Below, in pieces: positions 1-64,000 of a DNA stretch of 64,000 bases (the first letter of the stretch is position 1; each line of letters opens with the position of its first letter). The stretch spans positions 1-64,000 of the forward strand of contig JAOAPB010000093.1 in assembly GCA_025462645.1 (NCBI GenBank). Reading direction: 5' to 3'. Both the position numbers and the translations under genes were made by a program. This DNA is from Edaphobacter sp. (GTDB taxonomy: Bacteria > Acidobacteriota > Terriglobia > Terriglobales > Acidobacteriaceae). The notes under the pieces were generated by a model. The model made no database searches and was not told where the DNA came from. It saw only the letters and a program-made list of their open reading frames with translations.

Positions 1-449
1 CCTCTGTGAGAACGGCGATAGGGACCGTCTCCTGTCCGGAAAGCCAGTTTTCACCAACATGTGGTTCACGGCTCCAACTGAATGTGTGCGAAAATCCGCG
101 CACCCAACATAAAATTTAGCGAGAGAGCCTCAGTCTGCGTACCGGGTGATCGACGCAAACACTGCAACGTTCAGGAAGTGCAATGCGGCTGCTGATTTTA
201 GCAGCGCGAAAGTCATCGGCTGGGTGCCATCCAACTAGGGATTACCACGCTTGTATGTCAGATCATGCGTTAGGTATCTCGCTGGCTGATCTGGATTGGT
301 ATAAGGGCAGCTAGAGAGCCGCCGCATGAGATGTTCGGTTCCTTTGCCAGAAAACGGGATACAGGTAGAAAACAAAGAGTGGCAGCACAAGCGGCCCATA
401 TACAGGAGACAAATTGACTGAAATCTCAGGGTAGTCTCTTCCGGCCTCT
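1..449. other. Gene-poor left edge
   Basis: No gene can be called here. Positions 2-112 form one open frame on the + strand ending in TAA and could be the 3' end of a gene lying to the left, but it matches no family I recognise. The rest has only short frames broken by stops. Since decayed genes follow directly on the right, this is probably also gene debris. Confidence 0.4.
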
Positions 450-660
450 GTGGGCACAATCTCCGCGAGGCTTGACCGGCCTCCGGCTACACGGATGATA
501 TGGAAGTTCGTCGTCCTGCTGAGCCTTGGCTTTTTCTTCGAGCTCTATGACTTGTTGTACTCCGGGTACGTTGCGCCGGGGCTTATCAAGAGTGGCATTC
601 TGAGGCCTGTCACCCGCGGCCTCTTCGGCATCAAAGGGGTGGCGAGCTTCATTGCGGCCG
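450..660 (+). pseudogene. MFS transporter, N-terminal remnant
   Basis: The frame opens at GTG 450 and encodes the start of a major facilitator superfamily transporter. A first membrane helix (WKFVVLLSLGFFFELYDLLY) carries the acidic pair typical of metabolite-proton symporters and is followed by the usual loop and the beginning of a second helix (GVASFIAA). Homology stops near 660, after about 70 of roughly 430-460 expected residues, where the frame runs into unrelated sequence and then into a cytochrome remnant. It cannot make a working carrier. The family is recognised from the first-helix pattern; the substrate cannot be told. Confidence 0.6.
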
Positions 661-714
661 CGGTTTCGCTGCAGCCTGGGTCCACGACTCGTTGGACTAC
701 TTCGCCTTCGTGGG

Positions 715-1189
715 CGAGAGGTGGCAACAACGGTTACGGTTCTGGTTGCAGCCTTCAGCGTACATCGAGCAATCCTCGCTTCCCGTCCTAAACAGCCAGT
801 TCTTACGCAGGTCGAACGCGGGCGCCAAGTCTATATCTCTGAAGGATGCATCAACTGCCACTCTCAGTACGTGCGCCCGAATACAAGCGATGTCCTGATA
901 TGGGGCCATGTCCAGACCATTGATGAATTGCGGTTAGAACGCCCTCCGTTAATCGGAAACCGTCGCCAAGGGCCAGACCTATCTGAAGTGGGCAGCCGCC
1001 GTTCGCCGCTATGGCTCAAGGCTCATTTTTACAATCCGCAGGACGTGAGCCATGCTTCGTTCATGCCTTCATACGCTTATCTCTTCAAAAACCAAGGAAA
1101 TCGCGGTGACGATCTGGTTCGCATACCTCGGTCGTCTGAGCGAGGCTACAGTCACCGGAGCATATGCCGACCTCTATGGCGACAGCTGA
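715..1189 (+). pseudogene. cbb3-type cytochrome c subunit (CcoO/FixO-like) remnant
   Basis: This encodes part of a monoheme cytochrome c of the CcoO/FixO type, the membrane-anchored electron-input subunit of cbb3 oxidases. Visible parts are a hydrophobic stretch (TVTVLVAAFSVHRAILA), the heme motif EGCINCHSQY followed by VRP, and the late block HASFMPSYAYLF. Close to 1112-1118 the frame slips by one base: the expected continuation DDLVAYLGRLSE is in another frame, which ends at TGA 1187-1189. The N-terminus is missing and replaced by the MFS remnant. The ccoN partner gene is absent nearby, so this is dead debris of a respiratory gene. Confidence 0.65.
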
Positions 1190-1316
1190 GTGAGCCATCT
1201 GCGTCAGTCGCTGGCCTAAGACTGCATCGCACTGGGGCTCGAAGATCTCGACGATTCCGTGCTTCAGCAAGGAGAGCCGCGGCGCCTCACCCAGCTTGCC
1301 TGGGAAAATGAGGCTG

Positions 1317-1919
1317 TCAGACAGGTAAAAACACAGCACGCATAGTGAATGCCAAGAACATCTCGACGGCTTGATCGTCACTCATGCTGATCTCTTTTAG
1401 CTTGTAAACGTACCGTCCGACTGCGAAGCTTCGCGCCATTCCAAAGATCGTCTGGAACATTCCAAGCGGATCCATCGCAGCAAAGACACCTTCCTGCTGC
1501 CTTCGCGAGAGATAAGCTACAACCTCTTTCAGGAGCGGCTTAGGCAGGTGACAGGCGCGGTCAGCTTCCTTGTGGTATCCCTCCAGCGTTGCAAATATGA
1601 TTAACCGCTGCATCATCGGATCACTACGATAGGCCTCGACCACGTATCCGATCAACTTTCGAAATAGTTCGACGTCATCGCTTGCATCCATGCATCGACG
1701 TATTTCAGCATGCCACTCTGGACGTCTCGACCGGCCAACATATTCTTCAATGACAACCTTGTAGAGAGTCTCTTTGTTTTCGAAATGACGAAAGATCAGT
1801 GCTTCCGTCACACCAGCCGCTCGTGCGATCTCCTTAGTCGTTGTGCCGCTATACCCGTTCTCCGCGAAAAGAATCGTAGCGGCTTCGATCAGTTGCGCGC
1901 GTCTTTCCTGATTTTTCAT
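1317..1919 (-). CDS. TetR/AcrR family transcriptional regulator
   Basis: A 200-residue DNA-binding repressor. The N-terminal helix-turn-helix is clear (TTTKEIARAAGVTEALIFRH, about residues 25-45); the rest is the usual helical ligand-binding and dimer domain. I place the start at ATG 1919 (MKNQERRAQL), since the longer frame would begin with an unlikely run of lysines encoded by an AAG-rich stretch that serves better as a ribosome-binding region. It diverges from the TonB receptor gene at 2084, and a perfect 16-bp palindrome lies between them. The simplest reading is a repressor of itself and of the receptor-lipase pair, with a lipid or ester breakdown product as possible inducer. The ligand is inference. 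Confidence 0.85.
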   Translation of the reverse strand: MKNQERRAQLIEAATILFAENGYSGTTTKEIARAAGVTEALIFRHFENKETLYKVVIEEYVGRSRRPEWHAEIRRCMDASDDVELFRKLIGYVVEAYRSDPMMQRLIIFATLEGYHKEADRACHLPKPLLKEVVAYLSRRQQEGVFAAMDPLGMFQTIFGMARSFAVGRYVYKLKEISMSDDQAVEMFLAFTMRAVFLPV

Positions 1920-2004
1920 ATGTTTCTTCTTCTTCTTCGCATAAGGCCTTAAATGGCTCAACAGAACTGCTCATGATTTCAATAATACTCGGCGCCTGCA
2001 ATAA

Positions 2005-2020
2005 AAGTAAGTACTTACTT
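2005..2020. promoter_or_regulatory. Perfect 16-bp palindrome, likely TetR operator
   Basis: AAGTAAGTACTTACTT reads identically on both strands. It lies 85 bp upstream of the TetR start and 63 bp upstream of the TonB receptor start, where an operator shared by a divergent pair would sit. GTAAGTACTTAC-type half sites are common for TetR-family repressors. Confidence 0.65.
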
Positions 2021-2083
2021 ATTTTATTCATGCCGTCACATTTCCGTAATGTCACGTTGAACATGCGCATCTAGCTTCCGTAC

Positions 2084-5000
2084 ATGCAAAAATTTATGTT
2101 CTTCCTGGTTTGCCTTGTGTTGTTTCCAAGCACTGCGTTTTCTCAGTTCGACACCGGAACAGTACTTGGGACGGTTACCGACGACAAGAATAGCGCTGTG
2201 TCTGGCGCAAAGATTACTCTTGAAGAGATTAGCCGCGGAACGACTCTTTCTGCCGTTACTTCGAGCGATGGCGCTTTCCAATTCCCCTCTTCCCCAATCG
2301 GTCGTTATCGCATTCGTACCGAACACCCCGGGTTCGGTGTTCAGACCAGCCAGATCTTTCAACTCACGATTGGCGCGCGACAGCGCATCGACTTTCAGCT
2401 TCACATTGAAGAGGTAAAATCCACCATCGAAGTACAAGCAACTGTTCCGATCGTTCAGATCGATAGCTCTGATCGTGGTCAGACGATCGATGCGGCGCAG
2501 ATCCGCGAGCTTCCTCTCAATGGGCGCTACTATTCCGATCTCGTTCTGCTCAGCACGGGTGTCATGCGTTCGCCCAGTTCGTTTGGTTCCAGCAGCTCCT
2601 TCCGCGAAGGTTCGTTCAACGTCAACGGCCTACGCAGTACCACCAATAATTTTCTGCTCGATGGCCTGGACAACAACTACTTCGGCACCTCCAACCAAGG
2701 TTTCTCGAACGAAGTTGTGCAGCCACCGCCAGATGCCATTGCGGAGTTCCGTCTCGTGACAAACAGCCAGCCTGCTGAGTATGGCCGCAGCGGTGGAGCC
2801 GCCATAATCGCCAGCCTCCGGAGCGGGACCAATCAATTTCACGGCACAGTATGGGAGTTTATTCGCAATACATCCCTTAACGCCAATGGTTACTTCAAAG
2901 CTGCTGCTGGTAAGCCTCGCCTCAACCGCAATCAGTTTGGCTTCACGTTCGGAGGTCCCATCTGGCGCAACAAAACCTTCTTCTTTACCGACTACGAAGG
3001 CTACCGCCAAGTCGAATCCACCGTGCAATCCGCTGTTCTGCCCACGCTCAACCAGCGCCTTGGCAATTTCGGCAGCTCCGTTCCAATCCGCAATCCGTAC
3101 ACGAACGTACTCTATGCCAACGGTCAAATTCCGAGCACTGACATCATCAAATTTGCCAGCACAGTTCTCGCAGCACTACCAACGCCCACTTCTGCAGGCA
3201 ACGGTGCAAACTACACGACTCTCTACCGCATTACCGATAGGCGCAATAAGGGTGACATCAAAATCGACCATTACTTCTCCGACAAAATCCGCGTCTTCGG
3301 CCGCTACGATCAAAGCCAGTTCAACGTCTTTGATCCCGGCCTTATTCCTGGTCTTGCCGGTGGTAATGGTAACGGCACGCAGATTGTTCCCATCAAGTCT
3401 CTTGCCGGCGGCCTCACCTGGACGATCAATGATCGCACCTTGCTCGACGCAGGATTCGGCTACTCGCAATCCGACGCCGGCAAGAGTCCTCCACTCGCCG
3501 GTGGTCCCAGCATGTTTGATCTCTTTGGTATCCCAGGTCTACCAACAGACCCGGCGTACACCGGAGGCATCTCTTCGGAAACCCTGATCGGCTTTACAGC
3601 GCTGGGTCGTCAAGCTACCAGCCCACAGTTCCAGCATCCAAAGCTCTTTGATCCAAAGGTCAACCTTACGCGCATCGTCGGTGCTCACACATTAAAAGCC
3701 GGTTTCGAGTACCAGTGGCTTGGTGTACGCACACTCGACGTCAATCCAATTCTTGGTCGTGACGTTTACTCGGGCCTCTTCTCTGCGCCGGCTGTCGGCA
3801 CACCACTTCCCGGTGGCGGGTCGGTCACGGCAGCACAGATAACGGCTAACCAAGCCTTTTACAGCCTTGCTGATTTTCTTTATGGGGCGCGCAACCAATA
3901 CCAACTGGTCAATCCGGGTTATGTCAACCATCGCCAGCAGGCGGGCTTCTTCTATCTGCAGGATGACTACAAGCTCAACAGGTCGGTAACGCTTAATCTG
4001 GGCCTGCGCTACGAACTAACGACACCCTTCTATGAACGCGACAATCAGCTCTCCAACTACGATCCAACCACTAACTCGATACTTCTCGCCAAATCTGGTT
4101 CCATCTACGACCGCGCGCTCGTCAATCTCGATACGAACAACTTCGCGCCGCGACTCGGCGTAGCTTGGAGTGCAATACCTAACACTGTTGTGCACGCCGG
4201 GTTTAGCATGGGCTATATCAATACGAACCGTACCGGCACGAGCTATCTTGCCTACAACGGTCCACGGTTCGTTCTTGCCACCATCACTCAATCAAGCCCC
4301 ACTGCAGCGTCCTTCCGTACGACGCAACAGGGCTTTCCGGATAACTTTACCTCTTCCTCCACCTTTAATCCGCGTGCCAGTACTGTGCAATATATCCCGC
4401 GAGATACTCCTTCGGGACGCGTGCAGAGTTACTACTTCTCTGTTCAGCGCCAACTTCCTGCGCAGTGGCTCGTTGACGTAGCGTATGTCGGTAACAATGC
4501 CGCCAACCTTGTTATCATCAACGATATCAATCAGGCTCGACCAAATGCGATCGGTGAAAACACAAACGTAGAACTCCGAAGACCGAATCAAACCTTCAGC
4601 TCCATTGCTGCCACTCTCCCATATGGGACGTCGAACTACAACGGTCTTCAGGTCCGCGTAGAAAAGCGCACTGCCGGTGGCTTCTACTTCCTCAATAGCT
4701 TTACCTGGTCAAAAACGATTGACATTGGCGCCCAGGCCTTTGACAGCAACAATGGTAACGGCACCAGCGTGCAGGATATCAATAACGTCAATGCAGATCG
4801 CGGCATCTCCAACTATGACCGCCCCTTCAACAACATCACTTCAGTCGTCTACCAACTTCCTTTTGGTCGCGGTCGACACTTTCTTGCAGCCGTCCCACGC
4901 GCCCTCGACTATCTGCTTGGGGGATGGGATGTAAACACGATCCTCAATATGAGATCCGGTGAACCGGTCACCCTTGCATATACTCCGAATGCGCAACAGC

Positions 5001-5386
5001 AGGTTGTTCCAGTTCTCGCGGTTCTTGGTCGCAACAATTATCGTCCTAACGTTACCGGCTCACCCGTTTTGCCCAAGGGGACGCGGACTCCGCAAAAATA
5101 CCTCAATAGTGCTACGGTCTCGACGCCCCTCTACTACGCCCCCTTTGGCAACTCGGGTCGCAACACGTTCCGCGGGTACGCCTTCTACCAGGCGGACCTG
5201 GGAATCTCCAAAAATTTCGCCATCACTGAGCAGGTCCGCGTACTCTTCCGCAGTGAGGCATTCAACCTTTTGAATCATTCCAACTTTGCTGCGCCAGACG
5301 GAAATGTCTCGAACTCGACATTTGGCGTGATCACGAGTACCTATCCACCGCGTCAACTACAGTTTGCCCTAAAGGTGCAGTTCTAA
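2084..5386 (+). CDS. TonB-dependent receptor, Oar-like (carboxypeptidase-regulatory domain)
   Basis: A 1100-residue outer-membrane receptor. A signal peptide ends near residue 20 (PSTAFSQ), followed by a carboxypeptidase-regulatory/Ig-like domain (about 25-105), a TonB plug (about 130-240, with RELPLNGRYYSDL) and a large beta-barrel ending in Phe (LQFALKVQF), as outer-membrane proteins do. This architecture and length are typical of acidobacterial Oar-type receptors, which import large or scarce substrates with TonB-ExbBD energy. The stop overlaps the start of the secreted hydrolase gene by one base (TAATG), so the two are translationally coupled. Release of a product by the hydrolase and uptake by the receptor is inference. 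Likely controlled by the divergent TetR protein. Confidence 0.9.
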   Translation: MQKFMFFLVCLVLFPSTAFSQFDTGTVLGTVTDDKNSAVSGAKITLEEISRGTTLSAVTSSDGAFQFPSSPIGRYRIRTEHPGFGVQTSQIFQLTIGARQRIDFQLHIEEVKSTIEVQATVPIVQIDSSDRGQTIDAAQIRELPLNGRYYSDLVLLSTGVMRSPSSFGSSSSFREGSFNVNGLRSTTNNFLLDGLDNNYFGTSNQGFSNEVVQPPPDAIAEFRLVTNSQPAEYGRSGGAAIIASLRSGTNQFHGTVWEFIRNTSLNANGYFKAAAGKPRLNRNQFGFTFGGPIWRNKTFFFTDYEGYRQVESTVQSAVLPTLNQRLGNFGSSVPIRNPYTNVLYANGQIPSTDIIKFASTVLAALPTPTSAGNGANYTTLYRITDRRNKGDIKIDHYFSDKIRVFGRYDQSQFNVFDPGLIPGLAGGNGNGTQIVPIKSLAGGLTWTINDRTLLDAGFGYSQSDAGKSPPLAGGPSMFDLFGIPGLPTDPAYTGGISSETLIGFTALGRQATSPQFQHPKLFDPKVNLTRIVGAHTLKAGFEYQWLGVRTLDVNPILGRDVYSGLFSAPAVGTPLPGGGSVTAAQITANQAFYSLADFLYGARNQYQLVNPGYVNHRQQAGFFYLQDDYKLNRSVTLNLGLRYELTTPFYERDNQLSNYDPTTNSILLAKSGSIYDRALVNLDTNNFAPRLGVAWSAIPNTVVHAGFSMGYINTNRTGTSYLAYNGPRFVLATITQSSPTAASFRTTQQGFPDNFTSSSTFNPRASTVQYIPRDTPSGRVQSYYFSVQRQLPAQWLVDVAYVGNNAANLVIINDINQARPNAIGENTNVELRRPNQTFSSIAATLPYGTSNYNGLQVRVEKRTAGGFYFLNSFTWSKTIDIGAQAFDSNNGNGTSVQDINNVNADRGISNYDRPFNNITSVVYQLPFGRGRHFLAAVPRALDYLLGGWDVNTILNMRSGEPVTLAYTPNAQQQVVPVLAVLGRNNYRPNVTGSPVLPKGTRTPQKYLNSATVSTPLYYAPFGNSGRNTFRGYAFYQADLGISKNFAITEQVRVLFRSEAFNLLNHSNFAAPDGNVSNSTFGVITSTYPPRQLQFALKVQF

Positions 5387-6741
5387 TGACACTCACACGT
5401 ATCGGACGAACACTCGCCACTGTCCTCTTTCTGGGGGCAGTGGCGCTCCAGGCGCAGTCGAAACCTAACACCGGCACTCCCATCATTTTCGTCCATGGCA
5501 ATGGCGATGACGCCTCAAAGTGGATCGGCATCATCTGGCTCTTTGAGAGCAATGGCTATCCCACCGACAAACTCTTCGCCGTTCGCTTTCCTCATCCCAG
5601 CGCCCGTACAGACGATACGCGAGACGAGGCCAATCGCTCTTCCACTACAGACGAGGCCGCTGAACTAAGCGCGTTTGTAACCCGTGTACTCATCCAGACC
5701 CATGCTCACAAGGTCGCTCTCATCGGCAGTAGTCGCGGTGGCCTCACCATCCGCAACTATCTTCTTCATGGTGGCAGCACGAATGTCGCTTATGCAGTCC
5801 TCTCAGGCACCCCTAACCATGGCGTTCAAGCAACGGACAAAAACCTTGGCGGAGAGTTTAACGGGAAGGGCAACTTTCTTACGGCTCTCAATAGCTCATC
5901 GTCTGATGGCTCGGAAGTGATTCCGGAAGTCAAGGTGATGACTCTGCGCAGCGATAAGCTCGATAAATATGCTCAGCCTACCGGCATTGCCTTTGGTACT
6001 CCACAGACTGCAACAAACGTCACCTTTGAAGGTCCGGCATTGCGTGGAGCCAGCAACCTTGTTCTACCCAGCCTCGACCACCGGGAACTCGCCTTCCATC
6101 CCACGGCCTTTGCCGAAATGTACAAATTCATTAGCGGAGCATCTCCTCGGCAAATGTCTGTCACGCCCGAAGACAATCCCGCAATCTCCGGTCTCATCAC
6201 CGGCTTTGATAATGGCGCATTCACGAATCTTCCAATGAGCGGCGTACGCCTCAGCATTTATCCCATCGATACTGCGAAAGGCATCGAGAGTGCGACTCCC
6301 GTTTACGAGATCACAACAAAAGAAGATGGCAAGTGGGGGCCCTTTAAAACCACTCCGGAGCAGGAGTATGACTTCGATCTTGAGTACCAGGAGCGCCATG
6401 TCCGCTTCTATAAGGCACCACTTCCGCGTTCCACCAGTCTGCTCAACCTGCGTTTTATGCCTATACCCCATGCAGATGAATCCGGTTCTCCAGCCCACAT
6501 GAGTCAGATTTTGATCACGCGGCCGCAAGGCTACTTCTCACGCGACCGCGACCCGGTCCAAATCGACCGTAAGCTCTCTACCGACGAACCAGGCGGATTG
6601 CCCATTCGGGATTCCTTTGTCGCTAAGGTTCCCACTCCCCCCGACAGGCTCACTGAAGTCACTCTCCGCAGCGAAACCGTTTGGGCGCGCTCATCGGAAG
6701 ACTTCTCCAAAGATCTTCCCATTGTTGATTTTATGTGGTGA
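5386..6741 (+). CDS. Secreted alpha/beta-hydrolase, lipase/esterase-like with C-terminal beta domain
   Basis: A 451-residue exported hydrolase. A signal peptide covers about residues 1-24 (VALQAQ). The alpha/beta-hydrolase core shows the oxyanion HG (IIFVHGNGDD, about 34-42), the nucleophile elbow GSSRG (Ser about 116) and a plausible catalytic His in SLDHRELAFH (about 230). From about residue 255 a second all-beta region follows (VTPEDNPAISG onward), recalling the C-terminal lipid-binding domain of AF1763-type lipases. Its coupling to a TonB receptor and to a TetR regulator suggests degradation of an extracellular ester or lipid. Substrate unknown; hydrolase fold certain, lipase versus other esterase open. 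Confidence 0.8.
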   Translation: MTLTRIGRTLATVLFLGAVALQAQSKPNTGTPIIFVHGNGDDASKWIGIIWLFESNGYPTDKLFAVRFPHPSARTDDTRDEANRSSTTDEAAELSAFVTRVLIQTHAHKVALIGSSRGGLTIRNYLLHGGSTNVAYAVLSGTPNHGVQATDKNLGGEFNGKGNFLTALNSSSSDGSEVIPEVKVMTLRSDKLDKYAQPTGIAFGTPQTATNVTFEGPALRGASNLVLPSLDHRELAFHPTAFAEMYKFISGASPRQMSVTPEDNPAISGLITGFDNGAFTNLPMSGVRLSIYPIDTAKGIESATPVYEITTKEDGKWGPFKTTPEQEYDFDLEYQERHVRFYKAPLPRSTSLLNLRFMPIPHADESGSPAHMSQILITRPQGYFSRDRDPVQIDRKLSTDEPGGLPIRDSFVAKVPTPPDRLTEVTLRSETVWARSSEDFSKDLPIVDFMW

Positions 6742-7118
6742 GTCTGGGAGAACACTAAATCAACGATGCTGAAACGCGAGATACCGGGCCAGATTAGTAT
6801 TACAAATCTGCTTGTGGGACCTGGAGGCTGTAATGAACTGATCCCGCTACGCGCAGCAGCAGTTCCGGCAGCGATCTCCCCTCCGGTGGGAACGGAGCAC
6901 AGATGATCGTCTCGAATGTCATGCGCGCGCACCATCTACATCAAACCCTTCGTCGGCCCATCCCGCAAGTAATGAGACAGAGATGACTCTTACCAACGGC
7001 TCGGAGAGGTACGCCTGTATGTGGATCAAAACGACTTCTAGAGTGAGTGCTAGACCTGTAAGACTGTCGACTGCTCTGAGAAGGCGGCGTCATATGGGTG
7101 TGTAGCCAATGATTAGAG
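6742..7118. other. Intergenic stretch with an isolated element end
   Basis: No gene is supported. At 6825-6839 it carries AGGCTGTAATGAACT, identical to the left terminal repeat of the element that begins at 7119. This is probably the solo end of a second, lost copy. No terminator hairpin stands out after the hydrolase gene. Confidence 0.5.
6825..6839 (+). repeat. Solo terminal repeat of the IS5-like element
   Basis: Fifteen bases identical to 7123-7137, the left terminal repeat of element copy 1, in the same orientation about 300 bp upstream. No element body follows it. Confidence 0.5.
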
Positions 7119-7575
7119 CTAGAGGCTGTAATGAACTTTGCGAACTGGCCTGCGCCTCAACCATTGAGCCTTTTGCTGTTGACGGCAGTTGTTGTCCTCT
7201 GCCCCTGAACCTCGCTCCTGTTTTTCCTGTCAAGCCCCTGGAGCCGAAACTAATACGCATCTCCGTACGCAAATCGAACAAAAGCAAAAGCTTAGCCTCC
7301 GAAAATAGTCTTCCGCAAAGTGGCATACTAGTTTTACTCAATCCGCTATAGTTAATACAGAGTCAGAAAAAGCCCCGGCCAACCACCGGGGCTTCTCTCT
7401 TTAAGCCAATAAACCTTTTAGAAAGACGACTTTGCCCGTAACCAGTTTAGAATGACGAATTTGCAGCAATAAATTCGTCTAAGTCGCTGAATTCAGATGA
7501 CTTGCAGTCAAAGTACCCCCCGGGGGGAGGGGGGTCTAAGGGAAGCAGTGATCCTAGTTCATAACAGGCCTCTAG
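7119..7575. mobile_element. IS5-like non-autonomous element (MITE), copy 1
   Basis: A 457-bp element with CTAG at both ends (7119-7122 and 7572-7575), as expected for an IS5-family target duplication. Terminal inverted repeats just inside are AGGCTGTAATGAACT on the left and AGGCCTGTTATGAACT (read on the minus strand) on the right. It contains no transposase. Most of it recurs in inverted orientation at 21562-21967 with scattered mismatches. A short frame starting MSKTSMPLCGRLF is kept in both copies but resembles no known protein. A strong hairpin with a T-run lies inside. Assignment to IS5 is by end sequence and CTAG only. Confidence 0.7.
7365..7394 (-). terminator. Rho-independent terminator inside element copy 1
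   Basis: Nine-base stem AAGCCCCGG (7370-7378) pairing with CCGGGGCTT (7386-7394) around a 7-nt loop. Read on the minus strand it is followed by TTTTTCTG, so it stops leftward transcripts, such as the DUF417/AhpD-like operon just to the right. On the + strand the tail is CTCTCTTT, which is weaker. Confidence 0.75.
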
Positions 7576-7779
7576 AGAACTTGCGTACAACCCTGTTGAA
7601 AGCGCAAACTTCGCTGGTTTATCCCACGCTGAATGCCGGGTGATCTCCGTGGTCAATAATGGTCCCGGATGAGAGGATTGGATTGTTCACACTCGATTCA
7701 CACGCTCTTACAGAGTTTGCACCAGAACCCTAACTTTGATCGAAACGTTTAACGGCACCAAGATGGCGATATCGCTTCT

Positions 7780-8127
7780 TCAGACTTCCCCCGTGGCGTC
7801 AAAGGCGTCCAAAGCGCGGGTTGAGTAGACGATGGCCGCGCCTGCATTGATGCTGATGGCAACGCCGAGAGCTTCGGCGATCTCTTCTTTGGTTGCTCCG
7901 AATTTGCGCGCTGCGGCCGTGTGAACAGCGATGCAGCCATCGCAGCGCAGGCTGATGGCCACTGCCAGTGCAATCAGTTCACGGGTCTTGTCATCGAGGA
8001 GGTTGGTTCGGTGCGCGGCGCTGTTCAGGGTAGCGTAGCCTTTGACCGTTTCAGGGCTAAGCTTCGAAAGTCCTCCGACTCCGTCGATGATCTGCTGACG
8101 ATACGTATTCCAATCCTGCATGTGCAT
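7780..8127 (-). CDS. Carboxymuconolactone decarboxylase/AhpD-like protein
   Basis: A 115-residue all-helical protein of the CMD/AhpD family. It carries the redox motif CDGCIAVH (CxxCxxxH, about residues 62-69), which in AhpD proteins supplies the peroxidase/reductase cysteines and proton relay. The start is ATG 8127, preceded at 7 bases by AGGAG (AAAGGAGCTCACT). It lies 71 bp downstream of the DUF417 gene on the same strand and probably shares its transcript, which should end at the hairpin in the neighbouring element. Next to an RclR-like regulator, a role in removing peroxide or electrophile stress fits; decarboxylase activity is unlikely with this motif. Confidence 0.85.
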   Translation of the reverse strand: MHMQDWNTYRQQIIDGVGGLSKLSPETVKGYATLNSAAHRTNLLDDKTRELIALAVAISLRCDGCIAVHTAAARKFGATKEEIAEALGVAISINAGAAIVYSTRALDAFDATGEV

Positions 8128-8198
8128 AGTGAGCTCCTTTGGTAATTGAAGTAATGCGTTGATCCCAAACTGAGTGTGGAAAGACGGTCCAGTGAGGA

Positions 8199-8852
8199 TT
8201 AGTTTTGAGACTTCACTCCGTGCCGAAGATAGGTTTTGGCGGAATCTGCCATCGTGGTCAGTGCGGCTCCGAGCATGATCGCGTCCTTGATGATGAGCCT
8301 GCCCACTCCAGAGAGATAAGGAAAGCCATGTACGGTATCTCCAAGTGCCGGAACCCATGCTTCTGGTGTTGTCACCAGAAAGGACAGGGTGGTGCAGGCC
8401 ATGAGAACCAGCAGGAAGCTTCCAACTGAAGCCAGTTGAGGAAGAAACGGATGCAACGCGATGAGCAACCCGATCAGAACGATAGCAATGCCAAGACCGT
8501 GCGAAAAGGGATAGGTTCCGTTGCTCTCGTGCCATGCTCTGTGAGCGGCATTGAGCTCACCTTCCTTGTTCATGTACTGCTTGTACTCCGGCGCTGGGTG
8601 ATGATAGAAGAAGCTCATCGTCGGGCTATTGGCAACAAGTGGGACGATGCTGTCGGCTTCGTAGTTGGCAAACTTCAGTCCGCCAATCCAAAGCAGAACA
8701 ATGACGAGACCGAGGCGGAGTAAACCCATACCAGTGCGGTCGAAGCCGGCTGCTCCTGCATAGATACGCTTAGCGAAGTTGTTGGCGGTGGGCTGACCTG
8801 TTGCTCCCGCCGTATAGTCCTTGCTGCTATGCACTCCCGATTGAGCGGTCAT
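8199..8852 (-). CDS. DUF417 inner-membrane protein, RclC-like
   Basis: A 217-residue membrane protein of the DUF417 (YkgB/RclC) family. After a soluble N-terminus come helix 1 (GLLRLGLVIVLLWIGGLKF) with the family signature FANYEAD, SIVPLVANSP and SFFYH, then further helices (GIAIVLIGLLIAL, VGSFLLVLMACTTLSFL) and the block TPEAW..GFPYLSGVGRLIIKD. A GGAG lies 8 bases before ATG 8852. In E. coli rclC belongs to the reactive-chlorine resistance genes under RclR. Here it is the first gene of a pair with an AhpD-like protein, and a RclR-like AraC protein is encoded divergently 112 bp away. The molecular activity of this family is not settled. Confidence 0.85.
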   Translation of the reverse strand: MTAQSGVHSSKDYTAGATGQPTANNFAKRIYAGAAGFDRTGMGLLRLGLVIVLLWIGGLKFANYEADSIVPLVANSPTMSFFYHHPAPEYKQYMNKEGELNAAHRAWHESNGTYPFSHGLGIAIVLIGLLIALHPFLPQLASVGSFLLVLMACTTLSFLVTTPEAWVPALGDTVHGFPYLSGVGRLIIKDAIMLGAALTTMADSAKTYLRHGVKSQN

Positions 8853-8913
8853 TATTTTCTCCAGGTTGCGCTGTTTCCCAACGCAACGACATAGGAAGAT
8901 ATTGATCCCGCTG

Positions 8914-8961
8914 GATACACTTGGAGTAACTCAAAGTATCAACTTAATAGCGCAGAGTATC
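8914..8961. promoter_or_regulatory. Candidate binding sites of the divergent AraC/RclR-like regulator
   Basis: Between the divergent starts lie AAAGTATC (8933-8940) and AGAGTATC (8954-8961), spaced 21 bp, two helical turns, as usual for AraC-family direct repeats. GATACACTTGGAGT (8914-8927) forms an imperfect mirror of the first of these. The second site touches the regulator's own start codon, which would suit autorepression. Confidence 0.45.
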
Positions 8962-8964
8962 TAA

Positions 8965-9789
8965 ATGGATCGATTATCTCCTTTCTTCGCGAACTTCTCT
9001 CTCTCGGCGCGGGTCTTCTTCTCCGGTCAACTCTGTGGTCTATCGAGCGACCATGTGACAGAAACCGCCGGGCATTTGCATGTGCTTCGCAGCGGCGTGC
9101 TGAAGATCCTTCAGACATCCGGTCCGCCCATCACCATCAGTCAGCCGACAGTGTTGTTCTATCCGAGACCACGGCGTCATATCTTTCAGGCTTATGAAGC
9201 TGATGGGACGGATCTTCTGTGCGCTTTCGTGGAGTTTGGGTCCGGCATGCTGAATCCGCTGACCAGCGCATTACCAGAGCCGCTTATGATTCCTTTGGCT
9301 TCCGTTCCGGAACTTGCGCCTACGGTACAGTTGTTGTTCGCGGAGGCGTTCAGTAAACATGACGGACGTCAGACTGCTCTGGACAGGCTTGCTGAGTATT
9401 TTATGGTGCTGTTGCTACGCGCTGCGATGGATGCCCAACTGATTACGGGCGGGATACTACCTGGGCTTGCGGACATACGTCTGGCGGGTGCGATCACTGC
9501 GATGCACGACCGACCCGAAAACTCATGGTCGCTGGCAGAGTTGGCCCGGATAGCGGGAATGTCTCGTGCGCGCTTTGCGAAACACTTTTTGGAGGTCGTT
9601 GGAGTTACGCCCTTTGACTATCTGGCGGCGTGGCGCATCGGTATTGCGCAGACGCTTCTAAAGAAAGGGGAACCGCTCAAAATGGTCGCCCCAAACGTCG
9701 GCTACTCGAGTTCCGCAGCGCTAACGCGAGCGTTTTGCCAGTACGTAGGTGTTTCTCCTAGTGAGTGGATTGCAAAATTACGGAACTGA
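8965..9789 (+). CDS. AraC-family regulator, RclR-like redox sensor
   Basis: A 274-residue regulator with an N-terminal cupin-type sensor domain (about 5-165) and two C-terminal helix-turn-helix motifs (WSLAELARIAGMSRARFAKH, then MVAPNVGYSSSAALTRAFCQ and the family ending GVSPSEW). Two cysteines sit at 24 (QLCG) and 86 (LLCAF). From memory, E. coli RclR has its redox-active Cys21 (NCVLG) and Cys89 (IVCG) in the same contexts, and it activates rclABC on oxidation by hypochlorous acid. The divergent DUF417 gene supports the match. No rclA or rclB is visible; the AhpD-like gene takes their place. RclR-like function is inference from the cysteine positions and context. Confidence 0.8.
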   Translation: MDRLSPFFANFSLSARVFFSGQLCGLSSDHVTETAGHLHVLRSGVLKILQTSGPPITISQPTVLFYPRPRRHIFQAYEADGTDLLCAFVEFGSGMLNPLTSALPEPLMIPLASVPELAPTVQLLFAEAFSKHDGRQTALDRLAEYFMVLLLRAAMDAQLITGGILPGLADIRLAGAITAMHDRPENSWSLAELARIAGMSRARFAKHFLEVVGVTPFDYLAAWRIGIAQTLLKKGEPLKMVAPNVGYSSSAALTRAFCQYVGVSPSEWIAKLRN

Positions 9790-9933
9790 ACGGGTGGAAC
9801 CAGAAGGCCTTCACCGCATGTACCGTCCTTGCCGTTGGACGCATTAGTTTAGGAATCGAGGGGGTCGAACAGTGATTTCAGGAGAGCCTATTAAATTAGG
9901 AAGTAGATAAATCTAGATCGGTCCGCTCTCCAG

Positions 9934-10354
9934 ATGGAGACTGCGAAAGCAGAAGATTGATTTCGAGCCCGTCGGGGGAGCGCATGGAGCCGCTTTCGAC
10001 AGGAAGCGGCTCCATGCGAAAATTCGCCGGGTGCCACATGGGCAGATTGTCATTCCTGCCAATTTACACAAGAGGTACCGCTTGAAGGAGGGAACGACTG
10101 TCGTATTCCAGGAGGAATATGGCAGGCTCGTTCTCGAGCCGGACGAGCACTTCGGTACAGATTCTGGGCAATTGAGCCAAACCGTGAAGCCTCACATCAG
10201 GCTGAACCAAAACCATTCCGCCACAGTTTTTCGGGTCCGCGTAGACGGTCTTCTACCGAGGACGATGTACTACTACACGGTCGACTCCTCAATGCAGGCC
10301 AGCCGCAAGAGTGATGGAGTGAAGAGCTCCGTCTATCACTTTGCCAGCCCTTGA
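9934..10354 (+). pseudogene. AbrB/SpoVT-type antitoxin remnant split by a hairpin insertion and fused to a phosphatase Fn3 fragment
   Basis: ATG 9934 begins METAKA, the usual opening of small AbrB-like antitoxins, and the sequence should go on directly with KIRRVPHGQIVIPANLHKRY (from 10019). Between them lie 67 extra bases (9952-10018) that bring in a TGA and shift the frame. A GTG at 10031 could restart translation. After the AbrB end (GRLVLEPDE) the frame runs without a stop into a different protein piece, about residues 50-107: HSATVFRVRVDGLLPRTMYYY and SSVYHFASP, which resemble the N-terminal fibronectin-like domain of purple acid phosphatases. No toxin gene follows. The 107-codon chimera from 10031 might be translated but its use is doubtful. 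Confidence 0.6.
9981..10018. repeat. Perfect 15-bp hairpin at the end of the 67-bp insertion
   Basis: CGCATGGAGCCGCTT (9981-9995) and AAGCGGCTCCATGCG (10004-10018) are exact complements around an 8-nt loop. The right arm ends exactly where the interrupted AbrB reading frame resumes. There is no following T-run, so it is not a typical terminator. Confidence 0.75.
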
Positions 10355-10388
10355 ACCTTATGGAGCATTTCGACTCTGGCAAGTGGAA

Positions 10389-11852
10389 TCACGGTAGTTG
10401 CGTGGTGTTCCATCCGCCACCTAATGCTTTGATCAGGACCACACTCGCCTCCATGCGGCGTCGCATAATGTCGATATCATTTCGCTCGTTACTCAGAGCG
10501 GCGGTCTGCCAGGTTATTACTTGCAGATAGGTATCGACCCCGCCTTCGTACCGGGTCTGTGAAAGGTCCAGCGATTGTTCTGCGGACGCCGTCGATTCGT
10601 GCTGTTGTTGAGCTTCGGTTTCGAGAATACGCAGGGCTGCAAGATTGTCCTCCACTTGTTGGAATGCGGTGAGTGTAGTCTGCCGGTAACTCGCGACGGC
10701 GGCATCGTAGTTCGCAGAAGCCCTCGTTCGTACCGCACGGCGGCGTCCGGCGTCGAAGAGCGTCTCTGAGAAGGTGGGGCCAACAGCCCAGAAACGGCTC
10801 GGCCATGAGAACCAGTTCAACGCGGAGGTGCCCTGCAGGCCGGCCAAGGCACTCAGACTAAGCGTGGGATAGTAGGCCGCCTGCGCAATGCCAATTTGCT
10901 CATTCGACGCCGCCATCTGTCTCTCACTCGAGGCAATGTCGGGTCTTCTCTCCAATAGCTGCGAAGGTAAAGTACCCGGTATGTCCGGCATTTTTGGCGG
11001 ACTGAGATTGAGCGGCGTGGGAGCTAAAGCGAATTGCGCCGGCGGCACACCGACCAGGATCGCTATGGCATGTTCGTACTGAGCGCGTGTCACAGAAATG
11101 TCCGTTTCAAGAACACGTGCTGAGTCGAGTTGAGTGCGCGCTTGAGTAAGATCGGATAGCGGCGAGGCACCGCCCTCGAAGCGATCTCTGGTCAGATTGA
11201 CGGCATCTGTATATGCTTTGACAGTATCGAACAGCAATTTGATCTGCGCGTCAGCGCTCCGCACCTCCATATAGTCGATGGCAAGCTCCGCATGCAGACT
11301 TAGCCGGGTATTGGCAACATCGGCGGCACTTGCCTGCTCCTGCTCCCGGGCTGCTGTTACCTGCCGGTGAATGCGGCCCCAGAGATCGACCTCATAGTTC
11401 AATTCCAGGGGCAACGCAAAATTTCCCGTGCCACCATTGACAATGGTCTTTGAGAGGTACGGCTGATTCGCGGAGTCACGAACTGCCGAAATGCTCGGAG
11501 CAACGCCAATGGTCGGCGCTTCTGAGGCGCGGTAGTAGCCGACATTGGCACGTGCAGCGCGGAAGTTTGCATCCGCCATCTTTAAAGTCTGGTTGGCTCC
11601 GTCCACTCTCGCTTCCAGCGCGTCCAGTTGAGGATCTCCAAACAGCTCCCACCAGTTGCCTTTCAGCTGGCTATCACACGGATGACTCACCTTCCAGCCA
11701 TTGTCGGCCTTGAAAGAAGTGGGGGGAGCTTCTTTATATCCGGGAGCCATAGGAACAGGAGGCTTGGTGTATTTAGGGCCTACCATGCAGCCGCTCAGCA
11801 GCACAAACGCCAGTGAGGTAACCGGAACAGAGAGGCCATTAATCCGTCTCAT
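10389..11852 (-). CDS. Efflux outer-membrane lipoprotein, NodT/OprM family
   Basis: A 487-residue TolC-like outer-membrane channel. The N-terminus has a lipobox (LLSGC, Cys at about 22) followed by MVGPKYTKP, the signature of NodT-type efflux lipoproteins. Two OEP repeats follow, with the characteristic NYEVDLWGRI and ERRPDIASSERQMAASN. It is the last gene of the RND operon; its ATG overlaps the adaptor stop (ATGA). It should form the exit duct of the tripartite pump encoded by the two preceding genes. No regulator gene adjoins; the AraC gene at 8965 belongs to the divergent redox pair. Confidence 0.92.
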   Translation of the reverse strand: MRRINGLSVPVTSLAFVLLSGCMVGPKYTKPPVPMAPGYKEAPPTSFKADNGWKVSHPCDSQLKGNWWELFGDPQLDALEARVDGANQTLKMADANFRAARANVGYYRASEAPTIGVAPSISAVRDSANQPYLSKTIVNGGTGNFALPLELNYEVDLWGRIHRQVTAAREQEQASAADVANTRLSLHAELAIDYMEVRSADAQIKLLFDTVKAYTDAVNLTRDRFEGGASPLSDLTQARTQLDSARVLETDISVTRAQYEHAIAILVGVPPAQFALAPTPLNLSPPKMPDIPGTLPSQLLERRPDIASSERQMAASNEQIGIAQAAYYPTLSLSALAGLQGTSALNWFSWPSRFWAVGPTFSETLFDAGRRRAVRTRASANYDAAVASYRQTTLTAFQQVEDNLAALRILETEAQQQHESTASAEQSLDLSQTRYEGGVDTYLQVITWQTAALSNERNDIDIMRRRMEASVVLIKALGGGWNTTQLP

Positions 11853-13069
11853 TCGGCTGCCCCCGTCGCAGCATTGGGGGCTACCTCAACGCGAGTACCG
11901 CTCACAAGTGAATCTGACGGATTGACCACGATCTGATCCGTACGAGTAAGCCCGGTAGTTACCTCAACCGTGTTTCCATAGTCATGGCCGATGCTTATAG
12001 GCACAAGTTGGACACGCCCGTCTCGAATCACGCCCACGCGCAGCCCTTCCTGACGAAAAAGCAGCGCGTTGGAAGGAATGGTGAGTGACTGAACATCGGC
12101 AGGCAATGGCAAGTGGACAAATACATAGGCGCCCGGAAGCAGCAACGCCTGTGGATTGTTGATGTCCACTTCGACTCTCAGCGTGCGGGAAAGCGGATCG
12201 ATAGAATCGGAACTCCTTGCTATCGATCCTGTGAAGCGATCCCGAGGATAGGCGTCGGATGAAATACTAACTGACTTTATGGATCTCAGAACGCTTTGAT
12301 ACACCTCCGGCACAGGAACGAATACACGCAGCCGATTGAGGGCACTGAGGTGAAACAGCTCTTGTGGGGTGGTATTTTCTCCCGCCTGAATCAGATCACC
12401 GATGTCGGTATTTCTCGCGGTGACGACGCCATCAAATGGGGCATGGATCTTCTCGAATCCCTGTAGCTGTTGCAGGCGGCGGAGGTTTGCTCCTTGTGCG
12501 AACACCGCGGCCTGCCTTGCATTTAGATCGCTCGTAGCCTGGTCCGTCTCCTGCGTCGAGACTGCGTTTTTCTGCAACAGCTTTTGCCAGCGATGGGCCG
12601 TAATATCGGCCAATTGGTAATTCGCCTGCGCTGTAGCGAGGTCGGATTCCGCCTGTTGTACCTGTTGATCGAGTTCGGGAGTCTGGATCTCGGCGAGTAA
12701 TTCACCCTTTTTCACGTGGGTGCCAATGTCGGCGTACCAGTGAAGGAGATAGCCGCTGGTGCGGGCGTAGACAGGGGTATCAATAAATGCCTGGACGTTA
12801 GCCGGGAGGGCGACTTCCGATGACGCCGCGCCCAGGGAGGGATGAACTACGTCGACTGACTGGATTGCAGTCGATTGTGCCTCCTGCGCCAGTACAGCTT
12901 TCGTTGCCGACCTCGCATGGATACCCATAGAGGTCAATATGCCAACCAGAGTAACGATCGCCAGGGCGGAAACAAGGGCCGCCCTGCCAAAACCCCGAGG
13001 GTTGACATCGAGGGCAGGAACCTTCTCCGCTGGTGCTTCAACATGTTTGAGTGGTTCCGTCATTCCCAT
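11849..13069 (-). CDS. RND efflux periplasmic adaptor (membrane fusion protein)
   Basis: A 406-residue HlyD/AcrA-type adaptor. One membrane anchor covers about residues 32-50 (ALVSALAIVTLVGILTSMG). Then come the lipoyl half-motif (GYLLHWYADIGTHVKKGELL), a helical hairpin rich in A/Q/N (ATAQANYQLADITAHRWQKL), the second lipoyl half (FDGVVTARNTDIGDL) and beta-barrel/proximal domains. It links the inner-membrane pump encoded 16 bp upstream with the outer-membrane channel encoded downstream. The start M13069 (MGMTEPLKH) follows AAGG closely; the second Met two codons on is equally possible. Confidence 0.92.
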   Translation of the reverse strand: MGMTEPLKHVEAPAEKVPALDVNPRGFGRAALVSALAIVTLVGILTSMGIHARSATKAVLAQEAQSTAIQSVDVVHPSLGAASSEVALPANVQAFIDTPVYARTSGYLLHWYADIGTHVKKGELLAEIQTPELDQQVQQAESDLATAQANYQLADITAHRWQKLLQKNAVSTQETDQATSDLNARQAAVFAQGANLRRLQQLQGFEKIHAPFDGVVTARNTDIGDLIQAGENTTPQELFHLSALNRLRVFVPVPEVYQSVLRSIKSVSISSDAYPRDRFTGSIARSSDSIDPLSRTLRVEVDINNPQALLLPGAYVFVHLPLPADVQSLTIPSNALLFRQEGLRVGVIRDGRVQLVPISIGHDYGNTVEVTTGLTRTDQIVVNPSDSLVSGTRVEVAPNAATGAAE

Positions 13070-13085
13070 AAGGCCTTACTCCGTT

Positions 13086-16000
13086 TCACGCGTGCAGTGG
13101 TTGAATCTCGTTCTTCGCTGCCAGGTGTTGCTTGCCCCCGGATTCGCGCCCGTGCAAAAGCGCAAATACCGTCGGCACAAAGACCAGGGTTGCGATGGTG
13201 GCGAAAATCAAACCGCCTATGACGGCGCGCCCCAGGGGGGCATTTTGCTCCCCCCCGTCTCCCGATCCCAGAGCCATTGGAATCATGCCGATAATCATGG
13301 CCAGCGCAGTCATGCAGACAGGGCGGAAGCGAGTCATTCCCGCCTCGATCGCTGCCACTACAGCATCCCGATGCTCCTGGTAACGGATCTTGGCGAAAGA
13401 GACGACAAGAATGCTATTTGCCGTGGCCACGCCCATACACATGATGGCCCCCATGAGAGCTGGCACGCTGATCGTGGTGTGCGTATAGAAAAGAAACAGC
13501 ACGATACCGGCCAATGCGGCAGGCAAAGCAGTGATGATGATGAAGGGGTCAAGCCACGACTGGAAGTTGACCACGATCAACATGTAGACGAGCACGATGG
13601 AAAAGGCCAGACCGCCAAGAAGAGAAATGTAGGAGCTATGCATTGTGTCTACCTGTCCCAGAATCTCGATGGAGGTTCCCGTCGGCAGGTTCTTCTTAAA
13701 GGCATTCACAATCCGCTTAACGTCACCGTTGACCCCTCCCAGGTCGCGTCCCTGCACCGCCCCGTAGATATCAACGGCGCGACGCATGTTGTACTCAGAG
13801 ATGACGGCCATCTCGTCTCCGCGGTGAATCGACGCTACGTTGGCAAGGATCTCCGGATTCCTCAAGTTGGGTACGTCGATCGGAATATTTTGCAGGTCCT
13901 GAATGGATTGCATCCGGTATTGCGGCGTTTGCGCAACTAATTGATAGTTGACGCCGTTCTTCCAGTTCAGAAAGAACATCGGAGAAATCTGGAAGCTTCC
14001 GCTGAGGCTGTTGAGCATGCTTTGGCCCACGTCGCGAGCAGCGTACCCGCCCTGCTCCGCTTTCGTCCGGTCAATATCCACCTGGTACGTCGGATAGTCC
14101 ATCGGTTGTTGCACCCGAAGGTCAACCAGACCTGGAACCTGGCGCAACTGAGCTGCGAGATCCGCGGCAAGCCTTGCACTGGTCCTGACATCGTTTCCGC
14201 GAAACTGGATGTCAATCGGCGCAGGAAGCCCAAAGTTCAAAATCTGCGTGGTGATATCCGCCGGCAGGAAATAGAAGGTCGCACTTGGAAACTCCCGCGG
14301 CAGACGATTCCGCAATTCACGCATGTAATTCGCGGTTGGGTGGTGATGCTCCTTGAGTGTCACCATTACATCTGCATCATTCGCCCCGATGATGCCAGAG
14401 GTGAGATGCATGGTATTCATACCGCTGTAAGGCAAGCCAATATTATCGAGGATGTTGTCGAGCTCACTGGCCGGAATCTTTTGCCGGATGGACTGCTCGA
14501 CGAGGTCACATAGACGGGCGGTCTCCTCGATACGCATCCCGGTCTTCCCTCGCACGTGCAAAATAAAATTGCCGCCATCCGTGCTGGGGAAAAAATCCTG
14601 ACCCAGCCAGGGCACCAGCAAAAATGCCGAGAGGCAAAGCGAAAGGAAGAGCGGAACAAAACCGCGACGAGCGAGAACGAGCCTGGTCAGCAATAGATGA
14701 TAACCACGACGCACACACTCAAATCCACGCTCAAAGCCGCGTTGAAACCGTACAAAGATATTCCCTCTGATACCCCTCTCCTTTGCCTTCAGCAAATACA
14801 TTGCCAGGGTGGGTACCAGGGTGCGAGACAGGATATAGGAAGCAAGCATGGCAAAGATCACCGCCTCGGCGAGGGGAACAAACAGATAACGAGCTACGCC
14901 GCCAAGCAAGAACATGGGGAGGAAGACAATACAGATGCAGAGTGTCGAGACCAGGGCCGGCACCGCAATTTGGGCCGCGCCATCGAGAATGGCCTCGTAT
15001 AGACCATGCCCCTCTTCCAGAAACCGTTCGATATTCTCAATTGTTACCGTCGCATCGTCCACCAGAATGCCAACGGCCAGCGCCAGGCCGCCGAGCGTCA
15101 TGGTGTTGATCGTCTCTCCCAGCAAGCTAAGAACGATCACCGAACTGAGAATCGACAATGGAATCGAAATGGCAATGATGAGTGTACTTCGCCAGCTGCC
15201 TAGAAAGAGCAGGATCATCAGAGCCGTCAGAGCCGCGGCGATCACGGTTTCGCGGATGACACCGGTGACTGCCCCCCGGACGAAGACCGATTGATCTGAG
15301 AGCGGAAGCATACGAAGCTGCGACGGGACGATGGTCTTAATAAAAGGCAACATGCCGCGTATGCCCTTGACCACATCCAGGGTCGAAGCATTGCCGGCCT
15401 TAAGGATGGAAATAAGCACACCCCGATGTCCATCCTGGCGAACAATGTTGGTCTGTACCTGGAAGCCATCGCTTACGGCGGCAACGTCGCGCAGGTAAAT
15501 CATGGCTCCGTTTACCTGTTTGATCGGGATATTGTTCAGTTCCTCGATCGTGTGCGGAGCGACATTGTTGAGAACATCGTATTCGCTTTGCCCGATCTTG
15601 GCCGTACCCGAAGGCAGGACCATGCTTTGCGCCGTTAGCGCTCCCAGCACGTCGCTCGGTGACATACCCTTCGCCTGCATCAATCGCTGGTCCATATTGA
15701 CCATGATCTGACGCTGCTTGCCGCCATAGGGAGAAGGGACGACGGCGCCCGGCACGGTGATTAACTGGGGACGGATGAAGTTCAAACTGTAGTCGTTCAG
15801 CTGCTGCTCGTTAAGTCCCTTGCCGGAAACGCCAAGCTGAAGGATAGGCACACTCGAAGCGCTGAAGTTTATGATCTGTGGCGGCTGCTCCCCCGGCGGA
15901 AGTTGCCTGAGAACAAACTGCGATGCTGCGGTCACCTGGGCATTCGCCGTATCAAGACTTGCCCCGGGTTGCAGATAGACTTTGACCACATCCACGCCGT

Positions 16001-16259
16001 TGTAGGTTGTGGATTCAATATGCTGAATGTTGTCGACCAGCGTGGTGAGGACCTTTTCGTACGGCAGGGTAATCCTGCCCTCGAACTCTTCTGGATTCAA
16101 ACCCGTATATGTCCACGAAATAGCCACTACCGGAATATTGATATTTGGAAAAATATCTACCGGCGTACGCATGATAATGAGTGGGCTCAGCAGGAGAATG
16201 AGCAGCGCCAGGATGATGAATGTGTATGGCCGGTCTAATGCCAGTTTAACGATCCACAT
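13086..16259 (-). CDS. RND efflux permease, HAE1/AcrB-like
   Basis: A 1057-residue inner-membrane proton-driven pump with twelve helices and two large periplasmic loops. It starts MWIVKLALDRPYTF and has the family motif PVDIFPNINIPVVAISW. The TM4 proton-relay pair is present (LAVGILVDDATVTIENIER). In TM10 the lysine of AcrB (Lys940) is replaced by Ala in GVATANSILVVSFAK, as in a subgroup of RND pumps. Length and repeats match a full-size transporter. First gene of a three-gene operon. Substrates may be drugs, solvents or cell products; they cannot be read from sequence. A 8-bp GC hairpin (16333-16350) lies upstream. Confidence 0.93.
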   Translation of the reverse strand: MWIVKLALDRPYTFIILALLILLLSPLIIMRTPVDIFPNINIPVVAISWTYTGLNPEEFEGRITLPYEKVLTTLVDNIQHIESTTYNGVDVVKVYLQPGASLDTANAQVTAASQFVLRQLPPGEQPPQIINFSASSVPILQLGVSGKGLNEQQLNDYSLNFIRPQLITVPGAVVPSPYGGKQRQIMVNMDQRLMQAKGMSPSDVLGALTAQSMVLPSGTAKIGQSEYDVLNNVAPHTIEELNNIPIKQVNGAMIYLRDVAAVSDGFQVQTNIVRQDGHRGVLISILKAGNASTLDVVKGIRGMLPFIKTIVPSQLRMLPLSDQSVFVRGAVTGVIRETVIAAALTALMILLFLGSWRSTLIIAISIPLSILSSVIVLSLLGETINTMTLGGLALAVGILVDDATVTIENIERFLEEGHGLYEAILDGAAQIAVPALVSTLCICIVFLPMFLLGGVARYLFVPLAEAVIFAMLASYILSRTLVPTLAMYLLKAKERGIRGNIFVRFQRGFERGFECVRRGYHLLLTRLVLARRGFVPLFLSLCLSAFLLVPWLGQDFFPSTDGGNFILHVRGKTGMRIEETARLCDLVEQSIRQKIPASELDNILDNIGLPYSGMNTMHLTSGIIGANDADVMVTLKEHHHPTANYMRELRNRLPREFPSATFYFLPADITTQILNFGLPAPIDIQFRGNDVRTSARLAADLAAQLRQVPGLVDLRVQQPMDYPTYQVDIDRTKAEQGGYAARDVGQSMLNSLSGSFQISPMFFLNWKNGVNYQLVAQTPQYRMQSIQDLQNIPIDVPNLRNPEILANVASIHRGDEMAVISEYNMRRAVDIYGAVQGRDLGGVNGDVKRIVNAFKKNLPTGTSIEILGQVDTMHSSYISLLGGLAFSIVLVYMLIVVNFQSWLDPFIIITALPAALAGIVLFLFYTHTTISVPALMGAIMCMGVATANSILVVSFAKIRYQEHRDAVVAAIEAGMTRFRPVCMTALAMIIGMIPMALGSGDGGEQNAPLGRAVIGGLIFATIATLVFVPTVFALLHGRESGGKQHLAAKNEIQPLHA

Positions 16260-16371
16260 GGTGTGAGACGCCTCTCCTCTGGTGGATTGACCACGCGCTG
16301 AAACTGTGGCGTGTCAAGAAAATGGCGAAGCCCGCGCACCCCGGTGCGCGATCGCCTGTTGGATTTCGGCC

Positions 16372-16610
16372 TAGCTCTTCTGGGCCTGACCAATGACAAA
16401 CGGCGTGATCGCGGATAAGTACAGATCGCCATTTTGAGATGAGATTGGAGACAAGTACGCGTCGGGTAAGGCTTGCTGCGGGCTGATCAGCACTTGAGGC
16501 TCTTGCGGCCTCCATCACAAAATCCATGTCCTTTGCCCATCCCAGCCTGACGAATGCAAACGTCTCGTCAACCGTTTTCCCATCAGACCCAAACCGATAA
16601 ATCCAATTCT
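16372..16610 (-). pseudogene. NAD-binding 6PGDH/3-hydroxyisobutyrate dehydrogenase-like remnant
   Basis: Read on the minus strand, RIGFIGLGLMGKRLTRRL (16610-16557) is the dinucleotide-binding start of a beta-hydroxyacid dehydrogenase. After SSGW the frame slips, and in the next frame KDMDFVMEAA resembles the C-terminal helix of the same family, so most of the ~290-residue enzyme has been deleted. A third frame then reads LYLSAITPFVIGQAQKS and stops at 16372; I do not recognise that piece. Two bits of one family joined by a frameshift indicate a dead gene. It lies upstream of the RND operon on the same strand but is unrelated to it. Confidence 0.5.
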
Positions 16611-17567
16611 GACTGCGCGTTGATTGAGTACATTTGTTGATATGGTCACGTAGTCTTTTTCCCCGTTATTTCCGTCGTTGCCAGTCATTGTGACGGCTTG
16701 CTGGGAGTCATGCACGCTAGTGTCCAAATTGCCTACGCCTGGAGACGATAGTGGAAGTACGTCGCGCTCTCACGGAGTCCACCGCCGGTCCATGAAGCGA
16801 TAGTAGCAACAGGGGTGCTAGCCTGGCCTATTATGTCTTTGTATAGGTTAGATCTAGGGAATGTTTAGCTTAGCTTCGCTTGGTGGAGCTGGCGCAATTA
16901 AACGAAACGCGCATCCGTCTAAGTAGCGATGTCATGTCCGCAGGAGGCAGGAAGCTGAGAGACCGCGCACGTGGACTCTTCGACAGCTCTGTCGAAATCC
17001 TGACACTCGACTCCGGAAACGGGGCAGCGATTAGCTGCGCTTTGCGGTAGCTGGTCGCAGGGCTTCCGTTTGCTCTTGCGGTTCCTGCCTTGAATCGGGT
17101 CGAGGAATATCTGGATTGAGTTTCTTGAAAGTGCCCGCGCCACTGCAGCGCTGGCAAAATCAGCTACCAGATAAATCCAGATATTCGTTCAGGATGACAG
17201 CCCGATGCCGGGGACAGAGCCAAAGCCCAGTCTTCGCCGTCACGAAACGATTGCGGGCTGCGATCGCGCGACTCAGATTTTTGTGTCAATCTCATACCGC
17301 GACGTTGACAGCGTGACCGCCCCTTGACTGGGCAATGGTGACCGTTCGATAGCGATCCGGATGGCGCTTATTTAAGAGTCAATGAATCCATTGACTTGCC
17401 GTCTAACGCGGTTCTCCATCGAGTGGAAAGACAATTGCACTGGCTTAGAAGAAGTTCAGGAATTGAAGAGACATGCAGATACGAACATTCACCTTCGCGC
17501 AGGCGCTGTTTGGTTTTCTCAAAACCAGCCCGGAAGTGGACAGAACCATGGGGATACGAGGCTCTGG
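16611..17567. other. Gene-free stretch
   Basis: About 950 bases with only short overlapping frames on both strands and no protein I recognise. The one structured item is the 13-bp inverted repeat at 17105-17186, listed separately. It probably represents decayed sequence between the RND operon and the formate dehydrogenase remnants. Confidence 0.5.
17105..17186. repeat. 13-bp perfect inverted repeat with 56-nt spacer
   Basis: GAATATCTGGATT (17105-17117) and AATCCAGATATTC (17174-17186) are exact complements. They may be the ends of a very small palindromic element or part of a structured transcript. No gene adjoins closely. Confidence 0.5.
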
Positions 17568-17957
17568 ATGCAGGGTTTCATACAGTTCATCACAGGTGTC
17601 TACCTTTTGGTTGGACTCACTTGGTTCAACGTCTTCGGAAAGTGGCTCCGTTATATATGGCCGGTCTCGCCTTCACGGCTACATCGATTCAAAAGCACAG
17701 TCGGATGGCTGGATGGGCAATCGCGTTCCTCTTCATCAGCATTCTGGAAGTTGACATCTTCCGGCGTGCCGGCGACTCCCCGTAATGATTATTTTCGTCG
17801 GCTTGACATTGATCTTCGCTACGAAATTCCTACTCGCTTGCTCTCCTGAGGTCCGGGTGCCTGCCTTGTAGGTCTCTTCCAATCTGTCACCGGAATTTGG
17901 CTTATGTACTACACGTATACCATGGCAATGGGCATCTCCATCGGTGCCAAAGCATGA
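17568..17957 (+). pseudogene. Multi-pass membrane protein remnant upstream of formate dehydrogenase
   Basis: Pieces of one integral membrane protein lie in order but in changing frames: MQGFIQFITGVYLLVGLTWF (from 17568), PLYMAGLAFTA and MAGWAIAFLFISIL in a second frame, then MIIFVGLTLIFATKFLLAC (from 17787), a TAG, and GLFQSVTGIWLMYYTYTMAM in the last frame, ending at TGA 17955-17957. The first and last helices look like repeats of each other (FITGVYLLV and SVTGIWLMY). At least two indels and one stop make it non-functional. Its position just before the fdhA remnant suggests it belonged to a formate dehydrogenase locus. I cannot name the family safely. Confidence 0.55.
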
Positions 17958-18012
17958 GTCTAAATGGAGCAAAACGAGGTTGCAGACGAAGTCTGGCGGG
18001 AGGAGATAGATT

Positions 18013-19657
18013 ATGGTCAAGGTGACGATTGACGGCAGCGTACACGAGACAAAAGGTGACGAGCGCTTAATTGAGGTGATCAATCACACAGGCACCGAGC
18101 TTGCACAGGTGTGTTATCACCCACAACTCGGCCCTATCTAGACCTGCGACACGTGTCTGGTTAAGATTAACGGGCAGTTGGGGCGTGCCTATGGGACAGG
18201 CGTCTCTGATGGGATGATCGTCTCAACGAAATCAGTGAAGGCGATCGCGGGACAGCGGCAGGGCTTCGACCGAATCCTCAGCAATCATGTGCTTTACTGT
18301 ACGGTCGGTGACAACAACACGGGAACTGCACCATCCACAACACAGAGAAGCTTCTGGCCGTCGAACATCAGGCGATCCCATATCACTCCAAACCTCATGA
18401 AGAGGATCATACGAATCCTTTTTATCGCCATGACCCACAACAGTGCATTCTTTGCGGACGCTGTGTGGAGGCGTGCCAGAATGTCCAGGTGAACGAAACA
18501 CTCTCAATCAATTAGAAAAATGCGCATCCGCGAGTCCAGTGGGGATGGAGGATCGACGATAGGAGAGTCCAGTTGCGTCTCATGCGGCCACTGTGTCACA
18601 GTTTGCCCGTGCAATGCCCTGATGGAGACCCCCATGCTTGGGCCACGCGGGCTATTTTACGAGGCCTCCGAAACCCGTACTGAACGGTATGATCGACGTG
18701 GTGAAGGGCGTTGAGCCGGAGACTGGATATGGGGCGATCCTGCAATTGTCCGAAGCCGAGACACACATGCGGGAATCGCGCGTACGCGCACGAAGACCGT
18801 CTGCACGTATTGCGGAGTTGGGTGCAGCTTCGACATCTGGACGAAGGACCGCCAGATTCTGAAGGTCGAACCTCTGGATGGGCTCGACGAACGGGATTTC
18901 GACGTGCGTGAAAGGAAAATTTGGCTGGGATTATGTGAATAGCCCAGATCGTCTAACAACGCCCCTGATTCGCGAGAATGGCACATTCCGCGAGGCTACC
19001 TGGGACGAGGCACTCGACCTGGTGGCGCGCAGATTCACGGAGATCAAAGCAACGACAGGGCCCGACTCACTCTCTTTCATCTCCTCCTCCAAATGCACCA
19101 ATGAGGAGAGCTACCTGATGCAGAAGCTGGCGCGCGCCGTCATCGGCACCAATAACATAGACACCTGTTCGCGCTACTGCCAGGCGCCGGCAACGCAGGG
19201 GTTATTCCGAACTGTCGGGTATGGTGGAGACTCCGGGTCGATCAAGGACATTGAGAACGCAGGGTTTGTCATTATCATCGGGAGCAATACGTCAGAGAGC
19301 CACCCGGTATTGGCCCCCCGGGTAAAGCGTGCTCAGAAACTCCGTGGTCAGAAACTTATCGTTTCAGACCTGCGCGAGAATGAAATGGCGAGACGCGCCG
19401 ACCTTTACCTCCATCCTGTACCAGGCACCGACATGATCTGGATCTCTGCAGTCAGCCGCTATCTTCTGGAAAACGGCCTGGCCAAGGCCGACTTCCTGAA
19501 CCGATGGGTGAATGGACTGGAAGAGTACAAAGAAAGCCTCGCGCAGTTCACGATAGAGTTTGCCGCTCAGGCGTGTGGTATCTCAAAAGACACTCTAAAG
19601 GAAGTGGCTCACATGATCGCGGAGGCCAGCGGCGTCTGCGTGTTATGGGCGATGTAC
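18013..19657 (+). pseudogene. fdhA: Formate dehydrogenase alpha subunit (FdhA), decayed and truncated
   Basis: ATG 18013 has a good Shine-Dalgarno sequence (AGGAG, 7 bases). The reading is a cytoplasmic molybdopterin formate dehydrogenase: an N-terminal 2Fe-2S domain (CYHPQLGPI, then an amber codon at 18139 where Gln of QTCDTC belongs), a ferredoxin part ([14 protein letters not shown] and SCVSCGHCVTVCPCNAL), the cluster motif VCTYCGVGC, and the Mo-pterin domain with [20 protein letters not shown]. It breaks through at least four frame changes, further stops, and lost ligands (expected RACGT reads RAYGT; expected TVCDNNNGN reads TVGDNNTG). It ends near 19657 at GVCVLWAM, about half the normal length, joined to a DUF1641 remnant. 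Confidence 0.85.
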
Positions 19658-19992
19658 TGCAGGGACTCCGCGATCCGGGCATCCTCGAAGTCTTGCGGGG
19701 CGTTCTCGGTGGGAGCGATAAGATTCTCGAAAGTCTGGTTGAGGCGGCAAAGACCCCAGATGCTGTCCGCAGTAAACGCAACCTTATCATTCTGCTGAAG
19801 CTTGCAAGTTCCATCGATCCGGATCAACTTCATGCAGCTCTGGAAGGAGGGGACAGAACAACACCCTCTCTGTGGGAGATTGGCAAGCGAGTCAGGACGA
19901 CCGATGCCCGCCGCGGAATGGCAACCGCTGTAACGCTGCTTGGCATCTTTGGTGGAATGCTCAACAAGGAAAAAACGGCGAAGCACGATTGA
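19645..19992 (+). pseudogene. DUF1641 protein, C-terminal remnant
   Basis: In a frame different from fdhA, the sequence [19 protein letters not shown] and [18 protein letters not shown] through the alanine/glycine-rich GMATAVTLLGIFGGMLNKE is the C-terminal part of a DUF1641 protein. Such proteins commonly accompany formate dehydrogenase genes. Its N-terminus is lost at the same junction (about 19650) where fdhA ends, so one deletion removed the 3' half of fdhA and the 5' part of this gene. The remaining 115 codons are open, and the ATG is fortuitous. Confidence 0.6.
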
Positions 19993-20194
19993 ACGAGAGC
20001 GGTACCTCGCGCAGTGAAGGTCGAGATGGTTGCCTTCCACTCGTGCGGCTGAGATCGACGCTGAACTACTGGCATTCCTGAAAGACCTGATGTGAGGTGC
20101 ATTGAGGCCGGTTCGTGGCGGGCTCAATCAACTTCTGGTCAATTCCTCTAACGGGCTTGAGTAGCCTTTCTAAGTGCACTTCCAGGGGCAAGAT

Positions 20195-21163
20195 ATGCCA
20201 GGAGACAGCAAGCTTCGCAACGATGGTGTTGAACGAAGTGTAGTTAGTGACCGGACGACAGCCTCGATCTCTGTTGAGCGATTTACCGGTACGGAGACAC
20301 AGTCCGCGACCGACGTTCTTGCGGTAGAAGAACCTCTTGAGTGTCAGCTCGCCTACGGTCCCATCAACGATCGACAGCTGAAGTCCATCTCGGTCACGAT
20401 GCGTACTCCAGGTCATGACTTCGATCTGGCCGCCGGCTTCCTGATGACCGAAGGCGTTATCAACGATCCCACCGATGTAATGCAGATAAGTTACATAGCT
20501 GGCCGGCCGACAGCCGAAGCTCTCTCCGACGAACCTTTACCTGAGGGGGCCGCGGTCCTGCCTTACATGCCCGAGCGGAATATCGTTCGTGTGGAACTGG
20601 CTCCTGACGTGTCCGTCAGCATGGCCAATCTTGAGCGTAACTTCTACACCACATCGAGCTGCGGAATTTGTGGAAAAGCCTCTCTGCTGGCACTACGGAC
20701 AGTGTGTCCGCCTCGGGCTGCAAACCAGTTTCAGATCGCTGCCGAGCTTCTTTACACTCTGCCAACCAGGCTGCGGCAAGCGCAGGATGTATTCGCACGG
20801 ACAGGAGGCCTGCACGCCTCTGGACTCTTCGATTCGACCGGCCACCTCTTCTCCAGCCGAGAGGACGTCGGCCGCCACAACGCGGTCGACAAATTGCTGG
20901 GTGCCGAGTTTCTCGCTGATCGGACTCCAGTCCGTGACCGACTGCTCATGTTGTCCGGCAGGGCCAGCTTCGAGTTGCTGCAGAAGGCTCTTATGGGAGG
21001 GATTCCAATGGTCGCTTCAGTAGGTGCCCCTTCCAGCCTGGCGGTGCAGGTTGCGAAAGAATTCGACATCACGCTTGTCGGCTTCCTGCGCGAAGACCAT
21101 TTCAATGTTTATCACGGAGCAAAACACATCATCGGCACAAAGAAACCAAAGGAGCGAGTATGA
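20195..21163 (+). CDS. fdhD: Formate dehydrogenase accessory sulfurtransferase FdhD
   Basis: FdhD passes sulfur from the cysteine desulfurase to the molybdenum cofactor of formate dehydrogenase. The 322-residue product has the family core: the block TMRTPGHDFDLAAGFLMTEG (about 69-88), the functional cysteines in SSCGICGKASLLAL (Cys156 and Cys159), GLHASGLF and the nucleotide-binding EDVGRHNAVDKLLG. I choose ATG 20195 (MPGDSK) since AGGGG lies 7 bases ahead of it; an upstream in-frame codon at 20174 has no such site. Its stop overlaps the next gene (ATGA). The gene is intact although the adjacent fdhA is not, so either another formate dehydrogenase exists in the genome or decay is recent. Confidence 0.93.
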   Translation: MPGDSKLRNDGVERSVVSDRTTASISVERFTGTETQSATDVLAVEEPLECQLAYGPINDRQLKSISVTMRTPGHDFDLAAGFLMTEGVINDPTDVMQISYIAGRPTAEALSDEPLPEGAAVLPYMPERNIVRVELAPDVSVSMANLERNFYTTSSCGICGKASLLALRTVCPPRAANQFQIAAELLYTLPTRLRQAQDVFARTGGLHASGLFDSTGHLFSSREDVGRHNAVDKLLGAEFLADRTPVRDRLLMLSGRASFELLQKALMGGIPMVASVGAPSSLAVQVAKEFDITLVGFLREDHFNVYHGAKHIIGTKKPKERV

Positions 21164-21543
21164 AACTGCGGATCAAGGGTAACTCATTGAGATATCGCGT
21201 AGGGCGTTCTGAATTGGCCAAGTTTGTTGATTCGGGACGAATCGAGGATACGATCTACTTCGCATCCGAACAAGAGTCCAGGCTGGTCTACGCGATGGAG
21301 CACCGTCCCGACATAAGATCGGTCACTCTCCTCTATCGATCTCCTGAAATTGCGATTGCTCTGCCAACTGAGGCTGTCACGCGCTGGGCTGAGAGCAATG
21401 AAGTTGGCATCTATGCAGCAATCGATCTCGGTTTTCGTGGCCAATTGGAGTTGCTCATCGAAAAGGATTTCGCCTGCCTGGATCTCAGCGACGCAGACAA
21501 TATCGACACCTTCCCAAACCCCAACTTAGGCACTGTCTGCTGA
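21160..21543 (+). CDS. DUF7009-like conserved protein
   Basis: A 127-residue soluble protein overlapping fdhD by four bases (ATGA), so almost certainly co-translated with it. The opening MKLRIKGNSLRYRVGRSEL, the middle LVYAME and the strand-rich IAIALPTEAVTRWAESNEVG match my memory of DUF7009 proteins, which often sit beside fdhD. Four acidic residues and a short Cys-ending tail close the chain. No catalytic motif is seen. It may help cofactor sulfuration or formate dehydrogenase maturation; this is inferred from gene order only. Confidence 0.75.
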   Translation: MKLRIKGNSLRYRVGRSELAKFVDSGRIEDTIYFASEQESRLVYAMEHRPDIRSVTLLYRSPEIAIALPTEAVTRWAESNEVGIYAAIDLGFRGQLELLIEKDFACLDLSDADNIDTFPNPNLGTVC

Positions 21544-21561
21544 TTCACTATCGGAGAACTC

Positions 21562-21967
21562 CTAGAGCCTGTTATGAACTAGATCACTGCTTCCCTTAAG
21601 GACCCCCTCCCCCCCGGGGGTACTTTGACTGCAAGTCATCTGAATTCAGCGGCTTAAACGAATCTCTCGCTGCAAATTCGTCATTCTAAACTGGTTACGG
21701 CTAAAGTCGTCTTTCTAAAACGTTTATTGGTTAAAGAGAGAAGCCCCGGTGGTTGACCGGGCCTTTTTCTGACTCTGTATTAACTATAGCCGATTGAGTA
21801 AAACTAATATGCCACTTTGCGGAAGACTATTTTCGGAGGCTAAGGTATTGTTTTTGTTTGATTTGCGTGCTGAACTGCGTATTAGTTTCGGCTGCGGGGG
21901 CTTGACAGGAAAAAAAGGGAGCGGGGCTCAGGGGCATAGGAACAACAACTGCCGTCAACAGAAAATC
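21562..21967. mobile_element. IS5-like non-autonomous element (MITE), copy 2, inverted
   Basis: About 400 bp matching copy 1 (7119-7575) in the opposite orientation. The left end has CTAG (21562-21565) and AGCCTGTTATGAACT; the other end is missing, and similarity fades near 21967, just before the ctaG stop. It carries the same hairpin and the frame starting MSKTNMPLCGRLF. Mismatches with copy 1 are scattered, so the two copies are not recent duplicates. Confidence 0.65.
21743..21768 (+). terminator. Rho-independent terminator inside element copy 2
   Basis: GCCCCGGT and ACCGGGC form a stem with one bulge around a short loop, followed by CTTTTTCT on the + strand. It would end the fdhD/DUF7009 transcript and shield it from the convergent respiratory operon. 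Confidence 0.65.
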
Positions 21968-21989
21968 GGCACCAATTAAAGGAACCTGA

Positions 21990-22814
21990 CTAAGTCAACC
22001 TTGCGGGTCGCAACAGGCGCACCGTAACCAGCATCGCCGGCACCAGAAAAGCGACGGATCCGATGACCCACATGATCGCCGCGCCAAGCACTTGATCTTC
22101 GAGCGGAAGGACGTTGAAAGAGTTCGGGCGATCGACGTAGCAGCGGTATACAGGCTTACCGCAAAACGATAGAAATCCGGAGAGGACTGTATTCACAACG
22201 TCCGCGGCAATGAGATAGATCAAAATGCCCCAGTTGCGCAGGTGCGTCGAGGCAGGCCAGGGCCGAACGATGCACCACCAGAACAGGATCGAAGTGCCCA
22301 GGAAACAGAGATGCTCCACGACGTGCCATCCCTCATCCTCCAGCGCGAAACAGTAAGGAACAGGAAAGTGCCAGGCCAGAAACGTAACGTTCATGGCCAG
22401 CCAAGCCATGATCGGACTCACGAGCCAGTGTCCGAGACGGCGGAGGAACGATAAGCGCAGTAGTGGTCCGGCGATCCAACGGCGGAGTATCTTCGGTAAG
22501 CCGCGCAGGAGCGGCACAACCGGCAGGCCCATCAACAGAAGCGGCGGAACAGCCGACATCAGCAGCAGATGCTCGACCATGTGCGCGCTGAGCAATGCAT
22601 CGGCGAAGCCATCCATCGGCGAGCCGATCGCCAGCCATAATACTCCCAGGCCGGAGAGAAATGAGAGCAGGCGCAGAGTCGTAAACTGCGCACGCCGCGT
22701 TCTGCGGATCGCCACCCAGCCGCGCAGGTAGACCAGCGCAGTGGACGCAATCGAAAGCGTCAGCCAGAGAGGCAGTCTCCAATCCGAGAGAATATCATGC
22801 ACGGCCTCGCTCAT
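21990..22814 (-). CDS. ctaG: Cytochrome c oxidase assembly protein, caa3-type CtaG
   Basis: A 274-residue integral membrane protein with about seven helices, of the caa3_CtaG family found with caa3-type oxidases. Family marks are the His-containing helices HMVEHLLLMSAVPPLLLMGL, TFLAWHFPVPY and HVVEHLCFLGTSILFWW, and the tryptophan-rich loop. Such proteins act in copper insertion or assembly of the oxidase. It is the last gene of the eight-gene respiratory operon, 3 bp after the cytochrome b-c gene, and runs up to element copy 2, whose hairpin separates it from the convergent fdhD. Confidence 0.88.
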   Translation of the reverse strand: MSEAVHDILSDWRLPLWLTLSIASTALVYLRGWVAIRRTRRAQFTTLRLLSFLSGLGVLWLAIGSPMDGFADALLSAHMVEHLLLMSAVPPLLLMGLPVVPLLRGLPKILRRWIAGPLLRLSFLRRLGHWLVSPIMAWLAMNVTFLAWHFPVPYCFALEDEGWHVVEHLCFLGTSILFWWCIVRPWPASTHLRNWGILIYLIAADVVNTVLSGFLSFCGKPVYRCYVDRPNSFNVLPLEDQVLGAAIMWVIGSVAFLVPAMLVTVRLLRPARLT

Positions 22815-22817
22815 TCG

Positions 22818-24350
22818 CTAGCGGGACTTTCCGTCGTGCGCGGCTGCGGGACTTTGCGGCGTCTGCAGTTCGCTCTGGTGCGCCAGCGCGCGCGAGGCAT
22901 CGATCGCAGGTGCGAGGTCGTTGCCACGCAAGGTCATCAGAAAGTTCACGAGCGCCTTCGTCTCTGATGGGTTGAGCGCGTTGCCGTAGGCGGGCATGTT
23001 ACCGCCCCCTTGCAACACCTGGCGGGTGATCTGATCTTCAGTCATCTGTGTGGCGATGGAATCGAGCGCTGGACCGCGCTGGCCTCCAGTTCCATCCAGC
23101 ATGTGGCAGTTCCGGCACTGCTTATTCTGCAACACCAAGGCGCCCTGCCGTTCCAGCGGGGTCCGGTTGTGCAGATACTTTTGAGATATCGGAAAGCTGG
23201 TCCACGCTTCCATGATGGGACTCCACGGCGTGTAAGTTCCAAGATGGGTGAAGACGCCCAAGGTTACCGCTACCACCGAGACCGTCAGTACGGCCACCGG
23301 ACGGCGTGCCCAGTGTCGTTCCCCCTCGCCCGCTACGAGAGGAAGCAAAAGCATCCCGGCGATCACCAGGATCGGCACAACGAGCATGACCGGGGTCTCG
23401 ATGGAGGGAGGCAGAAACGCAAAGACCGCATAGATCCAGAGGAAGGGGAAGTCAGGCTTCGGCACGGTTTGGATGATGGTCGGATCGGGTGGTCCGCTGG
23501 GGCCGAACGGTCCGAAGAAGAACGCGCAGGCCATCACCGAGAACATGATGGCCGCGGCAAAGATAGCGTCCTTCCAGGCTGCATCCGGAACGAATGGAAT
23601 GCCGGTCGTCTGGGCCAGCTCGTGGTATTCGCGCTGGTACGTTGCTTTGCTGACGAGCCGGCCCGGCATAGGCCAGTCGCTGACGCCATGAAAGAGCGTC
23701 AGCCAGATATGTACGCCGACGCCGGCAAGCAGAAGGCCTGGAATCACGAAGACATGCAACGTGAAGAAGCGTGAGAGCGTGGCCCCACCCAGGATCGGAC
23801 CGCCGAGCAGCAGATGGACGAGCGGCGCGCCTACCAGGGGAACCCGGCTCACGATCGATGCACCGATCCCGAGTCCCCAGTATGCATCCTGATCGAACCG
23901 CAACACTTGGCCGGTGAACGCCATTCCCAACGTCAGGAGCAGCAGCCCCACGCCGATAAGCCACGTCATCTCCCGTGGAAACTTGAAAGCGCCGAAGAGA
24001 AACACCTGCACCATGTGGATGAGGACAATGGCGACCATGAAGTCCGATCCCCATCCATGCAACGCGCGCAGATACCAGCCGAGGGCTACGTTGTGGTTCA
24101 GGAATTGGAGGCTTCCCCACGCCTCGTTCGCCGATGGGCTGTAGACGAGCGCCAGCAAGATGCCCGTCATCACCTGCATAATCAGCAGCACGGTCGCAGC
24201 GCTTCCGAAGACATACAACCAGCTCGCATTGCTGGAAGGCGTAGGGTGAGACGCCGCAGCTATCAGGGGTTTGATCAGGCCGAGGCGGCGCTCAAGCCAC
24301 ACGTAGGCCTTGATGCTCATACTAATAACGCGTTTCTTTAAGTCTGCCAT
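22818..24350 (-). CDS. Cytochrome b fused to a C-terminal cytochrome c domain
   Basis: A 510-residue membrane protein of a bc-type quinol oxidising complex. The N-terminal part is cytochrome b with heme-ligand histidines on helices II and IV (RALHGWGSDFMVAIVLIHMV; RFFTLHVFVIPGLLLAGVGVH) and an eight-helix layout continuing to FLPPSIETPV. The last ~110 residues carry one heme c motif (CRNCHMLDGTGG) with an axial Met in GNMPAYG. The gene overlaps the Rieske stop by 13 bp, so I use ATG 24350 (MADLKKR) and not the long upstream extension, which repeats Rieske coding sequence in another frame. The fused cytochrome c could hand electrons directly to oxidase subunit II. Confidence 0.88.
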   Translation of the reverse strand: MADLKKRVISMSIKAYVWLERRLGLIKPLIAAASHPTPSSNASWLYVFGSAATVLLIMQVMTGILLALVYSPSANEAWGSLQFLNHNVALGWYLRALHGWGSDFMVAIVLIHMVQVFLFGAFKFPREMTWLIGVGLLLLTLGMAFTGQVLRFDQDAYWGLGIGASIVSRVPLVGAPLVHLLLGGPILGGATLSRFFTLHVFVIPGLLLAGVGVHIWLTLFHGVSDWPMPGRLVSKATYQREYHELAQTTGIPFVPDAAWKDAIFAAAIMFSVMACAFFFGPFGPSGPPDPTIIQTVPKPDFPFLWIYAVFAFLPPSIETPVMLVVPILVIAGMLLLPLVAGEGERHWARRPVAVLTVSVVAVTLGVFTHLGTYTPWSPIMEAWTSFPISQKYLHNRTPLERQGALVLQNKQCRNCHMLDGTGGQRGPALDSIATQMTEDQITRQVLQGGGNMPAYGNALNPSETKALVNFLMTLRGNDLAPAIDASRALAHQSELQTPQSPAAAHDGKSR

Positions 24351-24979
24351 GGTATAGACCTCGTCGCAGCTTGAGCAGGAGCGATCTGGATCAACGGCCT
24401 CTCTTTGCAGGAGGCCTGGGTCGCAAGGGTCGGCATGTCGCCTGCGTGGATTACAAGAGAGTTCCCATCGAGCTTCGTCCGATATTCGAAGAGACCACGT
24501 TCGGGCGGTCCCGCTGCCCTGGAGCCATCCTGGTAGTAAGCGCCGCCGTGACATGGACACATAAACAGCCTGGCTTGCGCGAACCATCGTACCGGGCAAC
24601 CGAGATGGGCACAGTTCACAGCGAAGACCTGAAACTGGCGGTCGGCAACGCGTCGCACCCAGCACGCAACCTTTCCCGTCTCGCCGTCCCCGAGCTGGGT
24701 GACCGGGCTCTGGAAGTCGGCGAGCCTCGTCTCGCCGACCGGAAAATCATCTGCCTCCCCGATCTTGATCCAGGACCCTACAGCACCGGCGTCAGAATCC
24801 TTGACCACTGGACCCAGCAGATAACCAACCAGTGGAACGGCGAGCACCGTCCCGACGGCAGCGTTCAACAGGATCGATAGCTTGAACAGGAACGTCCGGC
24901 GCGAATGCGCGAATGCCTTGGCCTCGGGCGAAAGCGCGTCGTTACTTGACTCTCCGGGATATTTAAGTAGTGGGCTCAT
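24338..24979 (-). CDS. Rieske 2Fe-2S protein of the bc-type complex
   Basis: A 213-residue ubiquinol/menaquinol-cytochrome c reductase iron-sulfur subunit. One N-terminal membrane anchor lies at about 30-52 (FKLSILLNAAVGTVLAVPLVGYL). The cluster-binding loops are complete: CAHLGCPV (C-x-H) and CPCHGGAYY (C-x-x-H). It transfers the first electron of quinol oxidation to cytochrome c. It is followed directly by the cytochrome b-c gene, which overlaps its end, and sits 16 bp after the diheme cytochrome gene. Confidence 0.93.
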   Translation of the reverse strand: MSPLLKYPGESSNDALSPEAKAFAHSRRTFLFKLSILLNAAVGTVLAVPLVGYLLGPVVKDSDAGAVGSWIKIGEADDFPVGETRLADFQSPVTQLGDGETGKVACWVRRVADRQFQVFAVNCAHLGCPVRWFAQARLFMCPCHGGAYYQDGSRAAGPPERGLFEYRTKLDGNSLVIHAGDMPTLATQASCKERPLIQIAPAQAATRSIPWQT

Positions 24980-24995
24980 ACTGGTTCTCCACTCA

Positions 24996-25745
24996 TCACT
25001 TCAAGGATTGGGGTTGCTGTGGATACGGCTGTCCGGGGTTAGAGGTCCGATTCGATGCCATCCATGCGACGATGTCGGTCACCTCCTGGTCGGTCATAGG
25101 CCGCGCGTTTGCACCTGTCAGATCGGAGCGCCAGTCGGGCATGCCAAGGTCAGGGTCACCGGCGATGATCATGCTACGCAGACCCTGATCGCTCACCAAG
25201 GCAAGGTACGCCGGATCAACGATGGAAGCTTGCTGCCCCGTCTTGAGCTTCGTTCCCGTGCCGTCGCTGCCGTGACAGCTTGCACAAAATGTTGCGAAGG
25301 CCCGCTGTCCCTGGGCCGGGTTCCCTTTGCCCTGGCTGGCATACGGGAGCAGCGTCACGCCCGCCGGTGTACCGGAACGGCCCCAGGCGTTGATCATGCC
25401 GCGCGCCAGCACAGCGATCTGAGCGTCCGTCAACGATCCTCCGGCCTTCCTTCCAAACGGTGGCATCAATGTGTCGAAGACTCCGGCCGCGGTAATGCGT
25501 TGCAGATTGTCGAAGCCCGCCGTCGCCAGATACACCGGATTCGCCAGCGAGATCGCCGCGCTATGCCTGCCCCCTTCACCATGGCAGCCCGCGCAGTTCT
25601 GTTTATACAGAGTCGGAAAGTCGAGCACCTCGTCCGGTCGAGACGCAGCCTCCAGCTTCGGCTTGCCAGGAGCGTTGCTGCAACCAGCAATCGCAAGGCC
25701 TAGAGAGCCGGTGAAAAGCGCGAAGGTGAGCGTGCGTACATTCAT
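24996..25745 (-). CDS. Diheme c-type cytochrome, lipoprotein
   Basis: A 249-residue periplasmic electron carrier. The N-terminus has a lipobox (LAIAGC, Cys at about 22), so it is probably anchored to the membrane by lipid. Two heme c sites are present (NCAGCHGEGG and FCASCHGSDGTG), each with downstream Met candidates (TLMPPFG, LGMPDWR). Its start overlaps the stop of the preceding membrane protein (ATGA). It lies between oxidase and bc genes, and probably shuttles electrons from the bc complex to the oxidase. Confidence 0.88.
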   Translation of the reverse strand: MNVRTLTFALFTGSLGLAIAGCSNAPGKPKLEAASRPDEVLDFPTLYKQNCAGCHGEGGRHSAAISLANPVYLATAGFDNLQRITAAGVFDTLMPPFGRKAGGSLTDAQIAVLARGMINAWGRSGTPAGVTLLPYASQGKGNPAQGQRAFATFCASCHGSDGTGTKLKTGQQASIVDPAYLALVSDQGLRSMIIAGDPDLGMPDWRSDLTGANARPMTDQEVTDIVAWMASNRTSNPGQPYPQQPQSLK

Positions 25746-26605
25746 TCGGGCAGATCTTTTTTGTCTTGTGATTCGTCCGGGTTCTGATTAAAGTCGGCAT
25801 GGATTCCAGCGCGGACGGCAAATGGCAGAGCCTGAAACTGCGGCGTGCGGATCTTCGCGTGCAGGTTGACCACAAAGCCGCACACCAGGCCATAGAAAAT
25901 CTGCGAGACGACAAACCAGGGCCAGTCGATTCGATGGTTCAGGATGGGGCTGACAACGCTCAACGATGAATAAATGATTCCGGTGAACAACAGCGGAACT
26001 ACAAGACCCGATGTGACGATGGGATATCTCGGAAACATCGGCAGCATGGCACCGTAGAGCAGCCCGACCAATAGCGAAGTCAGACCGTGAATTCCGGCAG
26101 CCGCCAGCAGCCCCTGCCAATGAAACTGGCTGAGGAAGGCGTCGCTTGCGCCAACCCAACTGACGAATCCTCCGGCCGCCAGCAGATTCGCCGCGTACCA
26201 GACGCTGTGGTACCGGATCAGGCTGTAGAGCGTTGCCGGAACGATCATGGCAATCCCACCGGCGATACCGCCTTTGATGCCCGTGGTGATCCGAAACGTC
26301 TCGATAGGCAGCATCTTGCGGTGCATCGGACTTACGGGCAGACGTTCGATCAGAGTTCGAGAACTGACGATCTGAACTTCTTTGAACTCAACGGGCACGT
26401 CGACGTGATGCTCCACTGGAAAGATTTGTAGAAACCAGCCGACACTACTACAAACAGCGAGCAGCAGCCCGAGCAGGCCAATGAAAATGTTCGTCACGAA
26501 CCCGGTGCAGAGCAGGGCAATCCCGAACGCCAACACCACGGGCCATACGGTGGGCGATGGAAGATGAACTGTGTCGACTCCGCCGTGTTCCTGATCGTTA
26601 TGCAT
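25742..26605 (-). CDS. Conserved membrane protein of the respiratory operon, function unknown
   Basis: A 287-residue integral membrane protein. Two helices near the N-terminus (VVLAFGIALLCTGFVTNIFIGLLGLLLAVCSSVGWFL, about 21-57) precede a soluble loop of about 65 residues, then four to five helices (GIAGGIAMIVPATLYSLI; LLAAAGIHGLTSLLVGLLYG; SGLVVPLLFTGIIYSSL; FVVSQIFYGLVCGFVVNLH). No heme, copper or catalytic motif is seen. It overlaps the diheme cytochrome gene and follows subunit III by 33 bp, so it belongs to the oxidase complex or its assembly. I do not recognise a named family. Confidence 0.8.
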   Translation of the reverse strand: MHNDQEHGGVDTVHLPSPTVWPVVLAFGIALLCTGFVTNIFIGLLGLLLAVCSSVGWFLQIFPVEHHVDVPVEFKEVQIVSSRTLIERLPVSPMHRKMLPIETFRITTGIKGGIAGGIAMIVPATLYSLIRYHSVWYAANLLAAGGFVSWVGASDAFLSQFHWQGLLAAAGIHGLTSLLVGLLYGAMLPMFPRYPIVTSGLVVPLLFTGIIYSSLSVVSPILNHRIDWPWFVVSQIFYGLVCGFVVNLHAKIRTPQFQALPFAVRAGIHADFNQNPDESQDKKDLPE

Positions 26606-26638
26606 GTCTGCTCCCTTTGAACTCGTTACGCGTCGAGT

Positions 26639-27235
26639 TCATCGTCCAACGATGTAAACCACGAGAAATACGACGACCCAGACTCCATCCACAAAATGCC
26701 AATAGAGCGAGAGCACCTCAAGGCGTTCGGTGTGCTTCGAGGTCATCACTCCGCTGAGCGAGAAGAATAGCGCCAACACCAACATCACCAACCCAATAAT
26801 TACGTGCGTGCCGTGTAGTCCGACGAGCGAATAGAAGGTCGTTCCGAACAGATTGGTCCGGATGGTGAGCCCTTCGTGATAGATCAGGCGATACCACTCA
26901 TACGCGGTACCGGCCAAAAAGATTCCGCCCAGCAACACCGTCGCAGCCAGCCAGAGGGAACACAGGCTGCGCTTGCCGGCATGGAGAGCGGCAACGGCGA
27001 AGTGGATCGTCGCACTACTCGAAAGCAAACAGACTGACCCGAAGATAGGCAGGCTGAGTACATCACGCGGCGTGGGGCCGGTCAGGCTCTTGCCGATGTA
27101 GAAGATGTAGGCGACCACAAAGATGATGAAGATCGTTGCCTCGGCCAGAATGAGGCAAGCCATCCCCACAACGCCACGCGAGGGCAGGCTCCAGGGCTCT
27201 ACAACACTTTGCGGGATCACGGCTGTCTGACTCAC
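26639..27235 (-). CDS. coxC: Cytochrome c oxidase subunit III
   Basis: A 198-residue five-helix subunit III of a heme-copper oxidase. It has the expected helix with a buried Glu (ACLILAEATIFIIFVVAYIF), the LHGTHVIIGL motif and the C-terminal LYWHFVDGVWVVVFLVVYI. Subunit III stabilises the oxidase and shapes proton uptake. The gene lies 52 bp after subunit I and is part of the same operon. Confidence 0.92.
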   Translation of the reverse strand: MSQTAVIPQSVVEPWSLPSRGVVGMACLILAEATIFIIFVVAYIFYIGKSLTGPTPRDVLSLPIFGSVCLLSSSATIHFAVAALHAGKRSLCSLWLAATVLLGGIFLAGTAYEWYRLIYHEGLTIRTNLFGTTFYSLVGLHGTHVIIGLVMLVLALFFSLSGVMTSKHTERLEVLSLYWHFVDGVWVVVFLVVYIVGR

Positions 27236-27287
27236 GGGCTGCTCCTTTAATTACACCTCACAACGCTTCAACAAGTCAGCGATTCAA

Positions 27288-28976
27288 CTACTCGTAGTGA
27301 TGGTCTGCATCTTCAGGATGTTTCAGGTCCCACAGCGGGCGGCGGCTATCGACCCTCGGTATGACGGCGAAGTTGTAAGACGACGGTGGCGAAGGAGTCG
27401 ACCACTCGAGCGTCCAGGCGTCCCATGGATCTGGCCCGGCGATCGGCCCTTTGAAGTACGACGTCACCAGGTTGTAAACAAAGACCAGCGTGGCAATCCC
27501 CTGTAGCACCGCACCGGACGACACGAGCAGGTTCCACATCATCCAACCGCGATCCGCCTCGTAGGTATAAATGCGACGCGGCATGCCGAGGATCCCAGGG
27601 ATATGCATCAGGTCGAAGGTCAGATGGAAGCCGATGAAAAACAGCCAGAAGTGCCAGGTTCCGAGCCGTTCGTTCAGCAGACGGCCGGTCATCTTCGGAT
27701 ACCAGTAGTAGAACGCGGAAAAAACCATGAACAAGATCGCACCCACCAACACATAGTGAAAGTGTGCAATTACGAAGTACGAGCTACCCAGTTGCCAGTC
27801 GAAGGGTGCGGCACCCAGCATAATACCGGTGAGGCCGGCGACGAGGAATTGGGCCAGGAAGCCCATCGCGAACTTCATGGAAGCCGTGTAGTGGATCTTG
27901 CCTCCCCAGATTGTCCCCAGCCAGTTGAAGACTTTGATCCCCGTGGGCACTGAGATCGCCATGGTGGAGAGAACGAAGAAAGTATTCGCACCTGCCCCCA
28001 AGCCTACGGTGAACATGTGGTGCGCCCATACACTCAGGCTCACGAAGCCAATGCCGACCGTCGCTGCAACCACGGCGGGGTATCCGAAGATTGCCTTGCG
28101 AGAGAAGACAGGAATAATCTCATTCGCGAAGGCGAATGCCGGCAACACGAGTACGTACACCTCCGGGTGGCCGAAGATCCAGAAGAAGTGCATCCACAGC
28201 ACAGCGGAGCCGCCGGCCTGCGTATCGAAGAAATGCGACCCGACGTAACGGTCCAGCATCAGCATGATCTGGGCCGCAGTCAGCGGACTGATAGTGACGA
28301 AGACCATCATCGACTGGACCAGGTAGACCCAGGGCAACAGGGGCATTCGACTCAACTTCATTCCGGGGCAGCGCATGCAGATCGTCGTGGCGGCGATATT
28401 GACTGCCGTGCCGATGCTACCGATGCCGCTCAGCAGAATGGAAAGCGTCCAGTAGTCCGTGCTGTGCCCGGGGGAGAAGGCTCGAGCGGTGAGCGGAGCG
28501 TAGGCCCACCAGCCTACGTCCGGTGCGCTGCCCGCACCGTACAGGCCGGACGCGCCAAAGTAGCTGAAGTAAAGCAGCAGCCCGCCAAAAAACGAGATCC
28601 AGAAGCTGAAGGCGTTGAGCCTGGGGAACGCCATGTCCCGAGCGCCGATCAGCAGGGGGACGAGATAGTTCCCGAAGCCGAATAAAATCGGCATCCCGAC
28701 GAAAAAGACCATCGTTGTTCCGTGCATCGTAAACAACTGGTCGAATACCTGAGGCGAAACAAACGTGTTATTTGGAATAGCAAGTTGAATGCGTATGAGG
28801 ATCGCCTCAAACCCTCCGATGACCATAAAGATCAAAGCAGAACCGATATACATCAATCCGATCTTCTTATGATCGACCGTTGTGAGCCAGTCATGCATTA
28901 CCTGAAACGGACTGACAGGGGGCGCGCTCGTGGTCGTCTCACTGACGATTGCCGTGACTGGAGTCTGCGCTGCCAT
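27288..28976 (-). CDS. coxA: Cytochrome c oxidase subunit I, A1-type
   Basis: The 562-residue catalytic subunit of an aa3/caa3-type oxidase, with about twelve helices. Visible are the low-spin heme ligand in FTMHGTTMVFFVG, the CuB and cross-linked Tyr motif GHPEVYVLVLPAF (glutamate of the D-channel, so A1 type), the two CuB histidines in VWAHHMFTVG, and the heme ligands in HFHYVLVGAILF. It reduces O2 to water and pumps protons. It lies 20 bp after subunit II. Confidence 0.96.
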   Translation of the reverse strand: MAAQTPVTAIVSETTTSAPPVSPFQVMHDWLTTVDHKKIGLMYIGSALIFMVIGGFEAILIRIQLAIPNNTFVSPQVFDQLFTMHGTTMVFFVGMPILFGFGNYLVPLLIGARDMAFPRLNAFSFWISFFGGLLLYFSYFGASGLYGAGSAPDVGWWAYAPLTARAFSPGHSTDYWTLSILLSGIGSIGTAVNIAATTICMRCPGMKLSRMPLLPWVYLVQSMMVFVTISPLTAAQIMLMLDRYVGSHFFDTQAGGSAVLWMHFFWIFGHPEVYVLVLPAFAFANEIIPVFSRKAIFGYPAVVAATVGIGFVSLSVWAHHMFTVGLGAGANTFFVLSTMAISVPTGIKVFNWLGTIWGGKIHYTASMKFAMGFLAQFLVAGLTGIMLGAAPFDWQLGSSYFVIAHFHYVLVGAILFMVFSAFYYWYPKMTGRLLNERLGTWHFWLFFIGFHLTFDLMHIPGILGMPRRIYTYEADRGWMMWNLLVSSGAVLQGIATLVFVYNLVTSYFKGPIAGPDPWDAWTLEWSTPSPPSSYNFAVIPRVDSRRPLWDLKHPEDADHHYE

Positions 28977-28996
28977 GGAGTTCGCCTTTCCCAGCG

Positions 28997-30010
28997 TTAC
29001 TTGAGAGTTGCCAGATATGCTGTGACCGCATCCAGATCGTGATCGTTGAGGTGCATCGGCGGCATCAACGCGCCGGGCTTGAAATGTGCAGGATCGGCCA
29101 CAAAGGCGCGGACATTGGCCGGCGTATTGGGCACGGCTCCTGAAGCTACGGTGTCGCGGCTGGCAACGTGCGTCAGGTCGGGACCAAACCGGCCCGTCGC
29201 CACCGTCCCTGCCACCGTGTGACAGCTAATGCAGGAATTTCTCTCGAAGACCCCCCGACCTTCGCTCTCGCTGGCATTCTGCACGGCCTGCTTCTGCTGC
29301 TGCGCAATCCATGCAGAGAACTCAGCCGGCGTGTCGGCATAAACGCGCAACAGCATCTTGGCGTGCTGGGTGCCGCAGTACTGCGCGCATTGCCCGAGAT
29401 ACAGTCCCGCAGTGGATGGATCCACCCACATGATATTGATCTTGTTCGGGATCACATCCATCTTGCCCGCCAAGCGAGGAATCCAGAAACTATGATTCGT
29501 ATCCGCCGACGACATCGTAAGGTAGGTGGGGGTGGGATGCGTCCGGTCACTCACCGGGATATGCAGTTCATTGGCAGTTACCACTCCATACTTCGGGTAG
29601 CGGTACTCCCACCAGAACTGATGGCCGATCACCATGACATCCAAAGTCTCTCGAGGCCTGCGAGCATGTTCTGTCGAATAGATGACGCGGGCTGTGGCAA
29701 GGAACAGCATCACCACGATAAGGATGGGCACGACGGTCCACGATAGCTCGATCTGATTGCTGCCGTAGATCTGTGGCGGCTCCTGCGCTGCATTGACATC
29801 AGAAGGCCGATGGCGAAAGCGGATCAAGGCGTAAAACAGCAAGCCACCCACAATCAAAAAGATGCCGAGGGTAATGCTGAGTACCAGCATCGAAAGGCCG
29901 AACGCGGAGCGGGCTGGAGTACCATCGGGCGAGAAAATGCTGGTGGGTCCGTGGACCACGTCAGGGAGTCTTTGAACTGCGAGGACGTACCAGATATCTA
30001 GCGCCTTCAT
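28997..30010 (-). CDS. coxB: Cytochrome c oxidase subunit II with cytochrome c domain (caa3 type)
   Basis: A 337-residue subunit II. Two membrane helices (about 40-62, and VVPILIVVMLFLATARVIY) precede the periplasmic cupredoxin domain with the CuA site GQCAQYCGTQHAKML and an upstream His (DTNHSFWIP). A C-terminal cytochrome c domain has the heme motif CISCHTVAGT and axial Met in ALMPPMHLND, making the enzyme caa3-like. I start at ATG 30010 (MKALDIWYVL), where GGAG lies 5 bases ahead. First gene of the eight-gene operon. Confidence 0.93.
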   Translation of the reverse strand: MKALDIWYVLAVQRLPDVVHGPTSIFSPDGTPARSAFGLSMLVLSITLGIFLIVGGLLFYALIRFRHRPSDVNAAQEPPQIYGSNQIELSWTVVPILIVVMLFLATARVIYSTEHARRPRETLDVMVIGHQFWWEYRYPKYGVVTANELHIPVSDRTHPTPTYLTMSSADTNHSFWIPRLAGKMDVIPNKINIMWVDPSTAGLYLGQCAQYCGTQHAKMLLRVYADTPAEFSAWIAQQQKQAVQNASESEGRGVFERNSCISCHTVAGTVATGRFGPDLTHVASRDTVASGAVPNTPANVRAFVADPAHFKPGALMPPMHLNDHDLDAVTAYLATLK

Positions 30011-30405
30011 TCGTGCTCCATGCTCACGTTCTAAAGTCGAAAGATGATGGATCACCGATGTTAATGCAAATTATTGAAAAGCGCCAACAAGGGGACTTTG
30101 GGCGAAGTGCCCCATCGCCCATGGTCAACTCTGCTCGGCATGCGTCGACTCCCGGGAACGGCGGCAAACTCGTTCATTTAAGCTCGCCCACTGTTCGTTT
30201 CAGATCTATCTGTTTCAGATCAATTAGGACGCTATCTAGGATGCCTGGAAACGGTTTCCGGTTGCGGATCGACTGCAGCTCGGAGGGCGCCGGTCATGTT
30301 ACCGAGACCATAACAAAGTAATCTTATCCGAGATCGAACTCACGGATAGTACGGAACACGCTTATGAGAGCCAAGGTTTGATCGATCAACCCACATTCTG
30401 GGGAA
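30011..30405. other. Gene-free stretch upstream of coxB
   Basis: This should hold the promoter of the respiratory operon (reading left). I see no convincing -35/-10 pair or operator, and no protein-coding frame that I recognise. The right part probably already belongs to a degraded insertion sequence. Confidence 0.4.
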
Positions 30406-30760
30406 GTGGAATCATTGGGCAGCTTTGCACTTTTTCCAGAAGCTATTACATGTGTCGAAGCAACCACCACGCGCGTCAACATCACCGACAAACTGAGAAG
30501 CTATGCAGTAGCGAAGAAGCTGATCTTACCCGATGTGATTCATCAGCAGAGCCGTTATCTTAATATAACCGTGCTGAGAACTTACAGCAGCCTACCGCAT
30601 GCGTGAAAGACAGATGAAGCGCTTTCAATCTCCGGAGCAGGCTCAACAATTACTCTCTATCTTCGAGGCGATCAACGCTCCCCTTCGATTACGCCGGCAT
30701 CTCCTCTTGCCGACCTGTCATCTCCAACTGCTCTGCAAAGCATTTCAACTCTGGAGCTAG
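30406..30760 (+). pseudogene. IS6-family transposase, C-terminal remnant
   Basis: In the first frame TDKLRSYAVAKKLILPDVIH then QQSRYLN matches the DDE-region tail of IS6-type transposases, where TDKLxSY carries the second catalytic Asp. The expected RAENSHQPTR..RERQMKRF is split: RAENLQQPT in a second frame, then MRERQMKRFQSPEQAQQ in a third, running to TAG 30758-30760 (AFQLWS). The N-terminal half, with the first Asp, is absent. It cannot transpose, but it marks past insertion-sequence activity next to the oxidase operon. I could not find its terminal repeats. Confidence 0.7.
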
Positions 30761-30917
30761 ACTGCCCTGGCAACTCTCCATCCATAGTTCATTATCTGCA
30801 CGGCAATCTATTTTTTGCAGTCGAGGTTCACCAGCACTCGGTTAAGTTTACGATGCAGACGTGAAGTTCGCCGCCAACATCCAGTGCAGTGAGGTAAGTC
30901 ACAGTTTCGCCAGCATC

Positions 30918-32489
30918 TTAGGCAGCCGGAGGTGAGGACGCCGCCAACCCACTGGGCAGCGTAAATTGAAAGGTCGCACCGCATTCGGAGTTCGAGATGG
31001 CCCATAATCGGCCGCCATGCGACTCGATAATCCTCCGACTGATGGACAGTCCCATGCCGGTGCCCTGCGGTTTAGTGGTGAAGAACGCCTCGAAAATATG
31101 CTTCATTTCTCCGTGCGGAAGGCCGATTCCCGAATCACTCACCGAGATCAATAGTTGACCATCCTCGGCCCTCTTCGACGTGACGGTCAGTTCACCGTTC
31201 GCATCTTTCATTGCTTCTATGCCGTTGAGCATTAGGTTCATTAATACCTGCTGCAGCTGTACGCGATCCGCTGTGATCAGTGGAAGTCCTAGGTCGAGCT
31301 CGGTGCGGATTGAAATGGAGGTCCGATTCACCTTGTCGTGCAACAGAACCATCATTTCTCGAATGATTTCGTTTAGATCAAGCAGCTCCCACTCTGATGT
31401 ATCTCGCCTGTAAAGCGAATGAACCCGGTCGAAAATCTCAGCAGCGCGCCCCACATCCTTAACCATTCTCGATGCAGCCTCGCGCGCTTCTGTGATATCA
31501 GGCGTATCACGTTGTAGCCACCGCGCACACGCGCCGGCATTCAAAACGGCGCTGGCGATCGGTTGCTTGATCTCGTGGCCTAGTGAGGCGGCCAATTCCC
31601 CCATCATGCTTACGCGGTTGATGTGTGCGAGATCTGCTTCTAGCTGGTGCAATCTCTGGCGCTCTTCTTCTGCGCGCTTGATGTCAGTAATGTCAATGTT
31701 CGAACCGATATAGCCCGCGAATTCTCCCACGCCCGTGTATCGCGGAATACCACTTTCAATGATCCAGCGATATTCGCCATCCGCTCGCCTGAGACGATAC
31801 TCCATTCTGAAAGACTTTCGGTCATGGAACGCAGGCAGGAAGCCATCGAAACACCCTTGCACATCGTCTGGATGCACGCCCTGGATCCAGCCTGTGCCTA
31901 TTTCCTGCTCCATGGTTCGTCCGGTGAACTCGAGCCACGGCTTGTTGAAATAATTGCAAAGGCCATCGGTTCCGGTCATCCAAATCAACACCGGTGCCGT
32001 GTCGGCCATTGCCTGGAACCGAGCCTCGCTTTCCCGCAGTCGTTCTTCAGCGCGTTTCCTCTCTGTGATGTCGCGGTATAGAGCGTAATTCACGACCTCG
32101 CCGGACGTCGTACTGATCGTAATGGCGAGAAGGGAGACGTAAATCTCACTCCCATCCTTGCGCCTTCGAATGGTTTCGCCCTCCACTCGCCCGCCGTTTT
32201 TGAGTTGATTTGTGTATTCTCGGGCGCTCTCAACCAGCGCCTCAGGAACGATGAGATCGTTAATGGGGCGCTGCAAAACTTCATCCGGCTCATAACCGAA
32301 CATGCGTGTGAATTCCTTGTTGACGCAAACAATGCGGTCGTCCGTGTTTAGGACAGCGGCCGCTTCCGGCGCCTGCTCAAACAATTCATCCAACCAAGGA
32401 GGCTGCTTCTGGACTTCGTCTTTTGTTTGTTTCAGCTCTTCGTCGACCCGCTCGTAACTCTCATGAACGCTGGATCGCGAGGGTCTCAT
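30918..32489 (-). CDS. PAS-domain sensor histidine kinase
   Basis: A 523-residue soluble kinase without membrane segments. Two PAS domains (about 25-145 and 155-270; the second with the PAC ending GYIGSNIDITDIKRAEE) are followed by a short coiled coil, the phospho-acceptor box AASLGHEIKQPIASA (His305), and the ATPase with N box (NLMLNGIEAM), G1 (DSGIGLP) and G2 (GTGMGLSIS). The true start is ATG 32489, preceded by AGGAGG at 7 bases; longer frames lack a ribosome site. No response regulator adjoins. The HEIKQP/HEINQP kinase group often pairs with a separate FixJ-like regulator. The related kinase at 61-62 kb is broken. Confidence 0.88.
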   Translation of the reverse strand: MRPSRSSVHESYERVDEELKQTKDEVQKQPPWLDELFEQAPEAAAVLNTDDRIVCVNKEFTRMFGYEPDEVLQRPINDLIVPEALVESAREYTNQLKNGGRVEGETIRRRKDGSEIYVSLLAITISTTSGEVVNYALYRDITERKRAEERLRESEARFQAMADTAPVLIWMTGTDGLCNYFNKPWLEFTGRTMEQEIGTGWIQGVHPDDVQGCFDGFLPAFHDRKSFRMEYRLRRADGEYRWIIESGIPRYTGVGEFAGYIGSNIDITDIKRAEEERQRLHQLEADLAHINRVSMMGELAASLGHEIKQPIASAVLNAGACARWLQRDTPDITEAREAASRMVKDVGRAAEIFDRVHSLYRRDTSEWELLDLNEIIREMMVLLHDKVNRTSISIRTELDLGLPLITADRVQLQQVLMNLMLNGIEAMKDANGELTVTSKRAEDGQLLISVSDSGIGLPHGEMKHIFEAFFTTKPQGTGMGLSISRRIIESHGGRLWAISNSECGATFQFTLPSGLAASSPPAA

Positions 32490-32917
32490 CGGGTGTCCTC
32501 CTACAGTGATCGCGGCTCCTAAGCTCCGAGGCAGAGCTGAAGACATGACGTCGTTCAATCAAGTGAGGCGCTGCATTGACCAATTACAGCGATGAGCGTA
32601 TGGTACCGCAAACTCGGATTCGTTTCCAATTCCAGAAGCGAAATCCCACTGCAAGTTGCAGCAACTGGCAATTTGAAATGGTACTTTAAGACGAAGCAAC
32701 CACGACAACTGGGATTACAACGCAACTACGGTGTCGGTGCTGATCGACGTCAAGCGCGATAGTAACCCTAAGCCGTTTCTCAAATCGATCAACCATAAAC
32801 TTTAGCGACTACCGTCTAGAGATCGGTCGACTTACGTCCAGCCCCGCGTGCGCTTAGAGCGCATCGAGCACCACCCGTTTCGCCTTCATTCGAAGGTGAC
32901 TTTAATGCCTGAGCATC
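32490..32917. other. Gene-free stretch
   Basis: Upstream region of the histidine kinase and the decayed front of a TonB receptor gene. I see no coding frame that I recognise, nor a clear promoter. Confidence 0.4.
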
Positions 32918-33220
32918 TGTCGCGCCAATGTCCCCAACCTCACCGATGCCTTTTCGCTCCCCGCCCCCGGCATCATTGGCAACAGTGGTCGTAACACGCT
33001 TCGGGGTCCGCACACGAACGTCTTCGATGCTGCGCTCCTACGCGAGTTCCCCATCCACGAAAAAGCCAACATCGAGTTTCGTTGGGAGGTCTTCAATGTC
33101 AGCAACACACCTCTATTTGGTCAACCCAACAACAACTTTTCCAGCGGCGCAGCCGGCCAGATCACCTCGCTTTCAGGTGACCCCCGCATGATGCAGTTCG
33201 CCCTCCGTCTCTCCTATTAG
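32918..33220 (+). pseudogene. TonB-dependent receptor, C-terminal remnant
   Basis: About 100 codons of the last part of an Oar-type receptor barrel: IIGNSGRNTLRGPHTNVFDA, EFRWEVFNVSNTPLFGQPNN and the closing DPRMMQFALRLSY followed by TAG 33218-33220. The ending lines up with the intact receptors at 5386 (PRQLQFALKVQF) and 38214 (PRIMQFALRYQF), so it is a third paralogue. Everything before residue ~-100 is gone, with no start codon or signal peptide. Confidence 0.75.
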
Positions 33221-33741
33221 CAGTCCCCACCGACCGAGGCTGGATGCTGCGTCTTCAGTCCAGCCATTCAGTTGGTCATTCGCTTTTCCTGATTGCAACG
33301 TCATGTCCACAATAGAGTTTTCCGACGTCGCGTAACGACATGGGTGGGCGCCAGAATGTCAGTCGGCGTTCACCTATATGTCCGCTGAGGAATTTACGGC
33401 TGAAGTCTCAGTTGGAACAATCAGGGCTTAGGACTCATCCAAGGGACCGCTATTTTAGGTTAACTGCAGTACGCAGCCATGACTTCGCTCATCGCAAGGG
33501 AGTTCCGGTACTTATCCGGATCAGCCCGCGTAAACGAGTGCTCAATGAACGAATTGCCGTGTTTGCACCAGTTGACCTTGAACTTCCCGCTTGCGCGTCA
33601 TCTGCTGCGGATCGTCGAAACACCTCTCCACTGCCGCACGTCTGTGACCACACTGTCACGCCATGAGCTGTATCAACGCTATAGATATAGATAGTTCGGG
33701 AATTTGCGTTTTCAACATAGTTCAACTGCATCGAACATAAC
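33221..33741. other. Gene-free stretch with a short inverted homology to 34.74 kb
   Basis: No gene is supported. Positions 33643-33661 are the exact reverse complement of 34736-34754, the VTVWS segment of the dehydrogenase remnant, so a second scrap of that gene lies here on the minus strand (AHGVTVWSQ). Other frames are short. Confidence 0.45.
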
Positions 33742-34464
33742 TCATTTCTGGCGATTGATAGAGTCTTCAACGGCCGTCCGATGGCGAAGAATCGCGGCAT
33801 TCAGATGAGCCTGCATTGCGGCGCGAGCCTGTTCTGACTCCCTTTTGATCACTGCATGAAGAATCGATTTATGCTCCTTTACGGAGAGAGGCATCGCTTG
33901 CGGTAGCTGAAGAACCTTCGCGACTCCTCGCTCCAGCTGTCCTCTTATGACTCCTACCAGATCGAGGATGAGCTTGTTGTTAGACACTCTGGCCAAGCTG
34001 AGATGAAACTCAAGATCGAGTGCAGCGAAACGCTTGGCGTTTCCAACAGCATCTTCCATCTTGGCCACGAGATCCCGTAGTTTTTTCACATCGGCTTCTC
34101 GCGCGTTGCGCGCGGCACTGGCAGCAGTAACCCCTTCAAGAGCAATCCGTACCTCCATTAGATCTTCAATATTGTGCCGTTCTGTGCTCATGCGCCAATG
34201 CAGTACGGTCTCCATAAATTTGGAACCATCCATTGCGACTGACGTACCCTCACCTGCGCGAGCGGTGAGTACCCCCATAATGGACAGGCATCGGAGCGCC
34301 TCGCGTAGCGAGGATCGGCTGGCCGCAAACTTCACGCACAATTCCCTCTCCGTAGGCAAACGCTGGCCTGCGTTCAAATCGCCATTGGAGATAAGAGAGA
34401 TAATCTGCTGCACTATATCGTCGCTAATAGAACTCTTGCGGATCGGTCTTACTTTAAGACGCAT
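33742..34464 (-). CDS. GntR-family regulator, FadR/FCD type
   Basis: A 240-residue regulator. The N-terminal winged helix-turn-helix is typical (GDLNAGQRLPTERELCVKFAASRSSLREALRCLSI, shown in parts: LPTERELC, SRSSLREAL; about 30-70). The C-terminal FCD domain (about 95-225) has the metal/ligand residues Asp and His in ALDLEFHLSL, and His in KEHKSILHAV and MQAHL. FCD-GntR proteins usually sense sugar acids or other organic acids. It diverges from the receptor-hydrolase-symporter group beginning at 34660-35011, so it probably represses that uptake locus. Effector unknown. Confidence 0.88.
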   Translation of the reverse strand: MRLKVRPIRKSSISDDIVQQIISLISNGDLNAGQRLPTERELCVKFAASRSSLREALRCLSIMGVLTARAGEGTSVAMDGSKFMETVLHWRMSTERHNIEDLMEVRIALEGVTAASAARNAREADVKKLRDLVAKMEDAVGNAKRFAALDLEFHLSLARVSNNKLILDLVGVIRGQLERGVAKVLQLPQAMPLSVKEHKSILHAVIKRESEQARAAMQAHLNAAILRHRTAVEDSINRQK

Positions 34465-34557
34465 GTTCTCTTCTCGTTGCCTTTTCTTGCCTTAGCTCAT
34501 CGCTTCAAACCTTCTCCACAATACATCATGAGTCGCACTTCAATTTATACCTTGACT

Positions 34558-34577
34558 CTGGTATGACAATATGACAC
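34558..34577. promoter_or_regulatory. Candidate FCD-GntR operator
   Basis: CTGGTATGACAATATGACAC lies between the divergent GntR gene and the catabolic genes. TGGTATGACA resembles the TGGTnTGACCA-type half sites of FadR-family regulators, and ATGACA recurs 8 bp later. A -35-like TTGACT (34552-34557) adjoins it. Confidence 0.35.
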
Positions 34578-34659
34578 AGTTCAAATACTTTATTTCACAA
34601 CAATGGCATGTTATTCGCGCTGTCGTAGCGAGACTCTGTTTTCTCAAGGAGCGTTTCAA

Positions 34660-34962
34660 GTGGCAAAAGTAGGTTTTTGGAGCCTTGTGTTTATGAGAAA
34701 ACCCACGGCCAAGCATCTCGTTGATGCAGGTCATAGCGTGACAGTGTGGTCACACAACTCGGAGAAGACCAATCGCTTTGCTAAGAAACATGGCTGCGCA
34801 CTGGGTAGAACTCCGGCGAATGTGGCACAAAAGAGCCAGATTAGCTTCCTTTGTATGGGCGATACCCCCATGCCTCGCGAAGCGATTCTCGGTGAAGCGG
34901 GGCTAACCCAAGAGGATATTGCATTCTGCCATGTGCGAACCGCGAAGAACGGCAAGGCGTAA
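34660..34962 (+). pseudogene. NAD-binding beta-hydroxyacid dehydrogenase, truncated
   Basis: From GTG 34660 (AGGAG 8 bases before) the frame reads about 100 residues of the N-terminal domain of a 3-hydroxyisobutyrate/6-phosphogluconate dehydrogenase-like enzyme: KVGFW, KHLVDAGHSVTVWSHN, KHGCALGRTPANVAQKSQIS and ILGEAGLTQED. The nucleotide-binding GLGxMG loop is corrupted to SLVFMR, and the chain stops at about one third of the normal ~290 residues. It stands between the GntR regulator and the receptor gene, where a sugar-acid dehydrogenase would make sense, so the locus probably lost this step. Confidence 0.6.
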
Positions 34963-35010
34963 GGCCGCAAAATTGAAGCCCCAAAAAACGCTGTCGAATC
35001 GGAGATAAAT

Positions 35011-38000
35011 ATGTACAAGAAACTTCTCCCAGCAGTCTTCGCAACCGCCGCACTGTTCACGTGGATGGCTTCTCCCTATCTGTACGCCCAAAGCACGACC
35101 GCATCTTTGCTTGGTGTTGTGCGTGATCCCAGCGGCTCCGTCGTTCCGGGTGCAGAGGTGGTTGCGACGAACACACAGACCTCCTTCACGCGCACGAGTC
35201 AAACAGACGGACAAGGCAGCTATCTGTTTACGAATCTACCAATCGGACCGTACCAATTGAAGGTGATGATGTCCGGTTTTGCAACCTTCGTGCAGATAGG
35301 TATTACGCTGGTGGTCAACCAGAATGGGAGGGTCGATGCGGCCCTTGTGCTTGGCTCGACTTCGCAGACGGTACAAGTGGACGCGCAGGCCTCTGGCGTG
35401 GATACTCACTCATCCACGATGGGAGAGCTGGTGAGCCGCGAGCGAATCCAGGAGCTTCCCCTCAATGGCCGCAATGCGCTCACGCTTGCAGCTGTGGTGC
35501 CCGGCGTAACGAACATCATTAATCCTCCCACTGTGCAGACACAAAGCCGCGCGGGCGCAGGGATCACCGTGGCCGGGGGGCGTGACACACAAAACGAGTT
35601 TCGCTTTGACGGCGCCTCATGGAAGAACATCACGCAGAATACTTCTTTGAACCTGCCCAATCCGGATGCGTTGCAGGAGTTTCAAATCTTTACCAGCAGC
35701 CCCAGCGCAGAGTACGGACGAAACTCCGGCGGTATCTTTATCGCAGTAACGCGCTCCGGAACCAACAAGTTTCATGGCTCCGTGTATGACTACTTCCGCA
35801 ATACTGTATTGAACGCACGCAACTACTTCACGCGATTTCCAACACAAAAGCCTTCTCTCAAGCAAAATCAGTTTGGCGGAACATTCGGCGGACCGATTCT
35901 GCACGATAAGCTTTTCGTCTTCGGCTCATACCAGGGGACACGCATACGGCAATCGCAGATACTCTCCCCAGCGTTTATCCCGACCGCGGCACAACGCAAT
36001 GGATTTTTTGGATCTTCCACTGTGCTCAAGAACCCCATTCACGGGGGCGTCTATCCAGGTGGACAGGTCGACCCTGCCGACTTCGACCCGGTTGCCGTGA
36101 ATCTGATGAACCAGTTCATTCCAACCTCGCAAACCGGAGGTGGCATCGTGCAATTGGTCTCCAGCCCCACGAATGACAATCAATATGTTGTAAGGGGCGA
36201 TTACAACCTCACATCCAAAGACTTCTTCTTTATTCGATATTTTCGGGATAACGGAACACTCTCAAGCCAGGCCGGGACAATCTCGCCTTATGCGCCAAGC
36301 GATACGAGTCTGAACCTGCAAAACTGGGCATCGCAGGTAACTCACACGTTCAGTCCCTCTCTTTTGAATGAGCTTCGTCTCGGAGTCAGCCGCGTCGACT
36401 CGAATGTTTCGCAAAAAGACAATCGGCAACTCTCGGGCTTCGGCGCGAACTTCCCCGGCGTTGTCACGCCGCAATTACCCAACCTTAATATCAGCGGTTT
36501 CGTTAACCTGAACACGACCGATCTGTTCAACGAGCACAACAATATCTATCAGTTGGGCGACACTATCCGTTGGAGCCGGGCCAAGCATTCGATCAGCATC
36601 GGTGGAGAGATTGAGCGGCTCGAGCTATATAACTTTGGCTCTTCAGGAAATAACGGCACCTTTACCTTCGATGGAACGCAGACGGGAAATGCCTTTGCTG
36701 ACTTCCTTATTGGACGCCCAGTGCGCCTATTGCAGGCCAGCCCATATCATCGCAATGCGAAGACATGGGATGGCTATATCTTCGCCCAGGATGACTTCCG
36801 CGTCTCAACCCGTCTTACACTCAACGTCGGCATCCGCTATTCCATCTTCCAGCCCTTTGGTATTACGGGAAACCGCACAAATACCTTTCGCGCTCACCAG
36901 AAAAGCGTTGTGAATCCTAGCGCGCCATTGGGCATGGTCTTTCCGGGTGATTCGGGAATTCAAAACGGCCTTGTCCCTACGGACTACAACAACATCGCGC
37001 CACGCGTCGGCATCGCGTTTGATCCGAAGGGAGATGGACGTATGAGCGTACGTCTAGCCTATGGCATCTTCTTCGAGGATCTGCGCTCAGACGTCTTCAC
37101 TTACGCCGCGGTGAATCAACCATTTGTAATCTCGAATACGGTCAACACCCCAAGAAGCCTTAAGGATCCTTACGCCGGAACTGTCAATCCGTTTCCTTAT
37201 GTCTACTCACCGGCAACATCCAAATTTACTTTTCCAATGAGCCTCTTCACCATACCATCGCCTACGTTGAATGCTCCCTATGTGCACAACTTCAGCGCCT
37301 CCATCCAGCAGCAACTTCCCGGAGGCATGCAATTCAACATCGGTTACGTGGGCAAACTGGAGCATGGACTGATCCGTATGCTGCAGGCAAACCCAGCGGT
37401 ATACACCGGACCGTCTTCCACTCTCGCTAATACTGACTCCCGCCGCCCTCTTCTCCCCGGCGTCTATGGCAGCGTTCGTCAACTTTGTACCTGCTCCAAC
37501 GCCACTTATCATTCGCTGCAGGCATCACTCTCCAAGCGCTATAACAACGGCCTGACGTTCATGACTGCCTACACATTCGGCAAACTTCTGGATGCCTACT
37601 CCGCAACCAATTTGGGACAGACGCCCCAAGACCCTGCAAATCCGGGAGCCGATCGCGGACGTTCAGACTTCGATCGCCGGCATGTCTTCGCTGGCTCCAT
37701 CGTGTACCAGATTCCGTTTTACAAGGACGCGACCTCAGTCTTGCGGCTCGTACTCTCCAACTGGGCGATCAACAGCCTCATTCAGATCTCCAGCGGCAAT
37801 CCCTTTACGGTGATTACCGGACGCGATGCCTCACTTACTGGAGTGAACTTCGATCGTCCCAACGTAACAGGAACTCCATATCGCGCCTCCTACGTCAATA
37901 AGACCGATAAGATATCGCGATACTTCAACACCTCTGCTTTCACAGCCAATCTACCGGGTAGGTACGGGAACTCAGGTCGGAATACATTATCAGGGCCTGG

Positions 38001-38214
38001 TCTTGCGAACGTAAATCTCTCCCTCGTCCGAAGCTTCCCGATCACTGAGCACTTCGGTACAGTGCAGTTCCGGGCAGAGTTCTTCAATGCCCTGAATCAT
38101 GCAAACTTTGGTCAGCCCGACGGCAACCTCAGTAATGCATCCACGTCGTTCGGTAAGATCACAACGGCTAGCGATCCACGCATTATGCAATTTGCCCTTC
38201 GCTATCAGTTCTAG
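35011..38214 (+). CDS. TonB-dependent receptor, Oar-like
   Basis: A 1067-residue outer-membrane receptor. Signal peptide about 1-27 (MASPYLYAQS), carboxypeptidase-regulatory domain about 28-115 (LLGVVRDPSGSVVPGAEV), plug about 130-250 (RIQELPLNGRNALTLAAVVP), then a long barrel ending in Phe (PRIMQFALRYQF). It leads a + strand group with a Tat-exported glycoside hydrolase, a DUF3311 protein and a sodium symporter, so it is likely to import an oligosaccharide or glycoside. It is clearly related to the receptor at 2084 but in a different genetic setting. Confidence 0.92.
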   Translation: MYKKLLPAVFATAALFTWMASPYLYAQSTTASLLGVVRDPSGSVVPGAEVVATNTQTSFTRTSQTDGQGSYLFTNLPIGPYQLKVMMSGFATFVQIGITLVVNQNGRVDAALVLGSTSQTVQVDAQASGVDTHSSTMGELVSRERIQELPLNGRNALTLAAVVPGVTNIINPPTVQTQSRAGAGITVAGGRDTQNEFRFDGASWKNITQNTSLNLPNPDALQEFQIFTSSPSAEYGRNSGGIFIAVTRSGTNKFHGSVYDYFRNTVLNARNYFTRFPTQKPSLKQNQFGGTFGGPILHDKLFVFGSYQGTRIRQSQILSPAFIPTAAQRNGFFGSSTVLKNPIHGGVYPGGQVDPADFDPVAVNLMNQFIPTSQTGGGIVQLVSSPTNDNQYVVRGDYNLTSKDFFFIRYFRDNGTLSSQAGTISPYAPSDTSLNLQNWASQVTHTFSPSLLNELRLGVSRVDSNVSQKDNRQLSGFGANFPGVVTPQLPNLNISGFVNLNTTDLFNEHNNIYQLGDTIRWSRAKHSISIGGEIERLELYNFGSSGNNGTFTFDGTQTGNAFADFLIGRPVRLLQASPYHRNAKTWDGYIFAQDDFRVSTRLTLNVGIRYSIFQPFGITGNRTNTFRAHQKSVVNPSAPLGMVFPGDSGIQNGLVPTDYNNIAPRVGIAFDPKGDGRMSVRLAYGIFFEDLRSDVFTYAAVNQPFVISNTVNTPRSLKDPYAGTVNPFPYVYSPATSKFTFPMSLFTIPSPTLNAPYVHNFSASIQQQLPGGMQFNIGYVGKLEHGLIRMLQANPAVYTGPSSTLANTDSRRPLLPGVYGSVRQLCTCSNATYHSLQASLSKRYNNGLTFMTAYTFGKLLDAYSATNLGQTPQDPANPGADRGRSDFDRRHVFAGSIVYQIPFYKDATSVLRLVLSNWAINSLIQISSGNPFTVITGRDASLTGVNFDRPNVTGTPYRASYVNKTDKISRYFNTSAFTANLPGRYGNSGRNTLSGPGLANVNLSLVRSFPITEHFGTVQFRAEFFNALNHANFGQPDGNLSNASTSFGKITTASDPRIMQFALRYQF

Positions 38215-38307
38215 TTGATTGCACCGGGACTTTCTCCAGCGGAGAGCGTCCCGGTTCAGAAGCTCCTGATCCTTTTTCTTTTCTCAAAGCCCTTTCGGAG
38301 TGACGTC

Positions 38308-40497
38308 ATGATGACTCGCAGAGATTTTCTACAAACAACTGCTGCAACCGCCTTTGCCATGACTTCACCGGGAGGCGCCGCACCCCTGGTCTCCGGTGAT
38401 TCCGAGTGGTTTGATCGTCCCATGCGCTGGGCACAGTTGAACCTAACGGAGGACGATCCAGCAAAGATGGATCGTGCCTTCTGGCTCGACTATTTCAAGC
38501 GGATTCATGCTGACGGAGCCTGCCTGTCTGCAGGTGGAGTCGTCGCCTTCTATCCAACAAAGATCAAATACCACCATCGCAGCAAGTGGCTCGATGGAAA
38601 CGAAAACTTTTATGCCGAAATGGTGGAAGGTTGTCGCAAGCAGAATATCGTCGTGCTCGCGCGCACAGATCCGCATGCAACGTATCAGGACGTCTACGAA
38701 GCACATCCTGACTGGATCTCCGTGGATGCGAACGGCAAGAAACGCCCACACCCGGATTACCCCGACATGTGGCTTACTTGCACGCTCGGTCCTTACAACT
38801 TCGACTTCATGACCGATGTGACCCGCGAGATTGTGGAGATGTATAACGTCGGCGGCATCTTCTCCAACCGCTGGACCGGCAATGGCATGTGCTATTGCGA
38901 GCACTGCATTCGCAATTTCCGCGAGGCCTACCACGAAGATCTCCCACGCGATCACGATCCGCGTAATCCGGTTTACCGTCACTACCTGATGTGGGAACAG
39001 GCACGTCGCTTCGAGCTATGGAGCCTTTGGGACACTGAGATCCGTAAGGCTCGACCCGATGCACGCTACATTGCGAACTCAGGTGGTGGAGCGCTGAGTG
39101 GCCTGGACATGAAGAAGGTGGGGGAGCTGGCACCGACTCTCTTCGCTGATCGTCAATGTCGGGAGCGGGTGATGGTGCCGTGGGCCAATGGCAAGAACGG
39201 CAAAGAGTATCGCTCCACAATGGGCAACAAAGCAATTGGCGGCATCTTCAACGTTGGTATTGTCTCCCCATACCGCTGGCTTAACTCAACCAAGAGCCCT
39301 TCTGAGACCCGTATTTGGGTACAGGACGGAGTCGCGAATGGCCTGCGGCCCTGGTTCAACATGGTCTCCGGCCAGTTGCATGATCGCCGCGGTCTCAAAG
39401 TTATTGAAGATCTTTATGTCTGGCATTACAAGAACGAGCGCTATCTGCGCAATACCGCTCCAATTGCACGCGTCGGCATGGTGTATTCACAGCAGACAGC
39501 AGAGTTTTATGCCGGCGGGGCTGACGCGCGCCGGCTCGTAGAAGATCCTCAGCTCGGCTTTTACCAAGCACTCATAGAAGCACGTATTCCGTTCGAGATG
39601 GTTCATGACCGCATGCTCAGCACGGCAAATATCGACCGCTTCAAGACTCTTATTCTGCCTAATATTGCAGCGCTTTCTGAAGAGCAATGCCAGCAGCTGC
39701 GCGACTTCGTTCGCCGCGGCGGAAGCATTGTCGCCACCTACGAGACGTCGCTTTGCGATGAGCAGGGCGATATGAGAAAAGACTTCGGTCTCGCCGACCT
39801 CTTCGGCGCGTCTTTCGTCTCACGAGTCAACACCAAGACTCCTCTGCAAAATACCTACCTGTATCCCCAAAAACAAAACCCTCTCTACAGCACGCTGCTG
39901 CGTGGTATGGAAGACGCGGAGACGCTCATTGGAGGCACCTGGCAATTGAACGTCACACCACACAGCGAAGCGGCTCAGCAGCCTCTTTCGAGGATTCCTG
40001 CAGTTGCCAATCTTCCGATGGAAAAGACTTTCTGGACGGTGGAAAAGACTGAGATGCCCGATGTTTTCATGAACCAAGTTGGGGCAGGCCGGGTAGTCTA
40101 CTTCCCGTGGGATATCGATCGTGTCTATTGGGATGTCATGGCATATGATCACGCCCGACTGCTTCTGAATGCGATTGCATGGGCAACCAACGAGCCTTCG
40201 CCTCTGCGTGTAACCGGACAGGGCATGTTCGATGCGACTGCATGGATGCAGAAGAACTCCATGACAGTGCATCTTGTGAATTTCACCAACCCCATGGCCA
40301 TGCGCCCCCAGATACATGAGCTTATCCCCTCACCGCCTCAGTCCGTCGAGGTGGAGATACCCAAAGGGAAGAGTATTGCGCATGTCCACACACTGATGAA
40401 AGAGGGGGAGATACCTCACACTCTCACCGCTAATACACTCAAATTTCGAATTCCCTCGGTATTAGACTATGAAGTGATTGCGATTGATTTTGCCTGA
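38308..40497 (+). CDS. Tat-exported putative glycoside hydrolase with beta-galactosidase-trimerisation-like domain
   Basis: A 729-residue exported enzyme. The N-terminus has a twin-arginine signal (MMTRRDFLQTTAATAFAM). Residues about 35-370 look like a TIM-barrel of the hypothetical glycosyl hydrolase type (WLDYFKRIHADGACLSAGGV, HPDWISVDANGKK, TLGPYNFDFMTDVTREIVEM, GMCYCEHCIRNFRE). About 400-600 resembles the glutamine-amidotransferase-like trimerisation domain of family 42 beta-galactosidases (LILPNIAALSEEQCQQLRDF, VRRGGSIVATYETSL). GGAG lies 7 bases before ATG 38308. The CxxC-like CYCEHC may bind metal. It lies between a TonB receptor and a symporter, so it probably trims an imported glycan in the periplasm. 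The substrate is unknown. Confidence 0.75.
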   Translation: MMTRRDFLQTTAATAFAMTSPGGAAPLVSGDSEWFDRPMRWAQLNLTEDDPAKMDRAFWLDYFKRIHADGACLSAGGVVAFYPTKIKYHHRSKWLDGNENFYAEMVEGCRKQNIVVLARTDPHATYQDVYEAHPDWISVDANGKKRPHPDYPDMWLTCTLGPYNFDFMTDVTREIVEMYNVGGIFSNRWTGNGMCYCEHCIRNFREAYHEDLPRDHDPRNPVYRHYLMWEQARRFELWSLWDTEIRKARPDARYIANSGGGALSGLDMKKVGELAPTLFADRQCRERVMVPWANGKNGKEYRSTMGNKAIGGIFNVGIVSPYRWLNSTKSPSETRIWVQDGVANGLRPWFNMVSGQLHDRRGLKVIEDLYVWHYKNERYLRNTAPIARVGMVYSQQTAEFYAGGADARRLVEDPQLGFYQALIEARIPFEMVHDRMLSTANIDRFKTLILPNIAALSEEQCQQLRDFVRRGGSIVATYETSLCDEQGDMRKDFGLADLFGASFVSRVNTKTPLQNTYLYPQKQNPLYSTLLRGMEDAETLIGGTWQLNVTPHSEAAQQPLSRIPAVANLPMEKTFWTVEKTEMPDVFMNQVGAGRVVYFPWDIDRVYWDVMAYDHARLLLNAIAWATNEPSPLRVTGQGMFDATAWMQKNSMTVHLVNFTNPMAMRPQIHELIPSPPQSVEVEIPKGKSIAHVHTLMKEGEIPHTLTANTLKFRIPSVLDYEVIAIDFA

Positions 40498-40523
40498 ATA
40501 AGCGGCGACATGGAGAAACGACG

Positions 40524-40736
40524 ATGCGAAAACCATCCTTACTCGCCGTGGCCATCGGCATAATCCCCTTCATTGGGATGTGTTTTTCCGTGGAGTGGTG
40601 GGACCGTGTTTCCCCCATGGTCTTCGGTCTGCCCTTCAATCTATTTTGGTTGATTCTGTGGATCCTGTTGAGCAGCGGATGTATGGCCTTAGCCAATCGC
40701 ATAGAAGAGCGCCGCAAGAAAGATCAGCCCCTATGA
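40524..40736 (+). CDS. DUF3311 small membrane protein
   Basis: A 70-residue protein with two membrane helices (LLAVAIGIIPFIGMCFS; FGLPFNLFWLILWILLSSGCMALA) and the DUF3311 pattern around PFNLFW, with a basic tail. DUF3311 proteins are regularly encoded immediately before sodium:solute symporters, and here the stop overlaps the symporter start (ATGA). It probably acts as a small accessory subunit of that carrier, as YhdT does for PanF-type transporters. Confidence 0.8.
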   Translation: MRKPSLLAVAIGIIPFIGMCFSVEWWDRVSPMVFGLPFNLFWLILWILLSSGCMALANRIEERRKKDQPL

Positions 40737-42181
40737 AGCCCAGCGCGGTTGCCATTAGCGTTATCTTTTTTATTGTTTTCGTAGGCAGTGTGGTCGGCTT
40801 CCGCGCAGGTGCCGGTCGCAAGATGAATCTAGAAGAATGGTCGATTGCTGGCCGCAGCTTTGGCTTGCTCTTCATGTGGTTGCTCATGGCAGGCGAAATC
40901 TATACGACCTTCGCCTTTCTCGGTGCAAGCGGATGGGCTTACTCTCGTGGCGGTCCTGCACTGTATATCATGGCCTACATCACGCTGGGCTACGTCATTT
41001 CGTTCTATATCCTGCCCTACATCTGGGAGCTTGGTCGCCGCCATGGTCTACAGACGCAGGCTGACTTCTTCGAGAAGCGCTACAGCAGCAAGGGCCTGGC
41101 ACTTTTGGTATCGCTTGTCGGTGTCCTCTTTGTCATTCCCTACCTGCAGATTCAGCTTACCGGTCTTGGCATCATCGTCCAGGTTGCCAGCTTTGACCAG
41201 ATCCAACGCAGCACATCTATGCTCATAGCCGTCTGCCTAGTTGCACTTTTTGTATTCTTCGGCGGTATGCGCGCTGTCGCGTGGGTAAGTGTCCTCAAGG
41301 ACTTTCTGATGATTCTTGCCGCGCTCTCCATTGGTATCTACGTTCCCGTACATTATTTTGGCGGAGTAGGTCCGCTCTTCCACACCCTATCCACGACGCA
41401 TCCCGCTCATCTGGTGATGCCCGGCGCGACCAAGACGATGGGCCACCTATGGTTTATCTCGACGGTTATCCTTAGCGCGTGCGGTTTCTATATGTGGCCA
41501 CATACCTTTGGTGCAGCCTTCACGGCTAAAAGCGGTTCCATTCTCCGTCGAAACGCAATCGTCACACCTCTCTATACCATCAGCCTTGTCTTCATCCTGA
41601 TCGCAGGCTTTGCAGCGGTGCTGGTCGTCCCGGGATTAGTTAATGGGGATATGTCGTTGCTCATGCTCGCGCGCAAGAGCTTCCCGCCTTGGTTCCTCGG
41701 GGTCATCGGAGGAGCCGGCGCGCTTACTGCGATGGTGCCCGCCGCCATCATTATCCTTACAGCTTCCACACTCTTTGCAAAAAATGTCTTTCGCCCTATA
41801 TTTGCACCACAAATGTCTGAAGACAACGTATCAAAACTCGCAAAAGCCATGGTTCTTGTACTTGCATTGACGAGCTTTAGCCTCGCATTGCATAGTTCGA
41901 GCACATTGGTTGCGCTTCTTCTTTTGGGCTATGCTGGGGTCACCCAGTTCTTTCCAGGTGTCGTTTTAGGCCTTTTTTGGCCACGCGTAAACGCAATCGG
42001 AGTTACAACCGGACTCGTCGCAGGACTGGCAACCCTCGCCACGCTTATGCTCTCGCACCGCGATCCCTTCCATGGTGTCAACGTGGGCTTTCTTGCACTA
42101 GCTCTTAATTCCGCAATAACGGTCTTTGTAAGTCTTGCCACTCCCATGCAAACCAACCCGCTTCCGCTGTCAACAGACTGA
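40733..42181 (+). CDS. Sodium:solute symporter (SSS family)
   Basis: A 482-residue carrier with about 13 helices. SSS features are the opening TM1, the loop GRSFGLLFMWLLMAGEIYTTFAFLG (in parts: IAGRSFG, GEIYTTF), the TM5 area FGGMRAVAWVSVLKDFLM typical of the family signature, and repeated Gly-rich helices. It belongs with PanF/YidK-like members that import sugars, sugar acids or carboxylates with Na+. The DUF3311 gene overlaps it. As the last gene of the GntR-controlled group, it probably carries the product of the periplasmic hydrolase into the cell. Confidence 0.9.
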   Translation: MKPSAVAISVIFFIVFVGSVVGFRAGAGRKMNLEEWSIAGRSFGLLFMWLLMAGEIYTTFAFLGASGWAYSRGGPALYIMAYITLGYVISFYILPYIWELGRRHGLQTQADFFEKRYSSKGLALLVSLVGVLFVIPYLQIQLTGLGIIVQVASFDQIQRSTSMLIAVCLVALFVFFGGMRAVAWVSVLKDFLMILAALSIGIYVPVHYFGGVGPLFHTLSTTHPAHLVMPGATKTMGHLWFISTVILSACGFYMWPHTFGAAFTAKSGSILRRNAIVTPLYTISLVFILIAGFAAVLVVPGLVNGDMSLLMLARKSFPPWFLGVIGGAGALTAMVPAAIIILTASTLFAKNVFRPIFAPQMSEDNVSKLAKAMVLVLALTSFSLALHSSSTLVALLLLGYAGVTQFFPGVVLGLFWPRVNAIGVTTGLVAGLATLATLMLSHRDPFHGVNVGFLALALNSAITVFVSLATPMQTNPLPLSTD

Positions 42182-42841
42182 GAGCAAGAGTTTTCATAAC
42201 AAAGTTTGAAGTTAGATAGCCTCCAGGCTAGACTCTAGTGGGCTGGGATATTGCCGGGATCGACTCCACAGCACTCTAAAGACGCCCCTCAGGTGCTATA
42301 CACGTTCGGGAACTCCAGCTACGACTTGCTCTGCGAGTTGCACTACCAGAACGGGGACATCGGAACAATCATTGTCTATGCTGCTCAGTGGTCCGTAAGA
42401 AATCAGTTAATGTTTACCGATAGAACTGGCTCGTGATCCATCCTGAGCCTCGATCGGTGATAATAGGGCGAGTCATCATCCAGACAGGTCCAACTATTTT
42501 ATTTCCATCGTTCGGGCTAGTGATCAGCGATCCGGAACAATGACTAAAGGGTAAAGTAGCCGTTAGCGTACTATTCTTGGCGTTTGGTGTGGTGACCCTT
42601 TCTGGGCGTAAGACTGCTTGGAAAGAAGCTAGACTTATGGCATGTTATATACAACAAAACCGCCTATTTTTTTGATAATGCAATTTCTGTATAGTGCAAT
42701 TTAATTGATCAGCGGGAAGCTCTAAATCGCGCTAGCGATGGCTGAAAATGAACCGCCGCGCACGACGGGTCCTCTAGCCATTTCAGTGCCTGACCCTAAC
42801 CGAGCAACTGCGCTAGTTGCACCAGAGTTCTTGCGACTCGC
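42182..42841. other. Gene-free stretch between two convergent operons
   Basis: It separates the symporter gene (+) from the end of the biosynthetic operon (-). A frame at 42251-42436 is open for 61 codons but matches nothing known to me. GCAACT/AGTTGC (42804-42820) forms a small hairpin just after the ABC permease stop, without a T-run, so it is at best a weak terminator. The middle is AT-rich. Confidence 0.45.
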
Positions 42842-43588
42842 TTAGATCTCGATCCGGGAGAAAGAATAGGCACCCATCACGAGGAAGACGGCCGTCATGC
42901 AACCTAGGTAGAAGATATCCAGTAAATAGCTGAAATGCCATAACCCCACTAGCGTTCCCCGCAGCCCGTCCACTCCATACGACACTGGATTGATGATCGT
43001 AATCAGACTCAAGATCTTGGGTAACCGGCTTAGAGGATAGAACGCGCCGGAAAGAAAGGTCATAGGCATCAGTAAACAATTCACCATGAGCTGAAAACCC
43101 TGCATATCTTTGATCACTGAGCCCATTGTAGTACCCAGAGCCGCGAAAGAAATGGCGATCATGGCAATGAAGACGAATGCCGATAGGGCGGCAATCCAGT
43201 GTTGTGGTCGAAAACCAGCGACGATGCATATCAGCAGGATCAATACGCCTTGAACCATGCCTACTGTTGCTCCGCCCAGAGTGCGTCCTATCATGACATA
43301 GAGACGGGGTACCGGTGCAACCAGCGTTGCCTTTAAGAATCCGAATTGGCGATCCCAGAGCATAGCAATGCCCGAGAGTACCGCGCTGAGGAGCACTGTC
43401 ATCCCGATCATGCCCGGCGCCAAGAACTGCAGGTAGCTTCCGTGTCCAGCCTGTTCAAAAACAGGGCTGAAGCCGAAGCCAAAAGCCAACAGAAAAAATG
43501 TGGGTTGAGCTAGCGAGACTGCGACCTGCAACGGCGAGCGAAAGTAGCGCTTGAGTTCCCGCAGCCATAATATGTAAATCGCATTCAT
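42842..43588 (-). CDS. ABC-2 type transporter permease
   Basis: A 248-residue six-helix permease of the DrrB/NodJ-like ABC-2 family. It begins MNAIYILWLRELKRYFRSP and contains QFLAPGMIGMTVL, GGATVGMVQGVLILLICIV, CLLMPMTFLSGAFYPLSRLP and the closing region PVSYGVDGLRGTL, all usual for this family. With the ATPase encoded 3 bp upstream it should export a lipid, glycolipid or lipopeptide. It is the last gene of the nine-gene NRPS/glycosyl/acyltransferase operon, so the exported molecule is most likely that product. Confidence 0.9.
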   Translation of the reverse strand: MNAIYILWLRELKRYFRSPLQVAVSLAQPTFFLLAFGFGFSPVFEQAGHGSYLQFLAPGMIGMTVLLSAVLSGIAMLWDRQFGFLKATLVAPVPRLYVMIGRTLGGATVGMVQGVLILLICIVAGFRPQHWIAALSAFVFIAMIAISFAALGTTMGSVIKDMQGFQLMVNCLLMPMTFLSGAFYPLSRLPKILSLITIINPVSYGVDGLRGTLVGLWHFSYLLDIFYLGCMTAVFLVMGAYSFSRIEI

Positions 43589-43591
43589 CTG

Positions 43592-44377
43592 CTAACTCCT
43601 CCACATCTGGGTAAGTTGTTGTAGCTGGTCAGATGAGTTTGCGCTCTCATCGCGTAAGGAAGAGCCCGTAAAAACCAGAAATGCGTCTTCAAGAGAATCG
43701 GTGTTCGTCCGTGCCTTCAACTGGGTTGCTGTACCTTGTGTGATCAATTGTCCGTGATCCATGATGGCGATTCGATGAGCGACACGATCGACTTCGTCCA
43801 TGTGATGCGTGGTTAAGAAGATTGTCGTGTTCTCGGTTTTGTTCAAATGCTTTACGTGTGTCCAGAGTTGGTTTCGACTCTGTGGATCGAGACCCAATGT
43901 TGGCTCGTCGAGGAAAAGAATCTTTGGACTATGCAACAGTCCGCGGGCAATCTCCAGCCGGCGTTTCATGCCACCGGAAAACTGCTTCACATAATCGCTG
44001 CGCCGGTCCCAGAGTTCAAAGGTCTGGAGCAGTTGCTCGATACGCTCGGCGCGTATTTTTCTTGGCACGTTATAAAGAACTCCATGCAACTCCATGTTCT
44101 CGAATGCTGTTTGTTCTATATCTAGGCTAGGATCCTGAAAAACGATTCCAAACTTCCTCCGTGCCGCGATCTGATGGTGAGCAGGATTTAGTCCGTCCAA
44201 CTCGATTGTGCCGCTGGTCGGACGAAGTATCGTCGTCAACATTTTGATGGTAGTCGTTTTTCCTGCGCCGTTCGGACCAAGAAAAGCAAAGATCTCTCCC
44301 TGCGCTACATCGAAGGAAATGCCCTTTACCGCGGTGAAAGAACCGAAGGTCTTCGTCAGATTGTCTACACGAATCAT
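43592..44377 (-). CDS. ABC transporter ATP-binding protein, DrrA-like
   Basis: A 261-residue ATPase with all motifs: Walker A GPNGAGKTT (about 34-42), Q loop (VFQDPSLD), signature FSGGMKRRLEIARGL (about 133-147), Walker B ILFLDEPTLGLD and the H loop TTHHMDE. It pairs with the permease encoded 3 bp downstream, like DrrAB or NodIJ exporters for hydrophobic natural products. It lies 30 bp after the last acyltransferase gene in the same operon. Confidence 0.93.
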   Translation of the reverse strand: MIRVDNLTKTFGSFTAVKGISFDVAQGEIFAFLGPNGAGKTTTIKMLTTILRPTSGTIELDGLNPAHHQIAARRKFGIVFQDPSLDIEQTAFENMELHGVLYNVPRKIRAERIEQLLQTFELWDRRSDYVKQFSGGMKRRLEIARGLLHSPKILFLDEPTLGLDPQSRNQLWTHVKHLNKTENTTIFLTTHHMDEVDRVAHRIAIMDHGQLITQGTATQLKARTNTDSLEDAFLVFTGSSLRDESANSSDQLQQLTQMWRS

Positions 44378-44407
44378 GTCTTAATAGCGCCTTAGTTGTG
44401 ATTGAAG

Positions 44408-45706
44408 TTAGTCTGCGACTGCAGCGAGCATGAGGGATGGGTCGCCGCCACAGCTGTCCGCCTGTATGACCTCGGACTGCAGCACGGCCATGAATTCTCG
44501 CTTGAACGCCTCCGCCTGACCGCGCCTCATACACTTCTCGTCAGCTACGAAATAGAAGCGCATCTCCCCATTGATCACATAGGGCACTAGTCCCAGCAGC
44601 TTTGTTTTAAAAGAATGTATGTACACCCGGAAGTCTTTTACCTGGATCGGGGCTCCGCCGTCGAGGAGCACAATGTCGCCAAGATTGGATAGCGCGAAGC
44701 CGTCCAACCTGTCGCTAGTTTTCAATGTTTCAAGCAGCCGCACGATCGACTGAGCCTGCCCATTGGACAGTGGGCGAAGCATTTCAAAGAAATGAAAGCG
44801 ATCGGGAATCTTGAGCAGTTCCTGATCGATCAGCCCGCGCATCTCTTTATGGATCGCACGTGCCCTCTCCCAGAATTTCATGTTCGGTGCTTGTTCGGTG
44901 CCCACCTTGAACCCTCCTCCGCCAAAGAACAGCATGTCATTTTTGAGTGCGGCAAAGCGCCTTCTCCGAGGGTCTATTTGATTAGCGATCCACTTCGGAA
45001 ATTTTTCCTTCAATACGCCGAACAGGGCACGTTCCACTATGACCAGGAGGGCGGCATGAACGACGACGCCTTCGGCCTTGCAGCGTTTCTTTAGCGCGGC
45101 CAACAGTGCTCGGTCGGCTTTCCATTCCAGATGGTGTTCGTTGTTGTCTGGCGCTCGGCGTGAGTTCGGAATTAGTAGCAGCAGTCCATTTAACAGGAAC
45201 GCCTTTAGCTTGCGCTTCCACGGTTGTGGAGGTTGGTAATCGCCGATAATGTCCTGCGTGGTGACTGGTTCATAGGGGATCAGGGCCTCGTCAGAGTGGA
45301 GCGACCGCAATACTTCCCTGGCAATGATAATTATGCTCATGCCGTCGCAGATGCGATGTGAGGTTGTGAGCAGCAGATCACTATCTCGATCGGACCGTAG
45401 CCAGACTGCGCGCAACTGGGGCAGATCATATGCAAATTCGGTAGTCAGCTCAGCTTGGCATTCACGCCAATAGTCGCCGTCAGCACCGCGCGGAACAACT
45501 CGCAGCGGAATCTCCGGCGCACTGTTCTCTTCGTAGTATAGGCCGTCCCGTTCCTCTCGAATGAGCGCGCGCAGTGCCGGATGCTTGTGCTGCAAGCGCG
45601 AGAGCGCCGAACGTAACTGATCCAGGCTGAAAGTACCTTCCAACCTCACGACGCAACCGAAATTGCCGTCGAGGATATGCTCGATGTTGGACAGCTTCCG
45701 TCTCAT
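44408..45706 (-). CDS. Free-standing condensation-fold acyltransferase (PapA-like), copy 1
   Basis: A 432-residue protein of the condensation/acyltransferase superfamily, as in NRPS C domains and mycobacterial PapA proteins. The N-terminal half has LRSALSRLQHKHPALRALIR and the catalytic motif as SHRICDGMS: the base His117 and Asp121-Gly122 are kept, the first His of HHxxxDG is Ser. The C-terminal half has GFALSNLGDI, equivalent to the conserved N-x-G segment near the floor loop. There are no carrier, adenylation or membrane segments. It should esterify an acyl chain onto a sugar or other hydroxyl of the product. It is followed by the exporter genes and is a close paralogue of the two upstream copies. 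Confidence 0.85.
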   Translation of the reverse strand: MRRKLSNIEHILDGNFGCVVRLEGTFSLDQLRSALSRLQHKHPALRALIREERDGLYYEENSAPEIPLRVVPRGADGDYWRECQAELTTEFAYDLPQLRAVWLRSDRDSDLLLTTSHRICDGMSIIIIAREVLRSLHSDEALIPYEPVTTQDIIGDYQPPQPWKRKLKAFLLNGLLLLIPNSRRAPDNNEHHLEWKADRALLAALKKRCKAEGVVVHAALLVIVERALFGVLKEKFPKWIANQIDPRRRRFAALKNDMLFFGGGGFKVGTEQAPNMKFWERARAIHKEMRGLIDQELLKIPDRFHFFEMLRPLSNGQAQSIVRLLETLKTSDRLDGFALSNLGDIVLLDGGAPIQVKDFRVYIHSFKTKLLGLVPYVINGEMRFYFVADEKCMRRGQAEAFKREFMAVLQSEVIQADSCGGDPSLMLAAVAD

Positions 45707-45754
45707 GTTATTTTCCTACTCCTGTATCCACACTGAACCATTCGTCATAGGTAT

Positions 45755-47074
45755 TTATTCGGTCGCTGCAGTGAGTATGTGAGAAACATTGTTGACACGG
45801 TCGTCCCCTTTTAAAACCTCGTGCTCCAGCAGGTCCATAAACTCTCTCCTAAGCGTTTCCGCCGGGCAGCGGTTCACCCACTTCTCGTCACTCACGTAGT
45901 AGAAGCGCATGTCCCCGTTGACCGAATAAGGAATCAGACCTAACATTCTGTAGGTAAACGAATGTACGTACAGGCCCAGATCTTTCAGCCGAAACGGAGC
46001 ATCGCTGTCGCTAATCACAACGTTGCCGAGATTGGACAGCCCGAAGCCGTTCCAGTTGCCATTGAATTTCAACTTGTCGCCCATCTGCATGATCCAATCG
46101 AGCAGCCGCACGAGCAACTGGGTCTGTCCGCTCGTTAAGGGGCGAAGCTTTTCGAGGAAATAGAAGCGTCCTGGAATGTCGAGTATTTCCTGTTCTATTT
46201 TCCTTTGTATCTCATCGTTGATCACTCGTGCTCTCGCCCAGAATTCGACCTCCGGTGACTGCGTATTTATCTTGAAGTTTCCCGCGCCAGAGAATACCGT
46301 GTCACTCTTCAGTACGACGAAGCGGCCTCTTCGTAAGTCCATCGGACTTAGTATCCACCTCGGAAACATCTTCCTCCCAAACACAGCGAACAAGGCGCGT
46401 TCCAGCGTGACCGTCAGGGCGGCATGAATAGAGACGCCTTCCGCCTTGCAGCGCTGCCTCAGTGCGTCCGACATCACACGGTCGGCCTTCCATTCAGCAT
46501 GATGTTCCTTATTTGTCGGCGCACGACGCGAGCTTGGGATTAGTCGCAGCAGGCCATTCATCAGGAGCAACGCCAGCTTGTTCCTCCAAGGTTGTGGAGG
46601 ATGGAAGTCGCCGATAAGATCCCGCGTAGTGATCGGCGCATAAGGGGTCAGTTCTTCCTCGGTGTGGAGCGACCGCAATACCTCTCTGACTAGAGTGAAC
46701 ATACTCATGGCATCACAGATGCGGTGCGAGGCCGTCAGCAACAGATCACTCTCCAACTCCGACTGCAGCCAGACCGCGCGCAGGAGAGGTTGGTCATAGC
46801 CAAGGACGGCAGTCAACTCGATCTGGCACTCGCGCCGGCAGTCCTCTTCAGACATGCGCGGGACGATCCGCAGCGGGATCTTCGGCGCACAATCCGCTTC
46901 GTAGTACAGCCCGTCCGATCCTTTACGAATCAGAGCGCGCAATGCCGGGTGCTTGCGTTGTACGCACGCGAGCGCGGAGCGAAGCCGGTCCAGGTTGAAG
47001 CTACCCTCTAACCTGACAAACCAGACCAAATTACTGTCGGCCATTTGCTCAATGATGGATAATCTCTGTCTTAT
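45755..47074 (-). CDS. Free-standing condensation-fold acyltransferase, copy 2, apparent ATA start
   Basis: Paralogue of the genes on either side, 439 residues. The active-site motif reads SHRICDAMS: His117 and Asp121 are kept, but Gly122 is Ala, which may alter or weaken catalysis. For the start, a perfect AGGAGG (47082-47087) lies 7 bases before ATA 47072-47074, and from that codon the chain lines up residue for residue with both paralogues (IRQRLSIIEQ with MRRKLSNIEH and MKRKLSAVEQ). So the ancestral ATG has become ATA. Translation may use ATA at low rate, or an in-frame start at 47167 that overlaps the upstream gene. The reading frame is otherwise intact, which argues for continued use. 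Confidence 0.75.
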   Translation of the reverse strand: MRQRLSIIEQMADSNLVWFVRLEGSFNLDRLRSALACVQRKHPALRALIRKGSDGLYYEADCAPKIPLRIVPRMSEEDCRRECQIELTAVLGYDQPLLRAVWLQSELESDLLLTASHRICDAMSMFTLVREVLRSLHTEEELTPYAPITTRDLIGDFHPPQPWRNKLALLLMNGLLRLIPSSRRAPTNKEHHAEWKADRVMSDALRQRCKAEGVSIHAALTVTLERALFAVFGRKMFPRWILSPMDLRRGRFVVLKSDTVFSGAGNFKINTQSPEVEFWARARVINDEIQRKIEQEILDIPGRFYFLEKLRPLTSGQTQLLVRLLDWIMQMGDKLKFNGNWNGFGLSNLGNVVISDSDAPFRLKDLGLYVHSFTYRMLGLIPYSVNGDMRFYYVSDEKWVNRCPAETLRREFMDLLEHEVLKGDDRVNNVSHILTAATE

Positions 47075-47123
47075 GACCCTGCCTCCTGTAGCTGTATCCA
47101 CAGTGCGTTGGTTGTAATTGATA

Positions 47124-48425
47124 TCATTCCGCGACTCCGGCGAGCATGCGAGAAACGTCTCTGACACTCTCGTCCGTCGATATGACCTGGCGTTGCAGCA
47201 GGTCCATGAACTCTCGCTTGAGCCCGGCGGCCTGGCTGCGACTCAGACATTTCTCATCACCCAGACAGCAAAAACGCATCTCCCCATTGAGCGTGTAGGT
47301 AATCAGGCAGAGCAGCCTGACGTTGAAGGAATGCATGTAAAGGCGCAGGTCTTTCACGTGAAATGGGGCGTCGCTGTCGTTGATTACGATGTTGCCGAGA
47401 TTGGACAATGCGAAGCGGTTCCAGCTGCCATTCAATCTCAACGCGTCACCAAGGCGCACAATCGATTTGACCTGTCCACTCCTGAGGGGAAAGAGCGACT
47501 CTTGAAAGTGGTAACGACTGGGAATATCGAGCATTTCCTGCTCGACCTGCCTATTTATCTCTTGATTGATTGCGCGAGCTTTCTCCCAGAATTCCATGTC
47601 CGGTGTCTGTCCGGTACGCACCTTAAAGCTTCCACCGCCAAAGAACACCATGTCGCTCTTCAGCACACCCAAACGCCCTCGCCTTGCATCAATCGGACTT
47701 TCGATCCATTCTGGCGACTTCTCTTTTCCGAAGATCGTCAACAGGGCACGATCCAGTGCGACCTCTAGAGCAGCATGAACAGAGACACCTTCAATCTTGC
47801 AGCGCTGTTTCAGCGCGTCCAATAGTGCCCGGTCGCCTACCCACTCCAGGTGGTGCTCTTTGTTTTCTAAAGTTCGGCGCGAGTCCGGAACCAGCTGTAG
47901 TAGGCCATTCAACAAAAGCATCATCAGTTTGCGCTTCCACGGTTGCGGAGGCTGATAGCCGCCGATAATATCCCGTGTGGTAATAGGTGCATAAGGGATC
48001 AGTTCCTCATTGCTGTGGAGCGACCGTAGTATTTCTCTCACAATGGTGAGCATGCTCATGCCGTCGCAGATGCTGTGTGAGGTTGTAATTAGAAGATCGC
48101 TCTCCAACTCCGAAGGCAACCAGACCGCGCGCAGCTGCGGCTGGTCATATGCGAAAACGGTAGTTAGCTCCGTACAGCACTCACGCCGGTAGTCGTTTTC
48201 AGCCATGCGTGGTACGACCCGCAGCGGAATCTCTGGTGCACTGTCGTCCTCGTAGTACAAGCCATCTGCTTCCTTGCGAACCAGAACGCGCAGCGCCGGA
48301 TGTTTTCGCTGCACGCGTATGAGAGCCGATCGAAGTTTGTCCGGGCTGAAGCTGCCTTCGAGCCGCACCATATAGACGATATTGGCGTCGATCATTTGCT
48401 CGACGGCTGACAGTTTCCGTTTCAT
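47124..48425 (-). CDS. Free-standing condensation-fold acyltransferase, copy 3
   Basis: A 433-residue paralogue of copies 1 and 2, starting MKRKLSAVEQ and preceded by AGGAG. The motif is SHSICDGMS (His117, Asp121, Gly122). Pairs such as HPALRVLVRKEADGLYYEDD and RFALSNLGNIVINDSDAPFH are shared nearly word for word with the others, so the three genes arose by tandem duplication. Its ATG overlaps the stop of the GT2 gene (ATGA). Three near-copies plus a fourth, divergent enzyme suggest stepwise acylation at different positions. Confidence 0.85.
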   Translation of the reverse strand: MKRKLSAVEQMIDANIVYMVRLEGSFSPDKLRSALIRVQRKHPALRVLVRKEADGLYYEDDSAPEIPLRVVPRMAENDYRRECCTELTTVFAYDQPQLRAVWLPSELESDLLITTSHSICDGMSMLTIVREILRSLHSNEELIPYAPITTRDIIGGYQPPQPWKRKLMMLLLNGLLQLVPDSRRTLENKEHHLEWVGDRALLDALKQRCKIEGVSVHAALEVALDRALLTIFGKEKSPEWIESPIDARRGRLGVLKSDMVFFGGGSFKVRTGQTPDMEFWEKARAINQEINRQVEQEMLDIPSRYHFQESLFPLRSGQVKSIVRLGDALRLNGSWNRFALSNLGNIVINDSDAPFHVKDLRLYMHSFNVRLLCLITYTLNGEMRFCCLGDEKCLSRSQAAGLKREFMDLLQRQVISTDESVRDVSRMLAGVAE

Positions 48426-49402
48426 ACCCCGGCTCCTGTGACGGTCACTGACGAACTCCTGTCAGTGGCAACTGACTTGCCTCCAGACTTTTTACAGAAG
48501 CTGGATAGGTGCGGATGCCGATGTTCAAACGTGCCGAGCAAACCAAACACCCCGTCCAGATAGCCACAGCCAATTGCAGTGATTTTTTTTAACTTCTCCG
48601 GCTCGAACCGCAGCACGCAGAATGCCTGATGAGCTGCTAGAAAACCGCTTAACCAGTGCAGTCCCCATATATGTCGGTATAGGTGCAGACAGTGCACCGC
48701 ATTGCGCGCACCGTAATAACGCCGCCACGCCGCATGATTGGTGGTGTATAACTTGCCGTGCCGTTCGATCTTCCCGGTGGTCTGCTGCATTGTCACTGCA
48801 GCATTCATGTAAACCGGTACGTTCTGGCTCACCGCACGCAGGCTGTATTCAATATCGATGTACTCAATAAAATAGTCTTCCCTGAAAGCGCCGAGCTTGC
48901 GATAGGCAGCGGCGGAGATCGCCGAACCTGAGGAGATGATGCACAGGGTGGAAAACAATCCTTCGTTACGGTCATCGATGCGCAAACGTTTAGGGAAGCG
49001 CTCTCCAGGTGGGAGCACCGGCATACACGTCTGTAGATTGATCTCGTAGATCTTCGGACCGATTAAGAACATGTCTGTGCCGATCTCAGTACAAGCCTTC
49101 ATCATCTTGCCGAAGAACGATGAGTGAATATCCGAATCTTGGTCAAGCAGGAAAATCACGTCGCATTGCTGGGCCAGTAAAGCTTCGACACCCTTGTTGT
49201 AGGCGCCGGCTAGTCCGCCCTCATTGCGATTGAAGATAACCTGCATTCCTTGTTCGCGCAGACATTCGTGCAGACGGAAATCGGCCTCGGGCGAGTTATC
49301 GACAGCGATCAGGTTCGGACAGATCGCATGGGCTTTGGCGAGATTGCATAGGAAGTTCTCGGTAGGATGGTAGAGTACGAAGATCAATCCAAAGCTTTTC
49401 AT
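48422..49402 (-). CDS. Glycosyltransferase family 2, rhamnosyltransferase-like
   Basis: A 326-residue GT-A fold glycosyltransferase. It opens GLIFVLYHPTENFLCNL, followed by LIAVDNSPEA, NEGGLAGAYNKGVEALL and the metal/nucleotide site FLLDQDSDI, the pattern of RfbF/RhlC-type rhamnosyltransferases. EYIDIEYSLRA carries the probable catalytic acid. It has no membrane helix. Both ends overlap its neighbours by four bases (ATGA), so it is made in step with the acyltransferases. Together with the GT1 gene two upstream it recalls the RhlB/RhlC pair that adds two sugars to a lipid. Sugar identity is inference. Confidence 0.85.
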   Translation of the reverse strand: MKSFGLIFVLYHPTENFLCNLAKAHAICPNLIAVDNSPEADFRLHECLREQGMQVIFNRNEGGLAGAYNKGVEALLAQQCDVIFLLDQDSDIHSSFFGKMMKACTEIGTDMFLIGPKIYEINLQTCMPVLPPGERFPKRLRIDDRNEGLFSTLCIISSGSAISAAAYRKLGAFREDYFIEYIDIEYSLRAVSQNVPVYMNAAVTMQQTTGKIERHGKLYTTNHAAWRRYYGARNAVHCLHLYRHIWGLHWLSGFLAAHQAFCVLRFEPEKLKKITAIGCGYLDGVFGLLGTFEHRHPHLSSFCKKSGGKSVATDRSSSVTVTGAGV

Positions 49403-50916
49403 GCTCTTTCCACTCGCGTTGTAGGTGGCCTGTGGGCGATCCCTGGTTTGTACTGCGCGGGCATCGCTACGCAGGTATGCAATATCTCCATGGCCATTTG
49501 CTCTATCGCCTGCGCCTGCGCATAAGGCAGCGAGCGATCATCCGAGACGATCGCAAATTCCAATTGGTCGACAAAGCTGGAAAGAATTACGGTATTGGCC
49601 GGGCTGGGCGACACCATTACCAAAGGGCTATAGACCGCTTCCAACTGAAAACTTCGATATTGTTGCGGCAGATCTACTCGCCCCATATTCGACAGGGTGA
49701 CGTGGCGCACTGCGGGTGCACCCTCGGTATCGGCTACCAGCCTGGTGTACTTGTCGTGCAAACCTTCCAGAGCCATCAGATGCTCGTAAAGGCCGGCGCC
49801 AAGACGATCAATCCGACGCGTCATGTCTGCCTTGATTGCCCGCGTTCTCGCCCAAAAATCGCCAACAGACATCTTTTGGGGCTCTGGAAGCTCTTTCATG
49901 CGCAAGGCAACACCTGGAGCAAGTCCGAACATCGCATCCGCACGCAACTGCGGCAAGAATCTGCGCGCACTCACCATCGTGTAGGTTTTACGGAGCGCCT
50001 GTGTTCCGCGCACAATCCGGAATGCCTGCATGAAAGCTACGCTCACCGCGGCGAGTACAGTGACATGCTCTGACCTGCAACGCTCGACCAGCGCCAGTGT
50101 GGCCGCTTTAGCGACGCACCAGCGATGGAAGTACATCTGTTCGGCAGTTATCCCCGGATTGACCGGCTTGCGATGCCCACGGGGCTTCAAAAAGAGGGCC
50201 AGCTTGAGCAGGCCAACCTTCCGACGCACCCGGCGACGGAAGTGTCGGTTATGCAGTTGAGTTGCGGGCACGAGATCTTCAATCGCACCAAGTGCCTCAT
50301 AGGAGCCGAGGTCCTCATCGGGCCGGTCATAGGTGTTCAGAAATTCACGCAGAAAATTAATACCGGAGTACCCATCGCAAATACAGTGATGACCAACCAG
50401 AATCAGTTCATTGATCTCACCGGCCCGTAGCCATATCATCCGCACCAATGGCTCGCGGCGGCTCGCGTCAAACGGCGTTACCCATTCGCGACGGACCTCG
50501 ACCTGCCAATCGTCTTCACCTTTTCGCCCAACGACACGCAATGGAATCGGTGTTGGCCGTTCCTGCAGCACGAAACAAGGGCCGCTAACGTCATCCTCAA
50601 CCACACAGCGCAGCAGCGGGTGCTTGGCCTGCACCCGGGCCAGCGCTTGCTTCACTTGTTCTTCCTCTAGCTCACCGACCAGCTTAATGGTGAACACGCT
50701 GGTGAACGGTATTAGTCCCTCTCGGTACATCGTCCTTTCCGGTAACAGCAGCGGCCGCGACCGCGTGCTGCTCTGTACAGGTGCGTTCGTGAGAGCAAAT
50801 ATTGCCGGCCTCTGTTGCAGACTGTGTGGCTCCCGCCTGCAACAAAACCTCGTTTTCCCGAGCGCCGGTACCGCCGCACCGAACCCTCTCAGCAGATAGG
50901 GCCAACCTTGTTTCAC
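49399..50916 (-). CDS. Free-standing condensation-fold acyltransferase, divergent fourth member
   Basis: A 505-residue condensation-superfamily protein with the full motif HHCICDGYS (His176, His177, Asp181, Gly182). HVTLSNMGRVDLPQ marks the C-terminal lobe. I place the start at GTG 50916: it forms a GTGA overlap with the preceding gene and has AGGA 8 bases before it. The first ~65 residues are basic and rich in Arg/Cys with no clear fold; ATG 50730 (MYREGLIPFT) would be the minimal start. It is only distantly related to the three tandem copies, so it probably acts on another acceptor. It lies between the two glycosyltransferase genes. Confidence 0.8.
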   Translation of the reverse strand: MKQGWPYLLRGFGAAVPALGKTRFCCRREPHSLQQRPAIFALTNAPVQSSTRSRPLLLPERTMYREGLIPFTSVFTIKLVGELEEEQVKQALARVQAKHPLLRCVVEDDVSGPCFVLQERPTPIPLRVVGRKGEDDWQVEVRREWVTPFDASRREPLVRMIWLRAGEINELILVGHHCICDGYSGINFLREFLNTYDRPDEDLGSYEALGAIEDLVPATQLHNRHFRRRVRRKVGLLKLALFLKPRGHRKPVNPGITAEQMYFHRWCVAKAATLALVERCRSEHVTVLAAVSVAFMQAFRIVRGTQALRKTYTMVSARRFLPQLRADAMFGLAPGVALRMKELPEPQKMSVGDFWARTRAIKADMTRRIDRLGAGLYEHLMALEGLHDKYTRLVADTEGAPAVRHVTLSNMGRVDLPQQYRSFQLEAVYSPLVMVSPSPANTVILSSFVDQLEFAIVSDDRSLPYAQAQAIEQMAMEILHTCVAMPAQYKPGIAHRPPTTRVERA

Positions 50917-52250
50917 GCTATGGTCCTTCCTGCCGTCTCGATCGCTGCATCCACCGCGAGCGCCGGCAGCAGATCCCATGCGCGCAGACAACGTAGGGCT
51001 TCTCCGATACCATCCTCTGCCCGTATCGCACGTCCCAACTCCGCCGCCTTCTGGATCATCGCCGGTTGTTCAGTAGCCGCCAGAGCTGAGGCCAGCTCAT
51101 TGGCGGTCATACGCTTGCGATCTAACGCCGGGGGGGCAACGTTCAGGTGGTTAAGGCAGCTCGCCCAGAATGGCTGATCACCAAAGAATGGCACAATGAT
51201 TGAAGGGATCCCCGCACGCGCGGCTGCAGCAGTGGTGCCGGCCCCGCCGTGATGTACAGCGGCGGACATAAGCGGAAATAGACAGTCATGCGGCGCGTGG
51301 CGCAAACAGAAGACCTGCTTATCCTGTTGGCCTTCATCACCGTCCAGGCCGCCCCAGCCGGTGGCCAGAACCGCACGCTGACCACTCATTTTCACAGCGT
51401 CGAGCACAGTCTGCGTAAACGCGCTCGCATTGCTGCTGACCATGCTCCCAAAGCCGATGTAAACCGGCTTCGGTCCCGCCGCAAGGAATCTACTCAACGC
51501 CTCGGATGGGCGCCATTGAATCTGATCGAAAAACCAATACCCGGTGACCTGTGAGTTATTCGTCCAATCCGCCGGTCTTGGCAACACATGCTGACTGAAA
51601 CCATTGATCACCTTTGCCCTATGTAAATCACGGAAGTAAGGACCATACCATGGATACAGGGGCAACCCAAGTTGTGGTCGAACGATGTCATTGATCGCGG
51701 GACGCATCACGTCCCATAACAATTTGAAGAACAGATAATGGGCCCCAAGGCTCAGTACACCGGGAAGTTTTCGCTGCGAACTGATCAACATGATCGGCGG
51801 CAATATTCTTGACAGCGTACAAGGCTGCAGCCGAGCAATCGCGAACGGAATCGCTAGCGCTTCAGATAATGCTTTGGCCAGCATGATACTGTTGCTAACC
51901 CCGATCAACAGCCCTGCCCCTTCGCTTGCAGCAAGCCCCTCCTGCACCCAGTTGACGGCCCAACCCGCATAGCGTTCGCGAAAGATGCGGATCATGGCGC
52001 TGATTTTCAAGCCCTGGTCACCGATCGATCGATCGGATTCCAGCATGGCCTGAAAATCAGCGGTTAGCGGAAAAAACTCCAGGCCAGCCTGGCGCACTAA
52101 CTCGGCAAAGTTTTCGCTGGTTGCAATGCGTACCGGATAACCGGCGCGATGCAACCCCTGGCCCAAGGCCACACAAGGGCGGACATCGCCTTGCGTGCCG
52201 ATGGCGAAGATTACGACAGGTTTCTGCATGTTTACTGAGCTCTCAGACAT
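50913..52250 (-). CDS. Glycosyltransferase family 1 (MGT/RhlB-like)
   Basis: A 445-residue GT-B glycosyltransferase of the UGT/MGT type. It starts KPVVIFAIGTQGDVRPCVAL with the acceptor-side GTQGDVRP of sterol/lipid and macrolide glucosyltransferases. The C-terminal donor site is VHHGGAGTTAAAARAGIPSI, then VPFFGDQPFW (His of HHGGAG binds the nucleotide sugar phosphate; D-Q binds the sugar). It follows the NRPS gene with an 8-bp overlap; ATG 52229 is an alternative start. It should transfer the first hexose (glucose or rhamnose) to a hydroxy-lipid or lipopeptide. Confidence 0.9.
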   Translation of the reverse strand: MSESSVNMQKPVVIFAIGTQGDVRPCVALGQGLHRAGYPVRIATSENFAELVRQAGLEFFPLTADFQAMLESDRSIGDQGLKISAMIRIFRERYAGWAVNWVQEGLAASEGAGLLIGVSNSIMLAKALSEALAIPFAIARLQPCTLSRILPPIMLISSQRKLPGVLSLGAHYLFFKLLWDVMRPAINDIVRPQLGLPLYPWYGPYFRDLHRAKVINGFSQHVLPRPADWTNNSQVTGYWFFDQIQWRPSEALSRFLAAGPKPVYIGFGSMVSSNASAFTQTVLDAVKMSGQRAVLATGWGGLDGDEGQQDKQVFCLRHAPHDCLFPLMSAAVHHGGAGTTAAAARAGIPSIIVPFFGDQPFWASCLNHLNVAPPALDRKRMTANELASALAATEQPAMIQKAAELGRAIRAEDGIGEALRCLRAWDLLPALAVDAAIETAGRTIA

Positions 52251-55200
52251 AAACTGGGATGATTGATTCCATTTCTCCGTGAACGATTGGCGAAACCTCT
52301 ATCACCGACTGACCATCCAGGAGTGCGAGACGCCGCTGCAATATCTTGCCGATCTGAGCTGCCGGCACCGGATCCAGCACTAACTCGTGATGGCAGGCCA
52401 GTTCGTGCACTTCAATCTTGCGACTCAGGAACGGCCGCCATGCCGATGGACTACGGTTGAGAATGTCATCCACATTACCTGTGATCTCCGTGGCATGGAA
52501 ATACACCAAATCAAGATCCACCTTGCGCGGCACGTGCTGGCGCGCCAGCCTCAGATTATTGAGCATTACCGCGGATAGGTGCTTAATAAACTCCGGACTG
52601 CTTTTCATAATTTCCTTAGCCAGTTTCATGATTCCCTGAGTCAAGGGAATCGAACGAACGTTATCGGGGTGCAGTAAAAACTCTCCTAATTCCTTCAGGG
52701 TTTGTGGCATCTCATCGTGGCCGAGATGAATGTCGAGGAAACTCAGTGCCGCTCTTACCTCCTCAGGCCCTGTAAGTGGGCGAGTGAGTTCCCTTTCCGT
52801 GAACAGATGGCTGTCAATCATCGCAAGCAACTCCACCTGCAGACCCTGTGCTTGCATCTGCTCGGCGATTGAGTGGCCGATCAGGCCACCCAGCGAACGA
52901 CCAATCAGTCGATACGGACCCTCGGGCTGAATGCGCCGGATCTGTGTCAGATAGTCGGTCGCTATCTCCTCTATGTTGGCCGGTAGGCTCGCGCCACCAA
53001 GCAGTCCGCGCGACTGCAGCCCATAGATCGGTATTGTCGGGTCTAGGTGCCGTAGCAAGCCGGAGAAGCCGAGGCTGATACCAGCCATCGGATGGATGCA
53101 GAACAACGGCCGCTGCGCGCCTTTGGCGACTTTGCGTAGCGGCAGCACGACACCCAGTGGGTCAAAGTATTCGCTGCTGAGGCGCTCGACTAGAGCCGCA
53201 AGATGGGCGATGGTTGGGGCTTCGAACAAACTGCCTAGCGGCAAATCCATTTCGAAGTGTGCGGGAAAGTGCGCGACCATCTCGGCTGCGTTCAGCGAAT
53301 CGCCGCCCAGGTCGAAAAAATTGTCGTACAAGCTCACCCGCTCGACTCCCAAAATATGCTGCCACAACACTGCCAGTTTTTTTTCAGTCGGTGAGACCGG
53401 CTCAACATAGATGTCCCGTCGGGTTTCTTCTATTAATGGCAGCGCCTTGCGATCGAGCTTGCCGTTCGGCGTCAGCGGCATGGCATCGATCACCATAAAG
53501 CTGGCAGGGATCATGTAGTTCGGCAAGCGACCGGCCAGGAACACACGCAGCGTGTCAATATCGATTAAGCTTTCGCTTGGTGCCACCAAATAAACTGCCA
53601 GTGATATTGTGCCCTCTCCATCGCGCTGCGCGACCACAGCCGTTTCTGCGACCGTCGCGTGCTGCAGCAACATATTTTCAATCTCCCCTAGCTCGACCCG
53701 GTGGCCGTTGATCTTCACTTGGTTATCCGCACGACCGATGAATTCCAGCAGTCCATTGTCTGTCCAGCGCACCAGATCGCCGGTACGATACATGCGGCTG
53801 TCATCGTCGACGAACGGGTTTGCAAGAAAGCGTTCCTCAGTGAGCTTTGACTGGCGCAGGTAACCTTTAGCTACGCCAGCGCCACCGATGTACAGTTCGC
53901 CGACTGCACCCGTAAAGACCAGCTGACGATCATCGTCCAACACATAGAGTTGGGTATTGAGGATTGGACGGCCAATCGGTGGCGGGGCTATACCTATTTC
54001 GTCCAGTTCAAACGCGGTTGACCAGACCGTGGTTTCGGTCGGGCCATAAAATTGAGTAACGCGCGTGGCCATACTTTTGAGCTTTGCGGCCAAGTCGGTG
54101 CCCAGCGCTTCGCCTCCTATCAGCACATGCACACCTTTAAGATCCGTCTCGGGACTGGCAAGAAGGATGCGCCATAGTGATGGCGTTGCCTGCATATGTG
54201 TCACACCGCTGTGCTTGATCATTCGCGCCAGCGCCGGCGGGTTGTGTACCAACTCACTGCCGGCAATTATCACACGCGCTCCAACCGTCAATGGCAGGTA
54301 CAACTCGAGCCCGGCAATATCGAATATGACCGTGGTCACTGCCAGAAAACGATCGTTCGCCGTCAGCATCAACTGACGCTGCATCCCCTGCAAAAAATTT
54401 CCGAGATTACGGTGCGTAATCTCCACACCCTTCGGGCGTCCGGTCGATCCGGAGGTGTAGAGCACATAAGCGGTGCCTTCCGGCGTACTCAAATCTAATC
54501 TCTTTCCGGTACCGATCAGAGGAGTATCTAGATGTTCAGGCTCCACCAGCCTGAAACCGCCCCGAGAGAAGCGCGCATGGATCTGCGGCTGGGCGATCAT
54601 TGCGATTGGCGCAGCGTCGTCCAGCACTAGCGCAGTCCTCTCTATTGGACTGTCCAGGTCGATAGGCAAATAGGCCGCGCCGGTGCGGATAATCGCTAGC
54701 AGCGCAATTAGCAATTGCTCACTACGCGGCAACGCCACTGCGACGATGTCGCCTGGCTTAACCCCATGAGCGATCAGTTGGTGAGCCTGCCGTAAGCTGC
54801 GGTCGTGCAGTTGCTGATAGCTTACCGTGGTGTCCTCAAACACCACGGCCGGCGCGCTCGGGGTCATTGCTGCCCGTTGTGCGACGAGCGCGGGCAGTCC
54901 GGTGTATGGCAGCGCAGTCGCCGTGTCGTTCCAGTCAATCAGCAGGCGATGGCGCTCCTCGTCGCCCATAACGTCAAGCTGTCGCAGTGGGATGTCGGGG
55001 TTGGAGAGCACCTGCTCAATCAGGCGTGTCAACCTACGCCGGTGTTCGTCCAACTCGACCGCGCCGTACAGCGAAGGATTGGCGTCCAGATCGAAACGCA
55101 ACCCAGTGTCAGTGCCGCGGTCGTACACGAACACCATAAAATCTTCCGCTGAACTATTCGACAAATTATGCGAGATGGTCGCCGCTCCGTCGAAATTGAG

Positions 55201-56277
55201 CCGGTAATCGAATGGCTCGATGTTCACGTTGAGCCATGCAATGTTCTGATCCCGACTGAACAGTCCGAGATCACGACGCAGATCTTCGTAACGATACAGT
55301 TGATGGCGCAGTGCCTGACGCACAGTTCGCGAAACCTGCGCGAACAAGTCAGCAGCCGTCATCTCCGGCGTGAATGACGCACGGATTGGCATCACATTCG
55401 CAGATACGGAAACGGAGCGACGCAGGGTTGAGTTGAGGCGCCCGGATACCGGCATACCGAATACCAAGTCGCTGACGCCGGTCGCGCGATGATAATAGGC
55501 CGCGATCAAGCTGATCAGTACCTGCGGCACGCTTGCACCAGCGGTTTTACCGAGCTCAGCGAGCTGCCGCGCAGTCTCGGCGGACAGATGACCGACACTA
55601 CGTAGCAAGTTGCTACTCAGGCCATGCCGGTGACGGTTCCGTGATAATGTCACCGCCTCGGGCATCTGGTCCAGTTGTTGGTGCCAGTACTCACGATCGC
55701 GCTGGAAGCGGTCCGAATTACGATAGCTAGTTTCGGCTTCCACCAACGCCTCCACTTTACAAAAGCGGTTCGGTACCGGCTCACTGCCCTGCGCATAAGT
55801 CGTATACAACTCCGCCAGACGTCGAGCAACCAAGCCTCCACCGTACCCGTCGTAAACGATATGATGGGCGCGCTGATACCAAAAATAGCGATCGTCTGCT
55901 GCCTTGAGCAAGGCTGAAACCCACAACGGGTCGTTAGCTAGGTCGACCGGTCGGGACAATTCACCCATCATCCACGCTTCGATCGCAGCCCACGGATCTG
56001 CTTCGAGACTCATATCGAGGTAGGGAAAATCGCCCTCGTAGACCGACCGCACGATTTGTATCGGTCTTCCGTCCTGTTCGACAATGCGTACGCGCAGTTC
56101 ATCGGCCTCGGCAATTAGCTGGCGAAGTGCCTGCTGGAACATCTCCGGCTTGATCGGACCGCAGATTTCGACCGCTTCGGCAATGTTCAAATTGGCGCCC
56201 GGCGCAATTTTCTGACTGACCCATAGACCGCGCTGCGCAGTGGTCAACGGCAGCGAATTATGTCCATACCCGTTCAT
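52243..56277 (-). CDS. Single-module NRPS (C-A-T-TE), predicted glycine-activating
   Basis: A 1344-residue nonribosomal peptide synthetase. The condensation domain (about 5-440) has HHIVYDG (138-144). The adenylation domain (about 460-950) has YTSGSTGRPKG, YGPTETT, GELYIGG, YRTGD and NGKLDR. By alignment to GrsA I read the specificity residues as D-I-L-Q-L-G-F-V-W-K, very close to the glycine code DILQLGLIWK. The carrier domain has DNFFDLGGDSL (phosphopantetheine Ser994). The thioesterase has GRSLGG (Ser1128), Asp1155 and His near 1296. An initial C domain without a preceding module suggests N-acylation of glycine with a fatty acid or uptake of a lipid acceptor. It leads the operon and needs a PPTase from elsewhere. 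Confidence 0.92.
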   Translation of the reverse strand: MNGYGHNSLPLTTAQRGLWVSQKIAPGANLNIAEAVEICGPIKPEMFQQALRQLIAEADELRVRIVEQDGRPIQIVRSVYEGDFPYLDMSLEADPWAAIEAWMMGELSRPVDLANDPLWVSALLKAADDRYFWYQRAHHIVYDGYGGGLVARRLAELYTTYAQGSEPVPNRFCKVEALVEAETSYRNSDRFQRDREYWHQQLDQMPEAVTLSRNRHRHGLSSNLLRSVGHLSAETARQLAELGKTAGASVPQVLISLIAAYYHRATGVSDLVFGMPVSGRLNSTLRRSVSVSANVMPIRASFTPEMTAADLFAQVSRTVRQALRHQLYRYEDLRRDLGLFSRDQNIAWLNVNIEPFDYRLNFDGAATISHNLSNSSAEDFMVFVYDRGTDTGLRFDLDANPSLYGAVELDEHRRRLTRLIEQVLSNPDIPLRQLDVMGDEERHRLLIDWNDTATALPYTGLPALVAQRAAMTPSAPAVVFEDTTVSYQQLHDRSLRQAHQLIAHGVKPGDIVAVALPRSEQLLIALLAIIRTGAAYLPIDLDSPIERTALVLDDAAPIAMIAQPQIHARFSRGGFRLVEPEHLDTPLIGTGKRLDLSTPEGTAYVLYTSGSTGRPKGVEITHRNLGNFLQGMQRQLMLTANDRFLAVTTVIFDIAGLELYLPLTVGARVIIAGSELVHNPPALARMIKHSGVTHMQATPSLWRILLASPETDLKGVHVLIGGEALGTDLAAKLKSMATRVTQFYGPTETTVWSTAFELDEIGIAPPPIGRPILNTQLYVLDDDRQLVFTGAVGELYIGGAGVAKGYLRQSKLTEERFLANPFVDDDSRMYRTGDLVRWTDNGLLEFIGRADNQVKINGHRVELGEIENMLLQHATVAETAVVAQRDGEGTISLAVYLVAPSESLIDIDTLRVFLAGRLPNYMIPASFMVIDAMPLTPNGKLDRKALPLIEETRRDIYVEPVSPTEKKLAVLWQHILGVERVSLYDNFFDLGGDSLNAAEMVAHFPAHFEMDLPLGSLFEAPTIAHLAALVERLSSEYFDPLGVVLPLRKVAKGAQRPLFCIHPMAGISLGFSGLLRHLDPTIPIYGLQSRGLLGGASLPANIEEIATDYLTQIRRIQPEGPYRLIGRSLGGLIGHSIAEQMQAQGLQVELLAMIDSHLFTERELTRPLTGPEEVRAALSFLDIHLGHDEMPQTLKELGEFLLHPDNVRSIPLTQGIMKLAKEIMKSSPEFIKHLSAVMLNNLRLARQHVPRKVDLDLVYFHATEITGNVDDILNRSPSAWRPFLSRKIEVHELACHHELVLDPVPAAQIGKILQRRLALLDGQSVIEVSPIVHGEMESIIPVYV

Positions 56278-56853
56278 CGCATATTCCTTCTTCGACCGAC
56301 AGGTCCGCGATATGAACCACGGATCGCTATTTGGCTCTCAGTGAGTCACCGATATATCAGCTTCGAAAGGAAGTCCGTTTTTCGGACGGAAATCCTATCA
56401 ACCGCCACATAAGGAGTTGATCTGCACGCCAACAGACGAGAAGGAGAAGCGGGGGGCAGAAGAAGATCAGGCAATGCTCTAACCTAAGCAGCAGCTCAAG
56501 TTAGGAGGATTTCATACATGTTCAGTGCTTCCTGATGGCATACTCGCAGAGCCAAATATTTTTGGCAAGCAAAATATAAAAATAGTGGGTAAAAATTTGG
56601 AATCTCCCAAAAATAAAATTGACTAATTACATGATTCGATCTCGCACCCTTCATGTAATTGATGACATTCCGATCATCGTGGAAGTTCCGAGAAAAATTT
56701 GCAGATGGGTTGGCCCCTTACTATGCCACTGGCGCCATAGGCAGGTCGCGATAAGTTTTCCTCCATCCTGTTATATCTCTCCATCGTGTTATATCTAACG
56801 AAGCCTTAATACCCCGTAGGCATTTATTTAACCTCTGAACTGGAGATGCGGAA
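56278..56853. other. Divergent intergenic region between the NRPS operon and asnB
   Basis: This 576-bp stretch must hold the promoters of the nine-gene operon (leftward) and of asnB (rightward). It includes an AT-rich block (56565-56625), a 10-bp inverted repeat (listed separately) and a small hairpin (GTCCG/CGGAC near 56371-56385). AGGAGG followed by ATG at 56518 opens only five codons (MFSAS). No regulator gene is present. Confidence 0.5.
56625..56660. promoter_or_regulatory. 10-bp perfect inverted repeat, possible operator of the biosynthetic locus
   Basis: AATTACATGA (56625-56634) and TCATGTAATT (56651-56660) are exact complements, 26 bp centre to centre. The spacing suits a dimer on two helical turns or a stem-loop in the asnB leader. 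No cognate regulator is visible in the window. Confidence 0.45.
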
Positions 56854-58740
56854 ATGTGCGGAATCGTTGCGATACTAGGGCAGGAGAAGAACCCTTCCCG
56901 TGAGGCCGTTGCCCGGGGACTAAAGAGCATTCACCACCGAGGACCAGATGCCAGTCGGATTTGGAAGTCCGATGGAGGCCACGCCATTTTGGGGCACAAG
57001 CGACTTAGCATCCTTGACCTGAATACGGGTGACCAGCCGCTCACCAATGAAGATAAGACCTTGCATGTTGTCGTGAACGGTGAGCTATACGGATTTGAGG
57101 AGATTCGCAAAGATCTTGAGACGCGGGGACATTGCTTTCGCACCCGATCAGATAGCGAAATTGTTCTTCATCTGTATGAAGAGTATGGCCCAGCATGCGT
57201 AAGTCACCTGAGAGGAGAATTTTCCTTCGTTCTTTGGGACGAGAAAAAACGAACACTCTTTGCAGCTCGAGATCGCTTTGGAATTAAGCCATTATTCTAT
57301 TCTCACAGCAACGGTCAGCTATCGTTTGCTTCAGAAGTCAAGGCCCTTCATGCGATCGGTATTGAAGCTGGTTGGAACGAGGACGTCTTGGTGCAGATGC
57401 TGGGACTGCACAGCTCGAATTCTGGAAAATCCAAATTTCGCCATATCAAAACCGTACCTCCGGGCCATTACATAGTAGCCAACCGAGAGAATGTAACCGT
57501 TACTCAATACTGGGACTTTGACTTTCCTCGAGAGGGAGAGTTGGACGTTCTTCCCGATCGAGAATATGCCGAAAAATTTAGATCCCTTCTCGACGAGTCG
57601 GTTCGTATTCGGATGCGAGCCGACGTTCCGGTTGGATGTTATCTTAGCGGCGGAATTGATTCATGTAGCATCTTGGCCCTGATGGCCCGCTTCTCCAGTT
57701 CACCGGTTCGTGCTTTTACTCTGAAGTTCGATAATCCCGCATTGGATGAATCGATACTCGCGCAGGAAATGGCCAGTCACGCGGGTACGGCCTGCGATAT
57801 TATCCCGGTAAGTCAGGCAGATCTCGCCGATAACTTCAGCGACGCGATATGGCACGCGGAAACTATATTTGCCAACCCGCATGGTGTAGCCAAGTTTTTG
57901 CTGAGCCGTGCCGTTCGGAATGCGGGTTACAAAGTTGTACTGACCGGAGAAGGCGCCGACGAGATTGTCGCGGGCTATCCTCACTTTAGCCAAGATTTTT
58001 CCCGCAGTTCAGGAGCGGACACAGATTCTATGCGTCTCCTTCCTGAGAAAAATACCGATCCTCGCGCCATACTTCCCACGGACGATCGCGTATCGCTACT
58101 CCTGATGGAACGGCTTGGCTATTTTCCTGCCTTCTTGGATCCGTTGCAGGAAATAGGCAGAAAGATCGCAGATTTCTTCCAGGTCTCAGCCCCATTCGAT
58201 AAGATACTTTTGTCGTGCTTGGATGACATGAACATCGTTGGTCAATTAAAAGGGCGACATGCTGTCAACCAAAGTCTTTACCTTTGGAATAAGACGTATC
58301 TGCCTGAGTATATTTTGACCACACTTGGGGACCGAATGGAGATGGCACATTCTGTCGAAGGTAGAGTGCCATTCCTGGACCATCACCTGGTAGAGTTCAC
58401 GCGTTCTCTCCCCGTGAAGCAAAAGATTAACGGCACGATTGAAAAGTTCGTCCTGCGCGAAGCAATGCGGCCATTTTTGCCGCAGGCAGCGTACGAGCGG
58501 AAGAAACACACGTTCGTCGCTCCTCCCTTGTTGTCGAAGGCGGACACGCCTTTGCACATGATGATGCAGGACACTCTTCGTGGAGGGGCTTTGAACAGGA
58601 TCCCACTCGTAGACAAAAAAGCGGTAGCCAGAATTTTGGACGTTCTTCCAAGGCTTGATGCCGATGCCAAGGCGGTCTGGGAGATCCCTCTGATGGAACT
58701 TTTCAGTGCAGCAGTCTTAGCTGACAAGTTCCACCTGTGA
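56854..58740 (+). CDS. Asparagine synthetase, glutamine-hydrolysing (AsnB-type)
   Basis: A 628-residue amidotransferase. After Met comes the nucleophile Cys2 (MCGIVAILG), then the glutaminase domain (about 2-215: HRGPDASRIW, GHKRLSILDL, FNGELY-type VVNGELYGFEE, RSDSEIVLHLYEEYG, RDRFGIKPLFY). The synthetase domain has the pyrophosphate loop SGGIDS (about 270) and TGEGADEIVAGYPHF. GGAG lies 9 bases before ATG 56854. The enzyme normally converts aspartate to asparagine with glutamine and ATP; relatives in biosynthetic clusters amidate other carboxylates. It is divergent to the NRPS operon, so it could amidate the lipid-glycine carboxyl, but housekeeping use is equally possible. Confidence 0.9.
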   Translation: MCGIVAILGQEKNPSREAVARGLKSIHHRGPDASRIWKSDGGHAILGHKRLSILDLNTGDQPLTNEDKTLHVVVNGELYGFEEIRKDLETRGHCFRTRSDSEIVLHLYEEYGPACVSHLRGEFSFVLWDEKKRTLFAARDRFGIKPLFYSHSNGQLSFASEVKALHAIGIEAGWNEDVLVQMLGLHSSNSGKSKFRHIKTVPPGHYIVANRENVTVTQYWDFDFPREGELDVLPDREYAEKFRSLLDESVRIRMRADVPVGCYLSGGIDSCSILALMARFSSSPVRAFTLKFDNPALDESILAQEMASHAGTACDIIPVSQADLADNFSDAIWHAETIFANPHGVAKFLLSRAVRNAGYKVVLTGEGADEIVAGYPHFSQDFSRSSGADTDSMRLLPEKNTDPRAILPTDDRVSLLLMERLGYFPAFLDPLQEIGRKIADFFQVSAPFDKILLSCLDDMNIVGQLKGRHAVNQSLYLWNKTYLPEYILTTLGDRMEMAHSVEGRVPFLDHHLVEFTRSLPVKQKINGTIEKFVLREAMRPFLPQAAYERKKHTFVAPPLLSKADTPLHMMMQDTLRGGALNRIPLVDKKAVARILDVLPRLDADAKAVWEIPLMELFSAAVLADKFHL

Positions 58741-59224
58741 TGAGCTTACGTGACGCTTACCTCAGGTATACAATCGCAATCGCCATAAGCGTCTGATCCC
58801 ACTTAGGTCTTCTCCCGGATAGTCGTCCTGTTCACTAAAGACGACTGCCCGTAGCTCAAGAGCTTAGGCTTGTATAGCAGGATGCGCTACTAGAAAGGGG
58901 TTTGAAGTTCAATCGGGAGCTTCAGACCCTTAACCTTGCTCTTCATTCTGAAATTATGAGCATTCACAGCTCCTAACTGCGGCGTCACGGCTCCGGGAGC
59001 TACATGCAATAACGCGCTGATGGGGCAGGCCAACAATACCTTGTCGAACGCCTTGGGAGGCACCTCCACGCTGTACCAGCAGGGCGGTCCGCGGTCCATG
59101 CAGTTTATGCTGAAGCTCCAATTTTAGCCATCTCAATATATCAATGCCTCGCAACGGTATTGTCGAGAGGCGTTGGCTTCATGTAATCGATCACCGAATA
59201 ACGGTAGGTTTCCGCGGGAGCGAT
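58741..59224. other. Intergenic stretch with a possible gene fragment on the minus strand
   Basis: Between asnB and the hydrolase remnant. On the minus strand 59099-58890 is open for 69 codons (WYSVEVPPKAFDKVLLACPI, GAVNAHNFRMKSKVKGLKLP) and looks protein-like, but a stop lies 9 codons before its Met, and I recognise no family. It may be the tail of a lost gene. Confidence 0.35.
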
Positions 59225-60507
59225 ATGAATAGACGAAGGTTTCTGCAACTCGCCTCTGCCATGGGTCTGTACAGCTCTGTGCGCGGTTTTGCTCAAGCTG
59301 CTTCTCCAACATTGGAACCCTGGCAGCCTGGGATGCTCGACATCCATCCCTTGGCTTATGGTCGTGGTAATTCAACATTCATCTTCTGTCCCGATGGCAC
59401 GACCTTCCTCATAGATGCTGGGGTGACGAAAGATTCTACGAAAGTCTCATGTGCTCAGAAGCCGGATCCACACGTCAGACCCGGAGAATGGATCCCTTCG
59501 TATGCTCTGAGGCAGATGAAGCCAGCAGGGCGCAAAGAGTTAGACTATGCACTCATAACCCATATTCACCCTGATCATCTAGGGGATGTCAGTGTAGGAG
59601 ATCCATCATCGCCTAAAGGAGACTATCGGCTTACCGGCCTCATGGACGTTGATGCGCCAGTGCCGATTCGCAAACTCATTGATAGGGGCTTTCCAGACTA
59701 CAGTTATCCCGCATTGGATAGTCCATTCAGCACTTCGGCTCCTTTCGCTCTGAATTACTTCGGATATGTTAAGTCTCGACAGAGCCTCGGTGAATCCACG
59801 GAGCGTATCAAGGTGGGCAGTTCGACTCAGATCCGTCTCCTCCAGCACCCTGACCGATACAACAATCTTTCGGTCCGGAATCTCGCCGCCAACGGCGAGG
59901 TATGGACAGGAGTTGGAGAACAGACCCACAACACATTTCCTGATCTGAAAGACCTTCGCAAGCAGGACTATCCGAATGAGAACATGTGTTCGATAGCACT
60001 GCGTCTGAGCTACGGAAAATTTGACTACTTCACGGGCGGAGACCTTCCCTCTGGAACGGGCGAAGAATCGGCAGAGTCCTGGCGCGACATCGAATTGGCC
60101 GCCGCCAAGGCGGCAGGGTCGGCAGAGGTTGCCGTAGTAGACCATCACGCGTACCTGGAGCCGTCGGGCCGAATTTCGTCCGTGAGCTTCGCCCTCAGGC
60201 TTTTATCATTCCGGCTTGGTACGTCTCCCATCCGGCAACCTTACCGCTGCGCCGGATGTTCAGTCGCAAGCTCTATCCGGGAGACCGCGATATTTTTGCG
60301 ACATGCACGATCGAGGAGAACAGAGTTTCAATAACCAGTTCAATTCAAAGATTAAGAGTATGGATGGCCACATTGTGGTTCGAGTAGCCACCGGGTGGGG
60401 AGACCTTTCAGATCGTCGTCACGGACAATTCGGATGATTCAGATCCAGGTGAAGGTCGTTTCAGGGCCATATCGCTGCAGCTAATTGCTGAGGAAACCCA
60501 CGATTGA
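59225..60507 (+). pseudogene. Tat-exported metallo-beta-lactamase-fold hydrolase, frameshifted
   Basis: ATG 59225 begins a twin-arginine signal (MNRRRFLQLASAMGLYSS). The metallo-beta-lactamase core follows: FIFCPDGTTFLIDAG, the metal motif THIHPDHLGD (HxHxDH), YFTGGD and VDHHAY. The frame shifts near 60165: the expected tail FVRELRPQAFIIPAWYVSHP is in the next frame, then NNQFNSKIKSMDGHIVVRVA in a third, and FQIVVTDNSDDSDPGEGRF back in the second, ending at TGA 60505-60507. A TAG also interrupts. Zinc ligands up to ~residue 320 remain, so a truncated product might fold. It belongs to ComEC/Rec2-like exported hydrolases with a C-terminal beta region; substrate unknown. Confidence 0.7.
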
Positions 60508-60537
60508 ACAGATCGCGTCCCCGAAAGGATTTATCAA

Positions 60538-60711
60538 ATGAGGAATAGGTTTGTGTACGTCTCTCTAGCATTTCTATTGATGACGCTCGGCCACGGCAGA
60601 GATCGAGCGTCTGATAAGGGTTCGATAACCTTCGGCACTTTCTCTGGCATCCAAGTTGACGAAAATCGGCAAATTTTAGCCAAAATCTCTGCCGTGTCGG
60701 GGCAAAGGTAA
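60538..60711 (+). CDS. Small secreted protein, function unknown
   Basis: ATG 60538 has AAAGGA 8-9 bases before it and opens 57 codons. The start MRNRFVYVSLAFLLMTLG looks like a signal peptide, followed by a short strand-rich part (SITFGTFSGIQVDENRQILA). It lies 30 bp after the broken hydrolase. It may be the start of a longer, truncated exported protein. I recognise no family. Confidence 0.35.
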   Translation: MRNRFVYVSLAFLLMTLGHGRDRASDKGSITFGTFSGIQVDENRQILAKISAVSGQR

Positions 60712-61113
60712 AGAATCTGGAATGGAAAGTCGAGCAGTCTTTACCGCTCCAAAAGCTAGAGATCAAAAAAGGTCCAATAAGGGCGATTTTACGTGTAATC
60801 AGTGGCGTAGAGTGTGGTCTGTACCATCTGGTTTCAATGAGTTGCGTTACGTTGCCGAAATGGTATGGAAGAGATCACCGGTTCGATCTCGATCAGGTTC
60901 ACCAACAAGCACCAATTTACGGATATGCTTCATCTTCGGCTTGGTAGCATTTGGCAGCAAATTACCAAAACCCCTATCGGATGAAGATCGGCCCTGATTG
61001 AGAAAAACTCCGCTTAATGTGCATCACATTCAGCAATTGTCTGCAGGTAGGTCCCCCTCAGTTCTCATTCCCATCACTTCTCCTTTGCCGGTAATATCGG
61101 AGGTGAGCATTTG
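60712..61113. other. Gene-free stretch
   Basis: One + strand frame of about 90 codons (60722-60997) runs through the tRNA-like piece and has the low-value translation such regions give (VRSRSGSPTSTN). Nothing else is recognisable. Confidence 0.4.
60871..60904 (+). tRNA. Degenerate tRNA 3'-end-like sequence
   Basis: After ACCGG the sequence reads TTCGATC (T loop), TCGAT (T-stem side), CAGGTTC (seven-base acceptor strand), A and CCA, with exact tRNA spacing. The T-stem pairing is poor (G-T and C-A mismatches), and no 5' half, D-arm or anticodon arm is found. It is not a working tRNA gene; a tRNA-derived attachment-site remnant is possible. Confidence 0.3.
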
Positions 61114-62238
61114 TTATCGCAGCCTCTGGTGACCTGAGTAGGAGACTAAATTTGGCTCCAAAGTCCGGATTGTTTCCGCCCAAAGCTGTCCATCGTGAGC
61201 TTCTATGATCGAGCGTGAGATGGCAAGCCCGATGCCCATTCCGTTTTTCTTTGTTGTAACGAATGCGTCGAAGATATCGATGTCGTGGACTGGCAACCCG
61301 CATCCGTTGTCGATAAATTCTGTGAGTACCTGACGGTCCGCCGTCTGTCGGATACAAATCCGCAACAAAGGGGGTCTATCGATACCTTGCATCGCTTCGA
61401 TTGCATTTCCTACTAGATTCATAATGATCTGCTGGACCTGGAAACGATCTACGAGCACCAAAAGGACCGGTTCTTGATAGTCGTATTCAATCGTAATCGA
61501 TTGGCGAGTTGCATCCTCTTTGACGAGGCTCACCGCATCTCGAATGAGATCCACCATATTGCAGGGAGACTTTGCGACTGGATGCTTTTTGAACAACGAA
61601 CGGATACCACGCATTACCGTGTCAACAGCCCGCGCATCCCGCACGATGCGCCGCAATAGATATGACGGCTTCATCCATGTTTGGAGGAGCGACCCCGAGC
61701 CAACGGGAACAGGCCTGCGCGTTGGCGAGTACGGAAGTCAGGGGTTGATTAATCTCGTGCGCAATTGACGCGGAGATCTCTGCGCCCATTGACGTCCTCG
61801 ACGTTTGGGAGATGTTTGTGCGAAGTTCTCGAAGCCTTTCTTCCGCCCTTTTGCTTTCTTAGATGTCTGTAGAGTTCCAAACCATTTGAGAATAGCTCCA
61901 TGCCGATCGCGTAGCGGCACCGCACGAACGAGAAACCAGCGATATGTTCCGTCTGCGTTGCAATGGCGTGCTTCATTTTCGAATGGAACGCCTGTTACCA
62001 GCGATGCTCGCCATTTGTTGAGGTGATCCTCCAGGTCATCAGGGTGCACGGTAAGCGGCCGGTCGAAGCCCAGGATGGCCTTCTCAGCCGATCCAGTGAA
62101 TTCCAGCCAGCGCCGACTGGCGAATTCATCCGACCCGTTCCAACCTGCACGATGCGGTGCGCGAACTGGTGTGATCTCTAACGAACTCGTGAATTCGGCG
62201 GAGTCGTTCATATAGCAAATGAAGATGGCCCCGTTCAA
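61114..62238 (-). pseudogene. PAS-domain histidine kinase, frameshifted
   Basis: On the minus strand a PAS domain (RWLEFTGSAEKAILGFDRPL, HPDDLEDHLNKW, CNADGTYRWFLVRAVPLRD) runs to about 61870, where the frame slips. The next frame holds SASIAHEINQPLTSVLANAQ with the phospho-acceptor His, up to a TGA near 61625. A third frame carries RRIVRDARAVDTVMRGI and the ATPase (NLVGNAIEAM, IDNGCGLP, NGMGIGLAISRSIIEAHDG) to the end. All kinase motifs exist but in three frames, so no full protein is made. It is of the same HEIxQP class as the intact kinase at 30.9 kb. A piece could still be translated from ATG 61674 (ATPase only). Confidence 0.75.
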
Positions 62239-62256
62239 CGGTTAGGGACCTAACCG

Positions 62257-62785
62257 TTAGTGCTTTTCTGAGGCGCGCTCCAGTATCGTTCTGGCGCCGA
62301 CGGAATTGTCGTGCCCCATCAAAATGAATTCGACCTCTCCAACTTTTTGATAATTTACGAAGAACTCCTCAATCTGCTTCAAGACCATTGGCTCAAGATC
62401 AGACAAATCGTGAACGCTCGCGTAAAGGACCGAAGCCTCGGCAACAGCGATGATCCGATCATTTCTCATCTCCTTTTGCCCAGCACTTCGCTGATTCGCC
62501 AGAATCGCACCCACAAGACGCGAGTCTATCTGACATCCTGGAAAGGTTGGTTCGTCGCAGATAATGAGAACATCGAGGGGATCGCCGTCCTCGCCGCGCG
62601 TTTCCGGGAAGAAACCGAAATCATATGGGAACACCATCCCTTCCGGCATGACCTTGGACAGCTTCATCCGTTCAGTCCGTTCGTCGAACTTGTATTTTAT
62701 TGCGGCTGCCCCGAGGCGTTTCGATAACGACTTGCACAGGTCTTGATTTCGAACCCGACTGAGTTCTTCCTGAGCTTCTTTCCAT
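62257..62785 (-). pseudogene. ppa: Inorganic pyrophosphatase, family I, with one-base insertion near the N-terminus
   Basis: The enzyme hydrolyses pyrophosphate. From ATG 62785, preceded by GGAGG at 6-7 bases, the frame reads QVVIETPRGSRNK, the normal family opening. One extra A in an A-run (+ strand TTTT, 62695-62698) then shifts it; the next frame goes on without loss: YKFDERTERMKLSKVMPEGM, FPYDFGFFPETRGEDGDPLD (metal-binding DGDPLD) to the C-terminus at 62257. An alternative start at 62805 gives one open frame of 180 residues but replaces the first ~30 residues with nonsense. It could be a recent pseudogene, a slippage site, or a base-call error. Confidence 0.6.
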
Positions 62786-62845
62786 GAAAGACCTCCAATT
62801 TGCATCAATCTGCCAGCCGCGACGTCGGCCTCACAACAGGGGCCC

Positions 62846-63081
62846 TCAATCAGCTCGGTCCTTTACATTTGCTGATGTAGCGACTCGTGCGCAATGTGCA
62901 CAGCAGAAGAAGCGGTCGCCAACCTCTACTCCGTGTCCTACTACTCGACATTGGCAATGTTCGCAAATCGGCGCTAACGCGTGAATCGCGCACTCGAACT
63001 GTCGAAGGTGTGCCGCGCACCCGCAGCTTCGACTACAAAGACCTTATCGTACTCGTTTCCACAGACTTCGCAGTTTGCCAT
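62846..63081 (-). pseudogene. Small Cys-rich zinc-ribbon/metallothionein-like protein, frameshifted
   Basis: ATG 63081 (GAGG upstream) reads MANCEVCGNEYDKVFVVEAA then HTFDS; here one T is missing (AGTTCG for AGTTTCG), and the other frame goes on FECAIHALAPICEHCQCRVV, FFCCAHCARVA to TGA 62846. Repaired, it is about 78 residues with four CxxC-type pairs and conserved His, like small bacterial metal-binding proteins I have seen as 'metallothionein-like'. It lies 60 bp upstream of ppa on the same strand. The single defect suggests recent loss or an error. Confidence 0.55.
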
Positions 63082-63979
63082 TGAGACGTCCTCTCTGAAC
63101 TAACCGAATGAGCAGCTAGTAATTTGAGATGCGACCTAAAGAGACCCAGATAGCCGGAAATTCAGTGACTCGGACTTCAGGCAGCGGCAAGCTGACTTTC
63201 CAAGTAGCCGGATGATGTAAGCCTACTCGAAGCACAATGAATGGTCGCGCACTGCGAAACAGCCGCTATCTTCCTATCCTATTTTTCAGACTGCACTTTG
63301 GTCAGTTGTGTCTTGGACTACAGTGGACTACCCGTCGGGAATGCAGCGTCTTCTGCTGTACTCCGGTCTTCGACCAATTGTGACCGCTTGGCAACCTAGC
63401 TCCGCCTCGCGGCTTCTTATAGAAGTATCGCCATTGGCTGAGGCATCAAACCATTTGAGCGCCATTCGTCGCCAGACGATTATAGGCCGTGCGTGCCGCA
63501 TCGCCCTCAGGAAAGCTTGGTTGCAGGTCATTGAGGGAGAACGCGGAAGATCCGTTTGTAAGAGTAAAGGTGGCCTACAAAGATAATCATGGGTGGTCGG
63601 TCGCTCAAACTGCTAAGGATGCAGCGGCGGACTAGCTGGCTCTTTCGGGGAAATTATCCCGTACGCTGGGAGCAATCTTAGAAATTGTTAGCCAACCAAA
63701 TTAGAGCTTCAGAAATCAGAGATTTTGCCAGTGCAACAGATCGTTGAGGAGGGACTATGGCTTCAACTGCACCAATCTCCGCATTCAGCTGGAGGAGTTA
63801 AGTTGTCCGTCGTTGAATTTGAATACAACACACATTCATCGGACGTGGATGAACGGTAGAGCCTGTGGGCAACTTCTTTGACTATCTGAAAGTGATATTA
63901 CGCCTGCGGTTCTCGAAAAATTCATCTTACGGCTCTTACCTGGAACGCACGATCACATCATTCACGTGGAGGTTCCTTC
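63082..63979. other. Gene-free stretch at the right edge
   Basis: Only short frames on both strands. An open stretch near 63740-63860 (QQIVEEGLWLQLHQS, LSVVEFEYNTHSSDVDER) has no start and no family I know. The last ~60 bases should contain the leader of the gene that begins at 63980. Confidence 0.4.
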
Positions 63980-64000
63980 ATGTATCACCATGTAAAAAAG
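63980..64000 (+). CDS. Start of a gene, possibly manganese catalase (partial)
   Basis: GGAGG (63968-63972) lies 7 bases before ATG 63980, and the window ends after MYHHVKK. That opening matches what I recall of bacterial manganese catalases (M-x-H-H-V-K-K/E). Seven residues are too few for more than a suggestion; that a gene starts here is much surer than its name. Confidence 0.4.

What the first reader, a model, noticed from the sequence alone, without database searches (positions are those of the whole stretch)
42842..56277. Nine-gene NRPS/two-glycosyltransferase/four-acyltransferase/exporter operon, probable new glyco-lipopeptide system
Nine minus-strand genes overlap or lie within 50 bp of each other: one-module NRPS, GT1, condensation-fold acyltransferase, GT2, three tandem acyltransferases, ABC ATPase and permease. 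One amino acid plus two sugars plus up to four separate acyl transfers is a combination I do not know from a described pathway. The enzymes have clear roles but together imply an exported, multiply acylated glycolipid with an amino-acid part. Family assignments come from visible motifs; the product is inference.
Basis: partly seen in the sequence, partly recalled or inferred. Interest (0 to 1): 0.88.

Follow-up and report, generated by a model that had tools for sequence, protein, structure and literature searches.

The report
Glycine glycolipid operon with four acyltransferases
A soil acidobacterium carries an operon that probably builds a fatty-acid-plus-glycine lipid, decorates it with two sugars and several further acyl chains, and exports it; its core resembles a gene pair that may make an oil-eating marine bacterium's surfactant, but the rest of the pathway seems undescribed.

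Summary
The nine-gene minus-strand operon (42842-56277) is real and its frames are open: a C-A-PCP-TE synthetase, GT1, a condensation-family acyltransferase (AT1), GT2, three more (AT2-4), and a DrrAB-like ABC pair. The adenylation pocket reads DILQLGFVWK, glycine-like, and is kept in related loci. The synthetase overlaps GT1 by 8 bp, the arrangement published for short synthetase/glycosyltransferase pairs of Xanthomonas, one with a Gly signature, and seen in Alcanivorax borkumensis, which makes glucosyl-tetra(3-hydroxyacyl)-glycine by an unproven pathway. So the core is a known kind. The extension GT1-AT1-GT2-AT2 recurs in nine other loci from Acidobacteriota and Xanthomonadales; my searches showed no description of it. 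Catalytic His and Asp are invariant in 26 of 26 acyltransferases; AT4 is predicted to have the condensation/PapA fold; pN/pS is 0.15-0.38. Best reading: an acyl-glycine glycolipid with two sugars and several acylations, exported or flipped. Weak points: no Sfp-type activating enzyme found in this genome; sugars and acylation sites are inferred; Alcanivorax sequences were not reached. New variant of a known kind.

The parts
52243..56277 (-). Single-module NRPS, C-A-PCP-TE, 1344 aa; A-domain pocket DILQLGFVWK (Gly-like); HHIVYDG (C), YTSGSTG (A), GGDS (PCP), GRSLG (TE) motifs present
50913..52250 (-). GT1 glycosyltransferase (best PDB matches: sterol 3-beta-glucosyltransferases), first sugar; overlaps the NRPS 3' end by 8 bp
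49399..50916 (-). AT1: condensation-superfamily acyltransferase (HHCICDG); probable start GTG 50916
48422..49402 (-). GT2 glycosyltransferase, RhlC-like (TIGR01556 rhamnosyltransferase 156.6 bits, below cutoff 200.55), second sugar
47124..48425 (-). AT2: condensation-superfamily acyltransferase (SHSICDG)
45755..47167 (-). AT3: condensation-superfamily acyltransferase with an N-terminal extension and SHRICDA (Gly to Ala), both shared with the middle tandem copy of L025
44408..45706 (-). AT4: condensation-superfamily acyltransferase (SHRICDG); AlphaFold2 model mean pLDDT 88.5, condensation/PapA fold
43592..44377 (-). ABC transporter ATPase, DrrA-like (298.3 bits, cutoff 312.45)
42842..43588 (-). 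ABC-2 permease, DrrB-like (181.8 bits, cutoff 223.05)

Best explanation
The operon makes an N-acyl-glycine glycolipid. Inferred steps: the A domain loads glycine on the PCP; the C domain joins a fatty (probably 3-hydroxy-) acyl group from ACP or CoA to it; the TE releases acyl-glycine. GT1 glycosylates the lipid hydroxyl, as RhlB does in rhamnolipid synthesis (recalled). AT1 acylates that sugar. The RhlC-like GT2 adds a second sugar, perhaps L-rhamnose. AT2, AT3 and AT4 acylate the second sugar, perhaps one hydroxyl each, since a terminal rhamnose has three free ones. The DrrAB-like pair moves the product across the inner membrane, to the cell surface or medium. Shown: genes, domain content, catalytic motifs, recurring order, purifying selection, a Gly-like pocket. 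Inferred: acyl donor, sugar identity, acylation sites, location, and function (a surfactant or envelope lipid).
For: Gly-like pocket in the window, and a full or partial code of the same type in 18 of 19 loci that hold a related NRPS with a window-type GT1 (one of the 18 with one change; the nineteenth gave no code), while most of the more distant NRPSs read the same way differ. Published precedent: short C-A-PCP-TE genes overlapping a GT gene by 4 and 8 bp, one with a Gly signature, C domains in the starter clade, and a similar set in A. borkumensis; the window overlap is 8 bp, as in L068, L025/L069, L070 and Xanthomonas L081. In Xanthomonas loci L081, L083, L087 and L091 the NRPS is 48-49% and GT1 47-49% identical to the window's. 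A. borkumensis makes glucosyl-tetra(3-hydroxyacyl)-glycine, and ABO_1783 is RhlB-like. GT2 is 39% identical to a protein in a same-genus operon that I read by eye as rhlA-rhlB-rhlC; that protein scores 197.0 on TIGR01556, cutoff 200.55. An RmlC-family gene is in the window's genome. In nine of nine loci where the stretch is visible, an AT1-type gene lies between GT1 and GT2 and an AT2-type after GT2. His and Asp of the motif are invariant in 26 of 26 ATs; 18 of 26 match PapA_C and 14 of 26 AATase at E<=1, mostly weak. Purifying selection. Dyella tabacisoli has a penicillin amidase gene inside the operon, which would fit an amide in the product.
Against: In the window's genome (96% complete) PF01648 found one sound match, AcpS-sized (149 aa), and one weak match with an internal stop; Granulicella dw_53 and S156 gave one match each, although NRPSs usually need an Sfp-type enzyme (recalled). 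GT2, the ATs and the ABC proteins all score below the NCBIfam cutoffs of the families named, so sugar, acceptor and cargo are not fixed by homology. The top fold match of AT4 is AzeD, titled a dehydratase, so the fold alone does not prove acyl transfer. A Gly-type NRPS of this clade is not always paired: Zavarzinia L078 (46%, DILQMGLIWK) has no window-type GT1 within 10 kb. The link between ABO_1782-1784 and the glycine-glucolipid is my inference, the ABO_1784 signature was not seen, and those sequences were not compared. No match to an RhlA-like protein in this genome at E<=1e-10. Granulicella dw_53 has only a 44% ATPase match, so that ABC pair is not part of every operon.
Confidence: 0.55

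Rival explanations
1. The acyltransferases build an ester-linked oligo(3-hydroxyacyl) chain on the acyl-glycine, as in the four-unit chain of the A. borkumensis lipid, rather than acylating sugars.
For: The A. borkumensis lipid has four ester-linked 3-hydroxy acids, and this operon has four ATs. PapA5 (1q9j), an ester-forming enzyme (recalled), is among the fold matches.
Against: AT number varies between operons: two, three or four. The eight Xanthomonas loci annotated show NRPS and GT1 but no window-type AT at E<=1e-5 in the DNA held. AT1 and AT2 types sit directly behind GT1 and GT2.
Confidence: 0.25
2. A siderophore-type synthetase: the NRPS is a diverged EntF/MxcG making an aryl-capped product, later glycosylated.
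For: The best whole-protein NCBIfam matches are MxcG (770.7 bits) and EntF (684.1 bits).
Against: Both are far under their cutoffs (2300, 2400). The pocket is Gly-like, unlike the Ser-like codes (recalled) of L061 and L093. None of the nine operon proteins is an aryl-activating enzyme or aryl carrier; the rest of the genome was not searched for one beyond.
Confidence: 0.05
3. A structural envelope glycolipid rather than a released metabolite; the DrrAB-like pair only flips it across the inner membrane.
For: A review passage says the glycine-containing A. borkumensis lipid is associated with the envelope, and the title of Cui 2022, seen in a reference list, says it is resident to the cell wall. 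dw_53, Dyella OK004 and D. marensis operons have no adjacent window-type ABC pair.
Against: The sequence does not separate flipping from export. The operon is patchy: tandem-type AT at E<1e-50 in 4 of 37 same-genus genomes, one of them broken, so it is not a core envelope function.
Confidence: 0.3
4. The operon is silent or partly dead in this strain because the NRPS cannot be activated.
For: No intact Sfp-type PPTase found with PF01648 in G000. Royer et al. suggest that short NRPSs may have kept their function only where the PPTase was kept. Granulicella S190 holds a decayed remnant.
Against: All nine window frames are open, and selection is purifying also against L025/L069 and L068, whose genomes likewise gave a single PF01648 match. 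AcpS may serve the PCP, or a diverged PPTase may have been missed.
Confidence: 0.1

Closest known systems
Short NRPS/glycosyltransferase pairs of Xanthomonas albilineans (XALc_0364/0365, XALc_1145/1144) and the Alcanivorax borkumensis set ABO_1784/1783/1782 (PMC3849588, passages and one section read)
   Same: One C-A-PCP-TE module of about 4.0 kb; GT gene overlapping the 3' end by 4-8 bp; Gly signature in XALc_0364; Xanthomonas pairs in hand are 47-49% identical in both proteins (L081, L083, L087, L091)
   Different: The window adds AT1, GT2, AT2-4 and an ABC pair, and has no PPTase gene among the nine
Glycine-glucolipid of Alcanivorax borkumensis (PMC10684412, PMC10710537, PMC6669457; passages read)
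   Same: Glycine plus a sugar on a fatty chain; an RhlB-like GT beside a short NRPS
   Different: One glucose and four ester-linked 3-hydroxy acids; no second sugar in the passages read; genes not proven
Rhamnolipid pathway RhlA-RhlB-RhlC (recalled)
   Same: Two sequential glycosyltransferases of GT1 and RhlC type
   Different: NRPS instead of RhlA; several acyltransferases; no RhlA-like match in the genome at E<=1e-10
Mycobacterial PapA acyltransferases and glycopeptidolipid clusters (recalled, no paper read)
   Same: Condensation-fold acyltransferases (fold match to PapA5); NRPS plus GTs plus acyltransferases plus transporter logic
   Different: Single Gly-type module; ABC-2 rather than MmpL transporter; far below the PapA5 model cutoff
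Fungal mannosylerythritol lipid acyltransferases MAC1/MAC2 (PMC10619693, passages read)
   Same: Separate acyltransferases of a fold related to BAHD enzymes and NRPS domains act on a glycolipid; catalytic His shown by mutation
   Different: Fungal, other sugar core, no amino acid; MAC2 lacks the Asp of HxxxD

Membership tests
Short NRPS/overlapping GT pair (Royer 2013) | Single C-A-PCP-TE module of about 4.0 kb | tested here: met
   4035 bp (4047 and 4011 bp in the paper)
Short NRPS/overlapping GT pair (Royer 2013) | GT gene overlapping the NRPS 3' end by 4-8 bp | tested here: met
   8 bp
Short NRPS/overlapping GT pair (Royer 2013) | Sequence homology to Xanthomonas pairs | tested here: met
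   L081, L083, L087, L091: NRPS 48-49%, GT1 47-49%; the X. albilineans genes themselves were not compared
Short NRPS/overlapping GT pair (Royer 2013) | Gly-type adenylation signature (one of the two X. albilineans copies) | tested here: met
   DILQLGFVWK against DILQLGLIWK of Xanthomonas L081, L083, L091; that DILQLGLIWK means Gly is recalled
Short NRPS/overlapping GT pair (Royer 2013) | Starter-clade C domain | not tested
   no C-domain tree built
Short NRPS/overlapping GT pair (Royer 2013) | PCP-specific PPTase in the genome | tested here: inconclusive
   one 149-aa AcpS-sized match and one weak match with an internal stop; assembly about 96% complete
Alcanivorax glycine-glucolipid pathway | Product glucosyl-oligo(3-hydroxyacyl)-glycine | not testable with these tools
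   needs chemistry
Alcanivorax glycine-glucolipid pathway | Homology to ABO_1782-1784 | not tested
   sequence not reached: record not held, not among the 80 loci kept of 148, no match recognised in the class sample of 369 genomes
Rhamnolipid RhlABC | RhlA supplying HAA | tested here: not met
   no match in G000 at E<=1e-10 to the RhlA-like protein of L028; that protein was named by eye
Rhamnolipid RhlABC | RhlC-type second rhamnosyltransferase | tested here: inconclusive
   TIGR01556 156.6 bits, cutoff 200.55
EntF/MxcG siderophore synthetases | Equivalog score | tested here: not met
   684.1 of 2400 and 770.7 of 2300 bits
PapA5 acyltransferases | NCBIfam PapA5 model cutoff 396 | tested here: not met
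   best 36.9 bits (AT1)
DrrAB transporters | NCBIfam drrA and drrB cutoffs | tested here: not met
   298.3 of 312.45 and 181.8 of 223.05 bits
Condensation/PapA fold superfamily | Fold and HxxxD motif | tested here: met
   AT4 model pLDDT 88.5 with fold matches to C domains and PapA5; His and Asp invariant in 26 of 26

The most novel reading that the evidence does not exclude
A new lipid class: a glycine-capped lipid bearing a disaccharide, in which each sugar is acylated by its own acyltransferase type and the number of AT2-type paralogues (one in Dyella and Lysobacter, three here) sets how many hydroxyls of the terminal sugar are acylated, so that the acyl pattern can be read from gene count.
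Probability: 0.25. Interest if true: 0.72.

Novelty: new variant of a known kind. Interest (0 to 1): 0.52.

Why it matters
The enzymes for the Alcanivorax glycine-glucolipid were called unknown in a 2019 review and the complete pathway not elucidated in a 2023 paper. The loci compared here suggest that Gly-type short NRPSs overlapping a GT1 gene, in Xanthomonadales and Acidobacteriota, belong to that chemistry, and they include named, possibly culturable strains (Granulicella mallensis, Dyella) for a direct test. If right, acidobacteria make multiply acylated glycine glycolipids, and the copy number of tandem acyltransferases may predict structure.

Tried and rejected
Rejected: asparagine synthase 56854-58740 as part of the operon: divergent, 576 bp away, and no match to it at E<=1e-5 in the 32 neighbourhoods annotated. 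Rejected: canonical rhamnolipid operon, for lack of an RhlA-like match. Rejected: EntF/MxcG siderophore enzyme. Led nowhere: Rfam and tRNA scans of the window (none); solved-structure search with GT2 (none at E<=0.001); plasmid search with the C domain (103 records, all below 60% identity; three viewed, none with the operon); the tree did not resolve the tandem AT2-type copies. The single-module NRPSs of G074 and G715, seen as possible relatives, have no window-type GT1 in the 20 kb and 16 kb read. A class sample of 369 genomes around Xanthomonas G440 gave only G440 itself and G715 at E<=1e-60.

Literature: ten searches. Those that could have shown an operon of this kind are 21, 37, 62, 63, 84 and 85; none of the listed papers did by title and abstract start, but I saw 20 of 213, 3 of 3 (37), 12 of 405 (62), 2 of 2 (63), 2 of 2 (84) and 12 of 45 (85). 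The library is open-licence only.
Full report
OBSERVATION. Nine minus-strand ORFs occupy 42842-56277. Pfam gives NRPS = C, A, PCP and TE domains; GT1 = GT28/UDPGT; GT2; four Condensation-family proteins, AT2-4 just below the gathering score; ABC ATPase; ABC-2 permease. Neighbours overlap or lie within 48 bp. AT1 probably starts at GTG 50916, with a 4-bp overlap with GT1. The operon's G+C (54.9%) is close to the rest of the window (53.9%).

ORGANISM. The window's genome is in the same genus as G035 and G018. G035's contig has the length of a Granulicella sp. dw_53 contig (186,688 bases) and G018's that of an Edaphobacter sp. RYN_7 contig (7,120 bases), so the host is most likely a Granulicella/Edaphobacter-type acidobacterium (inference).

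THE SYNTHETASE. Motifs HHIVYDG, YTSGSTG, GGDS and GRSLG are present. Reading ten pocket residues gives DILQLGFVWK; positions were set by motif, and the match to the glycine code DILQLGLIWK is recalled, not from a database. Of 80 loci fetched (the best of 148 relatives) I annotated 32; 19 of these hold a related NRPS with a window-type GT1. Of the 19, 18 gave a full or partial code: 15 full ones fit DILQ[LM]G[FL][VI]WK, two partial ones (L082, L085) agree as far as read, and L087 has one change (DILQLVLIWK); L084 gave none. Most other NRPSs read in that call differ, e.g. DVWHISLVDK or DAMLLGAICK; others with a Gly-like code are L077, L078 and the first module of L103. L078 (Zavarzinia) has no window-type GT1 within 10 kb, so the pairing is not universal.

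THE PRECEDENT. A 2013 paper (PMC3849588, section read) describes two short C-A-PCP-TE genes in Xanthomonas albilineans that overlap a glycosyltransferase gene at the 3' end by 4 and 8 bp, one with a glycine signature and one with an unknown one, C domains in the starter clade, function unknown, and a similar set in Alcanivorax borkumensis (ABO_1784, 1783, and 1782 = PPTase). The window overlap is 8 bp; Granulicella S156, dw_53, mallensis and Xanthomonas cissicola also show 8 bp, Edaphobacter RYN_7 4 bp, and Dyella OK004 an 11-bp gap by the ORF starts used. A. borkumensis makes glucose linked to four 3-hydroxy acids and glycine; ABO_1783 was proposed as RhlB-like. A 2019 review calls the enzymes unknown; a 2023 paper says the complete pathway is not elucidated. 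Joining the gene set to the lipid is my inference. A glucose-free trimeric congener led other authors to suggest the order glycine, acyl units, glucose.

THE EXTENSION. In nine loci (L067-L074, L076) the order is NRPS, GT1, one or two AT1-type genes, GT2, one to three AT2-type genes. L066, L075 and L086 end too early to show it all. Copy numbers (AT1+AT2): window, L067, L069, L071 1+3 (the last AT of L067 and L069 reaches the end of the locus; dw_53's is complete in L025); L068 and L070 2+1; L072, L073, L074, L076 1+1. Granulicella mallensis and S156 go on with the ABC pair and a further GT1; no close copy of that GT1 lies downstream of the permease in the window. Dyella tabacisoli has a penicillin amidase between GT1 and AT1. 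The eight Xanthomonas loci show NRPS plus GT1 without window-type AT or GT2; in L081 the next ORF looks by eye like an OafA-type membrane acyltransferase, but NCBIfam gave no match. The tree separates AT1 and AT2 types (100/100) and leaves most tandem copies unresolved. Over the whole NRPS, Dyella and Lysobacter are 57-65% identical to the window, Acidobacteriota relatives 67-75%, which suggests transfer between phyla (inference).

ACYLTRANSFERASES. His117 and Asp121 (AT4 numbering) are invariant in 26 sequences. AT4 model mean pLDDT 88.5. Foldseek: AzeD 8s6l (TM 0.76, titled a dehydratase), NRPS condensation domains, PapA5 1q9j (0.65/0.70), TRI3. 18 of 26 members match PapA_C and 14 of 26 AATase at E<=1, mostly weak. 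In the fungal glycolipid enzyme PtMAC2p, of related fold, mutating the His cut activity over 1000-fold (passages).

SUGARS AND EXPORT. GT1's best solved matches are sterol 3-beta-glucosyltransferases. GT2 scores 156.6 bits on TIGR01556, below the cutoff of 200.55, and is 39% identical to a protein scoring 197.0 in an operon of G011 that I read by eye as rhlA-rhlB-rhlC (NCBIfam gave only other alpha/beta hydrolases for the first). An RmlC-family gene is present in 6 of 6 genomes searched. The ABC pair is DrrAB-like, below cutoff. In three Bryobacterales genomes the single ATPase match at E<=1e-60 (68-70%) lies on another contig than the operon, beside ORFs that look like regulators in the stretches read; dw_53 has only a 44% match.

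DISTRIBUTION AND SELECTION. Tandem-type AT at E<1e-50 occurs in 4 of 37 same-genus genomes (own included) and 0 of 24 others; one of the four (G029) is a broken remnant. In a phylum sample of 396 genomes, which lists neither G018 nor G035 among its matches, the C domain at over 60% identity appears only in the window's genome and in that remnant. pN/pS is 0.15-0.38 in 27 comparisons with four relatives; synonymous sites are near saturation, AT4 was compared with one relative only, and the pairing of tandem copies is uncertain, so the ratios are rough.

DOUBTS. The PPTase question, no RhlA-like match, cutoffs not reached, unpaired L078, and no direct Alcanivorax comparison. I give 0.55 to the glycine glycolipid reading and less to the acylation details.

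Noticed in passing
L073:15285-17558: Penicillin amidase (PF01804, 491.7 bits) inside the Dyella tabacisoli operon, between GT1 and AT1; might cut the acyl-glycine amide.
   Followed up: partly
L028:8480-14233 (G011:C1): Operon read by eye as rhlA-rhlB-rhlC-MFS with a convergent AT1-like acyltransferase in a same-genus genome: a possible acylated rhamnolipid. A 68% match to its RhlA-like protein in Granulicella S156.
   Followed up: partly
L027:12483-15738 (G029:C8): Decayed remnant of the operon in Granulicella S190: about 121 NRPS codons run into one AT and the ABC pair, with AT and permease matches split between frames.
   Followed up: no
L082, L084, L085: Three Xanthomonas short NRPS genes match in separate pieces, as if broken, in line with Royer's suggestion that function was not kept everywhere.
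   Followed up: no
L174:9001-17809: Variovorax plasmid: an NRPS with two matching module stretches, followed 10 bp later by an annotated family 1 glycosyltransferase that does not match the window's GT1 at E<=1e-3; a parallel NRPS-GT pairing.
   Followed up: no
L062, L063 (G029:C8 245001-285000): Large multi-module NRPS locus in Granulicella S190; one of its C domains is the second-best match (36%) in the phylum sample.
   Followed up: no
L179:1-2654 (G018 MAG, Edaphobacter RYN_7): ABC pair (77% and 73%) at a contig start, followed by an ORF that looks by eye like another GT1, as in Granulicella mallensis and S156.
   Followed up: no
window 21990-30055: Respiratory cluster: CtaG, a cytochrome b/cytochrome c fusion, c-type cytochromes, COX1, COX2.
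   Followed up: no
window 10389-16259: RND efflux system: outer membrane protein, HlyD-type adaptor, AcrB-type pump.
   Followed up: no
window 56854-58740: Divergent asparagine synthase (TIGR01536, above cutoff) upstream of the operon; judged not part of it.
   Followed up: partly
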